This document shows positions 1 through 64,000 of a stretch of DNA of 64,000 bases, one piece after another (the first letter of the stretch is position 1; every line of letters begins with the position of its first letter). The stretch is taken from contig NZ_QODK01000007.1 of the NCBI RefSeq assembly GCF_003324485.1, positions 62,001 to 126,000 of the forward strand. Reading direction: 5' to 3'. A program made the position numbers and the translations under genes. This DNA comes from Cohaesibacter intestini (GTDB lineage: Bacteria > Pseudomonadota > Alphaproteobacteria > Rhizobiales > Cohaesibacteraceae). The notes under the pieces are model-generated. The model saw only the letters and a list, made by a program, of their open reading frames with translations. It made no database searches and was not told the DNA's origin.

Positions 1-3000
1 AGTCGAGTGGCCTTGATTTCATCACCGTCTATATTGGCCCGATCATCCTGTTCACCCTTGGCATCCCGCTCGTCTGGCGGATCATTCGCCTCTCGAAGGC
101 CGAGCGCATCACCTCGGTTGCCGACTTTCTGGGTGCCCGCTATGGCAAGAACCAGCTTGTCGCAGCGGTGGCGACCGTCATCACGGTGGTTGGCACGATG
201 CCCTATATCGCGTTGCAGCTCAAAGCGGTGGCCACCTCGGTCGCCACTCTGATGGAGCATCTCAATATCGCCTTCCCGAATGGCAACCTGCCGGTGTTGG
301 CCGATATTGCCTTTTTCGTGGCAATCGCCATGGCGGTGTTTGCCATCCTGTTCGGCACCCGCCACGCGGACGCAACCGAGCATCAGGATGGCCTCATTCT
401 CGCGGTGGCGACGGAAAGTGTGGTCAAGCTGTTCGCCTTTCTCACGGTGGGCATGTTCATCACCTTCTGGATTTTCGATGGCCCCGGCGATCTGTTCAGT
501 CAGGCTTCGGATGCAGGCATTTCCTTCCTCGGGCCACAGGGCGGGCCGGATGCCATCAACTGGATCGTGATGATCACCCTGTCGACCGGAGCGGCTCTTT
601 TGTTGCCGCGCCAGTTCCATGTCGCGGTGGTGGAGAATACCTCCGAGCGGTCTCTGCGTCGGGCGACATGGATGTTCCCGCTCTATCTGATCCTGATCAA
701 TCTGTTCGTCATTCCGATTGCGTTGGCGGGGCAATTGTTGCTCGGCAGTCAGGTGGATGCAGACAGCTATGTGCTGACCCTGCCGATGGCCCATGGGGCG
801 GAAACCATGACGCTGATCGCCTTTCTTGGCGGGCTGTCGGCGGCAACCGCCATGGTCATTGTCTCATCCGTGGCCCTGTCGATCATGATTTCAAACGATC
901 TGGTCATCCCCTTGATCCTGCGCCGCCATGCGGATCAGGCGATCAGCTCGCCAGATATGGGCCGGACCCTGCTGAATGTGCGGCGGCTGGCCATTCTGGC
1001 ATTGTTCACACTTGCCTATGCCTTCTATCGCACGGCGGTCAACAATACCGCACTCGCACAGATCGGGCTGATCGCCTTTGCGGCGATGGCCCAGTTCCTG
1101 CCTGCGTTGATTGGCGGCCTGATCTGGAAACGGGCCAATGCACGTGGCGCGATTGCCTCCCTGCTGGTTGGCTTCTTTGTCTGGGCCTATACCCTGTTGC
1201 TGCCGATGTTTGCCCAGTCCGGCCTGATCCCGGTGGACTTCCTGGCTGACGGGCCGTTCGGCATCACCTTCCTTAAGCCACAGGCCTTGTTCGGCACCGA
1301 TCTCCCCTCGCTTCTGCACGGAGTTTTCTGGAGCCTTTTGTTCAACCTGATCGCCTATACGGCAGGGTCGGTGTCGCGACAGCCGGAAATGATCGAGCGG
1401 CTGCAGGCCAACATTTTCGTACCGGACGAATTGCGCCCGCCACAGACCCGACGTCTGTTCCGCACCATGCTGACGGCGGGGGACCTGGAAGATATGGTGG
1501 CGCGTTATCTGGGAGCCGAACGCACCTTGCGTAGTTTTCGCGCTCACGCCAAAGAGCGCAGCATGCCCTATGAGCGCAATCTGGATGTGGATCCGCAATT
1601 CCTGCGCTTTGCCGAGCAATTGCTGGCCAGCGCCATTGGCTCGGCCTCCTCGCGGCTGCTGATGAGCCTGCTATTAAAACGACAGGAAGCCTCGCCCAAG
1701 GGGACGATGAAGCTGCTCGACGATGCCTCCGAAGCGCTGCAATATAACCGTGATCTGCTGCAGACCGCGCTCAACCATGTGCGACAGGGCATTGCGGTGT
1801 TCGACACCGATTTGCGTCTCACTCTCTGGAACAAGCCGTTCCGCAGCCTGCTCAATATCCCGCCGGAATTTGGTCAGGTCGGCACGCCCCTGCAATCGAT
1901 CCTGCATCATATTGCTGATCGGGGGGACTTTGGCGAAGGCCAAAGTGAACAGCTGGTCAATGACCGGATCGATCTGATCGTCGTCCAGCAAGCACCCTAT
2001 CAGGAGCAGATGGGTGGCTCGGGGCGGACCCTGTCCATTCGCGCCGATGCGATGCCCGATGGTGGCATTGTCATCACCTTTGCCGACGTGTCCGAGCGGG
2101 TGCGGGCCGAACGGGCCTTGGAAAGCGCCAATGAAACGCTTGAACGCCGGGTGCGTGACCGAACCCGCGAATTGATGCATCTGAATGATGCCTTGCGCAC
2201 CGCCAAGCAGGATGCGGAAGCGGCCAACGTCTCCAAGACGCGCTTTCTGGCCGCCGCCGGACACGACATCATGCAGCCGATGAATGCCGCAAGGCTCTAT
2301 ACCACCGCCTTGGTCAACCGGCTTGAAGGCATGGCAGAGGCAAGCGAAGACGCCAAGGTGGCCGAATGCGCCGTCATGGCGGGCAATATCGACAGCTCGC
2401 TCGAGGCGGTTGAGGATATTATCGGGGCTTTGCTCGACATTGCCCGGCTGGATTCCGGCGCAATGAAAGCCCAACTGTCGGCCTTCCCGATTGATGAATT
2501 GCTGGAGCGGATGCGGATCGATTTCGAGCCGATGGCCAAGGAAAAGGGGCTGGAATTGCGGATCATACCGTGTGGTCTGCATGTGCGCTCGGACAAGCAT
2601 TTGCTACGCCGTTTGTTGCAAAATCTTATTTCCAACGCCATCAAATATACGCCAGAAGGCCGAGTTCTGGTCGGCTGCCGGCGTCTGGAAGGAGCGATTG
2701 AATTTCAGGTCCATGATACCGGAGTCGGGATCCCGGAAGCCCAGCGCGAAGAAATCTTCCTTGAATTCCAGCGTCTTGACGAAGGGGCACGGATTGCTGG
2801 CGGACTGGGCCTTGGCCTGTCGATTGTCGACCGCATCGCCAAGGTGCTCGACCATCCGATCCGGCTGATGTCGGCTGTGGGCAAGGGGTCGGCCTTTGCG
2901 GTGAAACTGCCTGCCTTCCGGCTGCTGCACAGCGCCCGCCGGGCCGAGGCCCCTGCCTCGATGGCCAACCAGCCGCTCAGTCATCTGTCGATCCTGTGCA

Positions 3001-3368
3001 TCGACAATGAACCCAAGATCATGGAAGGCATGCGGGCCATGCTGGAGGGCTGGGGCTGCACGGTTCTGACCGCTGGCGGCATCGAGGAAGCCGAGGCAAC
3101 CTTGCTGGAATCCGACGTCAAACCGGACGGCATTCTGATCGATTATCATCTCGACAATATGCTGGGCACCGATGCCTGCACTGAATTGAGAGCACAATTC
3201 GGCACTGACATCATGGCCAGCCTGATCACCGCCGACCGCACCGCAGAGGTGCGCGAAGAGGCCCGCAGCAAAGATATGGCAATCCTCAACAAGCCGGTCA
3301 AACCCGCCCAGCTGCGCGCCCTGCTCAACACATGGAACATGACCGCGATGCGCAAGCGCAATCAGTGA
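1..3368 (+). CDS. Sodium:solute symporter-fused hybrid sensor histidine kinase (CrbS-like), 5' truncated
   Basis: The frame is open from base 3, so the N-terminus lies outside the window. The first about 1400 bases encode a polytopic SSS-family (SLC5-type) symporter domain. A linker and a PAS domain follow (about 1750-2090; QGIAVFDTDLRLTLWN), then a coiled coil (about 2100-2220) and a HisKA phospho-acceptor box GHDIMQP with His at 2262-2264. The HATPase domain shows the N box NLISNAIKYTPEG, DTGVGIPE and GLGLGLS. The C-terminus is a receiver domain with phospho-acceptor Asp at 3141-3143 (ILIDYHLDN). In known CrbS/MxtR systems this architecture controls acetate and acetyl-CoA synthetase use through a LuxR-type regulator, and such a regulator lies convergently just downstream. 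Whether the symporter domain transports or only senses its substrate cannot be told from sequence. Confidence 0.9.
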   Translation, partial: SSGLDFITVYIGPIILFTLGIPLVWRIIRLSKAERITSVADFLGARYGKNQLVAAVATVITVVGTMPYIALQLKAVATSVATLMEHLNIAFPNGNLPVLADIAFFVAIAMAVFAILFGTRHADATEHQDGLILAVATESVVKLFAFLTVGMFITFWIFDGPGDLFSQASDAGISFLGPQGGPDAINWIVMITLSTGAALLLPRQFHVAVVENTSERSLRRATWMFPLYLILINLFVIPIALAGQLLLGSQVDADSYVLTLPMAHGAETMTLIAFLGGLSAATAMVIVSSVALSIMISNDLVIPLILRRHADQAISSPDMGRTLLNVRRLAILALFTLAYAFYRTAVNNTALAQIGLIAFAAMAQFLPALIGGLIWKRANARGAIASLLVGFFVWAYTLLLPMFAQSGLIPVDFLADGPFGITFLKPQALFGTDLPSLLHGVFWSLLFNLIAYTAGSVSRQPEMIERLQANIFVPDELRPPQTRRLFRTMLTAGDLEDMVARYLGAERTLRSFRAHAKERSMPYERNLDVDPQFLRFAEQLLASAIGSASSRLLMSLLLKRQEASPKGTMKLLDDASEALQYNRDLLQTALNHVRQGIAVFDTDLRLTLWNKPFRSLLNIPPEFGQVGTPLQSILHHIADRGDFGEGQSEQLVNDRIDLIVVQQAPYQEQMGGSGRTLSIRADAMPDGGIVITFADVSERVRAERALESANETLERRVRDRTRELMHLNDALRTAKQDAEAANVSKTRFLAAAGHDIMQPMNAARLYTTALVNRLEGMAEASEDAKVAECAVMAGNIDSSLEAVEDIIGALLDIARLDSGAMKAQLSAFPIDELLERMRIDFEPMAKEKGLELRIIPCGLHVRSDKHLLRRLLQNLISNAIKYTPEGRVLVGCRRLEGAIEFQVHDTGVGIPEAQREEIFLEFQRLDEGARIAGGLGLGLSIVDRIAKVLDHPIRLMSAVGKGSAFAVKLPAFRLLHSARRAEAPASMANQPLSHLSILCIDNEPKIMEGMRAMLEGWGCTVLTAGGIEEAEATLLESDVKPDGILIDYHLDNMLGTDACTELRAQFGTDIMASLITADRTAEVREEARSKDMAILNKPVKPAQLRALLNTWNMTAMRKRNQ

Positions 3369-3399
3369 GATGCTTTTGCCCGATGGATGAGCCAGACAA

Positions 3400-3430
3400 A
3401 AAAACCCGCATTCGATGCATGCGGGTTTTT
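3400..3430. terminator. Bidirectional intrinsic terminator between the sensor kinase and response regulator
   Basis: A run of A leads into the stem ACCCGCAT/ATGCGGGT with a 7-nt loop, then a T5 run. The symmetric A and T runs let it serve both convergent genes. Confidence 0.85.
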
Positions 3431-3454
3431 GATTTCACAAAGTGTCGGATGTGA

Positions 3455-4126
3455 TCAGCTTTTTGCGCCTATGGCCTGCCATTGACCGGCTTCGATCTTG
3501 GCGGCGGCGATGACGGCCTGTGTGCGGCTGTCGACATTGAGCTTTTGCAGGATCGCCGAAACGTGGGCTTTCACCGTGGCTTCGGAGACATTCAGCTCAT
3601 AGGCAATCTGCTTGTTGAGCAAGCCTTCCGACAGCATCATCAACACACGCACCTGCTGTGGTGTCAGAGTGTTGAGGCGTTCCACCAATTCGGTGATTTC
3701 ATCGCTGTATGGGGCGTTGAGATCGATGCTTTCCGGCACCCAAGTCTCACCGTTCAGCACGGCGCGAATGCCCTGAGCAATGGCATCGATGGACATGGAC
3801 TTCGGAATGAAGCCCGATGCCCCAAATTCCATACAACGGCGGATGGTTGGAACGTCTTCGCTGGCTGATACAATGACCACCGGAATGGCCGGATATTGCG
3901 CCCGAAGATAGAGCAGGCCAGAGAAGCCACGGACGCCCGGCATGGACAGATCGAGCAGCACAAGATCAATGTCTTCAGAAACTTCGAGCCTTTCGCCCAC
4001 CTGCTCCAGGGTCCCGGCCTCATGAATGGCAATCTGATCGAAGATCGTTTCCAGTGTCTGGCGCAGCGCGCCCCGGAACAGTGGATGATCATCGGCAATA
4101 ATAATATTCAGAGATGCCTGATGCAC
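3455..4126 (-). CDS. LuxR/NarL-family response regulator (CrbR/ErdR-like)
   Basis: This 223-residue protein has an N-terminal receiver domain with acidic pair ADDHP (residues 11-15), phospho-acceptor Asp59 in LVLLDLSMPG and the conserved Lys in GFIPKSMS. A C-terminal LuxR-type helix-turn-helix follows (about 155-215; LTPQQVRVLMMLSEGLLNKQ and LNVSEATVKAHVSAIL). The start is supported by a GGGGGAGGA Shine-Dalgarno about 8 nt upstream. It converges on the CrbS-like kinase and is its probable partner. In known CrbS/R pairs the regulator activates acetyl-CoA synthetase and related genes; neither acs nor another obvious target is in this window, so that role is inference. Confidence 0.9.
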   Translation of the reverse strand: MHQASLNIIIADDHPLFRGALRQTLETIFDQIAIHEAGTLEQVGERLEVSEDIDLVLLDLSMPGVRGFSGLLYLRAQYPAIPVVIVSASEDVPTIRRCMEFGASGFIPKSMSIDAIAQGIRAVLNGETWVPESIDLNAPYSDEITELVERLNTLTPQQVRVLMMLSEGLLNKQIAYELNVSEATVKAHVSAILQKLNVDSRTQAVIAAAKIEAGQWQAIGAKS

Positions 4127-4820
4127 TTTCGGTCCTCCCCCAATCAGATGGGTGGAATGTGTCTGTCAGATCTGGCGGATCGGACTAGACCACCCCTCAC
4201 GTCAAACTCACTTCGTGGCCAGGCAGAAACGCCAACCGGCCACCCACTTCCTGTCCTTGCCGATTTTCACCGGTCGGACACGCTCCTCATGCTGCCTTGA
4301 AGTTCCACCTCACTTGGAGGTGTGCCGCTTCGGGATGTCTGCCGTGAAGGCGCTTTGCCACCCCTGATTGGCAAATTTGCCAAAGAAAACATGAAGAGTT
4401 CGAGCAAACTATGGGCGGTTGCCGCTGTCTTGGCAAGACGTAGCATTGACATATTCGCAAATTCGTTGAGCGGATACGGCAATTCACTTGAAAAAAATGT
4501 CGCGCAGTCGCTTCCTTTGGGGAAATCCTTGCGATGAGCGCCAAGTTTGTTAACCATAACAAGCCTGTGGCAGTTGAACCGGAAAGAATCGCTGTTTGAC
4601 TTCAAGCCATTTCCCTCTTTCTCGCTTCTGCAGCATTGTCCGATCCCATGCCGCTTGCAAGCTGTGGTTTCGGACATCTGATCGTTATATTTCAGCAATA
4701 GGCTCTGGCGCGACAGGACATGGTTCGCGCTTTTGGGGCCCAACCGGTGGCTGAGAGCGCCCATGCCTTGCGGCGGTATCTGTCCGCAGATGGGGCCAAT
4801 GTGGGACCGAGGCAAAGGCG
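4127..4820. other. Long intergenic region with two inverted repeats
   Basis: This 694-base spacer between divergent genes must hold the response-regulator promoter and that of the EEP-fold gene. It contains an inverted repeat CACCTC-N5-GAGGTG (4306-4322) and a perfect 16-bp palindrome (4368-4383). Short ORFs on both strands lack family resemblance and good ribosome binding sites, so I do not call a gene. Confidence 0.5.
4368..4383. promoter_or_regulatory. 16-bp perfect palindrome, possible operator
   Basis: TTGGCAAATTTGCCAA reads the same on both strands and sits in the spacer about 240 bp upstream of the response-regulator start. No T run follows, so it looks like a protein-binding dyad rather than a terminator. 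The cognate protein is unknown. Confidence 0.35.
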
Positions 4821-5885
4821 ATGCACCTCTTTGAGACAGCGAGCTGTACATGCTTGCCCGACATCGACCCGGAGTTGCGTTACGCCATCGACATGACGGC
4901 CCGCAGCGTTGAGGCCCATCGGGCATTGATGCGGACCATGCCAGCTCTGCATCAGGTCGAGATTGGCGGCGAGCTGATCACCAATGGACCATTGCCGACC
5001 CGCCTGACCGTGGCCGCTTGGACCATGCAGCGCTGCTTCTTTCCCGAACAATCCGCAGATCTGCTGCGCGCACTGGAAGCCGATCTGGTGTTGGTCTCGC
5101 AAATGGATATCGGCATGGCCCGCACCCATCAGCGCCACACCGCCAAGGCATTGGCTGACAGCCTTGGCATGCGCTATTGCTTTGGCCTTGAATATTTCGA
5201 GGCCGGATTGGGCAATGCGGTCGAAAGACGCTTGGCGGCTGACAGCCGCAACGACAAAGGCTGGCATGGCAATGCCATCCTGTCACGGGTGGACCCGGAC
5301 CGCGTGGCCCTGATCCGTTTGGATGCCAATGGTGCAAATTTTACAGCAACCCACGATGCTGCGTCGGAGGAGATGGAGGGCTGTCGCATTGGCGGTTCTT
5401 GCGCGGTTGCCGCCACTTTCTCGACCGCACATGGCCCATTTTGCGCCGTTTCCACCCGCCTCGCCAGCACCCACGCGCCGATCCTGCGCCTCGCCATGCT
5501 GGAGCGCCTCATCGCCGCTCTGGACATGTTTGCCACCGATCTTCCGATCCTCATTGGTGGTGATTTCGGCACCCTGTCGGATCTGCATGGTCTGGACAAG
5601 GATCTGGAACCACTTTTTCGCACAGCCCAACGGCATGGTTATAGCTGGGAGAATAACGCCACCGGCACCACCACGCGCCCCAACGGTCGCTCGGTCGGGC
5701 TTAAAGCCCGCAAGCATCAGGACTGGTTTTGCACGCGCGGCTTTGCGCCAAGAGGGGCACGGATCGTGCCGGGGCTGGATATGAGCGGCAAGGCACTTTC
5801 GGATCATGATGTTATTCTGGGCACTTTCGATCAAGTTCGGACGGATCAGGATCCCGACTTTGGTGACGCCACCCATTCCACTTGA
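4821..5885 (+). CDS. Endonuclease/exonuclease/phosphatase (EEP)-fold protein
   Basis: This 354-residue protein has an EEP-superfamily pattern: GWHGNAILSR (about 152-161), LIGGDF in place of the usual GDFN (about 242-247), and a C-terminal SDHDVILG corresponding to the catalytic Asp-His pair. The family are metal-dependent phosphodiesterases or phosphatases acting on nucleic acids or phospholipids; the substrate here is unknown. No signal peptide or membrane segment is evident. The frame opens at 4755, and the ATG at 4821 has a GAGG about 8 nt upstream; a later start is possible. It reads away from the two-component pair and upstream of the thioesterase genes. Confidence 0.75.
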   Translation: MHLFETASCTCLPDIDPELRYAIDMTARSVEAHRALMRTMPALHQVEIGGELITNGPLPTRLTVAAWTMQRCFFPEQSADLLRALEADLVLVSQMDIGMARTHQRHTAKALADSLGMRYCFGLEYFEAGLGNAVERRLAADSRNDKGWHGNAILSRVDPDRVALIRLDANGANFTATHDAASEEMEGCRIGGSCAVAATFSTAHGPFCAVSTRLASTHAPILRLAMLERLIAALDMFATDLPILIGGDFGTLSDLHGLDKDLEPLFRTAQRHGYSWENNATGTTTRPNGRSVGLKARKHQDWFCTRGFAPRGARIVPGLDMSGKALSDHDVILGTFDQVRTDQDPDFGDATHST

Positions 5886-6037
5886 AGTCGTTACTTTTTC
5901 CAAACAATAAATGCCAAAAATTCCTGTCGTCAGAAACACCTAAGCAAATCGAATACTAGTTCCAAAATCGTTTTCGCGATATAATTTACTTAAAACAATT
6001 CAAAGTTAGTTCGTGCTTTCTGAAAAGGAGGATCGTC

Positions 6038-6892
6038 ATGACACGTTTTGTCACGCTGAACCAATATATCAATACATGGGAATGCGACGAAAATGATCAT
6101 ATGAACGTTCAGTTCTATTTCTCGATGTTCGATGATGCGAGCAAGCTGTTTGCTTCCTGCAACAAGATGGAAGATGCATTCTCCAAGCGCATCAGTCGCC
6201 ATGTCCGGTTCCATTCGGAATTGAGAAGTGGATCGCAAGTGCGCATTCTGACCTCGCTGGTGACGCCGGAAACCGACGATGGCATGCCGGAAAGTGGCTG
6301 CTTCGTTCAGCATGTGATGGAAAATATCACCAACGGGCTGGTCGCGGCTTCAGCGCTCGATCTTTATGAGGGAACCGCCTGGCCAAGCCATGCCAACCAT
6401 CAAGACAAGATCGACGACAATGTCATGCCACGCGCCCTCAAGCATGACGCGGATTTCTCCCTGAAATCACCGGAGGATTTCGGCGAAACCCTGATTGGTC
6501 GCGGCATCGTCCATCCCGCCATGTGTGATGCCACCGGTCATGCCCGCGATCAGGCCTATATCAGCGCCGCGTCGGATGTCGGGTCCCATGCATGGGCGCA
6601 GGTTGGAATGAACAGCAACTGGCTGAAGGTCAACGGCTTTGGTCGTGTATCGATCGAAATGCGGCTCTGTGTGCTGGAAGGCATGAAAGCCGGGGATCAA
6701 TTTAGCATCCATGTAGCCTTCACAAGCCTGCAGCCCAACATGTTCACGATGCGCTATGACTTCTTCGATATCCGCGATGGACGCCATATCGCCTTTGTTG
6801 ACACCGCTGCCATGGTGTTCAGTGTCGCAACAAGACGCTCGAACCATTTGCCGGACTTTGCCAAAGAAGCCATCAAGGAAAGGATGATTTGA
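6038..6892 (+). CDS. Thioesterase-like double-hotdog protein, copy A
   Basis: This 284-residue protein resembles 4HBT-type (hotdog) acyl-CoA thioesterases. DENDHMNVQFYF near residue 20 matches the family signature with catalytic Asp followed by H-x-N and a Tyr. The length and a second conserved block starting near residue 150 (RGIVHPAMCD, then HAWAQVGMNSNWL) suggest two fused hotdog domains. The start has a strong AAGGAGG six bases upstream, and a TATAAT box at 5980-5985 may be its -10 element. A clear paralogue follows on the same strand. The substrate is unknown; a long-chain or carnitine-type acyl-CoA would suit the fatty acid genes nearby, but that is a guess. Confidence 0.75.
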   Translation: MTRFVTLNQYINTWECDENDHMNVQFYFSMFDDASKLFASCNKMEDAFSKRISRHVRFHSELRSGSQVRILTSLVTPETDDGMPESGCFVQHVMENITNGLVAASALDLYEGTAWPSHANHQDKIDDNVMPRALKHDADFSLKSPEDFGETLIGRGIVHPAMCDATGHARDQAYISAASDVGSHAWAQVGMNSNWLKVNGFGRVSIEMRLCVLEGMKAGDQFSIHVAFTSLQPNMFTMRYDFFDIRDGRHIAFVDTAAMVFSVATRRSNHLPDFAKEAIKERMI

Positions 6893-6942
6893 TTTCCCTG
6901 CAGACGTCGGACTTCGGGCCTGTGCATGTGCAGGCTCAGAGA

Positions 6943-6980
6943 GGTCGGTCGTCCTGAAACCAGACATTCAAAGACCGACC
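6943..6980. repeat. 8-bp inverted repeat between the thioesterase paralogues
   Basis: GGTCGGTC (6943-6950) and its exact complement GACCGACC (6973-6980) flank 22 bases, immediately upstream of the terminator hairpin. It may extend the terminator structure or be a regulatory stem in the untranslated region. Confidence 0.5.
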
Positions 6981-6982
6981 CC

Positions 6983-7020
6983 GGCCTCGCGGTAGTCCCC
7001 ACCGCGGGGCCATTTTGTCT
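6983..7020 (+). terminator. Intrinsic terminator between thioesterase copies A and B
   Basis: An 11-bp stem GGCCTCGCGGT/ACCGCGGGGCC (one G-U wobble, 7-nt loop) at 6983-7011 is followed by ATTTTGTCTT. It suggests that copy B has its own promoter or depends on readthrough. Confidence 0.7.
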
Positions 7021-7152
7021 TGTCGCTCATCCTGTTTTCGTGCCCCGTTTCTTGAGGCGGTCTTGGCACCGATTGGCGGCTGTGGGTCTTTCCTTTTGGC
7101 CTGCTTTGTGGTGTCATCAAGCCCGCCTTTTGTTTCTCTCAGGACTTGTGTG

Positions 7153-8013
7153 ATGACCCGTTTCGTTTCGCTCAACCAGTTTGTCAATCTATGGGAATGT
7201 GACGAAAACGATCACATGAATGTCCAGTTCTATTTCGCCAAATTTCAGGATGCGGCCCAATTGTTTGCCATGTGCCACAAGCTGGATGATCAATTGGGAC
7301 CCCTGATCAATCGCCATGTGCGCTATCATTGCGAACTGCGTGGTGGCGCCCAGATCCAGATCACCTCGTCGGTGATTGTCGCCTTTGGCGACCTGATCGC
7401 TCCGGGCGAAGGATGTTTCATCCAGCATGTGATGCGTGAGACCACAACCGGTCGGATTGCAGCGACAGCGCTAGACTGGCATCGGGGGAGCTTGCCGCCT
7501 CTGTCTGACGCCCTTTGTGATGAGGCCAACACGGCGGTGATGCCGCGTGGTTTGAAGGATCCTGCCGATCTCACCCCCAGACAACCGCCACAAGAGGATG
7601 GCCTTATCATTGCCCGCGGCATCTTGCATCCGGGGCTTTGTGATGGTGACATGCTGGCACGGGATCAGGCCTATATCTCAGCTGTGTCCGATGCGGCCTC
7701 TCATGCTTGGGAGCGGGTCGGTCTGGATGTCAAATGGCTGGAGTCACAAGGATTTGGCCGCATGGCGGTAGAAATGCGGCTGCATATTCTCAGCCCCATG
7801 AAAGTGGGAACAGCCTATCAAATGCAATTGGGCTATACGGGCCTTCAAGCCCGCGCATTGACCAAACGCTATGACTTTTTCGACATGCGGGACGGTGCCC
7901 ATCTGGCGATCCTGGAGGCTGCGGTGATGCTTCTCAATCACACCACACGCAAGTCCGAGCCCTTGCCGGACTTCACCCGTGCGAAGGTCGCAACGATGCT
8001 TGGCGCAAGCTGA
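7153..8013 (+). CDS. Thioesterase-like double-hotdog protein, copy B
   Basis: This 286-residue protein is an evident paralogue of copy A: both begin MTRFV-LNQ and share WECDENDHMNVQFYF, RHVR-H-ELR and DQAYISA. The open frame extends upstream to 7015, but that segment has no family similarity. The ATG at 7153 is preceded by AGGA with an 8-nt spacer and aligns with the start of copy A, so it is preferred. The catalytic signature is intact, arguing that both copies are functional. The stop lies 23 bases from the convergent downstream gene, with no clear terminator between them. Confidence 0.75.
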   Translation: MTRFVSLNQFVNLWECDENDHMNVQFYFAKFQDAAQLFAMCHKLDDQLGPLINRHVRYHCELRGGAQIQITSSVIVAFGDLIAPGEGCFIQHVMRETTTGRIAATALDWHRGSLPPLSDALCDEANTAVMPRGLKDPADLTPRQPPQEDGLIIARGILHPGLCDGDMLARDQAYISAVSDAASHAWERVGLDVKWLESQGFGRMAVEMRLHILSPMKVGTAYQMQLGYTGLQARALTKRYDFFDMRDGAHLAILEAAVMLLNHTTRKSEPLPDFTRAKVATMLGAS

Positions 8014-8036
8014 TCAGAGCTTCAGGGATCAAAACC

Positions 8037-8675
8037 CTAGACGCGGTTTTCGTCAAACTCCTTGCGGAACTCCTTCACCACCCCGAAGAAACGGCGCATC
8101 ATGGCTTCGCCCATATCGAGAAACTGCTCGAAATTGTCAGGCAGGCCGCTCTCATCGTCTTTGTCTGCCTTGGGGGGCTGTTTCTCGACCGGATCCTTGG
8201 CCTGTGCGTCTCCGCCCGATGGTGGATTCTGGTCGGTTTGTTTGCTCTTGCCCAGCTCCATCGGGCCAGAGGCGGTTGGCCCCTTGTCCTTTGATGTGTC
8301 GCTTGGCTGGGTTTGTGCGGCCCCGCCGGACCGCGGGGCATCTTCCATGGCACCGAGCTGGTCTGAAAGGGCACTATTTTGCTCTTCCAGCAGGTCAATC
8401 CGATGATCAAGAATGTCGAGGCGATTCCGGAGTAGCTGATTGAATTTCTGCTCCTGCTCCAAGGCTGTCGCCAGTCGTGCCAATTCTGCCAGCAGCGGCT
8501 CGCGCCAATCCTGTTCCTCCTGCTGATTTTGCGACAGAGACGGTTTGGCTCCACCCGATGGGCTTGCAGTTTGAGCAGCCGTTGGCAACGTCATTCCAGA
8601 TACCAGCAATCCGGCCACCAACAACATGGCTGGTCGTTCGAAATGCGGTGGAGTTCGCCTCTTCGTACTGATCAT
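8037..8675 (-). CDS. Exported coiled-coil protein of unknown function
   Basis: I do not recognise a family. The 212-residue product starts at an ATG with GAGAGGA seven bases upstream; the frame runs further to 8738, but that part overlaps no good start. A signal-type N-terminus (MLLVAGLLVSGMTLPTAAQ, about residues 17-35) is followed by a coiled coil of about 50 residues (LARLATALEQEQKF onwards). A low-complexity Gln/Pro/Lys/Asp-rich linker comes next, then a conserved-looking tail with FEQFLDMGEAMMRRFF. The layout suggests a periplasmic structural or scaffolding protein. Confidence 0.65.
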   Translation of the reverse strand: MISTKRRTPPHFERPAMLLVAGLLVSGMTLPTAAQTASPSGGAKPSLSQNQQEEQDWREPLLAELARLATALEQEQKFNQLLRNRLDILDHRIDLLEEQNSALSDQLGAMEDAPRSGGAAQTQPSDTSKDKGPTASGPMELGKSKQTDQNPPSGGDAQAKDPVEKQPPKADKDDESGLPDNFEQFLDMGEAMMRRFFGVVKEFRKEFDENRV

Positions 8676-8835
8676 GGCTTGGTCCTCTCTGCGGTCGCAC
8701 CCGTCGGGTTGCCAGAGGGTCAATCTAACAGATTCCACGCATCAGAGCCAAGGCTCTCGACTAATCGCTTCCGGGCATGCAAAGGGAAATGAGCGGATAA
8801 AGGAGACGGAACAGACCGCGGGCCTGTCCCAGTGC

Positions 8836-9885
8836 CTAGGCAGAATGCTTCTGGCGCAGCCCCTGGCGGAACTGTTCTACCTCACGATAGACGTTGCGCT
8901 GGAGGAACCTGAAATGCTCGACACGCCATTTCATCAGCGCCTCGAAGGTCTTCATGCTGACATCCTGCTCAACGAGAATGCGCAGCAAGGTCCGGTTGCC
9001 TTCGGTGGACAGCAGATGTTCCATGGCCTTGGTCGACAGACCCGGGCGGTCGCTGAGCAGCCAAAGAATATCATCCTTGCGCTCAGCCCGTAACAGGGCC
9101 TGCAGCAGCTCGTCATAGGTGAGTTCACCAAGATTGATCTGCAGGGTCGCTTCTTCGCGATTGACCGGGCCGTCTGAGAGATCATTGGCCGGTTTCATTT
9201 TGGCTTTGCCGCCCACCCCAAAGGCCACCTCATCAAGGGAGCCTTCCTCGCTTGCCTTGACAATCGACATGGGAACGAAGGGGCAGCCATCGGCAAGACT
9301 GTGCAGAATGCTATCATGAAAGGTCTGGTCCTTCAGACAACGTTCGGCGATCAGTGCCTGCAATCGTGGCGAGGATTGGCCAACAATCGAACAGAAGGTC
9401 ATAGCTTGTTGGGAGAAGTCAGCTCCGATATTGCGCACCAACTCCTCGACCACCCCGACAAAGGCACGGGCCATGAGTGCATCCACAAGGCATTCCGGCA
9501 CTTCAGTGCGCCGGGCAATGGCCTTCAGAACCTCTTCGTTGCGCTGACGGGAGGCTGCAATCAGCTTATCGACGCTGAGCAATGGCGAATGCTCGAACAA
9601 GGGAATCACATGCTCGTCAGCTTCCTGCGACAGCTTCTCAGCCAGTTCCGTTGTGATATAGGCGGTCTGTGCCAGCAAGGTAATGATGTCTCGCCTGACG
9701 GAAAGACTGATATGGTCATAGAGATCCATCACCAAGGCGGAAAACAGATTGCGTTCGAGATGGGTCGGTGTGTGGCTGATGCGGCGGACATATTCCGCAG
9801 TCACCTTGCGGACCAGCAAGGAACGCGCTTCGGGATCGGTTTCCCGCGCTAGCGATTCCAATGTCTGACTGATTTGCGCCCCCAT
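8836..9885 (-). CDS. DUF2336 domain-containing protein
   Basis: This 349-residue, helix-rich cytosolic protein matches the alphaproteobacterial DUF2336 family, whose members look like HEAT-type helical repeats. Visible repeats include VMDLYDHISLSVRRDIITLL, HSPLLSVDKLIAASRQRNEE and IVGQSSPRLQALIAERCL. The C-terminal half holds a further set of paired helices (LTYDELLQALLRAERKDD). No catalytic motif or membrane segment is seen. The molecular function is not established, and neighbours give no strong hint. Confidence 0.75.
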   Translation of the reverse strand: MGAQISQTLESLARETDPEARSLLVRKVTAEYVRRISHTPTHLERNLFSALVMDLYDHISLSVRRDIITLLAQTAYITTELAEKLSQEADEHVIPLFEHSPLLSVDKLIAASRQRNEEVLKAIARRTEVPECLVDALMARAFVGVVEELVRNIGADFSQQAMTFCSIVGQSSPRLQALIAERCLKDQTFHDSILHSLADGCPFVPMSIVKASEEGSLDEVAFGVGGKAKMKPANDLSDGPVNREEATLQINLGELTYDELLQALLRAERKDDILWLLSDRPGLSTKAMEHLLSTEGNRTLLRILVEQDVSMKTFEALMKWRVEHFRFLQRNVYREVEQFRQGLRQKHSA

Positions 9886-10072
9886 GGCCTACTCCACTCC
9901 CGGCTGAATTCACAACAGCATCTTATAATTGATCCAGTTTATCCAATAAACCTTAAGAAGTCTTACGAGGAATACTTAAAGTCTTCCTATCCAGGCGAAA
10001 AGAAGTGTTAATACTCTTGATAATTGCAGAAAACCAAACCCGTTTTGTTGGCGGCCACTGGCATTTGGACAC

Positions 10073-10101
10073 AAAAACAGGCCAGCTCGAAAGCTGACCT
10101 G
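10073..10101 (-). terminator. Intrinsic terminator of the HCCA isomerase-like gene
   Basis: Read on the minus strand, a 10-bp stem with one mismatch (CAGGTCAGCT paired with AGCTGGCCTG) is followed by TTTTTGT, 70 bases after the stop codon of the minus-strand gene. Confidence 0.75.
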
Positions 10102-10169
10102 CTGCCAAGCCCTGATCGCGTTATGGGGAAACGCACCGTCCATCTGCTGATTTTCGATGTGATGGTGGA

Positions 10170-10808
10170 CTAGGGCGTGCTGGAGAAAGCCGGGCGACCG
10201 GACTGAATGGCTTCCTCAACCAGATGAAAGCGATCCTGTCCCCAGAAGGGTTCATCCTGATAGACCACACAGGGGGATCCGATAATGTCGTGCGCAATGC
10301 CGCGTTCGGTGTTGGCTTCATAAATGGCGGCGACCGTGTCGCTTTCAGCCTTTTGCAACACCGCGTCAGCATCTTCACCAACCGCGCTCAAACAAGCGGC
10401 GACTACGTCCCGTTCTGCAATGTTGGCCTCCTCCACCCAGACCTTGCGCATGATCGCAGTCATTAGGGCTGCGGGGTCGCGTCCCTCTTCAATCACAGCG
10501 ATGACAGCAGAGTCGGCCAAAGCGGGATTTGTGGGGAAGTATTTCGGCTGCAGGTTCATCTCAAGGCCGTGGTGGGCGCGCCAGCGCTGCAATTCCAGCA
10601 TCCGATTGCGGTTGCGGGCCGGATTGCGGTCGCCAAGGGCAAGACCGCCGGAGGCTGCGAAGACCTTGCCAAGCTGGATCGGCCGATAAGTGACATTGAG
10701 TTGAAGCCGTGAGGCCATGTCCAGAAAGGCCTGATGGCCGATATAGGCAAAGGAGGAGATGGTGGTGAAATAATAGTCCACCGATGCACCGGTCTTGATG
10801 TCAGTCAT
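10170..10808 (-). CDS. 2-hydroxychromene-2-carboxylate isomerase family protein (DsbA/kappa-GST fold)
   Basis: This 212-residue protein carries the HCCA isomerase pattern: VDYYFTTISSFAYIGH at the N-terminus with the Ser that binds glutathione in the family, and the C-terminal signature IGSPCVVYQDEPFWGQDRF. The family performs glutathione-dependent isomerisation in naphthalene degradation, but many homologues lie outside such pathways and may act on other aromatic or thiol substrates. No aromatic-degradation genes are nearby, so the substrate is unknown. The Shine-Dalgarno is weak (GGACAA). Confidence 0.85.
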   Translation of the reverse strand: MTDIKTGASVDYYFTTISSFAYIGHQAFLDMASRLQLNVTYRPIQLGKVFAASGGLALGDRNPARNRNRMLELQRWRAHHGLEMNLQPKYFPTNPALADSAVIAVIEEGRDPAALMTAIMRKVWVEEANIAERDVVAACLSAVGEDADAVLQKAESDTVAAIYEANTERGIAHDIIGSPCVVYQDEPFWGQDRFHLVEEAIQSGRPAFSSTP

Positions 10809-11142
10809 CTTGTTTGTCCAAGGGTTGATCCAGAAAACACGTAGTCGATTTCCGGACCTTACATTAATTTTTACCGATTAGTCTAAATTAAATTTTGGTG
10901 CCGCTGATTATTCCATGCACGATGTCGTGAAGCGGCGATTCATCCACAAGGCCAGACATGGCCATTCTCTAATAAAGCAAATTAAATCAATATTTTATTT
11001 ATTATTTTCCAGCAAACAGCATAGATATTCTCGATTGCTGCAAAAGAAGACACAATCGTGGGGAATGGTCGCAGCATGCAGACATTTGCCATTCGAGGGC
11101 ACTTGCCGGGACGGGTGCCCAGCTCTGAAAGGATCTCGCGCC
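10809..11142. other. AT-rich divergent promoter region
   Basis: This 334-base spacer between the isomerase-like gene (minus) and the Nudix gene (plus) is AT-rich around 10860-11040. It must contain both promoters, but I could not identify convincing -35/-10 pairs. An open frame from 10915 continues into the Nudix gene but shows no family similarity. Confidence 0.4.
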
Positions 11143-11679
11143 ATGACGATCAAACAGCTTTCCTCAAAACTGGTCTATGAAAATCGCTGGATGTCTCTAC
11201 GCGAGGATGAGGTGCGCTTTTCCGGTGGCTTTGAGGGCATTTACAGCGTCGTCGACAAGCCCGACTTTGCTGCGATCATTCCCATTCATGATGATGGGCG
11301 AATCCAGCTGGTGCAGCAATATCGCTATCCCGTCGGCGGGCGCTTTTGGGAAGTGCCGCAGGGGGCATGGGAAGACAGCCCCGATGTTGATCCCTTTGCC
11401 CTGGCAGCAGGCGAGCTGGAAGAGGAAACCGGCTATCGGGCGACGGAATGGGAAAAGCTCGGCCAGTTCTACAATTCCTATGGCTTTCTCAATCAGACCT
11501 GCCATTTGTTCGTCGCCCGTGGCTTGAGCGAAGGGGTGATGAACCGGGAGGAGACCGAAGCGGGCATGGAAACCGCCGCCTTCACCTATGAGGAAGTACT
11601 GGCCATGATCAAGAGCGGTGAGATCCCGGATTCGGTGACCCTGTCGGCCCTTGGTTATTGGCGGATGATGGCGGGGTGA
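11143..11679 (+). CDS. Nudix hydrolase, ADP-ribose pyrophosphatase-like
   Basis: This 178-residue protein has a Nudix domain: an RIQLVQQYRYPVGGRFWEVP strand region typical of ADP-sugar pyrophosphatases, then the Nudix box region containing AAGELEEETGY. The box Arg that normally precedes the first Glu (REL) is Gly here; the metal-binding Glu residues are intact. The frame is open from 10915, but the ATG at 11143 is chosen because AAAGGA precedes it and family similarity starts there. The likely role is housecleaning hydrolysis of ADP-ribose or a similar nucleoside diphosphate sugar. Confidence 0.85.
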   Translation: MTIKQLSSKLVYENRWMSLREDEVRFSGGFEGIYSVVDKPDFAAIIPIHDDGRIQLVQQYRYPVGGRFWEVPQGAWEDSPDVDPFALAAGELEEETGYRATEWEKLGQFYNSYGFLNQTCHLFVARGLSEGVMNREETEAGMETAAFTYEEVLAMIKSGEIPDSVTLSALGYWRMMAG

Positions 11680-11699
11680 TCTTCGTGGTGGTGATCACA

Positions 11700-11734
11700 A
11701 AAAAAGGCCGGGAGCGGATGCGTCCCGGCCTTTT
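11700..11734. terminator. Bidirectional intrinsic terminator
   Basis: GGCCGGGA/TCCCGGCC with a 9-nt loop is flanked by A and T runs and lies between the convergent Nudix and fadB-like genes. Confidence 0.9.
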
Positions 11735-11754
11735 GATTTCATGGTCTTGTCGGC

Positions 11755-13968
11755 TTATTCAGCGGCGACCTTGCTGCTTTCCGGGTTGAAGCGGACATAG
11801 AAGCGATCCTTGTTGGCCGCCATGTCTTCAAGCAAGCTCGGTGCCTTAAAGCGCTCGCCGAATTTGGCTTCCAGCGCCTTGCATTTGGCAAGGAAGGCAG
11901 GCGTCCCCATCGTGTCGATATAGGAGAAAACACCGCCGGTGAAAGGGGCAAAGCCGAAGCCGAGGATCGAGCCGACATCAGCCTCGCGGACATCTTCCAG
12001 CACGCCATCTTCAAACACCCGCACGGCTTCCACCGCTTGGGCGACCAGCAGGCGATCCTTGATCTCGGCATGGTCGATGCTGTCGGCATCCAGCTGCGGC
12101 GCGAGGTCTTTGAGGCCCGGCCAGAGGCGTTTGTTGCGGCCTTCATAATCATAGAAGCCCTTGCCGTTTTTGCGGCCAAGACGACCCTCATCCACCACCA
12201 GCTTTTTCAGCAAGGCTTCCTGAGCAGGGTCGACCGAGCCTTCGCCCAATTGCTTTTTGGTGGTCTGAAGGATGTTCCAGGCCAATTCCAAAGCCACCTC
12301 GTCATTCAAAGACAAAGGACCGACCGGCATGCCCGCCTGTTTGGCGAGATTTTCGACCATTGCTGCCGGGACGCCTTCGGTCAGCATCAAGTGGCCTTCG
12401 CGGACATAGGCCAGCACCGAGCGATTGGCAAAGAAGCCACGGCCATCATTGACGAGGATCGGGGTCTTCTTGATCAGAGCGACGAAATCGAGCGCCTTGG
12501 CGATGGCTTCATCGCCGGTTTCCTTGCCCTTGATCACTTCGACCAGCATCATCTTATCAACCGGCGAGAAGAAGTGGATGCCAATGAAGCCTGCCGGATT
12601 GGACACGGCTTTTGCCAGACCGGTGATTGGCAGGGTGGAGGTGTTGGAGGCGATGGTGCAGCCCTTGCCAACCACGGCTTCGATTTTCTGGAAAATCGAA
12701 GCTTTCAATTCGGGATCTTCAAACACCGCTTCGATCACCAGATCGCAATCCGCAAGCTGGGCATAATCGTTGGTCGGGGTGACGCGGGAGAGGATCGCTT
12801 CGACCTTATCCTGCGTCGTGCGGCCTTTTTTCAGCGCCTTGGTCAGGGTCTCTTCGATATGGCCCTTGCCCTTGTCGGCGCTGTCTTGGTCACGATCCAC
12901 CAGCACCACGTCAAGCCCGGCCTTGGCCGAGACATGGGCAATGCCTGCCCCCATGAAGCCAGCGCCGATGACGGCGACTTTCTTCAGGTCACTCTTCGGC
13001 ACGCCAGTGGGACGACGGGCCCCTTTGCCCAACTCTTGCATATTGAGGAACAGGGAGCGGATCATATTGGCCGCTTCCGGGGTGGCGACGGTCTTGGCGA
13101 AATAGCGGCTCTCGATTTTCAGCGCCGTGTCCATATCCATCAACAGGCCTTCATAGGCTGCGCGGATCATGTAGCGGATGGCCGGGTAATTGTCGTGGGT
13201 CTCGCGGCGATAAATCGCGCCGACCGCTGGCCAAACCTGAAAACCGGCTGGGCTGTAAACCCGACCCGATGGCAGCTTGAAGCCCTTTTGATCCCATGGT
13301 TTGACGGCTTTGAGGCCATCGCGGATCATTTGCTTGGCGGCTTCGATCAGCTCATCCGCAGGCACCACCTTGTCGATGATTTTCGACGCAAGCGCCCGTT
13401 TCGGGGCCAGCATGGAGCCTTTCATCAGGAATTGCAGGCCTTGCTGCGTGTCCATCATCCGCAGGATACGGGTGGTGCCACCGGCGCCGGGGAAGAGACC
13501 AACCTTGACCTCTGGCAGGCCGATCTTGGCGCTGTCCTTGTCGACCATCACCCGGCCATGGCAGGCGAGCGCCAACTCACAGGCGCCGCCCGCAGCGGTG
13601 CCATTCAAGGCGGCGACCCAAGGCTTGCCGGAAGTCTCGAGCTTGCGGAAGGTCAGGGTCAGGCGGCGGCTTTCCTCGAACAATTCGGTTGCCGCTGCGG
13701 TCTGGCCTTTTTCAGCAATGGCCTTTTGATATTGGCCCAGCAGCCCCTGCAGCATGGTGAGATCGGCACCACCGGAAAACTGGCTCTTGCCAGAGGTGAC
13801 AACGACCGCTTTCACCGCCTCATTGGCGGTCATGTCGTCAATCACCTTGTCAAGCTCAAGGATCACCTCTCCGGTGAAGACATTCATCGAGCGGTCGGGC
13901 ATGTCCCAAGTCAGGAGCGCGATGCCGTCGGCGTCAATGTCGGTTTTAAAATTGATATAGTCAGACAT
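11755..13968 (-). CDS. fadB: Bifunctional enoyl-CoA hydratase/3-hydroxyacyl-CoA dehydrogenase (FadB/FadJ-type)
   Basis: This 737-residue fusion has an N-terminal crotonase domain (about 1-190) with catalytic Glu residues in GGACELAL and GLPEVKVGLFPG. The NAD-binding domain begins near residue 335 (VIGAGFMGAGIAHVSAKAG), and the C-terminal 3HCDH domains carry the catalytic His region GIHFFSPVDKMMLVEVI. It catalyses hydration of enoyl-CoA and NAD-dependent oxidation of 3-hydroxyacyl-CoA in beta-oxidation. The length matches FadB/FadJ proteins. It is the last gene of an operon with the thiolase (15 bases upstream) and acyl-CoA dehydrogenase. The symbol is approximate because fadB and fadJ cannot be separated by eye. 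Confidence 0.93.
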   Translation of the reverse strand: MSDYINFKTDIDADGIALLTWDMPDRSMNVFTGEVILELDKVIDDMTANEAVKAVVVTSGKSQFSGGADLTMLQGLLGQYQKAIAEKGQTAAATELFEESRRLTLTFRKLETSGKPWVAALNGTAAGGACELALACHGRVMVDKDSAKIGLPEVKVGLFPGAGGTTRILRMMDTQQGLQFLMKGSMLAPKRALASKIIDKVVPADELIEAAKQMIRDGLKAVKPWDQKGFKLPSGRVYSPAGFQVWPAVGAIYRRETHDNYPAIRYMIRAAYEGLLMDMDTALKIESRYFAKTVATPEAANMIRSLFLNMQELGKGARRPTGVPKSDLKKVAVIGAGFMGAGIAHVSAKAGLDVVLVDRDQDSADKGKGHIEETLTKALKKGRTTQDKVEAILSRVTPTNDYAQLADCDLVIEAVFEDPELKASIFQKIEAVVGKGCTIASNTSTLPITGLAKAVSNPAGFIGIHFFSPVDKMMLVEVIKGKETGDEAIAKALDFVALIKKTPILVNDGRGFFANRSVLAYVREGHLMLTEGVPAAMVENLAKQAGMPVGPLSLNDEVALELAWNILQTTKKQLGEGSVDPAQEALLKKLVVDEGRLGRKNGKGFYDYEGRNKRLWPGLKDLAPQLDADSIDHAEIKDRLLVAQAVEAVRVFEDGVLEDVREADVGSILGFGFAPFTGGVFSYIDTMGTPAFLAKCKALEAKFGERFKAPSLLEDMAANKDRFYVRFNPESSKVAAE

Positions 13969-13982
13969 GTCTCTGGCCTCCC

Positions 13983-15191
13983 TTATACGCGCTCAATGAT
14001 GGTCGCGGTGCCCATGCCTGCGCCGATGCACAGGGTCACGAGCGCAATATTCTGATCACGGCGTTCAAGCTCATCGAGCACGGTGCCCATAATCATCGCG
14101 CCAGTCGCCCCTAAAGGGTGCCCCATGGCAATCGCACCGCCATTGACGTTGACCGTGGCAGGATCGGCCTGAAAATACTGCATGAAGCGCAACACCACCG
14201 AGGCGAAGGCTTCGTTGACCTCGATCAGATCGATGTCGGAGAAGGACATGCCAGCGCGTTTGAGAACCTTGTCGGTGACATCGGTCGGGCCGGTCAGCAT
14301 CAGGGCTGGCTCGGAGCCAATATTGGCAAAGGCGCGGATGCGGGCACGCGGCTTGAGGCCTGCGGCTTTGCCCGCCTCTTCATTGCCAATCAGGATGGCA
14401 GCGGCCCCATCGACGATGCCGGACGAGTTGCCCGCATGGTGGATATGGTTGATCGCTTCGATCTCTGGATAGCGTTCCATTGCCACCGCATTGAAGCCGC
14501 CCATTTCGCCGATCATACCGAAGGAGGGATTGAGCTTGGCGAGGTCATCACTGGTGGTGCCGGGGCGCATATGCTCATCCTTGTCGAGGATCAGCGCGCC
14601 GTTGATGTCGGTCACCGGGACGACGGATTTGTCGAAATAGCCATTGTCCCATGCATGGGCGGCGCGTTTCTGGCTTTCCACCGACAGGGCATCGGCCTGT
14701 TCGCGGCTGAAGCCATATTTGGTGGCGATCAGGTCGGCGGAGACCCCTTGCGGCATGAAGTAAGACGGCACATTGACGCCCGGATCCATGAACCAAGCGC
14801 CGCCCGATGAGCCAAGCCCGAGGCGCGACATGGCTTCAACGCCGCCACCGATGGTCATATCATGCGCGCCTGCCATCACCTGACTGGCGGCCATATTGAT
14901 GGCATCAAGGCCAGAGGCGCAGAAGCGATTGATCTGCATGCCCGGCACGGACTGGTCATAATTGGCGGCAAAGGCGGCCGCGCGCGGAATGACACCACCC
15001 GCTTCGCCGATCGGATCAACACAGCCCAGCACGATATCGTCGACCAGTTTGGTGTCCAGACCGTTGCGATCGCGAAGGGCTTTCAAAGTGCTGGCGGCCA
15101 ACTGCACTGCCGGTACTTCATGCAAAGCCCCGTCGGCCTTGCCACGCCCGCGTGGCGTGCGCACATGATCATAGATAAAAGCGTCTGCCAT
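13983..15191 (-). CDS. fadA: Acetyl-CoA C-acyltransferase (thiolase)
   Basis: This 402-residue thiolase has the acyl-accepting Cys91 in [14 protein letters not shown], His358 in [15 protein letters not shown] and the proton-transfer Cys388 in CIGAGMGTA. It cleaves 3-ketoacyl-CoA to acetyl-CoA and a shortened acyl-CoA. The motif before the active-site loop reads [15 protein letters not shown]; most family members have T-A-G-N-S/A-S-G-I-N-D-G, a mild variation. It is cotranscribed with the FadB-type gene 15 bases downstream and follows the acyl-CoA dehydrogenase gene by about 120 bases. Confidence 0.94.
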
Positions 15192-15313
15192 GAATTGTCT
15201 CCCCGGGGGAAGGCTCCCGGCCCGTTAAGGCCCCTTCCCTCTCTTTGTTCAAAACGATTTCCTGCCGCCTTGGTGTCAAGCCAAAGGCGGCAGGTCATGG
15301 TGTTTGTTTGATC

Positions 15314-17101
15314 TTAGAAGCTTTCCGCAGGCAGCGCCATCACACTGTCGGCCCCAACCATGATGCGATCGCGGCGCATGGCGGTGGTTGGCATGGTGCG
15401 TTCCATGTAGAATTTGGCCAAAGCCAGCTTGGTGTCAAAGAAGCTCTTGCGGCTCTCATCGGTATTTTTGAGCGCAACTTCAACGATCTGGCTCCACATA
15501 TAGCCGAGCATCACCGTGCCGAAGAGATGCATATAATCGACCGAGCCTGCGCCCGCATGATCCGGGTTGCCAAGGGCATTGTTGCCGAACCACATGGTGG
15601 CTTTCTGCAGATCCTCGGCCCCGGCTTTCAGCGGCAGCACGAAGGGTGCCATGGCTTCGTCGCTGGCATGCTTCTCGGCATAAGCGCCCAGCTCCTGGAA
15701 CAAAGCCATGATGCCACGTCCGCCATTGGCCATCAGCTTGCGGCCAACGAGGTCGAGCGCCTGAATGCCATTGGCCCCCTCATAGATCATGGTGATGCGG
15801 GCATCGCGAACAAACTGGGACGCGCCGGTTTCCTCGATGAAACCATGGCCACCAAAGACCTGCTGGCCGAGCACGGCATTTTCAAAGCCCATATCGGTGA
15901 GGTAGCCCTTGAGGACCGGCGTCAACAGGCTGAGGCGATCATCGGCAATCTGGCGGACTTTCTCGTCCGGATGCTTGTGAGCGATGTCAGACTGGATCGA
16001 TGCATAAAGGCAGAAGGCACGGGCGGCTTCGTTGAAGCTGCGCATGGCCAGCAGCATCCGGCGAATGTCAGGATGGACGATCAACGGATCGGCTGGGCCG
16101 TCAGGATTTTTGGTGCCGGTCAGGGCACGGCCCTGCAAGCGATCCTTGGCATAGTCGCGGGCATGCTGATAGGCGGCCTCCGACTGGGTCAGGCCCTGAA
16201 TGGCCACGCCGAGGCGGGCTTCATTCATCATCACGAACATCGCCTTGAGGCCTTTATTTTCCTCACCGACAAGCCAGCCCTGCGAGCCGTCAAAATTCAT
16301 CACGCAGGTGGAATTGGCATGGATGCCCATTTTCTCTTCGATCTTGCCGACCGAGACATGGTTGGCCTCGCCGGGATTGTTGTCGGCATCTGGCACGAAT
16401 TTCGGCACGACAAACAGCGAGATGCCCTTGGTGCCAGCGGGTGCGCCTTCGATGCGGGCGAGGACCAGATGGATGACATTTTCCGACAGGTCATGGTCGC
16501 CGGCGGAAATGAAGATCTTGGTGCCGGAAATCTTGTAGCTGCCATCATCCTGCGGCACCGCCTTGGTGCGCAGCAGACCCAGATCGGTGCCGCAATGAGG
16601 CTCGGTCAGGTTCATGGTGCCGGTCCAATTGCCTTCGACCATTTTGGGCAGGAAGCGCTGCTTGATCTCGTCGCTGGCATGGACATCCATTGCCGCATAG
16701 GCCCCTTGGGTCAGGCCCGGATACATGGAGAAGGACAGATTGGCGGTGCCAAGATACTCGTTGATGATCACATTGAGGGTGGTTGGCAGACCCTGCCCGC
16801 CATAATCCGGGTCGGCAGACAGACCCATCCAGCCGCCTTCGACAAACTGATCCCATGCTGCCTTGAAGCCGGTCGGCGTGGTGACGCGCCCGTCTTCATG
16901 CAACTGACAGCCCTCGACATCGCCGGACATATTGAGCGGCTGAAGCACTTCGGAGGCGAATTTGCCACCTTCATTGAGGATGGCTTCCACCAGATCCTCG
17001 GTCGCTTCTTCATAGCCGGGCAAAGTGTTGAGCGCCTCAAGGCCGAAAACGTCTTTCAGCAGGAAAAGGCTTTCTTCCACCGGGATGGTCAGATTTGGCA
17101 T
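15314..17101 (-). CDS. Acyl-CoA dehydrogenase, long form with C-terminal extension
   Basis: This 595-residue FAD enzyme is about 200 residues longer than a short-chain acyl-CoA dehydrogenase and matches the family with an N-terminal capping segment and extra C-terminal domain. EPHCGTDLGLLRTKA and ISGTKIFISAGDHDL form the flavin/substrate region, and the catalytic base is the Glu near residue 441 in MIYEGANGIQALDL. It carries out the first oxidation of beta-oxidation. The start has GAGGGAG about 8 bases upstream. It heads the fad operon, with a TTACG-type dyad about 140 bases upstream and the MerR regulator gene beyond it. Confidence 0.93.
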   Translation of the reverse strand: MPNLTIPVEESLFLLKDVFGLEALNTLPGYEEATEDLVEAILNEGGKFASEVLQPLNMSGDVEGCQLHEDGRVTTPTGFKAAWDQFVEGGWMGLSADPDYGGQGLPTTLNVIINEYLGTANLSFSMYPGLTQGAYAAMDVHASDEIKQRFLPKMVEGNWTGTMNLTEPHCGTDLGLLRTKAVPQDDGSYKISGTKIFISAGDHDLSENVIHLVLARIEGAPAGTKGISLFVVPKFVPDADNNPGEANHVSVGKIEEKMGIHANSTCVMNFDGSQGWLVGEENKGLKAMFVMMNEARLGVAIQGLTQSEAAYQHARDYAKDRLQGRALTGTKNPDGPADPLIVHPDIRRMLLAMRSFNEAARAFCLYASIQSDIAHKHPDEKVRQIADDRLSLLTPVLKGYLTDMGFENAVLGQQVFGGHGFIEETGASQFVRDARITMIYEGANGIQALDLVGRKLMANGGRGIMALFQELGAYAEKHASDEAMAPFVLPLKAGAEDLQKATMWFGNNALGNPDHAGAGSVDYMHLFGTVMLGYMWSQIVEVALKNTDESRKSFFDTKLALAKFYMERTMPTTAMRRDRIMVGADSVMALPAESF

Positions 17102-17237
17102 GGTGTGTCTCCCTCATTTGATCCGCGCCAATTTACAGCGACAGGCCGTCATAGGTGCCCCCTATTGGTAGCCCATGTGGCGGTTTCAGATCGATTCCCT
17201 CGTTGATCCGGGAGCATTTTCCTCCGATTGGATCAAC

Positions 17238-17253
17238 CTTACGTTCGCGTAAG
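17238..17253 (-). promoter_or_regulatory. Operator-like dyad upstream of the fad operon
   Basis: CTTACG-TTCG-CGTAAG is a perfect 6-bp dyad with a 4-base centre. It shares the TTAC-(C/G)-N4-(C/G)-GTAA plan with the dyad upstream of the MerR gene at 18080-18097. This makes it a candidate MerR binding site controlling the acyl-CoA dehydrogenase promoter. Confidence 0.55.
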
Positions 17254-17486
17254 CGTTAGGCTAGATATAACGCGAAGCCTGCCTCTATTCAAGGGCAGAA
17301 AGCACGCTCACCGACCAAAGTCTGCCCGCGACAAGTCACATCTGTGCGACTGTCGCCAAATGACGTAGGGGAGCGTTGACCTTGCAGCCCAAAGGTGCAA
17401 AAGGCAACCATACCTGTCTTCTCTGGAAAAACCCGGATCACGCCAAGATCCGCTGCAAACAAACCTTCTTTCCTGGCCAAAAAGCG

Positions 17487-17513
17487 AAAAGGCGCACCGA
17501 CCTTCGGCACGCC
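17487..17513 (-). terminator. Intrinsic terminator of the MerR gene
   Basis: On the minus strand GGCGTGCC pairs with GGTGCGCC (two wobbles, 7-nt loop), followed by TTTTCGCTTTTT. It lies about 50 bases past the regulator's stop codon. Confidence 0.65.
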
Positions 17514-17559
17514 TTGAAAGCAAATCACCCTTGCATTCGGACCATGTCACCTCCGCTTG

Positions 17560-18024
17560 TCAGGCTTCGCTCTTTTCTTTCTCCCGCAGCATGCCGGAGA
17601 CCACGGCAACGGTGCGTTCGAGATCGGCGATGGCCTGATCGACATCCTCGCGTTGCTGACGCAGCACGTTGATTTGCTGGGTGAAGCGGTCCAGAGCCAC
17701 GCGCAGTTGCGTCACTTGCCCGTCCCGCAGATCATACAGATCGAGCATATCCTTGATTTCAGTCAGGGAGAAACCGACCTTCTTACCCATCAGGACCAGC
17801 TTCAGACGGGCACGGTCGCGGCGAGAATAGATCCGCGACATGCCCTCGCGGCGTGGATTGAGCAAATTCTTGTCTTCATAAAAGCGCAAGGTGCGCAAGG
17901 TGACACCGAATTCCTTGGCGAGGTCGCCAATGGTGTAGGAGAGCGGGCCGGTGTCGTTGGTCGAGGCGGTCAGGACATCCTTGCCTTCATCCGGCGCACG
18001 CATGGTTTGTTGTTCTTCATTCAC
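17560..18024 (-). CDS. MerR-family transcriptional regulator of fatty acid oxidation genes
   Basis: The product (154 residues from the GTG at 18024) has a MerR winged helix (YTIGDLAKEFGVTLRTLRFY), the RIYSRRDRARLKLVLMGKK wing region and a C-terminal dimerisation coiled coil (LRVALDRFTQQINVLRQQRE). The frame is open to a TTG at 18069, but GAGGGAG nine bases before the GTG makes the later start better. It has no Cys-rich metal site, so it is not a metal sensor; an acyl-CoA or related ligand is likely. It lies directly upstream of the fad operon, and similar MerR proteins (LiuR-type) control acyl-CoA catabolism in proteobacteria. Confidence 0.87.
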   Translation of the reverse strand: MNEEQQTMRAPDEGKDVLTASTNDTGPLSYTIGDLAKEFGVTLRTLRFYEDKNLLNPRREGMSRIYSRRDRARLKLVLMGKKVGFSLTEIKDMLDLYDLRDGQVTQLRVALDRFTQQINVLRQQREDVDQAIADLERTVAVVSGMLREKEKSEA

Positions 18025-18079
18025 GACCCTAAACTCCCTCGCTGAAATCGCATCTTTGTGACGATACAAAATCTCGCCA

Positions 18080-18097
18080 GTTTACCTAATGGTAAAC
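18080..18097 (-). promoter_or_regulatory. Operator-like dyad upstream of the MerR gene
   Basis: GTTTACC-TAAT-GGTAAAC is a perfect 7-bp dyad with a 4-base centre, 56 bases before the preferred GTG start. Its resemblance to the dyad upstream of the fad operon suggests autoregulation. Confidence 0.55.
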
Positions 18098-18339
18098 CAC
18101 CGTTCGCGGTCGCTGTCAATGCGACAGGTTGGATTTTGTGTACCAAATGCGGGATCGCTGCATTGCGCCCCGGTGCCTTTCCACCCTGCCCGCCCCCAAG
18201 GGAGGTGAGGGCAGCATGCTGCACCAGCAAGGCCTGTATTTTCGGGCATTTCATATACCAGAAATTGCGTAGAGTTCGCCAGATTTATGGTGAGCAAAGG
18301 GTTAACAGAATAGGTAATTTTCGCAATTCGCGTTTCCCA

Positions 18340-18354
18340 TTAACGGCTTCTTTA
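18340..18354 (+). promoter_or_regulatory. Possible CtrA box upstream of the podJ-like gene
   Basis: TTAA-N7-TTTA differs by one base from the alphaproteobacterial CtrA consensus TTAA-N7-TTAA. Cell-cycle control would fit a polarity gene, but one near-match is weak evidence. Confidence 0.3.
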
Positions 18355-18462
18355 CCCTAAATTCGGAAAGTGCTCATGAGGAATTCCGTCGGTGACGGGT
18401 TAGTTATGCCGTCCTAAATCCATGTCCGGGTGGCCGAACCGACAACCAGTTGAGTCTGCATC

Positions 18463-21400
18463 ATGAGAGATGAATCTTTCCATACGGATCGCGAAGTAGG
18501 TGAATTCATAGAGGGCTTGCGTGCCTCGTCCCGCAGACGCCGACGGGGCAGCCAAGCCCGCTATGATTCCACCCAGCCACAGGGTGACCAACCTTCAGGG
18601 CAGAATGCCGAGTTGTTGGCAATGATCCGTGACATGGAGACTCAGTTGCAGGCTCTGTCCGGTGCTGGCGTTGAGACTGATCCGGCACCATATTCCAACT
18701 ACCAACGCACCCGAACCAACCGCCCCCGCCCTGAAGCCGGACATGATCACAACCGTGAGGCCAACTATCGCGGGGCCCTCGACCGGATCGAAGCACAATT
18801 GCAGCGCGTCGATCAGGCCCTTGGACGCAACAAAAGCAAAGCCATGCCTGCGATGCCGCGGAGCATGCGGCCGCGCCAAGAGCGCCCGATGTCTCCTGCA
18901 CAGGACGCGTCCGTTGCGCCACGGCCTGTAACCAACCCAGTTGCCAATACCGGTGTTGATCAAGCCCTGCGGCAAATTATGGAGCGGGTTGAGACCATGG
19001 CACCGAAGGTGGAGGGCAATGCCACCCAGCTGCAGCATCAGGACGACAAAATCAACTGTCTGCGCGAGGACGTCGCCGCTCTACGGGATCTCCTTGATCG
19101 CGCCAATTATGACGGTGTGTCAGAACGATTGCTGACCGAGATTGCTGCCATGTCCGGGCGCATTGAAGCCCTGTCTGAAATGGTGACCCAGACCCATCAT
19201 GATCCGATGCTGATCGACGCCATTCACGACATCCGGGCTCTTCTGGATCGTCCGGCGCAGGATCCTGCTCTGGATGCCCATTTCGAACGTATCCTGAGTA
19301 AACTCGACAATCTGCCTGTGGCGGATCATTTCAAAGATTTCGAGCGCCTGTCCGGTCAGCTGGATCAGTTGCGAGACCTGCTATCCACTTCACCGCGGAT
19401 GCAGCACATCACCGACATGTCCGGTCAAATGGGGATGATTGTCGACCGGTTGGGTCGACTGGAAGACAGCGTTCGCCATAGCGTAAGCACAGCGCCGGTT
19501 GATGCATTGTCGCAGCAATTGGGCAATCGCCTTGCCGGTCTGCAGGATCAGATCGAGCGGCTGGACCCCAGCGAACGACTGATGCGGTTGGAAGATCAGT
19601 TTTCAGCCCTTGCCGACCGGCTGGAAAGCAATCAGGATCAAAGCGGTGTGACCGAGCCAATCGAAGTTCTGGCCCGTCAGATGGAAAGCCTTGTCACGAT
19701 GATCGACAGGCAGGATCCGACTGCCCAGCGTTCGGCGCTTGAGCAATTGGCAACCCGGATTGGCGATCTTGACGAGCGGCTGCATGCCAACATGGCCAAT
19801 ATAGGCCTTGGTGCTGCGGAGCAACGCTTTGATCATGTAGAGCGCACCCTCGCACGCATTGACGATCTGCTCGCCCAGAGGATGGGCAGCACGGACCTGT
19901 CCGGGATCGAAACCGGCCTGTCGCGACTGGCTGATCGCATGGAAGCGCAGGAAGCGGCTCTGCGAGCCCGTCCGGTCCAGTCCGAACCAACGGATATGGA
20001 AGGCCTGTCACGGCTGGAAGGCATGATTGCAGATCTTGCCGACCGGCTCGATGACGCCTCGCAGAACAAAACCGGTGGTGATCAGCAGTTCTTCGAGAGC
20101 CTGACCAGTCGGCTTGACAGTCTTGCTGATCAGTTCGCCAAATCGCAGACCCGCTTTGACGCGGTCGACCGGATCGGCAAGGATATCCAGCAACTGGCTT
20201 CGGCTGCCCCGAAAGCGCCAATGAATGAAGCCAAGATGGCGGAAGCCGCTGCGGTCAAGGCTTTGCAGAAAATTGGTCCTCTGTCCGCCGGTCCAATGGA
20301 TAATGCGCTTGAGGCCATCATGGATGGGCTCAAAGATGACCTAAGCGGCCTGCGCCGTCTGGCCGAGAGCAACGAATCCAGCACCAAGGAAAGCCTGACC
20401 AGTGTCAGCGGCATGCTCAAAGGCATTGCTGATCGGTTGAGCGTGTTGGAAGAGGAAGTCCGCTCGAGTGAGACCCACCCTGCCGCTTCTGCCCACCCTG
20501 CCGCTTCTGTCAAGGGCATGTCTGTTGAAAGCAACGCGGACGATGAACCGCGTGGCCTTAGCCGCCTGTTGCGGCGCGGCAAGAAATCTTCAAAACCTGC
20601 CGATGCGTCCTCTGCCCGAGATACTGAACCGCAGGTGATCGAGAATGCGCAACAGATGAGCGCCGCCGACCTGCTTGCCAACAGACCTCAGCGCACGCCA
20701 CGTTCGGGTGCAGCGCCGACAGTTTCCAGCCCGGCACCATCGCAGGGCCGCTCTTCGGGACAGGCCGTTGAAGCCCAGTCTCAAGATGCGGGCGATCGGC
20801 AGCCACGTATTTCGATTTCCGGTCGCGCTGTCAGTGCATCTGCCGCCAGTGCCAGCCAACCACAAGCTCGCGCACCGGGTCAGATGCAACCACAGGCACG
20901 CCCCACGGTTCAGGGCAATGTGGCGTTGAAAGCAGAGCCTGAGCAGAGCCCAGAGACCCAGCGTCGCACCGCTCAGATTGTTGATGGCAACGCACAAGGC
21001 CCAGCCCGCAGCGAGACCAGTGGTGGCACCTCGAAAGCCGATTTCATTGCTGCCGCTCGCCGAGCCGCTCAGGCCGCTGCGCAGGAAAGCGAACGGGTGG
21101 AGAAAGAAGACAGCGAAAAGCAAGGCTTCCTCTCCCGGTTCAAAGGCAGCAAGAAGGGCAAAGCAGAAACGCAGGCTTCAAGCGCAGCAGACATGCTCGC
21201 CGCGCGTGGCATGAAAGATGGTCAAGATACGGCCAGAGGCAAGGACGGTCAAAATCGGAAGGACCGTCGTGCCGCGATGGCCGAGGCCACACGCAATGCC
21301 AAACAACTGAAAAATCTCGATCCTGATGCGATTGCCGAGAAGCTGAATAGCAACCCCAATGCCGCGCTTGTTGCAGACATGCTGGAGGATGACGAAATCC

Positions 21401-22917
21401 GCACCAGCCTGTTGGGCAAAATCGGTTCTGCTGTGTCGCGCCACAGCCGCCCGTTGCTGATGGCAGCAGCGGCAATTCTGCTCGCCATCACGACGCTGCA
21501 GCTGGTTCAAAATCCGAATTCCAGCCTGCATGGCCTGTTCAACAAACTGACTGCCGAACAGGAGGCCGCCCCTACGTCTCTGGATCAAGCCCCTGCTTCA
21601 GATACAGAGGCAGAACCGCAGGCTCCGGGACCGCAATCCAGTCTCGCCCCTGCATCGGGCAATGTGATGCCTCCGATGAAAGGGAAGGATGCGAGCCGCG
21701 CCATAACCTTCTCGCAACCGTCCGGAGTGGAAGCCTCGTTGGCAGGGCCGCGCCTGCCGCAAAAGCCGACCACAGCCGCATCGGAAGGCATAGCCACCTT
21801 CATGCCGCAGCAAAGCGGGCAGGTGCCCGGTATCGTGCCCGGTGAAGCGGATGGTGTCGATCTGACCCCAACCAGCTCGATCCCGAGCAAGGTGGCTGCG
21901 GATGTTAGTGCGTTGCAAGCCGATGCAGCCACCCAACCGATGCCACCGAAACCGGCAGACGCACCGACTGCTGCGGGTGACGATGAGGTCGACCCGGCCT
22001 TGTCATCGATTCAGGCAGCGGTCGATATGAACAAAATACTGGCACCGGGCATTTCCACTTCGCCTTTGCTGACGGCAGCAAAGGGCGGGGATGCGCTCGC
22101 CCAGTTCGAGATGGGCCGACGGTTAACCCTTGGCGAAGGGGTGAGCGCCGATTTGCAGGAAGCGGCCACATGGTTCGAGAAAGCCGCCGCCCAGTCAATG
22201 CCGCAGGCCCAATACAGCCTCGCCAATCTTTATGAGAAGGGCAAGGGCGTGAAACGCGACTATCAGGTCGCCCGCCTTTGGTATCAACGCGCTGCGGAAG
22301 CAGGCAATGTCAAGGCTATGCACAATCTCGCCGTGCTCTATGCAGAAGGTGGACTGGGCAAGCCGGACTTCAATCAGGCCTCCAAATGGTTCATCGCTGC
22401 GGCTGATCACGGGCTCAAGGACAGCCAGTATAATCTGGCCATTCTCTATGCCCGTGGCATGGGGATGAAGCAGGATTTGCTGCAGAGCTACAAGTGGTTT
22501 GCCATTGCCGCCCAAAATGGCGACCAAGGAGCAAACGCGAAACGCGACGAGGTCTTTGCTGTGCTCAACCCGACCCAGCAGAAAGCCGCAAAAACGCTGG
22601 TTGAAACGTGGGTGCCGAAAGTGGCCAAACCATCTGCCAACAAACTGGCCTCCATTCCCGATGCCTGGAGAAACAAGGCTCCGGCGGTGGTGACTGGTAT
22701 GCAGAGCGGTCCGCAAGGCTTTGTTGTCAATCAGGCGACGATTGCCAAGACACAGTCGATGCTCGGCGCGCTTGGCTATAATGCAGGGCCCGCTGATGGA
22801 CAGATGGGGCCGATGACCCGGACGGCCATCCGCAACTTCCAGGAAGTTGCTGGCATGCCGGTGACGGGCAAAGTTGACAAGGCATTGATTGAAGCTCTGT
22901 CCATGCGTATCATCTAA
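18463..22917 (+). CDS. podJ: PodJ-like polar organiser with coiled coils, Sel1 repeats and peptidoglycan-binding domain
   Basis: This 1484-residue protein has the PodJ domain order. A long cytoplasmic, heptad-rich region (about 60-660; many L-D-R-L/L-A-D-R-L segments) is followed by a disordered Pro/Ser/Gln-rich part (about 670-980). One transmembrane helix lies near 991-1011 (LLMAAAAILLAITTLQL), then a periplasmic disordered linker. At least four Sel1-like repeats span about 1200-1370 (AQYSLANLYEKGKGV, AMHNLAVLYAEGG, SQYNLAILYARGMGM). The C-terminus is a PG_binding_1 domain (about 1422-1480; GYNAGPADGQMGPMTRTAI). In Caulobacter PodJ places pili and signalling proteins at a pole; a similar role here is inference. 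The ribosome binding site is weak (TTGAG). Confidence 0.85.
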   Translation: MRDESFHTDREVGEFIEGLRASSRRRRRGSQARYDSTQPQGDQPSGQNAELLAMIRDMETQLQALSGAGVETDPAPYSNYQRTRTNRPRPEAGHDHNREANYRGALDRIEAQLQRVDQALGRNKSKAMPAMPRSMRPRQERPMSPAQDASVAPRPVTNPVANTGVDQALRQIMERVETMAPKVEGNATQLQHQDDKINCLREDVAALRDLLDRANYDGVSERLLTEIAAMSGRIEALSEMVTQTHHDPMLIDAIHDIRALLDRPAQDPALDAHFERILSKLDNLPVADHFKDFERLSGQLDQLRDLLSTSPRMQHITDMSGQMGMIVDRLGRLEDSVRHSVSTAPVDALSQQLGNRLAGLQDQIERLDPSERLMRLEDQFSALADRLESNQDQSGVTEPIEVLARQMESLVTMIDRQDPTAQRSALEQLATRIGDLDERLHANMANIGLGAAEQRFDHVERTLARIDDLLAQRMGSTDLSGIETGLSRLADRMEAQEAALRARPVQSEPTDMEGLSRLEGMIADLADRLDDASQNKTGGDQQFFESLTSRLDSLADQFAKSQTRFDAVDRIGKDIQQLASAAPKAPMNEAKMAEAAAVKALQKIGPLSAGPMDNALEAIMDGLKDDLSGLRRLAESNESSTKESLTSVSGMLKGIADRLSVLEEEVRSSETHPAASAHPAASVKGMSVESNADDEPRGLSRLLRRGKKSSKPADASSARDTEPQVIENAQQMSAADLLANRPQRTPRSGAAPTVSSPAPSQGRSSGQAVEAQSQDAGDRQPRISISGRAVSASAASASQPQARAPGQMQPQARPTVQGNVALKAEPEQSPETQRRTAQIVDGNAQGPARSETSGGTSKADFIAAARRAAQAAAQESERVEKEDSEKQGFLSRFKGSKKGKAETQASSAADMLAARGMKDGQDTARGKDGQNRKDRRAAMAEATRNAKQLKNLDPDAIAEKLNSNPNAALVADMLEDDEIRTSLLGKIGSAVSRHSRPLLMAAAAILLAITTLQLVQNPNSSLHGLFNKLTAEQEAAPTSLDQAPASDTEAEPQAPGPQSSLAPASGNVMPPMKGKDASRAITFSQPSGVEASLAGPRLPQKPTTAASEGIATFMPQQSGQVPGIVPGEADGVDLTPTSSIPSKVAADVSALQADAATQPMPPKPADAPTAAGDDEVDPALSSIQAAVDMNKILAPGISTSPLLTAAKGGDALAQFEMGRRLTLGEGVSADLQEAATWFEKAAAQSMPQAQYSLANLYEKGKGVKRDYQVARLWYQRAAEAGNVKAMHNLAVLYAEGGLGKPDFNQASKWFIAAADHGLKDSQYNLAILYARGMGMKQDLLQSYKWFAIAAQNGDQGANAKRDEVFAVLNPTQQKAAKTLVETWVPKVAKPSANKLASIPDAWRNKAPAVVTGMQSGPQGFVVNQATIAKTQSMLGALGYNAGPADGQMGPMTRTAIRNFQEVAGMPVTGKVDKALIEALSMRII
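20474..20509 (+). repeat. 18-bp tandem duplication inside the podJ-like gene
   Basis: Two exact 18-base copies in tandem encode HPAASA then HPAAS in the disordered region. The perfect identity suggests a recent slippage event that keeps the frame. Confidence 0.9.
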
Positions 22918-23392
22918 AGCAAGACGAGACCGATCAAATTCAAGCATGAGCTGGGACCATCGCCGCGGTGGGTCCCAACCCACTTTGTTTCGGTCTTGCG
23001 TGTGTTGTAGAACGAAAAACGGTCGATCCGCCTTCAAGACGTCAAAGGCAAGGCTGCCTCAGGATGCCCAATATGGGGGCACTGTTGGCGGCTTGGGCTT
23101 TACTTATCCAACGGCTGGTTGAGAGAGTTGTGATCCGCTTGTGTCATTTCGGATTTTTGCATCGAAATGCGCTATGTTTCGTTGACTTTCTGCCCCGCGA
23201 TATGGGATGGATGCGACAGGTTTTCTGGCCCGATTTCGAACCTTTATTCGCCGGATTGAAGGTCTGTCTTGCGATTATTGGCAGCTTGTCGCTATCATTG
23301 ATCGCAGTGCGACCAAGTGTCTCGAATGGGGGCTTGGTCCACACCCTGTTTGAAACCGCCATCGAGGCACATCCCGTGACAGGAGTGAGCGC
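22918..23392. other. Intergenic region downstream of the podJ-like gene
   Basis: A 7-bp stem TGGGACC/GGTCCCA (22952-22977) may end the podJ-like transcript, though its T tract is poor. An open frame (22968-23429) runs through the region but overlaps the well-supported TauE start and has no recognisable family. Confidence 0.4.
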
Positions 23393-24316
23393 GTGGAGCT
23401 CTATCTCCCCATCGCAGAACTGCCCGTAAACATCTTTGTCATTCTTGCGATGGGTGGCACGGTGGGCTTTCTGTCTGGCATTTTCGGTGTTGGTGGCGGT
23501 TTTCTCCTCACGCCTTTGTTGATCTTCTACGGTATTCCGCCCGCAGTGGCCGTTGCCTCGGTGACCGCGCAGATTACGGCCTCCTCGACGACGGGATCGC
23601 TGGCCTATCTGCGCACGGGCAATCTCGATTTAAAGCTCGGCTGCGTGCTGTTCAGTGCCGGTATCATAGGGTCCTTCATTGGCGTGGAGGTCTTCGCCAT
23701 CCTCAGAACCCTTGGCCAGCTCGATCTGATCATTTCCGTCTCTTACGTCACCTTTTTGGGGGCGATCGGGTCCCTGATGGTGATGGAAAGCGTGCGCTCG
23801 ATCGTTCGCAGCCGCCGTAACGGGCCGGTTGCGATGCGTAAACCGGGTCAACATAACTGGATCCACCGCCTCCCCTTCAAGATGCGCTTCAAGAAATCGA
23901 AGCTCTATATCAGCGTGTTGCCTGTAATGGCGATTGGCGGCACCATCGGTTTTCTGGGTACGGTGCTCGGCATTGGCGGCGGTTTCATGCTGGTCCCGGC
24001 GCTGATCTATCTGCTGCATGTGCCAACGGCGGTGGTGATCGGCACATCCTTGTTCCAGATTCTGGTGACAATGGCCGTGGCGACGATCCTGCATGCGACC
24101 ACAACCCAGTCGGTCGACATCGTGCTGGCACTGATCCTGATGGTCGGCGGCACGATCGGCGCACAATTTGGCGCGCAGTTCGGGCAGAAGATGAAGGGCG
24201 AACAATTGCGGGCTTTGTTGGGCCTGTTGGTGTTGATGGTCGGTATGCGTTTTGCTGTCGATCTGGTGATCGAGCCTCGGGAACTATACAGCATCGAAGT
24301 CAGGGAGACGCAGTGA
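23393..24316 (+). CDS. TauE/SafE-family membrane transporter
   Basis: This 307-residue integral membrane protein has the duplicated TauE/SafE half-repeats: GFLSGIFGVGGGFLLTPLL near residue 25 and GFLGTVLGIGGGFMLVPAL near residue 190. Eight or so hydrophobic segments are visible. The family exports sulfite or organosulfonate-derived anions in characterised cases; the substrate here is unknown. It starts at GTG, supported by AGGAG eight bases before it. Its TGA overlaps the ATG of the next gene by one base, indicating translational coupling. Confidence 0.88.
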   Translation: MELYLPIAELPVNIFVILAMGGTVGFLSGIFGVGGGFLLTPLLIFYGIPPAVAVASVTAQITASSTTGSLAYLRTGNLDLKLGCVLFSAGIIGSFIGVEVFAILRTLGQLDLIISVSYVTFLGAIGSLMVMESVRSIVRSRRNGPVAMRKPGQHNWIHRLPFKMRFKKSKLYISVLPVMAIGGTIGFLGTVLGIGGGFMLVPALIYLLHVPTAVVIGTSLFQILVTMAVATILHATTTQSVDIVLALILMVGGTIGAQFGAQFGQKMKGEQLRALLGLLVLMVGMRFAVDLVIEPRELYSIEVRETQ

Positions 24317-25098
24317 TGGCCCGTTTTCTGCTGACTTTGCTTGCTGCCTGTTTCGTTCTTCTGGGATCAAACCGCCATGTGCTGCATGCGGAAAGCATTG
24401 TTTCGGACATGTCGGACCGGGTGATCCGGATCAACTCGAACTTTACCGGATCCCAGATCGTGGTGTTCGGCATGATCGAGCGCGATGCCAACACCGTGTC
24501 GCGCGGCGCACCCTATGATCTGGTGATCGTTGTGCGGGGATGGGATCAGAATCTGGTTTCGCGCCGCAAGGAGCGGGTGGTTGGCGTCTGGGTCAACACC
24601 AAGAAGCGCGCCTATGCCAATGCTCCCAATTTCTATGTGATGGCAACCAACCGCAAACTGGAAGACATCGCCCATCCTGCCCTCTTGTCGAAGCTGCAGA
24701 TTGGCTCCGATTATCTGTTGCTGCCACCAACCGGGATCGATAGCAGTCAGTTCTCCACCTATGATCCGTTTCGCGAGGCAGCCCTGCGATTGAAGCGGCA
24801 AAAGGGGCTTTATCGCGATGACCTGTCCTCCATCACGTTCCTCAATGACTCCATGTTTCGTAGCACGGTGGACATTCCGGCCAATGTGGAAGTCGGCCGC
24901 TATGATGTCACGGTCTATTTGTTCCGCGGTGGGGCGCTGCTGCATTCCCAGACCCAGCCCTTGAATGTCGCCAAGTCAGGCTTTGAGCAGGTCACCTACA
25001 ATCTGGCCCAGAAGCAGAGCTTCATCTATGGGCTGTTATGCGTGCTGCTGGCTGTCTTTACCGGGTGGTTTGCCGGCGTCGTCTTCCGCAAGAATTAG
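24316..25098 (+). CDS. TIGR02186 family membrane-anchored periplasmic protein
   Basis: This 260-residue protein has a signal peptide (LLTLLAACFVLLGS, cleavage near HAES), a large periplasmic domain (ANFT-type strand INSNFTGSQIVVFGMIE) and one C-terminal transmembrane helix (FIYGLLCVLLAVFTGWFAGVVF). It matches the alphaproteobacterial TIGR02186 family, regularly found next to TauE/SafE transporters. The one-base overlap with the transporter supports a joint function, perhaps as an accessory subunit, but the function is uncharacterised. GTG at 24313 is an alternative start. Confidence 0.8.
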   Translation: MARFLLTLLAACFVLLGSNRHVLHAESIVSDMSDRVIRINSNFTGSQIVVFGMIERDANTVSRGAPYDLVIVVRGWDQNLVSRRKERVVGVWVNTKKRAYANAPNFYVMATNRKLEDIAHPALLSKLQIGSDYLLLPPTGIDSSQFSTYDPFREAALRLKRQKGLYRDDLSSITFLNDSMFRSTVDIPANVEVGRYDVTVYLFRGGALLHSQTQPLNVAKSGFEQVTYNLAQKQSFIYGLLCVLLAVFTGWFAGVVFRKN

Positions 25099-25107
25099 AA
25101 CTGATCA

Positions 25108-25953
25108 TCAGCGTTTTGGTCGCCGGATGCCAGCGTAAGGATGCTCGGTGATGACTTGCCGCCCGATCACCAGCAGACGGCTGGATGGTGAGGCCAGCGC
25201 GGCCAAGGCCGGTTCATGAATATTCAAGCCGCCGGTATAGGCTCCATAGGCAGGCATGACGATCCGCTCGGGACTGACCAGAAAGCACTTGCGCCTGAGG
25301 GTGCGACCACGTGAAGGAATGGAGACCACGGGGTGCAAATGGCCACATATCTCGGCTCTGTGCCGGGTTTGCTTTTCCGGTTCAACTTCACTGTTCCCTT
25401 CCCCCGGTTCGTGGCATAGAAAAATCCCGCCTTCGGCACCTTCCAATATCCCGTTTTCGGCAACCTTGCCACCAAGGCTCTCGGGCAAGTGAGGGTCATG
25501 ATTGCCGGTGATCCAGTGCCAGGCCAAACGCTGCGTCAGGGCGCGCAGACGGCTTCTTACCGCCTCATCCAGACGATTGGGGCCGTCCACGTCGTGAAAT
25601 GAATCCCCAAGACAGATCACCGTTTGCGGCTGGTGTGCGGCTATATCCGCTTCCAGCAGGGCCAAGGTCATCTGGCTGTCATAGGGAGGTAGAAACTGGC
25701 CGGTGCGGGCAAAGGCGGAACCTTTCTCCAGATGCAAATCAGCCACCAGCAGCAGGCCTTGGTCCGGGTGGAGCAAGGCCCCGGAGCGAAGCGCGAGGAA
25801 TGTCTCGCCAGCAAAGGCAAAGCGATGGCTCACGGGTGCGTCGAGCTCCTTGTCTGTGGACCGGGATGCGTTGGGCTTGTCCTGCCCGGACTCACTGGTT
25901 TGAAACACCGGCACAATCCTTCTGTGGTGCGTTGGGGTCTGATCATGTCTCAA
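25108..25953 (-). CDS. pdeM: Ligase-associated DNA damage response endonuclease PdeM (metallophosphoesterase)
   Basis: This 281-residue calcineurin-like phosphoesterase shows the metal-binding motifs ADLHLEKG, GDSFHD, GNHD and GHLHP, plus the PdeM C-terminal signature MPAYGAYTGGLN. In ligase-associated repair clusters this nuclease accompanies a DEXH helicase and an ATP-dependent ligase. The N-terminal 40 residues before the catalytic core are low-complexity and may be mis-started. Its start overlaps the 3' end of the helicase gene by 11 bases, so the two are translationally coupled. Confidence 0.88.
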   Translation of the reverse strand: MRHDQTPTHHRRIVPVFQTSESGQDKPNASRSTDKELDAPVSHRFAFAGETFLALRSGALLHPDQGLLLVADLHLEKGSAFARTGQFLPPYDSQMTLALLEADIAAHQPQTVICLGDSFHDVDGPNRLDEAVRSRLRALTQRLAWHWITGNHDPHLPESLGGKVAENGILEGAEGGIFLCHEPGEGNSEVEPEKQTRHRAEICGHLHPVVSIPSRGRTLRRKCFLVSPERIVMPAYGAYTGGLNIHEPALAALASPSSRLLVIGRQVITEHPYAGIRRPKR

Positions 25954-28561
25954 GGCCGAACTGGGCGGCGGCTTCCATCAGCAAATCGTCTTCTGCCGCG
26001 CCGAAAATCGGCTCCTTGCCAATCTCCAGCAGAACCGGAATGGAAAGCGGCGAGGGTTCCTCAAGGGCGGAATGGACGATTCGTCCCCTGATCCGTTTGA
26101 GCATATCGCCGAGCCGCTGGATATCCAACAGACCAGCGGCTGCATCATCCCATGTGGCTTTCAGCAACAGATGGTCCGGCTCATGCTCACGCAGGACATT
26201 GTAGATCAGATCCGAGGACATGGTGATCTGGCGGCCTGATTTTTCTTTGCCCGGATGGCGGCGCTCGATCATGCCCGAAATCAGGGCGCAGGTGCGGAAG
26301 CTGCGCTTGAGCATGGCGCTTTCAGCCAGCCAGGCTTCCAGATCATCGCCGAGCATGTCTTCGTCAAACAAACGGTCAAAGCTCCAGCCCTGCTCGCTTT
26401 CGAGCTTGGCGAGATCTTTCAGCCCCCAGATCGACAGGGCATAGTCGGAAGCGACAAAGCCCAAGGGCCGAGCGCCAGCCCGCTCCAGCCTGCGGGTGAG
26501 GAGCATGCCCAGCGTCTGCAGAGCCAGCCGCCCCTCAAAGGCATAAAGCGTGAGATAATATTTGCCTGCACGGGGAAAAGTTTCGACCAGCAGCTGATCT
26601 GCACCCGGAATGATCGACTGTTCCTGCTGGCGGGTCAGCCAGTCGCGCACTTGCTCTGGCAGATTGGCCCAACTGTCTGGATTGGCCAGCATGGCCCGAA
26701 CGCGGGAGGCGAGATAGGTGGAGAGCGGGAATTTGCCGCCCCAATAGCTCGGCACCTTGGGTTCGCGATGGTGGGTTTTGGTGACGAAGGCGGAATTTTC
26801 CTCCAAGGTCTCAAAGCGCAGCACCTGACCGGCAAACAGGAAACTGTCACCGGGGGTAAGTCCATCGATGAAGCTTTCCTCCACCTCACCAAGCGTTCGC
26901 CCTCCGCGCCCCAGCCGTTTGGGCTGACCGCTGCCGCCCTTCCAAGAGGTCAGCCGCACCTTGATCATCGGCTCTTCAACGATGGTGCCGATATTCAGCC
27001 TATATTGCTGGGCCCGTGAGGGGTGGGACAGGCGCCAAAGGGTTCGCCCCGTCTCCTTGTCCTTCATTGGTTTGAGCTTGGCAAATTGCTCATAGGCCCG
27101 CATCGCATAGCCACCAGTGGCAACAAAATCGATGGCTTGTTCAAATTGCTCCCAAGGCAAATCTCTGTATGGATAGGCAGCCTTCACTTCCTCGTAGAAG
27201 TCTTCAGCCGCAAAGGGACCAGCACAGGCCCGGCCCAGAATGTGCTGGGCCAGCACATCCAGCCCCCCACGACGGATCGGTGGGGTGTCCTGATCACCAA
27301 GATAGTTGGCGTCAAGCGCAGCGCGGCATTCGAGCAGTTCGAAACAATTGGAGGGCACGAGGATGGCACGCGATGGTTCGTCGAGCCGGTGGTTGGCCCG
27401 ACCAATCCGCTGAGCAAGGCGACTTGCCCCCTTTGGGGCGCCGATATGCATCACCAGATCGACGTCCCCCCAGTCGATGCCGAGATCAAGGGTCGAGGTG
27501 CAAACCACAGCCCGAAGGCTGCCCGCGGCCATTGCCGCCTCAACCTTGCGCCTCTGACTGGCATCGAGGGAGCCATGATGCAGGGCGATTGGCAGGGTGT
27601 CGTCATTGATCGACCAGAGGCTCTGGAACAGATATTCGGCCTGCGAGCGGGTATTGACGAACAACAGGGTCGTCTTGTGGGCCTTGATGGCCTGATAGAG
27701 ATCGGGGAGCGCATAGCGGGCACTGTGTCCGGCCCATGGAATGCGCTCTTCGGATGCCAACACCGAAATATCCGGCTTGCTGCCCCCCTGAAGGCGGAGG
27801 ATCTGGGCTATTGCCGTCGGCAGGCCGTGTGCGTGGGGAACGAGCCAATCGGCCAACTCGATCGGATTGGAGACTGTCGCCGACAGGCCCACCGGGCGCA
27901 CGTCAGGGGCAAGCTGCCTCAGACGCGAAAGGCCAAGGCTGAGCAACTCCCCCCGCTTGGAGGTAACCAAGGCATGCAGCTCGTCGAAAATGATGGTCTG
28001 AAGGGACGCGAACAGGGTCTCGGCCTCGCGGGAGGCAAGCAGCAGCGCCAATTGTTCCGGTGTTGTCAAAAGGCAATTGGGCGGCACTCTCTTCTGCCGC
28101 TGGCGTTTGTGGGCGGAGGTGTCACCGGTGCGGGTTTCAACGCTCACATCAAGCTGCATTTCGGCAATCGGTTGCTCGAGATTGCGGGCAATATCAACCG
28201 CCAGCGCTTTCAGGGGAGAGATATACAAGGTGTGGAGGCGCCCGTGCCAGTCCTCATCGGACTGGTGCAGGTCAACAAGCGAGGGCAGGAAACCCGACAG
28301 GGTCTTGCCCGCTCCAGTGGGGGCAATCAAAAGGGTAGGCAGCGATGCTTCCGCCGCTGTCAGCATCGCTGCCTGATGCGGGCGCAGCCGCCAGCTACGA
28401 CCCGCAAGCCAATGGGCAAAGACCTCGGGCAAATGTGGGGTCTCTTCGCCCATGGCAATGCGCATGGCGAGCCCGTCCGGCCCTGCTTCTGACAGGTCGG
28501 TCAGGTCGTTGGTGCCGGGGCTAGCTACATTGCTGGCAGGGGTGTTGGCAGACTGAGTCAT
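25943..28561 (-). CDS. Ligase-associated DNA damage response DEXH-box helicase (Lhr-like)
   Basis: This 872-residue SF2 helicase has Walker A APTGAGKT, DEXH box FDELHALV, motif III LSATVSNP and motif VI QRIGRANHR. The long C-terminal part matches Lhr-type winged-helix and DEAD/H-associated domains. It corresponds to the ligase-associated helicase that partners PdeM in bacterial DNA repair operons. The usual ATP-dependent DNA ligase and beta-lactamase-fold exonuclease are not next to it here. The helicase and pdeM form a two-gene unit transcribed away from the GGDEF gene. Confidence 0.9.
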   Translation of the reverse strand: MTQSANTPASNVASPGTNDLTDLSEAGPDGLAMRIAMGEETPHLPEVFAHWLAGRSWRLRPHQAAMLTAAEASLPTLLIAPTGAGKTLSGFLPSLVDLHQSDEDWHGRLHTLYISPLKALAVDIARNLEQPIAEMQLDVSVETRTGDTSAHKRQRQKRVPPNCLLTTPEQLALLLASREAETLFASLQTIIFDELHALVTSKRGELLSLGLSRLRQLAPDVRPVGLSATVSNPIELADWLVPHAHGLPTAIAQILRLQGGSKPDISVLASEERIPWAGHSARYALPDLYQAIKAHKTTLLFVNTRSQAEYLFQSLWSINDDTLPIALHHGSLDASQRRKVEAAMAAGSLRAVVCTSTLDLGIDWGDVDLVMHIGAPKGASRLAQRIGRANHRLDEPSRAILVPSNCFELLECRAALDANYLGDQDTPPIRRGGLDVLAQHILGRACAGPFAAEDFYEEVKAAYPYRDLPWEQFEQAIDFVATGGYAMRAYEQFAKLKPMKDKETGRTLWRLSHPSRAQQYRLNIGTIVEEPMIKVRLTSWKGGSGQPKRLGRGGRTLGEVEESFIDGLTPGDSFLFAGQVLRFETLEENSAFVTKTHHREPKVPSYWGGKFPLSTYLASRVRAMLANPDSWANLPEQVRDWLTRQQEQSIIPGADQLLVETFPRAGKYYLTLYAFEGRLALQTLGMLLTRRLERAGARPLGFVASDYALSIWGLKDLAKLESEQGWSFDRLFDEDMLGDDLEAWLAESAMLKRSFRTCALISGMIERRHPGKEKSGRQITMSSDLIYNVLREHEPDHLLLKATWDDAAAGLLDIQRLGDMLKRIRGRIVHSALEEPSPLSIPVLLEIGKEPIFGAAEDDLLMEAAAQFGLET

Positions 28562-28666
28562 GCCCCGGACTATGGGTCAAGGAAACCGGCTTGTCACGGA
28601 AGGAGTTGCCGGGCGGCGCAAAATCACACAATGCATGACGGCCGCAAAGAAGAAGAGAGTTTCGGA

Positions 28667-29503
28667 TCAGGCGGCAGCGTCACAAAATTCCACATCCAGC
28701 TCGAACCCCTCCACCTGATCGATCTGTTGATGAGACACCTGAACCTGATTGCGCCCTTTCGATTTGGCCACATAGAGCGCTTCATCGGCCCGAATGATCA
28801 TATTGTGCAAGTCGTCATCATTATGCTGCCATTCTGTCACACCCGCACTCATCGTCAGTTCCACCTGTTTGCCATTCCACGAGAAAGGAGATTCGGCAAT
28901 CCGTTCCCGCAGACGCTCGGCAAAGCCATGGGCACCAGACAGATCCGCTGCGCGAAGCAGGATGGCAAACTCTTCGCCTCCCCATCTGGCAACCAGATCG
29001 CTCTCGCGGCATGCCTGGCGCAAGATTTTGGCCAGATGCTGCAACGCCAGATCGCCAGCCAGATGACCATGACTGTCATTGATATTCTTGAAGTGATCCG
29101 CATCAAGCAGGATCAGCGACAAGGGCGCTTTCTGAAGCCCGGCCTGCACAAGCATGTTGCGACCGTGACGCACAAATCCATAGCGGTTGGCGAGACGGGT
29201 AAGATTGTCCCGCTCGACCTCTTCGCTGAGCTTCTTATTGTTCCGCTCAAGGATCTGAAACCCGCGCAACAGCAGGAAACTGGAGGCCAGAATGAAAAAG
29301 AATGGCACCAAAGTAATCATGAGAATGGCCAAGGACAGGAAGGGCGTATCCACCGTGCGATAGGCCCAGAAGGCACCGGCACTCGACACCAGACTGCACG
29401 TGGTTGCAATGAGACCGGAAACCAGCAGAGCCTGACCGGACGTCTCGACTTTCCCCAAGCGGTGATAAAATGATTCCAATATTGTTTCGCGATGCGTATT
29501 CAC
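28667..29503 (-). CDS. Membrane-anchored diguanylate cyclase (GGDEF)
   Basis: This 278-residue protein has two N-terminal transmembrane helices (about 25-48 and 55-78) and a cytosolic GGDEF domain (about 95-260). The active-site motif GGEEF is intact, with the substrate-binding region DADHFKNINDSHGHLAGD. An RESD inhibitory I-site lies exactly five residues before GGEEF, so product feedback by cyclic di-GMP is expected. There is no EAL domain and almost no periplasmic sensor. The gene stands alone on the minus strand. Confidence 0.9.
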   Translation of the reverse strand: MNTHRETILESFYHRLGKVETSGQALLVSGLIATTCSLVSSAGAFWAYRTVDTPFLSLAILMITLVPFFFILASSFLLLRGFQILERNNKKLSEEVERDNLTRLANRYGFVRHGRNMLVQAGLQKAPLSLILLDADHFKNINDSHGHLAGDLALQHLAKILRQACRESDLVARWGGEEFAILLRAADLSGAHGFAERLRERIAESPFSWNGKQVELTMSAGVTEWQHNDDDLHNMIIRADEALYVAKSKGRNQVQVSHQQIDQVEGFELDVEFCDAAA

Positions 29504-29794
29504 GTTGTCCCCCGACGGCTGATATGAACGCGTGACTTGGAAAATTTCATTCGATTAATGAGCCTCGTGGCTCGACAGTGGGATACAAGAAACAGAGATT
29601 CGCCTGACTGTCACCCGCAGGGGAGCGAAATTGACTGTCATCGCAGAAGAGTTCTAACCTTGCTCTTAATGAAAGGTTGAAGCCTTCATTCAACTTGATT
29701 ACATGGATCATTATGAACCCGGCCCGACCACGCTTTCGGCTCATTTAAAGACTTTATTCACCCTGCGTGCGACCGATATTAGGAGCTACTTGAC

Positions 29795-30076
29795 ATGACC
29801 AACTCGACTCTGTCCCGTTTTTTCGGCGGCTCACCCGGCCCGGTCATATTGCGCCTGATTGGCCTGTCGGTGGTGGTCGGCATCGTCCTCAGTGCGCTGG
29901 ATCTACATCCCCGCCAGGTGCTCAATCACCTCGTCGCGATGGTCGAGCATATTTATTATATGGGCTTTGATGCGGTCCATTGGGCGATTGAGTATTTCCT
30001 GCTTGGCGCCCTGATCGTCATTCCGATCTGGCTGGTAATGCGGGTGCTGAAAATGGGCCGCGACGAGCCGGAATAA
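29795..30076 (+). CDS. Small two-helix membrane protein (DUF6460-like)
   Basis: This 93-residue protein has two hydrophobic helices (about 16-36 and 68-86) around an amphipathic segment with HHYYMG-type aromatic residues (EHIYYMGFDAVHWAIEYF). It resembles the small alphaproteobacterial DUF6460 family; the family call is from memory and moderate. AGGAG lies ten bases before the ATG. The function is unknown. It is followed by the region holding a candidate structured RNA. Confidence 0.7.
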   Translation: MTNSTLSRFFGGSPGPVILRLIGLSVVVGIVLSALDLHPRQVLNHLVAMVEHIYYMGFDAVHWAIEYFLLGALIVIPIWLVMRVLKMGRDEPE

Positions 30077-30151
30077 GCCCGTTTTTTTTTGCGTCTAAAG
30101 GCGCTTTGCTGACCGCTGCCCCGGCATCACGCGGGCTTTCCTTTCCGTTTC

Positions 30152-30180
30152 CTGACCGGCAGGTTACCGATGTTTAAGAT
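30152..30180 (+). promoter_or_regulatory. Sigma70-type promoter for the candidate RNA
   Basis: CTGACC (30152-30157) and TAAGAT (30175-30180) are separated by exactly 17 bases. The predicted transcription start near 30187 coincides with the 5' strand of the RNA's closing stem. Confidence 0.5.
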
Positions 30181-30186
30181 GACTTT

Positions 30187-30412
30187 GGCGCGGGACTGAG
30201 CGATAGTCAGATCAACAGCAAAGACCAAGGGGCACAGGAAGCCTGCCGGGAGACCGGAAGGAGCCCAGCGGTCAACCGAGAGACGCAGCCAACCGGTCCG
30301 GCAGCCCTCTCAAGCGTCAAGCCCTCTCCCTCTGAGCCATCAGGGTCAAAAGGGTCCCCGCGCAAATAAATCGACCGCCATACGCTTGGTCCCGTATGGC
30401 GGTCGATTTGTT
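30187..30412 (+). ncRNA. Candidate structured non-coding RNA, 6S-like layout, family unknown
   Basis: About 225 nt lie between a promoter and a terminator with no ORF of merit. The first bases, GCGCGGGAC (30188-30196), pair with GTCCCCGCGC (30354-30363) apart from one bulged C, closing the molecule end to end. Inside, CTGCCGG and ACCGG (30243-30249, 30253-30257) pair contiguously with CCGGTCCGGCAG (30293-30304), giving a 12-bp stem with a 3-nt bulge. Two largely unpaired strands of about 46 and 49 nt separate these stems. The end-closed rod with a central bubble resembles 6S RNA, but I cannot match a conserved family motif. Alternatively it could be a leader or riboswitch for the MATE gene. 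Confidence 0.5.
30368..30412 (+). terminator. Very strong intrinsic terminator
   Basis: A perfect 17-bp stem (30368-30384 with 30393-30409, 8-nt loop) ends in TTTGTTTT. It is much longer than most terminators in this window and also has a T-rich exit on the minus strand. Confidence 0.85.
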
Positions 30413-30618
30413 TTGGGGCCATGCTTTTTCATATTCCCATACGGCCTTTTACCATGTTACAGATGAGCGCTCTTTTTGGCCGCTTGGCCATGGTGGGCTG
30501 ACATTGCTTTGCCAAAAGCCAACCTGTCGCACACCAGCCTGCCCTGTCTCATCTCATTCACCCGAACAATTCCCCCGTATGCCACCGCCCTTTTTGCCTC
30601 TTTTTGACCGGATTCAAC

Positions 30619-31977
30619 ATGACGCACGCTGCCAACGACCCGCGCTTTGCCTTTGACGTCACTCATCGCATGGTGCTTGCCATTGCGGTGCCGATGACCC
30701 TTGGGCTGGTGACCGTGCCGCTGGTGGGGATTGTCGACATGGCGGTGATCGGTCAGTTGGGCGACGCGGCGCTTATGGGGGGCATCGCGATTGGTGCCTT
30801 GTTGTTCGACATCGTTGCGGTGTCGTTCAATTTCTTGCGGATGGGAACAACAGGGCTGACCGCACAGGCCGTTGGAGCACAGGACCCGGTGTCCCAGCGT
30901 GCGGTGGCCTATCGTGCGCTGATGCTGGCCGTGCTGATCGGCATTCTGGTGATCCTGATAGGACCGCTCCTCATCCCTTGGGCACTGGCCGCCATGGGCG
31001 GTTCGGATGAGGTGAAGGCCGCCGCTCACACCTATCTGCTGATCCGGCTTTATGCGATGCCTTTCTCGCTGGCCAATTATGCGATCTTCGGCTGGCTGTT
31101 CGGTTTGGGCAAGTCGCGCACCGGGATGGTGCTGCTGATCCTGCTCAATAGCGTCAACATCCTGCTGACCGTCTGGTTCGTGCTGGGCCTTGGCATGAGT
31201 GTGTCCGGGGCTGCACTCGGCACCGTGGCGGGCGAAGTGGCCGCCGTTGTGATGGGGCTGGGGGTGATGGCCTATATGTTGCGCGACGACTGGCGGGTGT
31301 CTTTGCCACGGCTGCTCAACAAAGATGCTTTCCTGCGTTTCATGGCGCTCAACCGGGATATTTTCATCCGGTCGATGGTCATGCTGGTGACCTTTACTCT
31401 GTTCACTGCGCTGAGTGCCCGTCAGGGCGATACCACACTGGCCGCCAATGAACTGCTGCTGCATTATTTCATGTTTGGTGGCTTTTTCCTTGATGGCATC
31501 GCGATTGCCGCCGAGCAGTTGGGGGGACGGGCCATTGGAGCGCGTTATCGGCCGGCCTTTGACAAGACAGTCCGGTTAACGCTGATCTGGGGCTTCTGGC
31601 TAGGCGCGGGCCTGAGCGCCCTGATGTGGCTCTCTGGCGACGTGTTTATCGATTTCCTGACAACGGCCCCGGATGTCCGGCTTGTATCGCGGGACTATCT
31701 GCTTTGGGCTGCGCTGACCCCCTTTGTGGCAACGCTGGCCTTCCAGATGGACGGCATCTATATCGGGGCGACCTGGTCAGGCACCATGCGCAATGTGATG
31801 CTGGTGGCAACGACAATCTTCATTGCCGGGGCATTCGGGATGATGGAGTTGTTTGGCAATCACGGCCTGTGGCTGGCCCTGTTGGCTTTTCTGGCGGCAA
31901 GAGGCGCCGGGCTGTGGGCCTTGTTGCCCTCCTGCCGTGAAGGGAGCTTTGCGACTGCAAGTCCCCCAAGCCCGTAA
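30619..31977 (+). CDS. MATE family efflux transporter (DinF/NorM-like)
   Basis: This 452-residue protein has about 12 hydrophobic segments and the MATE duplication. The N-terminal half opens with MVLAIAVPMTLGLVTVPLVG and DMAVIGQLGD, characteristic of the DinF-like branch. MATE proteins expel cationic compounds using a Na+ or H+ gradient; the substrate is unknown. ATG at 30619 is used because a TTG at 30604 has no better ribosome binding site; neither start has a strong one. The arsC-like gene converges on it with 27 bases between the stops. Confidence 0.9.
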   Translation: MTHAANDPRFAFDVTHRMVLAIAVPMTLGLVTVPLVGIVDMAVIGQLGDAALMGGIAIGALLFDIVAVSFNFLRMGTTGLTAQAVGAQDPVSQRAVAYRALMLAVLIGILVILIGPLLIPWALAAMGGSDEVKAAAHTYLLIRLYAMPFSLANYAIFGWLFGLGKSRTGMVLLILLNSVNILLTVWFVLGLGMSVSGAALGTVAGEVAAVVMGLGVMAYMLRDDWRVSLPRLLNKDAFLRFMALNRDIFIRSMVMLVTFTLFTALSARQGDTTLAANELLLHYFMFGGFFLDGIAIAAEQLGGRAIGARYRPAFDKTVRLTLIWGFWLGAGLSALMWLSGDVFIDFLTTAPDVRLVSRDYLLWAALTPFVATLAFQMDGIYIGATWSGTMRNVMLVATTIFIAGAFGMMELFGNHGLWLALLAFLAARGAGLWALLPSCREGSFATASPPSP

Positions 31978-32004
31978 AGCTGAGTTTTCTGAGGGCAAAA
32001 AGCT

Positions 32005-32349
32005 CTAGAGGATTGCCAGCACGGCCTCTGGTGGACGGCCAAGCGCTGCCTTGCCATCCTTGATGACAACCGGGCGTTCAATCAGCTTTGGATGCGCTGC
32101 CATCGCCTCGATGAGCGCGTCATCGTCCGTCACCTTTGCCAGTTCCAGCTCCTTGTAGAGTGCTTCCTTGGTGCGCATCAGAGCCCGTGGTTCAATGCCC
32201 AGCATGGCAAGCACGGCGCGCAGCTCATCGGCGCTGGGGGCGTCCTCAAGATAGGTCCGAATGATTGGAGCGGTCCCCTGTTCCTCGACGAGAGCGAGTG
32301 TCTGACGGGATTTGGAGCAGCGTGGATTGTGCCAGATGGTAAGGGTCAT
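32005..32349 (-). CDS. arsC: Arsenate reductase, glutaredoxin-dependent type
   Basis: This 114-residue thioredoxin-fold protein carries the ArsC motif NPRCSKSR, with the catalytic Cys at about residue 11, and the C-terminal ERPVVIKDGKAALGRPPE with the conserved Arg. The family reduces arsenate using glutathione and glutaredoxin. Residues before MTLTIWHNPRC are out of family, so the ATG at 32349 is used. No ars operon lies nearby. It sits 71 bases downstream of pyrD on the same strand and may be cotranscribed with it. Confidence 0.88.
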   Translation of the reverse strand: MTLTIWHNPRCSKSRQTLALVEEQGTAPIIRTYLEDAPSADELRAVLAMLGIEPRALMRTKEALYKELELAKVTDDDALIEAMAAHPKLIERPVVIKDGKAALGRPPEAVLAIL

Positions 32350-32420
32350 GATATCCTGTTCCCCAGAAGAAACAGCGAGCAGCAGCAACCCCGCCTGCCC
32401 GCCTTGTTGCTTGCCAGCTT

Positions 32421-33524
32421 TTATTGATCCATCGGGCGAGAGGCCCAGTCACTGACTGTTTCGCCCCGGATGTCCTCAAGGCTGGTGATGCCTCGCTCTT
32501 TCAGTTCGGCCGACATTTCCACCAGCATTGCAGCGGGCATGGATGCACCGCCATAGACCATGCCGGAATAGAATTGAACGAGGTTGGCTCCGGCGCGGAT
32601 CTTTTCAAGGGCGGTCACCGCATCGGTGACACCACCGACACCAACCAGCGGCATGGCCTTGCCAACCCGCTCGCGGGTTTTGGCCAAAGCGATGGTTGCC
32701 TTGTTGAACAAAGGCGCACCGGACAGACCACCGGCTTCATCAATCTGCTTTCTGGATTTGAGCCGATCAGGACGATCAAGGGTCGTGTTGGAGACGATCA
32801 TGCCATCGATGCCCCGGCCCACGGCGATGGAACAGATGTCATCGAGACCGAACTCATCGACATCGGGTGCGATTTTGACCAGCACTGGCACCTTGCGGCC
32901 AGCCTTCTCGATCTGCTTGTCCCGCTCACCCAGCACACGGGCGAGCAGTTCGTCGAGCGCCTCGCGACCTTGCAAATCGCGCAGCCCCGGTGTGTTGGGC
33001 GAGGAAATATTGACAGTCAGATAGGAGGCCACGTCGGCAAAGGCGGCCACACCCTTGACGTAATCTTCCGTGCGATCTTCGCTGTCCTTGTTCGCACCGA
33101 TATTGACCCCGACGATGCCAGCCTTGCCTTTGCGGGCGGACAAACGACGATAGGCGGCTTCATGGCCCTGATTGTTGAAACCAAGACGATTGATCACCGC
33201 TTCGTCATCGATCAGGCGGAACATCCGCGGCTTCTGGTTGCCCGGTTGGGCGAGCGGGGTGATGGTGCCCACTTCGACAGCCCCGAAGCCCAGGCCGAGC
33301 AAGGCATCGGCCACTTCGGCATTCTTGTCAAAACCTGCCGCCATGCCAAGCGGGTTTGGGAAGGTCAAATCCCACAATTTCACCTCGAGGGCCGGATCGG
33401 GCGGCAGATCTACACCGCGCACCAGACCAAACCGCAGCGCCTTGATCGCCATGCCGTGGGCAGCCTCCGGATCAAGCAGAAACAGAGCCTTGCGTGTCAG
33501 TTTGTCACGTGTGGAATAGGACAT
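32421..33524 (-). CDS. pyrD: Dihydroorotate dehydrogenase (quinone), class 2
   Basis: This 367-residue flavoprotein matches class 2 PyrD. The N-terminal helical membrane-associating segment precedes the FMN barrel. NRLGFNNQGHEAAYRRL and VNISSPNTPGLRDLQ, with the class 2 catalytic Ser, are visible, and GVGGVTDA and LVQFYSGMVYGG form the phosphate-binding end. It oxidises dihydroorotate to orotate at the inner face of the membrane using ubiquinone, in pyrimidine synthesis. A DUF952 gene lies 21 bases upstream, a common alphaproteobacterial pairing. Confidence 0.95.
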   Translation of the reverse strand: MSYSTRDKLTRKALFLLDPEAAHGMAIKALRFGLVRGVDLPPDPALEVKLWDLTFPNPLGMAAGFDKNAEVADALLGLGFGAVEVGTITPLAQPGNQKPRMFRLIDDEAVINRLGFNNQGHEAAYRRLSARKGKAGIVGVNIGANKDSEDRTEDYVKGVAAFADVASYLTVNISSPNTPGLRDLQGREALDELLARVLGERDKQIEKAGRKVPVLVKIAPDVDEFGLDDICSIAVGRGIDGMIVSNTTLDRPDRLKSRKQIDEAGGLSGAPLFNKATIALAKTRERVGKAMPLVGVGGVTDAVTALEKIRAGANLVQFYSGMVYGGASMPAAMLVEMSAELKERGITSLEDIRGETVSDWASRPMDQ

Positions 33525-33545
33525 GACAGGGTCTCCTCCTTGTTC

Positions 33546-33905
33546 TTATTCTTGAGGCAGTGGTGGAATTTCATGATAGCCCTCTTCATCCATCGGAAGA
33601 GAGAAAAGTTCAATCACGGCGTCCAACGGCAAGGGCGCATATAGGTGTGGGAACAAATCCCCTTTGCGGGCCGGTTCCCATTTTACCGGTTCGGCGATTT
33701 CCTCAAGCAGTTCGACCTGCACGACCAACAGCAGCAGCTTTTCGGTGTTGCGGAAATATTTGTGGGCGGTTTCCTCTACCTGCGCGGCGGTCGAGAAATG
33801 AATATAACCATCCTCGACATCCACCGGTGCGCCTTCAAACTGGCCCGCATTTAGCGCAGCTTCCCATTGCGCCTCGGTTGCCAACTTGTAAATCCACTTC
33901 GTCAT
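33546..33905 (-). CDS. DUF952 domain-containing protein
   Basis: This 119-residue cytosolic protein matches DUF952: IYKLATEAQWEAAL at the N-terminus, DGYIHFSTAAQVEETAHKYF, and FPHLYAPLPLDAVIEL near the C-terminus. The family is related to ADP-ribosyltransferase-fold proteins, but its biochemical role is not established. It is the first gene of a likely operon with pyrD (21-base gap). Confidence 0.88.
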   Translation of the reverse strand: MTKWIYKLATEAQWEAALNAGQFEGAPVDVEDGYIHFSTAAQVEETAHKYFRNTEKLLLLVVQVELLEEIAEPVKWEPARKGDLFPHLYAPLPLDAVIELFSLPMDEEGYHEIPPLPQE

Positions 33906-34277
33906 CCGCCTGAGCCCAATCCTGATTTTGTTGTGTTTGCCTGTCTTTGTCCCTACGACACCTGAGCCGGTTGCGCAAAGACATTTTTTGACGCATCCCT
34001 CTCCATGCGTTCAGATCTCGACAAAGGAGCCATGGCTTGGGCCCAAAGACCCTGTTTTGCAAGGAATACGCGCATATGCGACGGGGGATCGAGCCAAGGG
34101 ACAATGCGGCGCAAGGCAGCCATTCTGGTCAACGAGATGGTAATTTTTGCGTCTGTGAACATTTTGGATTAAGATTGCAAATAGGATGAACTCCTCTTAA
34201 GGTTGCAATCAAAACAAACTCTTCTTACGCGTGCATATTCATTTTATACTCTCAAGCATCGAGCGCAGGATGTCGTG
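33906..34277. other. Divergent promoter region upstream of the S24-like regulator
   Basis: This 372-base spacer contains the 25-base direct repeat pair at 34175-34227, immediately before the regulator gene. No gene is supported. Confidence 0.45.
34175..34227 (+). repeat. Two imperfect 25-base direct repeats, possible operator
   Basis: Both copies (34175-34199 and 34203-34227, period 28) read TTGCAA-N8-AACTC-Y-TCTTA. They end about 50 bases before the start of the HTH regulator, a likely place for an autoregulatory site. Confidence 0.55.
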
Positions 34278-34850
34278 ATGCTATCTCATACAACTATATG
34301 GAGCGCAATTGACAGGCTCGCTTCTGAAAACAGCCTGACGGCCTCCGGTCTTGCACGCCTTGCAGGGCTGGACGCCACATCATTCAATCCGTCCAAGCGG
34401 TTCAAGCCGGATGGCCGACCACGCTGGCCCTCGACCGAGTCGATTTCCAAGGTGCTGGCTGCCACCGACACCAGTGTCGAGCAATTCTTCACCGGCAGTG
34501 AGCTGGAGGTGGCGCATCGGTCGCATGATCCCGCCTCGCACAGTGAGGCGGCTGAGTTGTCATCCTTGATGCCCTTGCCGCAGGATACAACCTTGTGGGA
34601 AGTGTCGGGGGGTGAATTTTATCCCTTCTACAAGGATGGCGCACAATTGCTGATCCTGAAAGGCGACGTGTTTGATGTCGGGGATCGGTTGATGGTCAAG
34701 ACCAACTCGGATGATCTGTTGCTTGGCGATGTCAGCCAGACACGGTCACGCTCCTTCAGTCTGAGCATGATGCAGGATAGTGGGCGCGTTCGAACTTTCA
34801 GCGCAGGATCGGTGGATTGGGTTGCAAGAATTCTCTGGGCCAGCCAATAA
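34278..34850 (+). CDS. HTH regulator with degenerate S24 (LexA/CI-like) peptidase domain
   Basis: This 190-residue protein begins with an HTH-like helix pair (NSLTASGLARLAGLDATSFN, about 17-36) followed by RPRWPSTESISKVLAATD. The C-terminal domain resembles S24 peptidases, but where the family reads G-D-S-M-x-P-x-x-x-x-G-D it has GGEFYPFYKDGA, so the nucleophile Ser is absent. Self-cleavage like LexA is therefore unlikely. The frame is open from 34203; the ATG at 34278 follows AGGA by seven bases. It precedes the SNase-like gene by 51 bases and may be cotranscribed with it. Confidence 0.75.
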   Translation: MLSHTTIWSAIDRLASENSLTASGLARLAGLDATSFNPSKRFKPDGRPRWPSTESISKVLAATDTSVEQFFTGSELEVAHRSHDPASHSEAAELSSLMPLPQDTTLWEVSGGEFYPFYKDGAQLLILKGDVFDVGDRLMVKTNSDDLLLGDVSQTRSRSFSLSMMQDSGRVRTFSAGSVDWVARILWASQ

Positions 34851-34901
34851 TGGGGCCTCAGCCCACCCCACACCCCTCTGGAACCGAAACAGACCCAAAC
34901 G

Positions 34902-35984
34902 ATGCCCCGTCGAGACGATACCGATCCTTATGCAGCCTTTGCACCGTCCCTGCCCAAATCCAAGGGCTGGCAGGCGCGCAGCAAACTGGTGCGGGGCATG
35001 GCCTTTTTTACCTTCACTCTGCTGTTGTCGGGGCTGGTCTTCTGGTTGCTGAATCTGGCATTTGGTCCCACGGATGCCTCGGATACGGCAGGATCGGCCA
35101 ATTCCCCCGTCAAACCAGCCGAGATTGAACAATCGGCAATCAGACATGACGCCCCGAGCCAGACCGAGGCCGAGACCGAAAACGCGCAAGCAGAAGCCCC
35201 ACCTGTCCCCAAGCTACAGGGCCCGGATGCCGGGCAGATCGTTGCCCCGCCTTCACGCAATGTGACCCCGAATTTTCAATTGTCGCCGCTGCATCAGGCC
35301 AAACCCTTGACCCGTGCCGTTGGCAAGGCCTTGCCACCACCACCCAAGCTGCCCCCTTTGCCGCTGATCTTCCGCAAAGTTGGCATTCTGGGTCCGAACA
35401 GGCTGGTTCTGATCACCAAGCAGCGCTCCCAAAGCGTGACCCTGTCGCATGTCACGATCCCGGATCCCAAGGCGCTTTGTTCCTTTGGTGGCCGCAAGGT
35501 GCCCTGCTACAAGATGGGCAAGACGGCGCTCAGCCGTTTCATTCGAGGGCGAGCGGTTGGATGTATCGGCTTGCAGGATGTGCAGGAGCGCACTGCCAAG
35601 GCCGGATCACAGACCGCGCAATGCTTCCTAGGCAGCGGATTGAAAAGCCGTCTGACAGGGGATGAGCAGGCGCGAGTCACCGATCTGGCTGCCTGGATGG
35701 TGCGCTATGGCTGGGTCGTGCCGGACGACGGTCAGTATCAGGAAGAATTGGCCGATGCCAAGCGGCTGAAACGGGGCCTTTATGCCCCTGCCCCGACCGC
35801 CGATGAAATGGAAGCCCTACGGCAGCAACAGGCAGAAAGCGAGGCCTTGGCGCTGGAAATTGACACTTCGGCCGCGGCGACCGTCAAGCAAGGTGAAACA
35901 GCCAAGGAAGACGAGCAAGATTTGTCGCTGTTTTCCGGGGACGTGCTTGCTCCGGATCAGGTTTCCGTGCCGGTGCTGCCATGA
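34902..35984 (+). CDS. Membrane-anchored thermonuclease-like (SNase-fold) protein
   Basis: This 360-residue protein has one N-terminal transmembrane helix (about 33-53), a long Pro/Ala/Gln-rich linker (about 55-170) and an SNase-like OB-fold region (about 190-300). The latter contains PCYKMGKTALSRFIRGRAVGC, the Cys-bearing VQERTAKAG region, and the family-typical ending GWVVPDDGQYQEELADAKRL then GLY. I cannot see a full set of nuclease catalytic Arg/Glu residues, so activity is uncertain. The C-terminal tail is acidic. The topology suggests a periplasmic domain. Confidence 0.65.
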   Translation: MPRRDDTDPYAAFAPSLPKSKGWQARSKLVRGMAFFTFTLLLSGLVFWLLNLAFGPTDASDTAGSANSPVKPAEIEQSAIRHDAPSQTEAETENAQAEAPPVPKLQGPDAGQIVAPPSRNVTPNFQLSPLHQAKPLTRAVGKALPPPPKLPPLPLIFRKVGILGPNRLVLITKQRSQSVTLSHVTIPDPKALCSFGGRKVPCYKMGKTALSRFIRGRAVGCIGLQDVQERTAKAGSQTAQCFLGSGLKSRLTGDEQARVTDLAAWMVRYGWVVPDDGQYQEELADAKRLKRGLYAPAPTADEMEALRQQQAESEALALEIDTSAAATVKQGETAKEDEQDLSLFSGDVLAPDQVSVPVLP

Positions 35985-36092
35985 TTGATGGGCGCGACCT
36001 TGGAGACGTGCGAAATAGAACCCGTTGGCAGGACGAGGCGCGGATGGCCCGCAAGGTAACCCGCTCCGCCTTCGCAGTGAACACCGGCGGGA

Positions 36093-37565
36093 TTAGTTGC
36101 TGGCAGGGGCTGTTGGCCCTTCAAAGGCGATGGGCGGGCGCGTTGTGCACAGGTCCTTGACGTCCGAGGGTTTGGTGCCATCGAGGAACTGGGCCATCAT
36201 TTCGCGCGCGCAAGGGACGCGCGACAGAATGTCGTGGCCCGCATAGGGCACGGTAAAGCGGGACGCATTGGCATAAAGCGCCTCAGTCTTCTTAACCGCA
36301 TCGGGATTGACAATGGTATCAAGCGCGCCATTGAAAATCAGGATCGGCTTCTTCGTTGGCTTGGCCTTGTCCCAGTTCTTGGCCAGCGAGATGCCATGGT
36401 CACTGACCGCATCCAATTCCTTGCAAGCCGCGCGATAGAACAGGACACGCAAGGGCTGGGCCAGATCCTGAGGTGCCTGATCGGCAAGCCTGTCGATTTC
36501 CTCGGCGCAAAGAATGCTGAAATGCACCATCAAGCCAATGCCTTTCATATTTTGCGGCAAAGGCGATGGTGGCGTCCAGACTGCGTCTTTTTCCTGCGCC
36601 TCATCAAGGCTCGCGAGGGTCTTTTCAATGTCGGAAGGCACTTCGCCAACACGATGGCGGGCCAGCAATGCTTGCAGCCGTTTGCGATAAAGATTGGCAT
36701 GGATGCTGGCAGGCAGGGGGTCATCCTGAGGCAGTTTGACATTGTGGATGGCGAAGGGAATGCGCTCCATGTCCCAATAAAGATTGGGGAAGTGGGTGCG
36801 ACAGCCATCCTGTTCGTTGCACAGGTCCAGTGCCGCTTCGACCCGGCTGTAAGGATTCCAATCGAGAAAAACCGTGCCGACAAAGAGCGGACCGTTGAAC
36901 AAGATCCTGTCGATGCCCTTCTCGTCCTTGTCGATCAGGCCCTGCGCCACCCGAGCCCCATAGGAGGTGGCAAGAATGGCCCATTTATCGATTTTGAGCG
37001 CATAGCGCAAGGCGCGATAGTCCTGAACGGCAAAGGCTGTGCTATAGTCAGAGCGCAGGTGGCCATCCAGTTCGGCTTGCTTGACGCATGCAGCCAGTTC
37101 GGGAATGAGGATCTGCTGCTCATCCCTCAAGGCATCCTTGCATCTCAATTGATCGGCCAGCGGACCGGTGCCGCGCTGATCCATCAGGATCAGTTCCCGA
37201 TCCTGCCGAAAGGCCTTGAGATTGCTGGATAATTGTTTTTCCAGAAAGATGGCCGATTGGCCGGGCCCGCCAGCCAGCACCAGCAAGGGGGGCTTGGTCG
37301 CCGCCGCACCGAGCGGCGCAAAGCGCATCACCGGCAATTCCATGGTGCGATTGGAAATGTCATTCCAATCGGCTGGCACATGGAGAATGAAGCAGGCAGC
37401 ATGCTCCCCTTCAATGCGCTCGCCAGGGCAGTCGATCGGTTCAAGCGGGGTGTGGCTGTCTTCCGCCTGCACAGGGCTTTGCAGCCCCCAAAGCAGACAG
37501 GCACCCAGCAACAGAAAAGCCGACAGGTGCTTGAAGACTATCTTGATCCTGTCGGCTTTCATCAT
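36093..37565 (-). CDS. Exported alpha/beta hydrolase, TAP/prolyl aminopeptidase-like (S33)
   Basis: This 490-residue protein begins with a signal peptide (FLLLGACLLWGLQSPVQA) and shows the S33-type fold: LLVLAGGPGQSAIF oxyanion region, LILMDQRGTG, nucleophile elbow ATSYGARVAQ, Asp in FNGALDTIVNPD and His in YAGHDIL. Seven or so Cys residues suggest disulfides in the periplasm. The TAP-like C-terminal domain is consistent with tripeptidyl or prolyl aminopeptidase activity, but esterase activity cannot be excluded. It lies 33 bases downstream of lysK on the same strand. Confidence 0.85.
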   Translation of the reverse strand: MMKADRIKIVFKHLSAFLLLGACLLWGLQSPVQAEDSHTPLEPIDCPGERIEGEHAACFILHVPADWNDISNRTMELPVMRFAPLGAAATKPPLLVLAGGPGQSAIFLEKQLSSNLKAFRQDRELILMDQRGTGPLADQLRCKDALRDEQQILIPELAACVKQAELDGHLRSDYSTAFAVQDYRALRYALKIDKWAILATSYGARVAQGLIDKDEKGIDRILFNGPLFVGTVFLDWNPYSRVEAALDLCNEQDGCRTHFPNLYWDMERIPFAIHNVKLPQDDPLPASIHANLYRKRLQALLARHRVGEVPSDIEKTLASLDEAQEKDAVWTPPSPLPQNMKGIGLMVHFSILCAEEIDRLADQAPQDLAQPLRVLFYRAACKELDAVSDHGISLAKNWDKAKPTKKPILIFNGALDTIVNPDAVKKTEALYANASRFTVPYAGHDILSRVPCAREMMAQFLDGTKPSDVKDLCTTRPPIAFEGPTAPASN

Positions 37566-37598
37566 TTCTATTCCCGGCTTTGGTCAGCGAAAGGCTGA

Positions 37599-39221
37599 TC
37601 AGTTGGTCAGCAAGTCGCCCGCGACGCCTTTCTCGATCAGCGCTCGGGTGTTGTCGACCCCATAGAGCGCGACAAAGGAGCCAAAGCGCGGGCCCTGATC
37701 CTGACCCAGCAAGACCTGATAGAGCGCTTTGAACCAGTCACGCAGATTTTCGAAGCCATGATCCTTGCCCACCGCAAAGACGATGGTCTGCAGGGCCTCG
37801 GCATCGTGGCTTTCGTCGACGTCAGCCAGACGGGCCGCGAGATCGGTCATCGCAGCGGCTTCCTCTGGGGTGGCAGCACGGAAGACCTTCTTGGGCTTGA
37901 CGAAATCCTCAAAGTAACGGATCGCATAACCGACCATCTCATCAAGCTTTGGATGGGTCTCTGCACTCGCACCCGGTGCATAACGGGAGATGAAGCCCCA
38001 GAGCACGTCCTTGTCATGGGCATTGGCCGCGCTCACCAGATTGAGCAACAGGGCAAAAGACAAAGGCATGTTGGCTTTTGGCGGCACGCCGGAATGGATG
38101 TGCCAGCTTGGATTGTTAAGCTGCTTATCGAGCTCTTCCTTCTCGATATTGCCGAGGAAAGTGAAATATTCGTCAACCGCTTTCGGGATCACATCGAAAT
38201 AGAGCTTCTTCGCGGTTTTTGGTTTTTGATACATATAGAGCGACAGGCTTTCCGGTGAGGCATAGGTCAGCCATTCCTCGATCGTCAGGCCGTTGCCTTT
38301 CGATTTGGAAATTTTGGCACCCTTGTCATCGAGGAACAGCTCGTAGGACAGGCTCTCGGGCTGTGGCTTGCCAATGGCGCGACAGATTTTGGTCGACAGT
38401 TTCACACTATCAATCAGGTCCTTGCCGCTCATCTCATAAGCCACATCAAGGGCTGCCCAGCGCATCGCCCAGTCGGCCTTCCACTGGCACTTCACCGCCC
38501 CGCCGGTAACCGGAACCTTGACCTTCTCATTGGTTTCCGGATCGACATAGACCACAGTGCCTTCCGACACGTTGCGTTCAATCATCGGCACCTGCAGCAC
38601 CTTGCCGGTGCGCGGGCAGACCGGCAGGAAGGGCGAATAGGTCGCCTGACGTTCCGCGCCAAGGGTCGGCAGGATGATGCCCATGATCTTGTCATAGACG
38701 TCGAGCATCCGCAGCAGGGTCTCGTCAAACTTGCCCGAGGTGTAATAGTCGGTCGAAGAGGCAAATTCATAATCGAAGCCGAACTGATCGAGGAAGGCGC
38801 AAAGCCGGGCATTGTTATGCTGGGCAAAGCCTACATGGGTGCCGAACGGATCGGGCACACGGGTCAGCGGCATGTCGAGATAGTTGGCCAGCATCTCCTG
38901 TTGCGGCACGTTGGACGGCACCTTGCGGAAGCCGTCCATATCGTCGGAGAAGCAAAGCAGACGGGTTTTCACCTCATCGCGGGTCAGGGCGCGGAAGGCA
39001 GTGCGGACCATCGAGGTGCGGGCCACTTCGCCAAAGGTGCCGATATGCGGCAGGCCGGACGGGCCATAGCCGGTTTCGAACAGCACTTCATCCGGCATGC
39101 CCGACTTCTGGTAGCGTTTGACCAGCTTTCGTGCCTCTTCAAACGGCCAGGCTTTGGACGTTGTGGCTGCATCGACGAGAGCATCGGTCAGCGCGAGCGG
39201 AAGGGCAGTCTGCGAAGTCAT
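37599..39221 (-). CDS. lysK: Lysine--tRNA ligase, class I
   Basis: This 540-residue enzyme is a class I (archaeal-type) LysRS, which replaces the class II enzyme in many alphaproteobacteria. It has the HIGH-equivalent PHIGT in [16 protein letters not shown] and the KMSKS-equivalent KISKSKGNG. An alpha-helical-bundle anticodon-binding domain forms the C-terminal part. It charges tRNA-Lys in the cytoplasm. It begins the minus-strand unit that continues into the exported hydrolase. No other tRNA synthetase is in the window. Confidence 0.95.
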
Positions 39222-39429
39222 TTTCTATTTCCCTGAAAAGTCCCGGTTGGCGCAGCCATCAATGCAACGCCGTCATAATGGGATTCATAATCGTCTTGAA
39301 AGAACAAACCGCCTGCCCGACCGGCAGACGGCAAGGGCTGTTCTAGCTGATTGAACCCGACAAGGAAAGGCCAATTTGCGGTCCATTCCACCCCCGCACC
39401 CCCAAATCACAATGGAATCAGTGACAGCT

Positions 39430-40041
39430 TCACTGGGGTTTGGGCAAATCGAGATCGGGCGCGGCTTCGATCATTTGGGTGGTCTTGCTTTCGAAATTGT
39501 CCGCCTTCATGTGATAGAAGGCCTTGGCGATGAAGCCCGTATCCGAATTGACCCAGTATTTGTGGTGGTTTTCGGTTTTGAAACTGCCAGATGCACTATA
39601 GGTGCCAGCCACAGTCTCGTGCATCACGCCGTCAAGCTCTTGCTCACCACAGCTTGCATCGCGCGCGGTTTGCAGATTGGCCTGCATTTGCTCTTTGGCT
39701 GCCTTGGCATTGGCAACACTGTCGACATCTCGCACCTTGTCCCAGCTTTGCCCCTTGTCTTTGGAACTATACATCCCGTTGTTATAGGTCAGCGTCCATT
39801 GCATGTTGGCCGGTTCGATCATTTCTGACATCCAATGGCCCGGTTCGGCCTGATAGAAATAGTTTGTCGATGTCATGCCACCGACAATTTCCTGCTCAAC
39901 ATGAATTTTGACAGGCCCGTCTCCATTGCCTTTCACAAGCAACATTTTGAAGCGATCCAAACAGTTATCGGCATGGGCCAGCGCCGGCAAAAGGCTCAAC
40001 AGCGACGTGACAAGGGCAATCTTGGTGGTGGCAACAGACAT
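39430..40041 (-). CDS. Exported protein of unknown function
   Basis: I do not recognise a family. The frame is open from 40341, but the ATG at 40041 precedes a classic signal peptide (TKIALVTSLLSLLPALAHAD), so this start is chosen; the product is 203 residues. The mature part is soluble and beta-rich with many aromatic residues (TNYFYQAEPGHWMSEMI, MQWTLTYNNGMYSS, YSASGSFKTENHHKYW). It has two Cys residues likely to form a disulfide. The strand pattern is reminiscent of LolA/outer-membrane-sorting folds, but that is only an impression. Confidence 0.65.
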   Translation of the reverse strand: MSVATTKIALVTSLLSLLPALAHADNCLDRFKMLLVKGNGDGPVKIHVEQEIVGGMTSTNYFYQAEPGHWMSEMIEPANMQWTLTYNNGMYSSKDKGQSWDKVRDVDSVANAKAAKEQMQANLQTARDASCGEQELDGVMHETVAGTYSASGSFKTENHHKYWVNSDTGFIAKAFYHMKADNFESKTTQMIEAAPDLDLPKPQ

Positions 40042-40306
40042 TGGAATGATCCGTGAATGAATAGAGGCATATGAACTTTTCCGTATTTCCGTCATTTTGC
40101 CAGAATTGCCGTTCTGTGCAAGCGGTTTGCATCTTCGCCGGGGTTCACACTTCTTGGAAAGACAGGCTCTTCTTGGAAATTGCCATGAATAGTGGCAAAA
40201 ATCCTGACTGGCCGCTTGATCCCGTGCGATGTGGTGCCTAAATTCGGAGCTGAGTAATTTTGGTCCGGAACCCTTTTTTTGCCGGGCGCACCTACAGGAA
40301 AATGCA

Positions 40307-40717
40307 ATGACCAAAACCGTTTCTCCCGAAGAAGCCCTCATCTATGTGATGGTTTCCACATCGGCTGCAGACCGGACCATGACCGATTCAGAGCTTTTGA
40401 AAATCGGGGAAGAAGTCCAGACACTGCCGGTTTTCAAGGAATTTGAAGATAGCCGCCTCATTCAGGTGTCCCGCGATTGTTCGGAATTGCTGGCCGAAGG
40501 TGGCATCGATCTGGTCTTGCAGATCGTTCGCGCCAGCCTGCCGGAACGTCTGCGCGAAACCGCTTACGCGCTTGCCGTGGAAGTGGCTGCCGCCGATTTT
40601 CAGGTCGATCAGGACGAGTTGCAGTTCCTGCTTCTGCTGCGCGACGAGCTGGAGCTTGATCGCCTGCATGTGGGGGCGATTGAACACAGCGCGCGGGTTC
40701 GCTACCGTAAGAGATGA
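40307..40717 (+). CDS. TerB-like tellurite resistance family protein
   Basis: This 136-residue all-helical acidic protein matches the TerB fold: SPEEALIYVMVSTSAADRTM at the N-terminus, the metal-binding style acidic helices MTDSELLKIGEEVQ, and VEVAAADFQVDQDELQFLLL. TerB-type proteins bind divalent metals and occur in membrane-linked stress complexes; no ter operon is present. The ATG at 40307 is preceded by AGGAAA six bases earlier. Confidence 0.8.
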   Translation: MTKTVSPEEALIYVMVSTSAADRTMTDSELLKIGEEVQTLPVFKEFEDSRLIQVSRDCSELLAEGGIDLVLQIVRASLPERLRETAYALAVEVAAADFQVDQDELQFLLLLRDELELDRLHVGAIEHSARVRYRKR

Positions 40718-41056
40718 TCAACGATCGCCAATCTCTGGCACATTAACCCTGTCAGAGGCTTTGGTTGCGCATTCCTTGTCAAAATAGACAATATAGGCTA
40801 CAATTATGGCCATATTCTATCGTTTGCGTAAACCAATCAGATTGACATTGCTGGGGGCCCTCTGGGCCCTTTTTCTTTGCCTGCCTTATGCCTGCCGACA
40901 CTCGGACGCTGCCTCTTTCCGGCATGCGTGTCGTTGCGGGCATCCACATTCGGGCAGATGATTTGCCATCTGGCGGCGGTTCCATCTTGCCTTATCTGCC
41001 TTGCGCCTTTAGCAAGAGATCACTTCGTCTTCGACCTGTGTCTGTTGGAGCCTGTC
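40718..41056. other. Spacer between the TerB-like and tdk genes
   Basis: Apart from the intrinsic terminator at 40855-40877 this 339-base region shows nothing I can name. An open frame extending tdk upstream to 40877 has no family support. Confidence 0.45.
40855..40877 (+). terminator. Intrinsic terminator
   Basis: GGGCCC-TCT-GGGCCC is followed by TTTTTCTTT. It lies 138 bases after the TerB-like stop, so that transcript would have a long 3' untranslated region or a separate short RNA ends here. Confidence 0.75.
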
Positions 41057-41686
41057 ATGGCCAAACTCTATTTCACCTATTCTGCGATGAATGCAGGCAA
41101 ATCGACCTTGCTGTTGCAGGCATCCTACAACTATGTGGAACGGGGCATGCGGACGCTGCTTTACACGGCAGCCTTGGACAACCGGACGCGCGTCGGTGAA
41201 ATCTCTTCGCGGATCGGCCTGAAGGCGGAAGCCTTCATCTTTGGCGAAGAAACCAACCTGTTCGACCATGTTACCGGGCAATTTGACGTTGAGAGTGGCA
41301 AGGGAAAGCCCGACTGTCTGTTTTTTGATGAAGCGCAATTTCTGACAGAAGATCAAGTCTGGCATCTGTGTCGGGTGGCGGACGAATTGAAAATTCCGGT
41401 CATGTGTTATGGGCTGCGCACGGATTTTCAGGGCAAGCTGTTTCCCGGCTCGCAGCATTTGCTGGCTTTGGCCGATGAGCTGCGCGAGGCCCGTACCATC
41501 TGCTGGTGTGGCAAGAAGGCCTCGATGGTGGTGCGGATCGACGGCAATGGCAAGGTGATTGAAGAAGGCGAACAGGTGGTGATCGGCGGCGAAGAGGCCT
41601 ATGTCTCGCTCTGTCGCAAGCATTGGGCCGAGAAGGATCTGGGAGACAAGGACCGCTCCGACCCACAAGGCAAGTTCAATCTCTAG
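41057..41686 (+). CDS. tdk: Thymidine kinase
   Basis: This 209-residue enzyme is a TK1-type thymidine kinase: Walker [13 protein letters not shown] at the N-terminus, FFDEAQFL as the Mg-binding/Walker B motif, and a zinc ribbon built from CWCGKKASM and SLCRKHW. The lasso-like loop [16 protein letters not shown] is typical. It salvages thymidine to dTMP. The frame opens upstream, but similarity begins at MAKLYF, and GGAG precedes this ATG by seven bases. Confidence 0.95.
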
Positions 41687-41847
41687 ATGTTGCCCGCCCT
41701 GAATGACACGGCCTCGCAGGGCACACCCTGCGACATATTATCCCCACTGTCCTTTGACTTGTCCCTATCCCGTTTGTGCCGCAATCCGTCTATAACATTT
41801 GGAAACCCTGATCCCCATTGCTGACGCAGCGGCGTTGGCAGAGCTGC

Positions 41848-42564
41848 ATGCGGCCCGAGCCTTTGAACCGACCGACCTTGACCATCGACCGCCAGGAGAC
41901 GGTTCGCCTGAAGATATGGTATCTCAGGACGGGCCATCTGAGCCTGTGCGTCTCGCTGCTACTGCATGGGCTGGCAGGGCTGGTTTTGCTTTCGATCATG
42001 CCAAAGCTGCTCGAAGATGTGGTGACGATTGACGAGATCGAGGTGGAGATCATCCCGCCGAGTGCCCTACCCAAACCGAGCGGCATTCCACCGCTGGATC
42101 CTCTCGATCAGCCACGCGATCCGGCGGCGGACGCAGCAAGGCGTTTCCAGTCAGGCGATGGCATGATCAGGCCGGAGCAGCTATTGTCTCGCTCGCTATT
42201 GGATGCGCCGGAAAATGCCGAAGGGCGGGCAGCCTATGACAGCATGACCGGCGGCGAACAGCGCGACCAGCTTTGCAATCTCGAAGTGCTCGAACAGATC
42301 AAGGCTCTGGGAAAAGGCCATGTGCCACTTTGGATGAATGCCTTTGCCATCCGCCCGGTGGTCTATGAAGGCAAGCGGATGATTGCCAATGGTGCAGCCT
42401 TCTTTAGCAACGAAAAATGGCATCGGGTCAAGTTTGAATGCGAATTGTCCGACGATGGCAAAAGCATCGTCGATTTCGCCTTCCAGATCGGGGTCATCGT
42501 GCCACGCGACGACTGGGACCGTTATGGTCTGACCCCCGTAAACGGACTGGCTCCCGGCCACTGA
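41848..42564 (+). CDS. DUF930 domain-containing membrane-anchored protein
   Basis: This 238-residue protein has one N-terminal transmembrane helix (LCVSLLLHGLAGLVLLSIMP), a short acidic TonB-like Pro-rich segment (IPPSALPKPSGIPPLDPLDQ) and a C-terminal DUF930 domain. The domain shows CNLEVLEQIK, the GAAFFSNEKWHRVKFECELS strand block and the ending FAFQIGVIVPRDDWDRYGL. The domain occurs in alphaproteobacteria and its function is unknown. The frame extends to a TTG at 41818; the ATG at 41848 is preferred. Confidence 0.75.
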   Translation: MRPEPLNRPTLTIDRQETVRLKIWYLRTGHLSLCVSLLLHGLAGLVLLSIMPKLLEDVVTIDEIEVEIIPPSALPKPSGIPPLDPLDQPRDPAADAARRFQSGDGMIRPEQLLSRSLLDAPENAEGRAAYDSMTGGEQRDQLCNLEVLEQIKALGKGHVPLWMNAFAIRPVVYEGKRMIANGAAFFSNEKWHRVKFECELSDDGKSIVDFAFQIGVIVPRDDWDRYGLTPVNGLAPGH

Positions 42565-42606
42565 TCCCTTATCACAACATGATGCGCCAAACCGATCCCT
42601 CGAGGC

Positions 42607-43431
42607 TTACGCCTCGTCCAGATCCTCGTCTTCGTCATCTTCTGGCTTGTCGAACTCGAAAGTCAGGACCGGTGGATTGGCAGCAAAGCCAGCGGCCAGC
42701 TCAGCCGCATGGAGCATGTTGCTTTTCATGGTGGCTTCGGATTTACCGGTCGGGCCCAGATCGTGGCTGCCATTGGTGATCCATTCCAGCGTCACCTGCT
42801 GCGGCAGATCGATGGCGTCGATCTCGTCCCACCAGCCAAAATCATCGCGCTCACCCTGACAGATAAGGATCGGCAGCAGGCTTTTCTCCAGCGGCTCCAG
42901 ACGCCAATGCTCTGGCTCGGACTTGCCAATCGGATGGAATGGATAGCCGAACACCACAACACCCTTGACCGCCAGATTGAGGTCTTCTTCGTTGGCCAAC
43001 ATCGCGGCAACCCGGCCACCCATGCTCTTGCCACCAATCAGCAGCGGCAGCTCATCCCAGTCCTTGTTCCAGTTTTCGCCCTCAAGCAACTCGTCCACGG
43101 CACGGAAATAATGGTGGGTCCAGCGCTCGGCGCGGCCCGAAGGACGCCTTTTGCCATCGACACGGCGGCGCGCCATATAGGAAAATTCGAAGCGAACGAC
43201 GACAATGCCATTGTCATTGAGCATGGCGGCGATGCGTTCCATGAAGGAAGAATCCATCGGAGCACCTGACCCATGGGCCAGCATCAGCACGGCCTTTGGC
43301 TTTCCTTCCGGCTCGGTGATCAGGAAATCAAAGGGGCTATCGGCAGTGATGGGGCTTGGATTGGAGGTCTGGGGATTGGAGGCCTGGGGAGTGGAGGCCT
43401 GTGCATCGGTGGACTGGTCAGACTCGGTCAT
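42607..43431 (-). CDS. Alpha/beta hydrolase of the KANL3/Tex30-like family
   Basis: This 274-residue protein has an N-terminal low-complexity tail (about residues 5-30) followed by an alpha/beta hydrolase core: LMLAHGSGAPMDSSFM, FEFSYMARRR, the nucleophile elbow LIGGKSMGGRVAAM, LICQGERDDFG and a C-terminal His in TNGSHDLGP. The family is dienelactone-hydrolase-like with unknown physiological substrates. The acidic C-terminus (DEDEDLDEA) is unusual. The frame runs to 43557, but the ATG at 43431 removes an unlikely N-terminus. Confidence 0.82.
   Translation of the reverse strand: MTESDQSTDAQASTPQASNPQTSNPSPITADSPFDFLITEPEGKPKAVLMLAHGSGAPMDSSFMERIAAMLNDNGIVVVRFEFSYMARRRVDGKRRPSGRAERWTHHYFRAVDELLEGENWNKDWDELPLLIGGKSMGGRVAAMLANEEDLNLAVKGVVVFGYPFHPIGKSEPEHWRLEPLEKSLLPILICQGERDDFGWWDEIDAIDLPQQVTLEWITNGSHDLGPTGKSEATMKSNMLHAAELAAGFAANPPVLTFEFDKPEDDEDEDLDEA
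43358..43402 (-). repeat. Three tandem 15-base repeats in the hydrolase N-terminal linker
   Basis: Three copies of a GGATTGGAGGCCTGG-like unit (two or three substitutions) encode repeating Q-A/T-S-N/T-P pentapeptides. The 15-base period keeps the frame if copies are gained or lost. Confidence 0.85.
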
Positions 43432-43658
43432 GGCATTGCGCTCGCTTGAGATCGGTAGGGTGGGCGCCTTCCTATCAGTTTCAAAGGCAAAGTCCAAGCC
43501 TTTTGCACGTTCATATGCGCAGGAAGGGGTCGACAGTGTCACGACAATGTGACGCAATGCCCCATAAATGCCATTTGCCCAAAGGGATTGGGGTCCCTAT
43601 AGATGCATAAAGTTGAATTTATCAATACTGCCTTGGCAGTCAAAAGTGAGCCTTTCCC

Positions 43659-44474
43659 ATGCAGGATACCTTGTTCGTCGCCTTCGGTCTTGATGACAAC
43701 CAGATGCGGCTGGCCATTTTCCTTGGCACCTTCCTTGTTATGGCGCTGTTGGAGTGGGTTTTGCCAAAACGTGACAAGGCTCTGCCGACGGGGCGCCGCT
43801 GGCTAACCAATTGGGGCATTGTGATCCTCGACAGTGTCTTGGTGCGGCTGGTGATGCCGATCCTGCCCATCGGGGTGGCGCTTTATGCCGGTGAACAGGG
43901 GTGGGGATTGCTCAACTGGCTGACCATTCCGGGCTGGCTCAGCATTCTGATTGCTTTTGTTGTGCTCGATTTCGCCATCTGGCTACAGCATCTGATTTCC
44001 CATGTGGTGCCGATTTTCTGGCGGCTGCATCAGGTGCATCATGCGGATCGGGACATCGACGTCTCGACGGCGCTGAGATTTCATCCGATTGAAATCCTGC
44101 TGTCGCTGGTCTGGAAATTTGGCTGGGTGCTGTTGCTGGGCGCTCCGGCTTTGGCCGTGTTTTTGTTCGAAGCGGTGCTGAATGCGGCCGCTTTGTTCAA
44201 TCATGCCAATGTGAAGCTGCCTGTCGGGCTGGATCGCCTGTTGCGACTGGTGGTGGTGACGCCGGACATGCATCGGGTGCATCATTCGGTGGTACCGCAA
44301 GAGACCAACTCAAATTACGGTTTCAATCTCTCGATCTGGGATCGGCTGTTCGGCACCTATATTGCCCAGCCACAAGCCGGGCATGATGCCATGGTGATTG
44401 GTCTCAATCCCTATCAGAGCGACAAGCCGGGACAGTTCATCTGGTCGATCCTGTTGCCCTTCCGCAATCGGTAA
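43659..44474 (+). CDS. Sterol desaturase/fatty acid hydroxylase superfamily protein
   Basis: This 271-residue membrane protein has four or five hydrophobic segments and the di-iron histidine boxes of the fatty acid hydroxylase superfamily: HLISH, HQVHH and HRVHH, with a further His in FNHANV. Such enzymes hydroxylate or desaturate lipids at the membrane; the substrate here (for example a fatty acid, hopanoid or carotenoid) cannot be deduced. It converges on the solute-binding protein gene with only 19 bases between the stops. Confidence 0.9.
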   Translation: MQDTLFVAFGLDDNQMRLAIFLGTFLVMALLEWVLPKRDKALPTGRRWLTNWGIVILDSVLVRLVMPILPIGVALYAGEQGWGLLNWLTIPGWLSILIAFVVLDFAIWLQHLISHVVPIFWRLHQVHHADRDIDVSTALRFHPIEILLSLVWKFGWVLLLGAPALAVFLFEAVLNAAALFNHANVKLPVGLDRLLRLVVVTPDMHRVHHSVVPQETNSNYGFNLSIWDRLFGTYIAQPQAGHDAMVIGLNPYQSDKPGQFIWSILLPFRNR

Positions 44475-44493
44475 CCCGGAAAGACGGCAAGGC

Positions 44494-45588
44494 TCAGTCC
44501 TTGGCGGCGTAGATATCGACTGCGAAGTGGCTGGCATAAAGTTCTGCCAACCGGCCCTTCTGGGCGAGGCGCAACAGCCCATAATTCAGCAAGGTACGAA
44601 TGCCGGTCCGATCCCGGCCATAGGCAATCGACATGCCTTCGCCGAAGAAGTGGGCGTCATAATAGGGCTTGCCAGCGAAAGCGATGCCGTCTTGTTCATC
44701 CGTGACGAGAGGCAACAGCTGGAACGCATCGCCGAAGATCGACTGAACCTTGCCCTCTTCCAGCAATTGACGCGCGACCGCCATATCGGTAACGGGCACC
44801 CGATTGACCTTGGGGAAGTAGGTGCGCAAGTAAGCCTCATGGGCAGACCCGCCGCGCACGGCCACCGGGACAGCATCCATCCCTGTCTTGTCGAGTTTCA
44901 AGAGTGTGCCGGTTTTGCGAACAAAGCGCCCCGGTCGCTTGAGATAGACCTTGGTGAAAGCCAGTTTGTCCTGAACCGCCTGCTGATTGGCGATGCCGGC
45001 AATCGCTGCGTCGGCGCGACCATCGGAAATCAGGGTCGGGATTTCCTCGAAGGCGACCAGCTTGAGGGTGCAAGCAATGTTCAGCTCCTCACAGAGTGCG
45101 CGCACCAGCTCGACATGATAGCCCTGAGGCAGATCCTCCTCCCCTCGATAATTGAAGGGTGGGAAGTCATCGGTGGTCAACAAACGCAACCCCTGATCGA
45201 GCAGGTCCTGATCAGGCTGTTTCGGACGCTCTCGCACATCAATGAAGCTGGTGAAGCCGGCATTGACCCATTGGTGTGATCCAATGGGACCATCAATCTG
45301 CTGATTGCGGCCACGGCGGCTCAGAATGTTGGTGGTTTCATTGCCCCCCTCGTCCTGCTCTTCATCCAGCGCGTTGACAGTCGGATCTTCCGGCTCCTCC
45401 TGCTGGGCATTTGCCTGTATGGATCCCAGACTTGCTGTCGCGAGGCAGAGCACAAAAAGAAGAGAGACACGGGCGCCTGAGCGCGAAATTGCGCGTCGGG
45501 ACCGCAACTTCTGACGATATTCTTCGAAAAATGCAAGAATATCGTGAATAATACCACCCTGTGTTGTATGAAGTTGCGTATCCTTCAT
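44494..45588 (-). CDS. Family 3 solute-binding-like protein (transporter substrate-binding domain)
   Basis: The predicted 364-residue product has a hydrophobic export segment (VSLLFVLCLATASLGSIQANA), but it begins about 40 residues after the ATG, so either the signal is atypical or the true start is downstream. An acidic linker is followed by an SBP_bac_3 domain: LRLLTTDDFPPFNYRGEEDL, QGYHVELVRALCEELNI and GRADAAIAGIA. These proteins bind amino acids or opine-like solutes for ABC importers or sensors. No permease or ATPase gene is nearby. It is divergent from the membrane glycosyltransferase, with a 211-base shared promoter region. Confidence 0.8.
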   Translation of the reverse strand: MKDTQLHTTQGGIIHDILAFFEEYRQKLRSRRAISRSGARVSLLFVLCLATASLGSIQANAQQEEPEDPTVNALDEEQDEGGNETTNILSRRGRNQQIDGPIGSHQWVNAGFTSFIDVRERPKQPDQDLLDQGLRLLTTDDFPPFNYRGEEDLPQGYHVELVRALCEELNIACTLKLVAFEEIPTLISDGRADAAIAGIANQQAVQDKLAFTKVYLKRPGRFVRKTGTLLKLDKTGMDAVPVAVRGGSAHEAYLRTYFPKVNRVPVTDMAVARQLLEEGKVQSIFGDAFQLLPLVTDEQDGIAFAGKPYYDAHFFGEGMSIAYGRDRTGIRTLLNYGLLRLAQKGRLAELYASHFAVDIYAAKD

Positions 45589-45799
45589 TGAAATTGCGAA
45601 ACCCCTATGCCACTCTTTCAGGTAGTGTTGCTCTTGTCCAATATTCATCTGCCAAGAGCAAGCAAAGCTGACTTTAGACCTTAATTTAATCGTTTGATCA
45701 CTGACACCAAAATGAATTTGCTCCGCACATTTCAGCGCATCACGCGCGGACCCTTGTTGATTTACTGTGTTGGTATAGCGGCATTTACCGAGCCTTGTC

Positions 45800-47854
45800 A
45801 TGGCCTTTTTAAACAAGGAATTGAAAAAGCCTGATCCGGGCCCGATTGCCTCGGCCCTGCTGGCTCAGACGGAGGATGGATCTCCTCCTCCGCCTCCGTT
45901 CTTTCACGCAGAAGAGGCGACGAACGACCGCCCCATTCTTCCCTTCCATCTCTCTGTCCTGACGGTGATCGCAGACAAGGCGGACTGGCTGTGGCATTTG
46001 ATCGACACCTATGCACTGAGGTCTGACAACTCCCTAACCCATGATCTCCTAGCGTCCGGTCAGATAGACGAAATGCGCTATTTTGCCGAAGCCGCCCGCC
46101 GCCTGGGGGTGCCGTTTCTGTGCCATGTGCCCGTTGCGGCTTTGCATCCCTTCCCCGACGAGGTGCTGCTCGAAGGCATCCATGATCTTGATTGGGTGAT
46201 GATGTGGCCACCTGAAGGACCGGACGGACAGGAGGCAAACCAGAGAAGCCAATTGCTCTGCGCCCCTAAGGGTGAGGCGCTTGATCGGCTGGAACACTCA
46301 TTGCAGGATATGCCCGATCTGCGGCAACGCATTTGCCTGACGGTTCCCTCTGTTCTGCAGGCTGCCCAGAGGGCCGCAGCGAAGGAGCGGGCGCTCACCA
46401 CGCGTGTCTATCAGCTCAAGCAAAAGCAGCCAGACTTGTCTGCCCATAAACGGATTGGTCATTTCAACCGCTTCGTGCTTGTGTCTTTGGTGTTTGCTGC
46501 GATCGCATTGGCATTTCTGTTTCCACCCATAGCGATTGCCTTCAATATCCTGTCAATCATGGTCTTTCTGTCCATTGCCGGGCTACGAATTGCTGCCATA
46601 CTGGCTGCCAAGCGTCTGGAGCAGGCGCAGGCACTTTGTTTTGAGCAACTGTTTGCCAGCCCGATTGTCGAAGAGGAATGGCCCAGCTACACGGTGCTGG
46701 TGCCGCTCTACAAAGAAGCCTCCATTCTGGGCGATCTGATTTGCTGTCTCACCCAGCTTGATTATCCGCGTGACAAATTGAGCATCCAGTTGCTGGTCGA
46801 GGCGGACGACCATGAGACATGGCAGGCGCTGGCCGGGATGAAGCTGCCACCCGCCTTCACGGTGGTGTCCGTCCCTATTCATGGGCCGCGCACCAAGCCC
46901 AAGGCGCTGAATTATGCACTCGCCTTCGTCAAGTCAGAGTTGGTGGTGATTTATGATGCCGAGGACCGCCCCAACCCGCTGCAATTGAAAGAAGCTGCGA
47001 TGCGGATGCGAGCGGGCGGTGAAACCCTCGCCTGCCTGCAGGGACGATTGGCCATCGACAATGGCAATTCACGCTTTCTCAGTCGTCAGTTCGCCGTGGA
47101 ATATGCGGCCTTGTTTGACGGCTTCCTGCCCTATCTTGCGGACAAGGGGCTGCCCCTGCCCCTTGGTGGCACTTCCAACCATTTCCGCACCGATATTCTG
47201 AAGGCTGTTGGAGGCTGGGATCCTTACAATGTCACGGAAGATGCCGATCTCGGCCTGCGTCTGACGCGTCTGGGCTATCGCATCGAGGTGCTGCAAACCG
47301 AAACCTGGGAGGAAGCGCCGGAAAGCTATCCTCAATGGGTTCGTCAGAGGACACGGTGGTTCAAGGGCTGGATGCAGACATGGCTGGTGCATATGCGCAA
47401 TCCGCTGGCTTTGTGGCGCTCCCTTGGGACGGCGTCCTTTCTCACCTTTCAGAGCATCATTGGCGGTATGTTGATTTCCGCCCTCATCCATCCGGTCTAT
47501 ATTCTGTCCTTCGCGCTGACCTTTCTGGCCCTGCAGATCCCGGCAAACGAGGCTTCCTCGCTATTCTGGAGTTTGGTGATCGCCAATTCGGTCAATCTGC
47601 TGCTGGGTTATGGGGGCGCAATGAGTTTGGGTTATCGCAAGGCGCGGCAACGCTATGGCTATGGTCTGGCAACAATATTGGCGATGCCGGTCTATTGGCT
47701 GATGATGACACCGGCCGCCTGGCGCGCGCTGGTTCAACTGCTTGATAACCCGCATCATTGGGAAAAGACCGAGCATGGGCTGTCACTGGATCGACCATCG
47801 CTGGACAGCGCAAGTCCGCTTGGCGTTCTGACCTGCGAAAAGGGACCCGATTGA
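45800..47854 (+). CDS. Membrane family 2 glycosyltransferase, cellulose-synthase-like
   Basis: This 684-residue protein has an N-terminal soluble region (about 1-205, reminiscent of GspE-type N-terminal domains), two transmembrane helices, a GT2 catalytic domain and C-terminal membrane helices. Catalytic features are EADDHE, IYDAEDRPNP, the acceptor-side TEDADLG and RQRTRWFKG, corresponding to the D, DxD, TED and QxxRW motifs of processive synthases. It probably polymerises an extracellular beta-glycan. No PilZ domain, BcsB or cellulase partner gene is seen, so it is unlikely to be canonical BcsA. Confidence 0.88.
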   Translation: MAFLNKELKKPDPGPIASALLAQTEDGSPPPPPFFHAEEATNDRPILPFHLSVLTVIADKADWLWHLIDTYALRSDNSLTHDLLASGQIDEMRYFAEAARRLGVPFLCHVPVAALHPFPDEVLLEGIHDLDWVMMWPPEGPDGQEANQRSQLLCAPKGEALDRLEHSLQDMPDLRQRICLTVPSVLQAAQRAAAKERALTTRVYQLKQKQPDLSAHKRIGHFNRFVLVSLVFAAIALAFLFPPIAIAFNILSIMVFLSIAGLRIAAILAAKRLEQAQALCFEQLFASPIVEEEWPSYTVLVPLYKEASILGDLICCLTQLDYPRDKLSIQLLVEADDHETWQALAGMKLPPAFTVVSVPIHGPRTKPKALNYALAFVKSELVVIYDAEDRPNPLQLKEAAMRMRAGGETLACLQGRLAIDNGNSRFLSRQFAVEYAALFDGFLPYLADKGLPLPLGGTSNHFRTDILKAVGGWDPYNVTEDADLGLRLTRLGYRIEVLQTETWEEAPESYPQWVRQRTRWFKGWMQTWLVHMRNPLALWRSLGTASFLTFQSIIGGMLISALIHPVYILSFALTFLALQIPANEASSLFWSLVIANSVNLLLGYGGAMSLGYRKARQRYGYGLATILAMPVYWLMMTPAAWRALVQLLDNPHHWEKTEHGLSLDRPSLDSASPLGVLTCEKGPD

Positions 47855-47915
47855 AAATCAGGCCCCTTGTCAGACTGGCGCATCAAGCATAGCCCCAAGA
47901 CTTGCTGGGTGTGGT

Positions 47916-48380
47916 TTAGCGCACTTGCGGTGGCAGGCCACGGCCACGGGTGCGGATCACGACGCGCTGACCACGGGCATCCCGGTAGGCGGTGGTGCGG
48001 ATATTGGTGCGCGGATCGTAGGAGCTGGCGAAGGTCGGGCGCTGCTTGGTTTTGTAGCGGATCTTTTTCTTGCGAATGATTTTGCGCTTCAGAACCCGAC
48101 CATGGCGATCTCGCTCGACATAAACGTGGGTGTTGCGAGGGCCAACACGGGGATAATGGCTGGACACCTCACCGCCGTCCCGCTTGTGCAGGGTGGCGCC
48201 AATCAAGCTACCAATCAGGAAACCAGCAGCCCCGATGGCGGCAGCGTTGCCCATATCATTGCCATGCGACCGGTGGTGGCGGAACTCACCTGCATGGACC
48301 GAGGTTGTCGCGGTGGTTGCCGCTGAGGTGATGGACAGGATCAGGGCGATCATGATGGATTTGGTGGGTGTCTTGAACAT
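47916..48380 (-). CDS. Small exported basic protein with glycine-zipper segment
   Basis: I do not recognise a family. The 154-residue product has a signal peptide (IMIALILSITSAATTATTSVHA), then a His-rich stretch and a glycine-zipper-like hydrophobic segment (AAAIGAAGFLIGSLIGATLH). A strongly basic tail follows (KRKIIRKKKIRYKTKQRP and repeated Arg-Gly). GGAGAGA lies before the ATG. It may be a periplasmic or outer-membrane associated protein. It converges on the glycosyltransferase gene. Confidence 0.6.
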   Translation of the reverse strand: MFKTPTKSIMIALILSITSAATTATTSVHAGEFRHHRSHGNDMGNAAAIGAAGFLIGSLIGATLHKRDGGEVSSHYPRVGPRNTHVYVERDRHGRVLKRKIIRKKKIRYKTKQRPTFASSYDPRTNIRTTAYRDARGQRVVIRTRGRGLPPQVR

Positions 48381-48612
48381 GGTGTCTCTCCATTGGGTGT
48401 CTGAGTGAACTGTCTGGGTTGGCTGTCTGCTTTCTCTTGCTGCTTGCTATGTCAATTTGTCGCAGTGCCCGACCAATCGGTTCAAACTTTTTTCACCAAA
48501 CCTCTTGTGGTGCTGACAAGGGGTGCCAAGCGCTGCATAATCAACGTCATGTTTGGTCTTTGCCCGATGACGGGAGGCCATGGCATTGCCGACACCAACC
48601 AGCGAGATTTTC

Positions 48613-49629
48613 ATGCGTTCCAGTCACGATCACCCCAAGGGCACGTTGCACAACCTGTCCATCCAATCCGATTGCCTCCAATCCAACCTGCTGGGTGATC
48701 CGACCGAGCGAGAGGTGGTGGTCTATGTTCCCCATGGCCATGATGGACAGGGTTTGCCATTGCTGGTGGATCTGGTCGGCTTCACCGCCGGTGGGCCAGC
48801 GCATGTCAACTGGAAGAATTTTGGCGAGAATGTCCCCGAGCGGGTCGACCGGCTGATTGCGTCCGGCGACATGGACCCCGCGGTCATTGCCTTTCCGGAT
48901 TGCTTCACCCGGCTGGGAGGCAACCAATATATCAATTCGGTCGCCCTCGGGGCGTGGGAGGATTTCCTGATCAAGGAAATGCTGCCTGCGATTGAAGGCC
49001 AGTTTGGCTGTGGCGGTGTGGGCAAGCGCGGCGTCTTTGGCAAGTCATCGGGCGGCTATGGCTCAATGGTCCATGCCATGTTGCATGCGGATGTCTGGTC
49101 GGCGGCTGCCTGCCATTCCGGCGATATGGCGTTTGAGCTTTGCTATTTGCCCGACATGCCGACCGCCTTGCGGGCGTTGGCGGCCAAAGACCATTCGATA
49201 GAGGCCTTCCTGACCGACTTTGAAAAGGGGCCGAAATTTTCCGGCAAGGACATGCATGTGCTGATGTCACTGGCGATGGCCGCGACTTATGATCCGGACC
49301 CGGATGCCTTTTGCGGGGTGCGGTTGCCGGTGGATCTGGAGACCTGCAGCCTGATCGAGGAACGCTGGGCCAATTGGCTGAAATGGGACCCGGTGGTGAT
49401 GGTCGAGCGGGCGGAAGTGATTGACAATCTGAAATCGCTCAAGGGCCTGTGGCTCGAATGTGGTGATGTCGACCAATATAATCTGGTCTATGGGGCCCGG
49501 CGTCTGCACAAGAAACTGGAAGCCGCCGATGTGCCCCATGTCTATGAGGAGTTCTCTGACAATCATTCCTCGATCGACTATCGGATGGACCAGACCCTGC
49601 CATGGATGGCCCGGCTGTTGAGTGCATAA
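48613..49629 (+). CDS. Putative esterase (esterase D/enterochelin esterase-like fold)
   Basis: This about 338-residue cytosolic alpha/beta hydrolase matches the putative esterase family: VVYVPHGHDGQGLPLLVDLV near the N-terminus, the nucleophile elbow FGKSSGGYGSM, ECGDVDQYNL (acid residue) and a C-terminal SDNHSSIDYRM with the His. No signal peptide is seen. An upstream ATG at 48580 would add 11 residues, but its GGGAGG is only two bases away, so I prefer 48613. The substrate is unknown. A terminator follows at 49642. Confidence 0.82.
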   Translation: MRSSHDHPKGTLHNLSIQSDCLQSNLLGDPTEREVVVYVPHGHDGQGLPLLVDLVGFTAGGPAHVNWKNFGENVPERVDRLIASGDMDPAVIAFPDCFTRLGGNQYINSVALGAWEDFLIKEMLPAIEGQFGCGGVGKRGVFGKSSGGYGSMVHAMLHADVWSAAACHSGDMAFELCYLPDMPTALRALAAKDHSIEAFLTDFEKGPKFSGKDMHVLMSLAMAATYDPDPDAFCGVRLPVDLETCSLIEERWANWLKWDPVVMVERAEVIDNLKSLKGLWLECGDVDQYNLVYGARRLHKKLEAADVPHVYEEFSDNHSSIDYRMDQTLPWMARLLSA

Positions 49630-49641
49630 GCCGACTTTGTG

Positions 49642-49677
49642 AAGGCGGCGGCTTGAGACTTTCTCGCGCCGCCTTTT
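49642..49677 (+). terminator. Intrinsic terminator after the esterase gene
   Basis: AAGGCGGCG pairs perfectly with CGCCGCCTT (16-nt loop), followed by TT. Confidence 0.7.
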
Positions 49678-49783
49678 GCACTCTTCACAGAAATGGGTCT
49701 CCGTGCTTTTTGTTGGTTTACGCTGATCGAGCAAATCAGATAGGCTCGCAGCAGATTCCCGCCCTTTGAGAGAATGCCGTTTC

Positions 49784-51709
49784 ATGACGCCTGTCGCCCA
49801 CCCTTCTGCCGTGCCTGCCCAGATCGACGATGCGGTGTTGGAGCAGGAGGGACGTATTGATACGGCCTTTGATCCTGATTCACCCCCTGCCGAGCAGGCC
49901 TTACAGATCCTCAAACGGGTCTATGGCTATGACCAGTTTCGTGGCAGTCAGGCGGAGGTGATTGAAAGTCTGCTCAATGGCCACAGCACCCTTGCCGTGA
50001 TGCCGACCGGCATGGGCAAGAGCATTTGCTTCCAGATCCCCTCGATGATCTTTGGTGGCCTGACTTTGGTCGTCTCGCCCTTGGTGGCCCTGATGGAAGA
50101 TCAGGTGATGGCATTGAAGCTCGCCGGTGTGGCGGCAGAAACGCTCAACAGCTCCCGCTCGCGCGAGGAAAATGTCGCGGTCTGGCGCCGGGTGGCAGCT
50201 GGAGAGATTTCGCTGCTTTACATCGCGCCGGAACGGCTGATGACCGAACGGATGCTGGCAGCGCTTGCCAAATTGCCGGTGCGGCTGATCGCGATTGACG
50301 AAGCGCATTGCATTTCGCGCTGGGGGCCGAGCTTCCGGCCCGATTATGAGGGTCTGACGCGGCTGAGTGATTTCTTCCCCAATGCGCCGGTGGCAGCACT
50401 GACAGCGACGGCGGATGAAGCCACCCGGCAGGATATTGCCGACAAGTTGTTTCCGCGCGATGCGTTTGGCAAACGCCTTGGCAATGTGATGGTGTCGGGC
50501 TTTGACCGTCCCAATATCCGCCTCACTGTTGCGCAAAGACGCGACTGGAAAAAGCAGCTGCTCGATTTTGTCGATGCGCGGCGGGACCAGTCAGGCATTG
50601 TCTATTGCCTTTCGCGCCGCAAGACCGAAGAAGTGGCCGATTTCCTCAAGGGGCATGGGGTGAAAGCCTTTGCCTATCATGCGGGGATGGATGCCAGCAT
50701 TCGGGCTGCCCATCAGTCGCTTTTCATGCGTGAAGCGGGCACCGTGATGGTGGCGACCATTGCGTTCGGGATGGGGATCGACAAGCCTGATGTGCGCTAT
50801 GTCTTTCACACCAATCTGCCCGCCAATATGGAAGCCTATGCGCAGGAAATTGGCCGTGCGGGCCGCGATGGCGCGCCATCAGAAGCCATGATGCTCTATG
50901 GCCTTGATGATATCCGCATGCGGCGCAGCTTCATCGACAATGAGGGCGGCGACGAGGATCATCTCGCCCGCGAGCATAAACGCCTTGATGCGTTATTGGC
51001 CTATTGCGAGGCACCATCCTGTCGCCGTCAGGCCTTGCTCAGCTATTTCGGCGAGGACATCAAGCCTTGCGGCAATTGCGATATTTGCCTTGATCCGCCG
51101 GAGCTGAAAGACGGCAATGTCGAAGCCCTACGTCTGATTGATGTGGTTGAGGCGACGGGCGAAACCTTCGGCACGGTGCATCTGATCGACATTCTGCGCG
51201 GCATGAGCCATGAGAAGATCAAGAAATATCGCCATGACAAGCTGGAGTGCCACGGGGTGGGCAAGGCCACCTCCAAGGAAGATTGGCGAGCGATCCTCAG
51301 GCAGATGGTAGCGGGCAATTTCCTGCGTCTCGACATCCAAAATCACGGGGCGCTGAAGCTGACCGCCAAGTCGGATGCCTTGCGCGCGGGCGACATTCGC
51401 TTTGCCTATCGCACCGACGTGATGGGGCCGAGCGATCTCTATCGTCCGAAACGCGCCAAAAGCGCCCTGCCCGATCTGGACCCGGCGGACAAGGACTTGT
51501 TCGAGGCATTGCGCAATGCCCGATCCGAGTTGGCGCGCGAGCTCAAGGTGCCCGCCTATGTGGTCTTTTCCGACAAGACCCTGCATGATATGGCGATCCA
51601 GAAACCGACCACCCGCCCCGATTTTCTGCATATTCACGGGGTGGGCAGCTCAAAGCAGAAGAAATTTGCCGATCACTTCATTGATGTCATCGAAGAATGG
51701 ATGGGCTGA
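49784..51709 (+). CDS. recQ: ATP-dependent DNA helicase RecQ
   Basis: This 641-residue helicase has the SF2 core (AVMPTGMGKS Walker A, AIDEAHCIS DEAH box, QEIGRAGRDG motif VI), the RecQ zinc-binding Cys cluster (CGNCDICLDPP) with winged helix, and a C-terminal HRDC domain (about 560-640; KVPAYVVFSDKTL). It unwinds DNA in recombination repair. The aromatic-rich loop after the DEAH box reads SRWGPSFRPDY, whereas E. coli RecQ has SQWGHDFRP. The first residues vary between family members; the ATG at 49784 is used rather than a TTG at 49766. Confidence 0.93.
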   Translation: MTPVAHPSAVPAQIDDAVLEQEGRIDTAFDPDSPPAEQALQILKRVYGYDQFRGSQAEVIESLLNGHSTLAVMPTGMGKSICFQIPSMIFGGLTLVVSPLVALMEDQVMALKLAGVAAETLNSSRSREENVAVWRRVAAGEISLLYIAPERLMTERMLAALAKLPVRLIAIDEAHCISRWGPSFRPDYEGLTRLSDFFPNAPVAALTATADEATRQDIADKLFPRDAFGKRLGNVMVSGFDRPNIRLTVAQRRDWKKQLLDFVDARRDQSGIVYCLSRRKTEEVADFLKGHGVKAFAYHAGMDASIRAAHQSLFMREAGTVMVATIAFGMGIDKPDVRYVFHTNLPANMEAYAQEIGRAGRDGAPSEAMMLYGLDDIRMRRSFIDNEGGDEDHLAREHKRLDALLAYCEAPSCRRQALLSYFGEDIKPCGNCDICLDPPELKDGNVEALRLIDVVEATGETFGTVHLIDILRGMSHEKIKKYRHDKLECHGVGKATSKEDWRAILRQMVAGNFLRLDIQNHGALKLTAKSDALRAGDIRFAYRTDVMGPSDLYRPKRAKSALPDLDPADKDLFEALRNARSELARELKVPAYVVFSDKTLHDMAIQKPTTRPDFLHIHGVGSSKQKKFADHFIDVIEEWMG

Positions 51710-51776
51710 GGCAGGCATTCCCTACAATTGTAATTGTGTTTTTCACGTCCCCTTTAAGTGCCTCATCTAAACTGCC

Positions 51777-51799
51777 TCCCCATATTAGAGGGGATAGAC
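51777..51799 (+). promoter_or_regulatory. Hairpin covering the rebB ribosome binding site
   Basis: TCCCC (51777-51781) can pair with GGGGA (51790-51794), the Shine-Dalgarno core, across an 8-nt loop, five bases before the ATG at 51800. Such a weak stem could restrict translation in a temperature- or factor-dependent way. Confidence 0.45.
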
Positions 51800-52147
51800 A
51801 TGACCAATTCTTGTAAAGTGATCATCGCAACCATTCTGGTTGGCACAGCAGTTTCAACCGGCGCGCTTGCTGCGGACATTGTTAATCCGCAAATCACGGA
51901 TGCGGTTACGCAGACCAATGTGAAGGTGCTGGGCGATGCCCCGGCAGTGGCGACAGGCAATCTCTATCAGGCCAGCGCACAAGCGCTCAGCAACGCTGCG
52001 CATAACGCGACAAGCGCCCAACAGAATGCGAGTACTGTGCTGCAGGCCACCACCACACAAGGTGTATCGACGCTGTATGAGGCGGATACCGCCTCGACCG
52101 GGATCGCTGAGAGCAAGATTATGGGTGAGTCCGGCCCCGCGCATTGA
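51800..52147 (+). CDS. rebB: RebB-family R-body protein with predicted signal peptide
   Basis: This 115-residue protein matches RebB, the R-body structural family: NPQITDAVTQTNVKVLGDAP, then GNLYQASAQALSNAAHNATS, AQQNASTVLQATTTQGVSTL and the ending DTASTGIAES. R-bodies are coiled protein ribbons that extend explosively in Caedibacter and others; RebB is a main building block. Unusually, the first 25 residues form a Sec-type signal (VIIATILVGTAVSTGALAAD) with an A-L-A cleavage site, while known RebB proteins I recall begin directly with the conserved part. No other reb gene is nearby. GGGGA six bases upstream supports this ATG. A 14-base palindrome lies at 51723-51736 in the promoter region. 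Confidence 0.85.
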   Translation: MTNSCKVIIATILVGTAVSTGALAADIVNPQITDAVTQTNVKVLGDAPAVATGNLYQASAQALSNAAHNATSAQQNASTVLQATTTQGVSTLYEADTASTGIAESKIMGESGPAH

Positions 52148-52268
52148 CCAAATTGCGAACCGGTCACCATCACATCCCATCACTCTCGCGTGAGAGCGCC
52201 AGATTGGGCGAGACTTTGCCACATTGGAAGGCCACAAATGAGACATGACTTCTAATCGGGAGAGAAAT

Positions 52269-52889
52269 ATGTCTCACTTTTTCGCCTCAGCCCTGATGGC
52301 AGCATCGCTCATTGCGGCTTCTGCCAATGCCAGCTCTGCCAACGACAATTTGAAAACCGCCATCTTTGCTGGCGGCTGTTTCTGGTGCGTCGAGAAGGAT
52401 TTTGACCATGTGAAGGGCGTGGTCGAGACCATTTCGGGCTATTCTGGTGGCAACACGAACGAAAATGTCACCTATAAAAATCACAGCGCCGACAAGCATC
52501 GCGAGGTGGTCAAAATCACCTATGACAGCAGCAAGGTCAGCTATGATCAGTTGCTCGATATTTTCTGGCGCTCGGTCGATCCAACCGATGGGGGCGGCCA
52601 ATTCTGTGATCGGGGTCACAGCTACACCACCGCCATCTATACGCTGAATGACGAACAGGCCAAGCTGGCGGCTGCCTCCAAAGCCAAACTGGAAGCCGAT
52701 AAGATCCTCAGTGACCCGATCCAGACCGAAATCGCCCCGGCCATGCCTTTCTTTGCGGCGGAAGATTATCATCAGGATTATTACAAGAAAAATCCAATCC
52801 GCTACAAATATTACCGCTATGCTTGCGCCCGTGATGAACGCATCGAGCGGGTATGGGGCGAACAGGCGCACAAAGGCATCATGAAGTAG
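52269..52889 (+). CDS. msrA: Peptide-methionine (S)-S-oxide reductase, exported
   Basis: This 206-residue MsrA has the catalytic motif GGCFWC (Cys37, with a further Cys at 40), the conserved GYSGG, FWRSVDPTDGGGQFCDRG and EDYHQDYY. A signal peptide (FFASALMAASLIAASANASS) suggests periplasmic repair of oxidised methionine; the ATG at 52269 follows GGGAGAG. A second candidate Met at 52245 would only lengthen the N-terminus. The 3' end is partly duplicated downstream (52952-53015), described separately. It lies between rebB and the Spx/ArsC-like gene. Confidence 0.92.
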   Translation: MSHFFASALMAASLIAASANASSANDNLKTAIFAGGCFWCVEKDFDHVKGVVETISGYSGGNTNENVTYKNHSADKHREVVKITYDSSKVSYDQLLDIFWRSVDPTDGGGQFCDRGHSYTTAIYTLNDEQAKLAAASKAKLEADKILSDPIQTEIAPAMPFFAAEDYHQDYYKKNPIRYKYYRYACARDERIERVWGEQAHKGIMK

Positions 52890-52951
52890 CGCAGACGGGC
52901 GCAAGCTTATTCCTGTCGATAGGCTTTCTGCCTTGGGCAGGCCTATCTTGT

Positions 52952-53015
52952 CGCCCGTGATGAACGCATCGAGCGGGTATGGGGTGAGAAGGCGCATAAA
53001 GGCATCATGAAGTAA
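52952..53015 (+). pseudogene. Duplicated 3' fragment of msrA
   Basis: 63 bases (52952-53014) repeat the msrA tail (52826-52888) with four substitutions and an offset of 126 bases. In frame it encodes ARDERIERVWGEKAHKGIMK followed by TAA. It has no start of its own and is too short to function. Confidence 0.85.
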
Positions 53016-53112
53016 AATACACCCTGCTCTGTGTCAGGTGCGGCTTTGCATGGTTCGGGGGATCGGATAGCCTGTCTCACACATCCGAATCCCTTCCAAT
53101 GCGAGTTGCTCC

Positions 53113-53454
53113 ATGAAACTCTATGGCCTCAAAAGCTGTGACACCTGCCGCAAGGCGCTGAAATCCTTCGAAGCAGCGGGCAAGCCCGTCACCTTTGTCG
53201 ACCTTCGTGCTGATGGTTTCTCAGAGGATGACCTTGATCGCTGGCTCGGGGCCGTTGGCTGGGAGGTGCTGCTTAACCGGCGCTCGACCACCTGGCGAGA
53301 CCTGCCCGAAGGTGACAAGGCAGATCCAGATGAAGCCAAGGCACGGGCCCTCATTCTGCAGCATCCCACCCTCATCAAGCGCCCGATTTTTGATGACGGC
53401 ACACAAATCGTGGTAAGCTTTGGCAAAGCCCAGCAGGTGACCCTGCTGGGTTGA
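53113..53454 (+). CDS. Spx/MgsR-ArsC-like thioredoxin-fold protein
   Basis: This 113-residue protein starts MKLYGLKSCDTCRKAL, with the CxxC motif of the Spx/YffB branch of the ArsC family, and has the conserved NRRSTTWRDLP and LIQHP-TLIKRPIF block. In proteobacteria such proteins are of uncertain function (glutathione-related or reductase-like). It reads in the same direction as msrA and DUF1176 and may be part of a stress-related run. The next gene starts 41 bases downstream. Confidence 0.85.
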   Translation: MKLYGLKSCDTCRKALKSFEAAGKPVTFVDLRADGFSEDDLDRWLGAVGWEVLLNRRSTTWRDLPEGDKADPDEAKARALILQHPTLIKRPIFDDGTQIVVSFGKAQQVTLLG

Positions 53455-53495
53455 CCTTTTTCTCATTTGCTGACGCACAGACAGGAGCGCCCGCC

Positions 53496-54560
53496 ATGAT
53501 CCGCCAAAGCCTGACATTCCTCACCATGCTGCTGCCCATTTTGGGAGCGAGCGGGCCAACACAGGCTGCGAGCTATAAGGAAATCCGCGACGTCACCGTC
53601 TGGTGCGATGTGGCGATGAGCTGCTCGCTGACCCTGTCTGCGGACAAGTATCAAGGCGTCACCGCCTTGGTCCTGCATCGGGCCAACCGGTTGAATGATG
53701 CGGCCTCGGTGCGCTTCACCAGCGCCGTGCCCATTGTCGAAGGTGCCATGCTGTTATTGACCATTGATGGCAAGGACAGCCTGACGCTGATCGCCAACAA
53801 GACCGGCATCAAGGAAGACGGCAACAGCTATCACGAGACCAACCCGCATTTGATCGACTGGATCATCAAGGGCATGAAAGCAGGCTCGACGCTCAGCATC
53901 GCCATCGACAGTGCCGGGCAATCGAGTGAAACCGGCTTTTCCCTGTCGGGCAGTGTCGCAGGCATGATCTTCATGGACGAATATCAGGACCTGCTTGAGA
54001 CCTCCTATGCTTTCCATGTCACCGGCACCAAGCGTCCCCACCCACGGCTGCCGATTGTTGGGGTCGAACAGCGCAGTCAAGTGCCGCGCGCCATCTGGAA
54101 TGGTTGGTTCGCCAAGGAACAAGCCAGTTGCCATTTTTATCGCGAAAGCATCCAATTGCCGGGCAACGGGTTTCGTTTGACCCTGAGGTCAGGGGATGTC
54201 TATGGTCTGCCTTGCGGGGACGGCGGCGCCTATAATCAGCCATTTGCGGCCTTTTTCGTGCCGAAGAATGAAAATCTACCGATCAAGGCAGTGCCCTTCC
54301 TGTTGGACGGCAACAATACGGACAGCGGTGCTGGACCGGATCTTTGGAATATCGGTTACGATGCCAGAAAAGGGGTGCTGACCAGCTACTTCAAAGCGCG
54401 TGGTTTGGGCGATTGTGGCGTGCAAACCAAGTGGCAGTTGAATGAAGTGGGCGACGCTGTGTTTTTCGAGGCAATGGAAATCCGCGAAAAAGGCGATTGC
54501 GATGGCAATTATGCTGGCGGGCCGGACAAGTGGCCCAAGACGTGGCCTGTTGAGGACTGA
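53496..54560 (+). CDS. DUF1176 domain-containing exported protein
   Basis: This 354-residue protein starts with a signal peptide (LTFLTMLLPILGASGPTQAA) and matches DUF1176: CDVAMSCSLTL, ALVLHRANRL, then the C-terminal CGVQTKWQLNEVGDAVFF and EKGDCDGNYAGGPDKWP. Conserved Cys residues suggest disulfides in the periplasm. The function is unknown. AGGAG lies ten bases before the ATG at 53496; the frame is open further upstream. A bidirectional terminator follows. Confidence 0.82.
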   Translation: MIRQSLTFLTMLLPILGASGPTQAASYKEIRDVTVWCDVAMSCSLTLSADKYQGVTALVLHRANRLNDAASVRFTSAVPIVEGAMLLLTIDGKDSLTLIANKTGIKEDGNSYHETNPHLIDWIIKGMKAGSTLSIAIDSAGQSSETGFSLSGSVAGMIFMDEYQDLLETSYAFHVTGTKRPHPRLPIVGVEQRSQVPRAIWNGWFAKEQASCHFYRESIQLPGNGFRLTLRSGDVYGLPCGDGGAYNQPFAAFFVPKNENLPIKAVPFLLDGNNTDSGAGPDLWNIGYDARKGVLTSYFKARGLGDCGVQTKWQLNEVGDAVFFEAMEIREKGDCDGNYAGGPDKWPKTWPVED

Positions 54561-54565
54561 CACGC

Positions 54566-54594
54566 AAAAGCCCGCCGGACTGGCGGGCTTTTTT
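54566..54594. terminator. Bidirectional intrinsic terminator
   Basis: AAAAGCCCGCC/GGCGGGCTTTT with a 5-nt loop separates the DUF1176 gene from the convergent cupin-like gene. Confidence 0.9.
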
Positions 54595-54623
54595 GTCTTA
54601 TTGATCGACAGTTCGTTTGATGA

Positions 54624-55559
54624 TCAGGCTTTTGCCATCATCGGAATGTCGGCAAGACCCATTGGCTTGCTGGCGTCGATTTTGAAATCGACCTCGTCCC
54701 TGAATACCGTCTTCCTCTCCATGCCCAGCTTTTTCCAAGCGAGCGAAAGCGCCGCTTTCGGATAGACATGGAAGCCATACGGCTGATGGTTACCCGCCTG
54801 ATAGCCGAGCGTGCGGCGCAGGACGCCATTGCCATAATGAACCGCATAAAGATTGCGCACGTCGGTGTCCCAGTGCTCCAGCGTCAGGGAAATGTTGAGG
54901 CAATCCTCATTCTCGACGCGGTGCGGCGCATGGAGTGGCCAATAGGCCATCTGACCGGGTTCGAGGTGATACACTTCCGCATAATCGTCATACCATTCCT
55001 CGAAGGGAAACTCCTCGCGGGTTTCCTTCATGATCACCCGCTGGCGATCGATGTTGGGTAGGAAAGGGTCGCGATTGGGATAGATATAGACCTTCTTGCG
55101 GCCCTTGATTTGCCAGAGATGCTGCCCCGGCAGGTCAAAGTGATAGAAGGTCTGGCATTTGGGCGATGTGATCAGAATGCCCATATTGCGTTTGTATGTG
55201 TGAAGCCCCGGCATGTGGGCCTCGAATTCCTCAAACAACTGATCCAGCACCGCTTTATAGCGAGGGTCGAAATCCTGACAATGACGAATATTCAGCCAGA
55301 GGCGGCCATTCTTGATCGCCTCCATCGTCTCCTTGCCCGAAGCACCGCCAACAATGCCCTCGCGCCATTCGGCGCGCTTGGTGTCATGGCCCATGGTGGC
55401 GAGATTGTAATGCTCTGGCGGGGTTTGCTCGATAAGCTCGGCGATGGCTTCTTCCGAGAAAAGCGACGAGGTATGCAGGCTGTGGTCAATGACCACGGTT
55501 TCCTTGCTCCAAACCTTGGCAAAATGTGGCTTCCAGCCGGTAACAATCCTATCTGACAC
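54624..55559 (-). CDS. JmjC/cupin-like Fe(II)-2-oxoglutarate oxygenase-type protein
   Basis: This 311-residue protein has a JmjC-like beta-helix: the facial triad HxD in QTFYHFDLPGQHLWQIKG and a distal His in PLHAPHRVEN, with KKVYIYP and the Lys residue that commonly binds 2-oxoglutarate nearby. Such proteins hydroxylate peptides or small molecules, or in some cases act as regulators. No DNA-binding domain is visible. The upstream 300 bases are AT-rich and probably contain its promoter. The specific substrate is unknown. Confidence 0.78.
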   Translation of the reverse strand: MSDRIVTGWKPHFAKVWSKETVVIDHSLHTSSLFSEEAIAELIEQTPPEHYNLATMGHDTKRAEWREGIVGGASGKETMEAIKNGRLWLNIRHCQDFDPRYKAVLDQLFEEFEAHMPGLHTYKRNMGILITSPKCQTFYHFDLPGQHLWQIKGRKKVYIYPNRDPFLPNIDRQRVIMKETREEFPFEEWYDDYAEVYHLEPGQMAYWPLHAPHRVENEDCLNISLTLEHWDTDVRNLYAVHYGNGVLRRTLGYQAGNHQPYGFHVYPKAALSLAWKKLGMERKTVFRDEVDFKIDASKPMGLADIPMMAKA

Positions 55560-55896
55560 TTAAAAATTCCCCCAATTGCAAGACATCAATACGGGAAAGG
55601 ATCGGCCAAGCAATCAAAGCAGCTTCGACATCTCATCTCTACGGCTGCCAGACCGTCATACGATCTCTTTCTTCAATACTTGTTGGCGACGATATTAGCA
55701 TAGACCCTAAGAAAACCTTCATTTCAGATGCATCTATTATTGGTTATGCTTAATCCCTCTGATTAGCGTTAATGAAAGACTACCCACCAAGCACTTTCTA
55801 CAAACACAACTGACGCAAAAGGCCCCGCAGGATAAATCCGGCGAGGCCTCACTCCATGTCGCTTTGTAAGGGATGTGGAACCCTCAGGCTTGCGGA
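55560..55896. other. AT-rich spacer with one terminator
   Basis: Besides the terminator of the peroxidase gene at 55817-55848, this 337-base region contains the promoter of the cupin-like gene; no coding region is supported. Confidence 0.45.
55817..55848 (-). terminator. Intrinsic terminator of the cytochrome c peroxidase gene
   Basis: On the minus strand GGCCTCGC pairs with GCGGGGCC (one wobble) and is followed by TTTTGCG. Confidence 0.75.
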
Positions 55897-56952
55897 CTAT
55901 TTGGCAACCATCGCTTCCGGTTTTGGCGTTTCTTGCGTTTCAACCGGCAGGATGGGATAGTCGACCTTTGGCTGTTCCCCCGTCAGGGTTTTCAGGAACG
56001 CGGTGATTTTCTTGATTTCCTCATCACTCATTTCCTCGCCAAGCTGACTGGTCGCCATGATGGCAACGGCCTGCTCGAGATCCCACACCTTGCCCGAATG
56101 GAAGTAAGGCGCGGTCAACTCGATGTTGCGCAGTGGGCCAGCCCGGAAGACATATTCCTCATCCGCCGTTTTGGTGACGGCAAAACGGCCCTTGTCACCG
56201 GACGGCAAAATGTCTGCGCCGGGTTTCTCAACAACGCCGAATGGATAATAGCCTTCCCCGCCAATGTTGACGCCGGCATGACAGGCAGAACACCCCTTGT
56301 CCATGAAGAGCTGCAAGCCTTCCTGCTCCATCGCGGTCATCACCTTGGTGTTGCCTTCAAGGAACTGGTCAAAGCGCGAATAAGGCGTGATCAGTGTTGC
56401 CTCGAAGGCTTCGATGGCCTTGGCCATATTGTCAAACGTGACCGGCTTTTCCTCTCCGGGGAACGCCTTGGTAAAGGCCTCGACATAAGCAGGCATGCTC
56501 TTCAATGTGGTTTCAACACGCTCAGGCGTTGACGCCATTTCGACGCCTGCCTGAACCGGACCCTTGGCTTGTGCTTTCAGATCTTCGGCACGGCCATCCC
56601 AGAATTGCGCGATGTTGAAGACCGCATTCAGAACGGTTGGCGCATTGCGTGGTCCTTTCTGCCATCCATGGCCGATGGATGTCTCCAGATTGTCATCTCC
56701 TCCCATGCCAAGATTGTGGCAGGTATTGCACGAAATCAGTGCCGAGGAGGACAGGCGCGGTTCAAAGAACAACATCTTGCCAAGCTCGATCTTGTCGCTG
56801 GTCACTGCATTGTCCTTGACCGCCGGAACCACCGAGGGGATCGGTTGGAAATAGTCTTTCGCTTCTTCCAGAAGCTCGTTGGCAGAGGCGATTTGCGAGG
56901 CCGCCAGGACTGCAGCGCCCGCCATCAATGCAACAGCAATTTTCGAGGTCAT
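55897..56952 (-). CDS. Dihaem cytochrome c peroxidase (CcpA/MauG family)
   Basis: This 351-residue periplasmic protein has a signal peptide (VALMAGAAVLAASQIASANE) and two haem-binding motifs, CNTCH and CSACH. GRNAP-type RNAPTVLNAVFN and FWDGRAEDL around the first haem and AGPLRNIELTAPYFHSG near the C-terminus are family signatures. The enzyme reduces hydrogen peroxide with electrons from cytochrome c. The gene is monocistronic by its terminator and divergent from the AhpD-like gene. Confidence 0.92.
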   Translation of the reverse strand: MTSKIAVALMAGAAVLAASQIASANELLEEAKDYFQPIPSVVPAVKDNAVTSDKIELGKMLFFEPRLSSSALISCNTCHNLGMGGDDNLETSIGHGWQKGPRNAPTVLNAVFNIAQFWDGRAEDLKAQAKGPVQAGVEMASTPERVETTLKSMPAYVEAFTKAFPGEEKPVTFDNMAKAIEAFEATLITPYSRFDQFLEGNTKVMTAMEQEGLQLFMDKGCSACHAGVNIGGEGYYPFGVVEKPGADILPSGDKGRFAVTKTADEEYVFRAGPLRNIELTAPYFHSGKVWDLEQAVAIMATSQLGEEMSDEEIKKITAFLKTLTGEQPKVDYPILPVETQETPKPEAMVAK

Positions 56953-57505
56953 CAGACCCTCCCTTTAGTTTAGAACAGCTACAAAGTAATACAGAGTGCC
57001 GCTTTGTCGCATTGCGCCAGTCGATGGAATAATTTATTTAGAGGAGCTATAAAGAAGGCTGTAAATATCTGAATTTTCAGTCTAATGGGGATCTCTGCGA
57101 AAATTTCACAATGGAATTTCCGCGGCGGGCTCTTTGCGCTCATCTTCTGGCTTTGAAGCGCATTTTGGCTTGAAACTGGCCCTGTTTCCTCCCTCCCCAT
57201 CTACAATCCGGTTTTCAATCTCACTGGTGTGGCAATCTGTCCAATAGCGCTTTTCCTGTGCCGATTTGCCGTTGATGCTCAGGCGTGCCTGCCAGCAGGA
57301 GCCATTTTCCTGACGCGCCATTCTGTACCGATTGGTAAATAATTTTCCGCCTGCGAGCAGGATCAGAGCAAAAGTTGCCAAATGCAGGTAGACAACCAGT
57401 CTATTATCTTGATCCTTCCGAGGCCTGCCCCATATCGGGCATTCCCATGGCAGACATGCCACTCACCCTTATCCCCCCGATATCTTCAAAAAAGAGATCC
57501 GTTCC
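56953..57505. other. Spacer upstream of the peroxidase gene
   Basis: Contains the promoter of the peroxidase gene and the doubtful small ORF at 57106-57462. I see no other feature. Confidence 0.4.
57106..57462 (-). CDS. Doubtful small membrane protein ORF
   Basis: A 118-codon GTG-initiated ORF encodes one transmembrane helix (VVYLHLATFALILLAGGKLF) and a hydrophilic Cys- and Lys-rich tail. It has no recognised family. The start lies 44 bases from the divergent AhpD-like gene, and the ribosome binding site is weak. It may be real or an accidental frame. Confidence 0.3.
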   Translation of the reverse strand: MACLPWECPIWGRPRKDQDNRLVVYLHLATFALILLAGGKLFTNRYRMARQENGSCWQARLSINGKSAQEKRYWTDCHTSEIENRIVDGEGGNRASFKPKCASKPEDERKEPAAEIPL

Positions 57506-58060
57506 ATGACCAAATTCACTGCTCACACCATTGCGTCTGCACCTGTTGAGGCCAAGCCATTGTTGGAAGGTGCCAAAAAAGCCGTTGGCTTCGTGCCGAA
57601 CCTCTATGCCAACATGGCGGAGGCTCCTGCGATGCTTGAGGCTTATTTGACCCTTAGCCAGATTTTTGGCAAAACCAACCTCAGCGAGACCGAGCGCCAG
57701 ATCATTCTGATGACCAACAATCGGCTGAATGGCTGCACCTACTGCATGGCCGCTCATACCACCATCATGCAAGGGGCCGGGATCGACGATGGCGTGATTG
57801 CCGCTTTGCGGTCCGGTAGCCCGCTCAGCGACGCCAGACTGGAAGCCCTGCGTCAGTTTTCCATCGTAGTGTATGAAACGCGGGGCAATCCGTCCGAAGG
57901 CGATATCCAGTCGTTGCTCGATGCAGGCTATAGCCGACAGACGGTTCTGGAAGTCGTGATCGGTACCGGCCTCAAGACCCTGTCCAACTATACCAATCAC
58001 ATTGTTGGTACTGAGGTCGACGCAGCCTTCGCACCAAATGTCTGGTCACCAGTCGGCTGA
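57506..58060 (+). CDS. Carboxymuconolactone decarboxylase/AhpD-like family protein
   Basis: This 184-residue all-helical protein has the AhpD-type CxxC site in NGCTYCMAAHTTI with a conserved His, and the LLEGAKKAVGFVPNLYANMA helix typical of the uncharacterised peroxidase-related branch. Such proteins reduce peroxides or peroxiredoxins through the CxxC pair. The gene is followed by a strong terminator and may respond to oxidative stress together with the divergent dihaem peroxidase. Confidence 0.88.
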   Translation: MTKFTAHTIASAPVEAKPLLEGAKKAVGFVPNLYANMAEAPAMLEAYLTLSQIFGKTNLSETERQIILMTNNRLNGCTYCMAAHTTIMQGAGIDDGVIAALRSGSPLSDARLEALRQFSIVVYETRGNPSEGDIQSLLDAGYSRQTVLEVVIGTGLKTLSNYTNHIVGTEVDAAFAPNVWSPVG

Positions 58061-58391
58061 CCGCAGCCTGATTGCAAAGATCTGCATATCTCGCAATGGT
58101 CAGGATTTATGAAAGGGCCCGGAAGGTGGGCCCTTTTTTTGATCAACAGAAAGCAAAAGACAAGATGTCCTCCCTGTTGTTGCTGCAAGGGAAGTTGTTT
58201 TTCATATCATTGAGCAAAACCAATTAAGCGGCAGAGAAATAAGTATTTTTGACAAGAATGGAGCTTCTCCACTCAACGGTGATTACTACATTTACACAGA
58301 AACCCGTCTTTTTGTGCTGCCCTTTACTCGCTCTTAAATGAAGGTGAGCACACTGACCCGGACTTTTACGGAATGGGAAGGAACCGGGTAG
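58061..58391. other. Promoter region of the first chemoreceptor gene
   Basis: After the terminator at 58112-58140 this AT-rich stretch (58180-58390) presumably contains the chemoreceptor promoter; I could not fix a -35/-10 pair. Confidence 0.4.
58112..58140 (+). terminator. Intrinsic terminator of the AhpD-like gene
   Basis: AAAGGGCCC and GGGCCCTTT flank a 7-nt loop, and the T run continues for seven bases. Confidence 0.9.
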
Positions 58392-60824
58392 ATGAATGCC
58401 TTCAAGTCGCTAAACGATCTGAAATTGCCTTACAAAATTGGTGGAGGCTTCACCATCCTGATGGTCCTGACGGCTTTCGTTGGCACGGTTGCGACCATCT
58501 CCATCCGGGACTTTCAGAGGCAGGCCACGATCAACGAGCAATCCGTCGCTGTGCTTGATCAGCTGCAGCAGTTCACCAATCACCGGGCCCTCTATTTCAC
58601 CGACCGCAAGATTGAACAGGCAGAACGCGTCAAATCGGATATTCAAACGCTCGGAACCGCTCTGAATGGCCTGCAACGAAGCTTGACCGATGATGATGCA
58701 GCCCAATCGACAATCGGCGGAGCGATGGATCTCGCCTCCAAGCTGGAAAGTGATTTCCAAAATGTGACGACCATCATCGAAGCGCAAAAGCTGCAAACCT
58801 CAAAGTTGCTCAGCAATGTCGCCATGCTGGTCGGCAATGCCAACAATATCTCGACCAGCCTTCAGAAAATGAAGAGCACGGCGAGCCGACAGGCCAAAAA
58901 GGCAGACAGCCTGAAAAACCGTGCTGACAAGGTCGTCCGCCTGATCAATCAAATGCAGAATGAAGCTCTGGTGATCGAGAAAGCCCTTGGCGTTCCTGCC
59001 CCCCTGGCCGAAAAAGCCTTCTGGACAGAGCAGCTCGAGCGCGCGGACCGGATGGCTCAGCATGTCAACAAAGCAGTGCGCATCAAGCTTGACGGCGTGG
59101 ATTCGGCACGGCTGAAAGACTTGAAAAGTCAGGTTGCCAGCCTCAGACAAGCCATCGATGCAACCACAAACATGCCGTTTGCCCCAGAGGAGAGCCTCAA
59201 ACTGACGGGCGCACAGCTGGCCGCCGGGCATGTGGCATCCCTGTCCAGCACGCTGCGCGATGACATCTATGTCGTGTCCGACGAGGCCAAGAAAAGCGCG
59301 CGCATGCTCAACAGCAAGTTGATGATTGCCGACCTGATCTCGACCAACGCGGCGAAATTTCAGCGCGAAGCGCTGGAAACCAAGGCAGCGACAATGGAGT
59401 TGTTTTCGGGTCTGAGTGATCTCTCAGCAGATGGCGTCGCGTTGCGCATTGGCACCTTTCGCAATCTGGCGAAGCTGCTGATTACGGACGCGCAAAATGT
59501 TCCCGAAATCCAGTCGCTGACCAACACGATCGAAGACGAAATCAACGCCTATGAAACCGAGTTCGAACTGATGCAAGCCGGTGCGGTTCAGGTCGCGTCC
59601 AAGCGCGATCAGTTGATTGCGGCGTCCGGTCAAGTTCAGACGATTGTCGACGACTTGATCAATTCACAGTCCGAAATGGCCCTTGGGGCGGCAGCGGCGG
59701 CGGTGACCCTCATCCTTGGCTCTGTTCTGGTTGCCTTGATTGTGGGCGCAGGCTTTGCCGTCATCATCACTCTGGCTGTGTCACGACCGATCCGCACACT
59801 GACCGCAACAATGGGTGAATTGGCCAATGGCAATCTGCAAATTTCGATTGCCGGACGGGATCGTGGTGATGAAATCGGCGATATGACCCGGGCGGTGCGG
59901 GTGTTCCGCGAGAATGCCAAGGAGCGCATGACGCTTCAGGAAGCCTCTGCGCTTGAAGAAGAGAAACAGCATGAGCGCCAACGGCATATCGAACAGTTGA
60001 TCAGCCAGTTCGACGCCCGTATGCAAGGGTTGTTGACCGGGGTCGATGGGACGGCCCGCGAGATGAAACACACAGCGGAGTCGCTTTCCCAAATCGCGAT
60101 GGAGAGTGCAGAACAGGCTGAGAATACCAGCCAGTCGAGCCAGAACGCATCGGTTAGCGTTGGCCATGTGGCAAGCGCTGCCGAAGAACTGGCGGCCTCC
60201 ATTCAGGAAATTGGCACGCAGGTGCAGCGCACCGAGCAGGTGGTCTCCGACGCCAGCCAATCAACCCTGAGCACCAATGAGAAAGTCAAGGAGCTTGCCA
60301 ACGCTGCGGATCATATCGGGGACGTGGTCACGCTCATTCAGGCCATTGCCGAACAGACCAACCTGCTGGCCCTGAATGCCACCATAGAGGCGGCCCGTGC
60401 AGGCGAAGCCGGCAAGGGGTTTGCGGTCGTTGCTGCGGAAGTGAAGAATCTGGCCAATCAGACCTCCAAGGCGACAGAGGAAATCAGCGGCCAGATTTCA
60501 TCCATTCAGACCTCGACCGGTGTCACCGCTCAGGCCATTGCCGATATCGTAGAGACAATGGGTCAGGTGGATTCCCATATTGGCGCCATTGCGGCGGCGG
60601 TGACCCAGCAAAATGTCGCCACATCGGAAATTTCCGGAAACGTCCAGACCGCGTCACTTGGAACCCAACAGGTCCAGACCAATATGGACGGCCTGTCAGA
60701 CGCGGTCGCCCAAACCAGTGCGTCGTCACAAACTGTGCTCGAGGCTTCCTCTTCACTGGAGGACAAAACACGGCAGTTGCAGAATGAAGTGGCGCAGTTC
60801 CTCAAGGATGTTGCGGCAGCCTGA
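58392..60824 (+). CDS. Methyl-accepting chemotaxis protein with large helical periplasmic domain
   Basis: This 810-residue chemoreceptor has two transmembrane helices (about 17-37 and 432-465) bracketing an all-helical periplasmic region of about 390 residues, larger than a simple four-helix bundle and similar to HBM-type sensors. A HAMP domain (about 466-520) precedes the MA signalling domain with the hairpin tip [19 protein letters not shown] near residue 653. No C-terminal methylesterase-binding pentapeptide is present. AAGGAA precedes the ATG. Its ligand is unknown; no che genes are in the window. Confidence 0.92.
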
Positions 60825-60848
60825 GCCGACAAAAAAGTTGCAAGAGGA

Positions 60849-60883
60849 TGGTCACACAAGCCTTGGCTGGTGTGGCCATTTTT
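60849..60883 (+). terminator. Intrinsic terminator of the first chemoreceptor gene
   Basis: TGGTCACAC pairs with GTGTGGCCA (one wobble); an inner AGCC/GGCT stem and a T5 run complete it. Confidence 0.8.
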
Positions 60884-61024
60884 GTTTCCCTGCGACATTT
60901 CGTTCCTTCAGGTTTCTTGCAACAATTTACTCGACGTTAACGCAAAAATTGTCAGATATTACAAGCAATTCAAATCTGCAACCAAAGCTCATGACACCGA
61001 CAGAGACAACCACAGGCGCTGACC

Positions 61025-61369
61025 ATGCCTTCCTCCTCCTCGCAACGCCGTAGGCATGATACAGCCATTCTGATCGCCTTCTCGCTGATTATGACGTTGG
61101 GCGTATTTGTCTTTTCCGCCGGTCCACGGGCAAGCGGTGACAAAGTTGTGGTGTTTGTCCCACCGTGGTCGTCCGACACCAATGTTGTCGAGGTGATCGC
61201 CGCTGCAAATGGGGCACTTTTGCGCGGTGGCAAGTGGCACTGGATCGCCCTTGCTCAATCGGATGATCCCGGCTTCGTGCACCGGCTTTACTGGTCCGGC
61301 GCTTTCTTTGTCGGAGGTGGAGAAGCCTTTTCGGCTTGTTTCTCCCCCTTTGATCCAATTGATCCATAA
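61025..61369 (+). CDS. Small membrane-anchored protein between two chemoreceptors
   Basis: This 114-residue protein has one N-terminal helix (TAILIAFSLIMTLGVFVFSA) followed by a short, probably periplasmic domain (DKVVVFVPPWSSDTNVVEVI, then GKWHWIALAQSDDPGF). I believe similar proteins occur in alphaproteobacteria next to other genes, but I cannot name a family. It ends 87 bases before the second chemoreceptor and could be cotranscribed with it. Confidence 0.6.
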   Translation: MPSSSSQRRRHDTAILIAFSLIMTLGVFVFSAGPRASGDKVVVFVPPWSSDTNVVEVIAAANGALLRGGKWHWIALAQSDDPGFVHRLYWSGAFFVGGGEAFSACFSPFDPIDP

Positions 61370-61456
61370 AAACACTCTCAGGTCTCCAGACGCCTTGCAG
61401 GGTATGAAGACCAAAGACCAAACACAAAAAGATCCGAAGTACGAAAGGCAACCCGC

Positions 61457-62914
61457 ATGTATAGTCTCACGCAGCTTCGTGCTGAATTCTCGAAGTTCAT
61501 TATTGGCCTGTTATGGCTCAATGCTGCATTTTCCGCTGTCCTGATGGTCACGATGCCCTCAGGGGGTGGGGCCTTTGCTGTGGGCTTGTCGCTATTCGGT
61601 GCTGCTGTTACCACCTTTTTCAATGCCCGATCCAAAGCCTCTTCCCTGACACAGGATATCAGTGCGGTTGCATTGGCCTCACAGGTTGCGCTGATCGTCT
61701 ATATGTTTGCCAATCATCCCTATCAGATCGACTGGCACATGTATTTCTTTGCATCCCTTGCTGTGCTGGCAGGGTGGTGCAGCTGGCGTGTGGTAATTAT
61801 CGGGTCCGCAGTGGTGGCTGTGCATCATCTGGCGCTGAACTTTCTGTACCCGATGGCCGTTTTCCCCGATGGCGGCGACTTTGTGCGCGTGCTGATGCAT
61901 GCGGGCATTCTGATCCTTCAGGCCTCGGTTCTGGTCTGGCTGACAGCCAAGCTGAGCACGGCCATTTCGGCGGCCCACAAGGCCATCGAGAAAGCAGAGG
62001 CAGCACAGGCGGAAAGCGTGAGCCTTGCAGATCAGCAGAAGGTTGCGCAAAGCCGTGAATTGTCTCGCAGTCAATCCATCGATCAGTTGATTAGCGAGTT
62101 CCAGGACAGCATTAGCGAAGCCCTTGATCATGTGGTCAAAACCGCCGATGGCATGAAAGTAACCTCGCATGAGCTGACCCAGAAAGCCCAACAGACCCTT
62201 GGTCAGTCCCGCGAAGTTGCGGATGCCTCCACCGAAGCAACAGACAATGTGCAGACCGTTGCTGCAGCGGCAGAGGAATTGTCAGCATCGATCACCCAGA
62301 TTTCCGGTCAGGTTCAGGAAACCCAGCGTGTGGTCATTCGCACCACAGAAGCGGCCCAGTCAACCAACGAAAAAGTGGCCAGCCTTGACAGCGCCGCGCA
62401 ACGGATCGGACAGGTTGTCACTCTCATCAAGGACATTGCTGAGCAGACCAACCTTCTGGCGCTCAATGCGACCATCGAGGCGGCCCGTGCTGGGGAAATG
62501 GGCAAGGGATTTGCCGTTGTTGCGGCAGAAGTCAAGGAGCTGGCAACCCAGACATCGAAGGCGACCGAAGAGATCGCTACGCAGATCTCTGACATCCAGA
62601 TATCGACCAAGGATGCCGTGCAGGCCATTGAGAGCATTGCCAACACCATGCAGGAAGTCAACAACTTCACCTCTTCGATCGCTGCTGCCGTCGACCAGCA
62701 AGGGGGCGCGACGATGGAAATCAGTTCCTCGGTGCAACGCGCTGCGGCGGGCACTGCGGCGGTGGATGCCAACATCGATGACGTCACGGCGTCGCTGTCT
62801 TCCACGTCGGACACGGCAAACCACGTCCTTGAAGCATCTGACGGTGTTTCGCGGGATACAGAATCCCTGCGTGCCAAGATCAGTCAGTTCCTCAACGACG
62901 TGCGGGCAGCCTGA
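61457..62914 (+). CDS. Methyl-accepting chemotaxis protein with multi-helix membrane sensor
   Basis: This 485-residue receptor lacks a sizeable periplasmic domain. Its N-terminal 190 residues form about six hydrophobic segments (for example [20 protein letters not shown] and [20 protein letters not shown]), with His residues inside the membrane region. A coiled coil and MA signalling domain follow, with hairpin tip [19 protein letters not shown] near residue 328. No HAMP domain is evident. The layout suggests sensing in the membrane, for example of energy state, redox or a lipophilic compound. Confidence 0.88.
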
Positions 62915-62938
62915 TTGATTGTCTATGAGACAAGAACG

Positions 62939-62969
62939 AAAAAGGGGAGATCATCGATCTCCCCTTTTT
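62939..62969. terminator. Bidirectional intrinsic terminator
   Basis: GGGGAGATC/GATCTCCCC with a 3-nt loop is flanked by A5 and T5 runs, between the second chemoreceptor and the convergent TRAP permease. Confidence 0.92.
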
Positions 62970-62997
62970 GCGTCAGCCTTTGCTGCCCTGCCCTTGT

Positions 62998-64000
62998 CTA
63001 GCGCATCAACTGGTAGGGGATGTAAAGGGCGAGGTCTTTCCAGAACCACAGCAGGCATGCCATCGCCAGCATGATGCAGGCAAAGGGAATGGCTCCCTTG
63101 GCAACGTCTTTCAGGGGCGCACGCCCGACAGCCTGAATGACAAACAGGTTCATCCCAACCGGCGGGGTGATCAGAGCTGTCTCGATCAGGACAACAAAGA
63201 AGATGCCGAACCAGATCGGATCGATGCCGGTATTGAGCACAGCGGGCAGCAGCACCGGCACCATGATCAGCAGCATGGAGAGGGATTCAAGAAAGAAGCC
63301 CATGATCAGCAGCACGCAACCGACGGCCAGAATGAACTGCCCCGGCACGCTGATATTCTCGGTCAGGAAGGCACTGATCGATTGCGGGATCAGATAGAGG
63401 GTGATGGCGTAGGAGAAAACCTTGGCGCCAGCGACAATGATCAACACCATCACGGTGGTGCGCAGCGATGATTCAACCGCTTCCTTCAGTTTCGCCCAGT
63501 TCATGCGCCCCATGGCAAAGGTAATGATCAGCGCCATGACGAAGCCCAGACCAGCACTTTCAGATGGTGTCGCAATCCCTGCATAGATCGAGCCGACGAT
63601 GGCGACGGCCAACAGGATGGTCGGCGAAGCAAGGATCGAAGCTTGAAGGCTCTCGGACCAGCTGGCCTTGGCTTCCGGCTGGTAAGCGTTGGAAAAGCGC
63701 GAATAGAGAATGCCATAGACAATGAAGGCAACAGCAAGGAACAAGCCCGGACCAATCCCCGCAAGAAACAGGGTCGGGATCGAGCTTTCGGTGATCACAC
63801 CATAGACGATCAGCGGTATTGAGGGCGGGATCAGAATGCCCAAAGTGCCACCGGCGGCCAACATGCCATAGACCAAGGGCCGGTCGTAGCCACGCTTGGT
63901 CATTTCAGGGATTGCAACGGTGCCGATGGTGGCGGCAGTGGCCACAGAAGAGCCGGAAATGGCGGAAAAAAGCGTGCAGGACAAAATGGTTGCGACCCCA
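62998..64000 (-). CDS. TRAP transporter large permease (DctM), 5' truncated
   Basis: The frame continues to the window edge without a stop, so the N-terminus is missing; family members are about 425 residues and 334 are seen. Hydrophobic segments and family blocks include SCTLFSAISGSSVATAATIG, YGMLAAGGTLGILIPPSIPL, IATPSESAGLG and TPPVGMNLFVIQ. It forms the membrane channel of a tripartite, Na+-coupled importer for carboxylates or related solutes. The small permease and binding protein would lie upstream, outside the window. Confidence 0.93.
   Translation of the reverse strand, partial: GVATILSCTLFSAISGSSVATAATIGTVAIPEMTKRGYDRPLVYGMLAAGGTLGILIPPSIPLIVYGVITESSIPTLFLAGIGPGLFLAVAFIVYGILYSRFSNAYQPEAKASWSESLQASILASPTILLAVAIVGSIYAGIATPSESAGLGFVMALIITFAMGRMNWAKLKEAVESSLRTTVMVLIIVAGAKVFSYAITLYLIPQSISAFLTENISVPGQFILAVGCVLLIMGFFLESLSMLLIMVPVLLPAVLNTGIDPIWFGIFFVVLIETALITPPVGMNLFVIQAVGRAPLKDVAKGAIPFACIMLAMACLLWFWKDLALYIPYQLMR

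Follow-up and report, generated by a model that had tools for sequence, protein, structure and literature searches.

The window, a stretch of 64,000 nucleotides from a contig of Cohaesibacter intestini, contains at 51800-52147 (stop codon included; all window features given below lie on the forward strand) a gene encoding a protein of 115 amino acids that belongs to the RebB family. In a profile search the protein matches PF11747 with an E-value of 2.3e-28 and 98.5 bits along the full model (1-68 of 68), which is over the curated cut-off of 24 bits, scored on the whole protein. The Pfam domain extends over residues 32-99 (51893-52096), and the initial annotation, in which the RebB body had been described as intact, is borne out by this match. 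The gene is preceded by GAGGGG (51788-51793), which, as read from the sequence, resembles a ribosome-binding site and lies 6 nucleotides ahead of the ATG. Its neighbors are recQ upstream (49766-51709, start codon uncertain) and msrA downstream (52269-52889); the matches of both agree with the earlier assignment that these genes and not other reb genes flank it. A promoter scan found none, the sole terminator-like site lies inside msrA, and neither Rfam families (45000-60000) nor tRNAs (whole window) were found. A structured 5' leader of rebB was considered and rejected, the folding being no better than that of shuffles (z −0.48).

The msrA gene has features of its own. Its product carries by eye an N-terminal leader (MSHFFASALMAASLIAASANAS) and therefore looks periplasmic. 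This msrA is present in 17 of the 18 genomes of the genus with at least 68% identity, a second MsrA being also there at 40-45%. The 3' end of the gene (52826-52888) is duplicated beyond its stop at 52952-53014, 59 of 63 positions being identical; since a sister species (genome G012) has a more diverged copy (54/66), the duplication looks older than the split from G012.

The first 24 residues of the RebB protein (51800-51871; MTNSCKVIIATILVGTAVSTGALA) form a putative Sec signal peptide. By the simple rule used here for all signal-peptide calls, they have the layout recognized by Sec and signal peptidase I: a positive n-region with one lysine (K6), a hydrophobic core without charge and small residues at −3 and −1, contributed by A-L-A at 22-24. 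The Sec-type signal ending in A-L-A that had been suspected from the sequence is thus recovered with a length of 24 residues. Cleavage is predicted after A24 and would yield a mature protein of 91 amino acids (51872-52144) with the N-terminus ADIVNPQITD. Cut in this way the protein starts with ADIVNPQITDAVTQTN, as does the Met-processed RebB L006 from a multi-gene cluster in Myxococcota. Methionine is removed when alanine follows.

A start codon beyond the hydrophobic segment, the weak point foreseen in the initial annotation, was looked for. The in-frame starts ahead of the RebB domain are GTG 51758 (14 codons upstream), ATG 51800 and GTG 51818 (codon 7), the last still preceding the hydrophobic core, and the next one is GTG 51920 (codon 41), already within the domain. 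Because there is no in-frame ATG, GTG or TTG between codons 7 and 41, every usable start retains the hydrophobic stretch, and an internal start yielding a cytoplasmic protein is ruled out.

The leader rule itself is loose: when the window protein, which is rich in alanine, was shuffled 10000 times, 1094 of the shuffles passed. All 8 leaders that had been pre-selected by hydrophobicity or by eye passed as well, and none of 53 canonical rows did, a control that is weak by construction because these rows had been trimmed to at most 12 residues ahead of the core. The fairer screen is that of the later locus set, in which 221 loci were read and 572 distinct Reb cores were found at E 1e-3 or better: 46 of these have an in-frame Met, the only start codon tried, 18-75 residues ahead, and 7 pass the rule. 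The rule counts for less than the recurrence of the leader and the start codons.

The seven leader-bearing proteins are the window copy, L012, L020, L074 (Maricaulis), L112 (genome G123, family of G061), L117 (G246) and L004 (G040), the six relatives coming from four genomes of the Maricaulaceae group, from G246 and, as a very short protein, from G040. In each of the seven genomes PF11747 matches this one protein and no other, with limits of E 0.01 or 0.001 for the genomes of the six relatives; profile A2 adds a second, weak match in G063 (18.1 bits, E 0.0072). L117 scores 34.3 bits and is over the PF11747 cut-off, L004 with 23.4 bits is just under it, and with the Reb profile built here three of the seven score at least about 100 bits. 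In its 76 amino acids L004 (1441-1668, minus strand) combines a hydrophobic leader with the motif NAQNQQNILGQAATTQGV and an acidic tail; it may be a relative of the exported branch in minimal form. In L012, L020, L074 and L075 the gene has by eye the same Maricaulis setting, which differs from that of the window copy, with an ORF of 320-323 amino acids upstream and a NadB-like ORF downstream. In L075 (G064, 5871-6180), a solitary gene of this type, the leader and the Reb body are in different frames, so that either the gene is broken or the MAG is wrongly assembled there. L046 passed the first hydrophobicity screen and was rejected because it failed the rule; its locus holds 9 Reb ORFs. The initial reading of the window protein is strengthened by this set, in which the predicted leader architecture recurs in other genomes, and always in the only PF11747 match.

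The hydrophobic stretch could instead be an anchor that is not cut; the protein would then sit in the inner membrane, with its RebB body to one side of it. The predicted cut sites of L012 and L020, which are weak by the simple rule, would fit this, and L012 has no K or R before its hydrophobic core. An A-x-A is, however, suitably spaced in the window copy (ALA), L074 (AEA), L112 (AHA), L117 (ALA) and L075 (AEA), and the window copy, once cut, would have the N-terminus of a native RebB; together these points make an anchor very unlikely. Export and cleavage of the window protein, as predicted from its leader, are highly probable, and since it has an export signal, as have a few lone relatives elsewhere, the protein probably acts outside the cytoplasm.

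The genome of C. intestini (4.79 Mb, 27 contigs, 99.37% complete) was searched with PF11747 for other reb genes, as the initial annotation had suggested. A single match exceeds the cut-off and two fall under it (E 0.41 and 0.91), so that the gene is a lone one and not part of an R-body system of several, usually clustered reb genes. The window protein was matched in 1 of the 18 genomes of the genus and is absent from the 17 others; among the own genome and 60 relatives, 2 of 61 have PF11747 at E ≤0.01, the second being that of L004. A contig scan of genomes yielded 74 loci. For the order of G061, 23 of the 299 genomes sampled contain RebB, and 14 of these have a single match: five of the leader type (G061, G062, G063, G123, G246), one in pieces (G064) and eight others in which no leader was seen. 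No leader was found either in the loci read, covering part of the matches, from the nine genomes of this order with at least two RebB matches. Profile A2 had matches in 15 of 385 genomes of the class, 24 of 299 of the order of G061, 11 of 137 of the family of G061, 14 of 149 of the family of G246, 11 of 398 of the phylum and 5 of 219 of the own order, these sets overlapping and at most 30 loci being read per set. Most of these matches are ordinary Reb genes, and none of the loci read was of the leader type beyond the seven. Leader-type Reb proteins are rare, in a sampling that is thin outside the Alphaproteobacteria.

Conservation within the exported set is highest in the motif AHNATSAQQNASTVLQATTTQGV (residues 67-89, 51998-52066). 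In the six full-length leader proteins A67, H68, N69, A70 and T71, Q74 and Q75, Q82 and A83, and T86, Q87, G88 and V89 are invariant. Between L074 and L112 the motif (24 codons) has 1, 1 and 11 differences at first, second and third codon positions; the counts are 21, 18 and 33 for the 95 codons of residues 24-118 and 7, 2 and 6 for the 23 codons of the leader. The motif is constrained at the protein level in this pair.

The signatures of R-body Reb proteins are, in the available text of PMC13430693, QITD with flanking prolines, KxxxD/E and QQ(Q). The window copy has QITD, K42xxxD46, P30, P48 and QQ, and in the alignment L012 likewise keeps the RebB signature. In L020, L074, L112, L117 and L004 the signatures are partly lost: the K of KxxxD/E is replaced by E in L020, L074 and L112, the KxxxD/E region is missing in L117, and L004 keeps little beyond the motif. 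The erosion of the N-terminal RebB signature in these diverged members argues against a faithful R-body role there and favors a changed function, whereas the full signature kept in the window protein favors assembly.

These proteins may therefore be exported and yet repurposed as small soluble periplasmic proteins, binding or chaperone-like, that form no polymer. The solitary window gene is consistent with such a role, as are the relatives in which the N-terminal signature is lost but the second-half motif and acidic tails persist, L004 having retained little except the motif. The signature retained in the window copy and in L012, and the high Reb-profile scores of three of the seven proteins, point the other way, and we regard repurposing as a real, if not the favored, possibility.

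For the history of the locus the comparison with G012 is the most informative. In this sister species recQ is 98% identical over residues 211-639 and msrA 89%; the gap between them measures about 213 bases versus about 565 in the window, and its flanks align on either side. Within the gap a stretch corresponding to 51971-52003 of the window is conserved (30 of 33 identical); this 33-nucleotide remnant scores 24 versus a maximum of 13 over 300 shuffles, and in the other 15 relatives, some of them with no recQ seen nearby, the 900 nucleotides preceding msrA score 8-13. Because the remnant lies in the same gap, the rebB gene most likely predates the split between the window lineage and G012 and was then lost in G012; a fresh insertion in the window's own lineage is for this reason unlikely. 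The remnant stretch ends with GCGCAT, which occurs again at 52139-52144 directly before the stop codon in the window, so that loss in G012 by deletion between short repeats is plausible.

The gene is dispensable, since 17 other genomes of the genus lack it and G012 has a mere remnant. It could also be a decaying relic of a reb cluster having no function today, a view to which the split frames of L075 can be added. We consider this unlikely, because the reading frame in the window is intact with a ribosome-binding-site-like sequence ahead of it, the leader architecture has been maintained in several lineages and the changes in the motif between L074 and L112 are biased to third positions.

In a tree of 67 rows and 75 columns the exported rows are placed near genes of Myxococcota clusters. 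The free tree splits the six exported rows; constraining them together raises the likelihood by 7.12 (AU p 0.667), so that with 75 columns a single origin of the exported rows is neither shown nor rejected. A phage origin was rejected, phage records having given no match and searches of viral contigs with either P0001 or A1 no relative. A plasmid origin was likewise rejected: in each of the 17 plasmid records with a match the best place begins at query residue 26 or 28 and thus leaves out the leader.

AlphaFold2 predicts for the window protein (59 rows) one helix from 30 to 110 with an overall value of 70.6, block means of 82-93 over residues 61 to 110 and a pTM of 0.33. The L112 model, made with 15 rows, has a break in the helix at 59-70 but is poor (mean 51.2). 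Neither model informs on assembly, and a solved structure of a relative was not found (best E 0.2).

R-bodies are coiled, extensible ribbons insoluble in SDS. In the available text of PMC8322103 and PMC3764935 they are cytoplasmic and require several Reb proteins, and PMC5209532, as far as accessible, terms them cytoplasmic inclusions. With the R-body proteins RebA/B/D of Caedibacter taeniospiralis and RebP1/RebP2 of Pseudomonas aeruginosa PA14 the window protein shares PF11747, QITD, KxxxD/E, QQ and a long predicted helix; it differs from them by its predicted signal peptide and its single gene. The cytoplasmic-type rows closest to the exported ones in the tree are the Myxococcota cluster proteins L005 and L006, which have QQNANT(V/I)LQATTTQGV in common, L006 starting with MADIVNPQITDAVTQTN; unlike the window protein they have a short N-terminus without a leader, and their loci hold 7 and 6 Reb ORFs, respectively. 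Solitary RebB proteins of the cytoplasmic type (L028, L019, L100) are like the window copy the one PF11747 match of their genome, but they lack a leader.

Two further architectures were seen among the loci. L100, L102, L103 and L104 (G159, G135, G168 and G206) are single cytoplasmic-type Reb proteins beginning with MAFPTNVNDQITDSVSQ and having long Ala-rich tails. In a MAG of Candidatus Endobugula (L078, 5983-6483) an N-terminal RebB part (SQITDAVTQTNVKVLGDAPAIS) is fused in frame to an unrelated stretch that by eye is cupin-like.

In the open-licence literature on RebB and R-bodies, as far as its text was available, we recognized no description of a Reb protein with a signal peptide. In the accessible part of PMC11928666 a Reb homologue is named as one of the marine proteins predicted to be extracellular, directly following proteins in which no signal peptide was detected; like the window protein in our reading it is placed outside the cell, but this is a prediction and that part gives neither locus nor architecture. 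Taxa with a single Reb copy are mentioned in the available text of PMC3583457, and signal peptides were predicted for the Caedibacter proteome without a Reb result being given in that of PMC7297999. The cluster analysis of a 2026 survey excluded synteny patterns in which a cluster had fewer than three reb genes, and the accessible text of this survey mentions neither signal peptide, periplasm, export nor Maricaulis (PMC13430693). Genes like the window rebB would, judged from that text, have escaped the cluster analysis because of this exclusion.

The best reading of these sequences would be a small branch of solitary, Sec-exported RebB proteins acting in the periplasm or outside. We propose that the solitary protein would leave the cytoplasm via Sec, that signal peptidase I would cut the leader, and that the resulting 91-residue, mostly helical protein, its N-terminus then being that of a Met-processed cytoplasmic RebB, would self-associate via the conserved second-half motif to a homomeric assembly in the periplasm or at the surface. 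Such an assembly would meet the outside pH directly and not after lysis. The proposal as a whole, from Sec export to an assembly outside the cytoplasm, is tentative, its chances being in our opinion nearly balanced. Homomeric assembly, even if export is granted, is speculative and somewhat doubtful. The R-bodies described depend on several Reb proteins, which speaks against the proposal; a polymer or fiber formed by the window protein is putative. In its strongest form the idea amounts to an R-body-like system of one exported protein: a RebB lineage would have acquired a signal peptide, parted from the multi-gene clusters and turned into a homomeric ribbon or fiber sufficient in itself, periplasmic or on the surface, that can answer the outside pH without lysis. 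This we consider rather improbable.

The R-bodies described so far are intracellular polymers made from sets of Reb proteins. If true, an exported one-gene branch would separate the ability to form polymers from the remaining R-body system, would offer a minimal protein with which Reb assembly can be tested and would place a possibly pH-responsive polymer beyond the cytoplasm.
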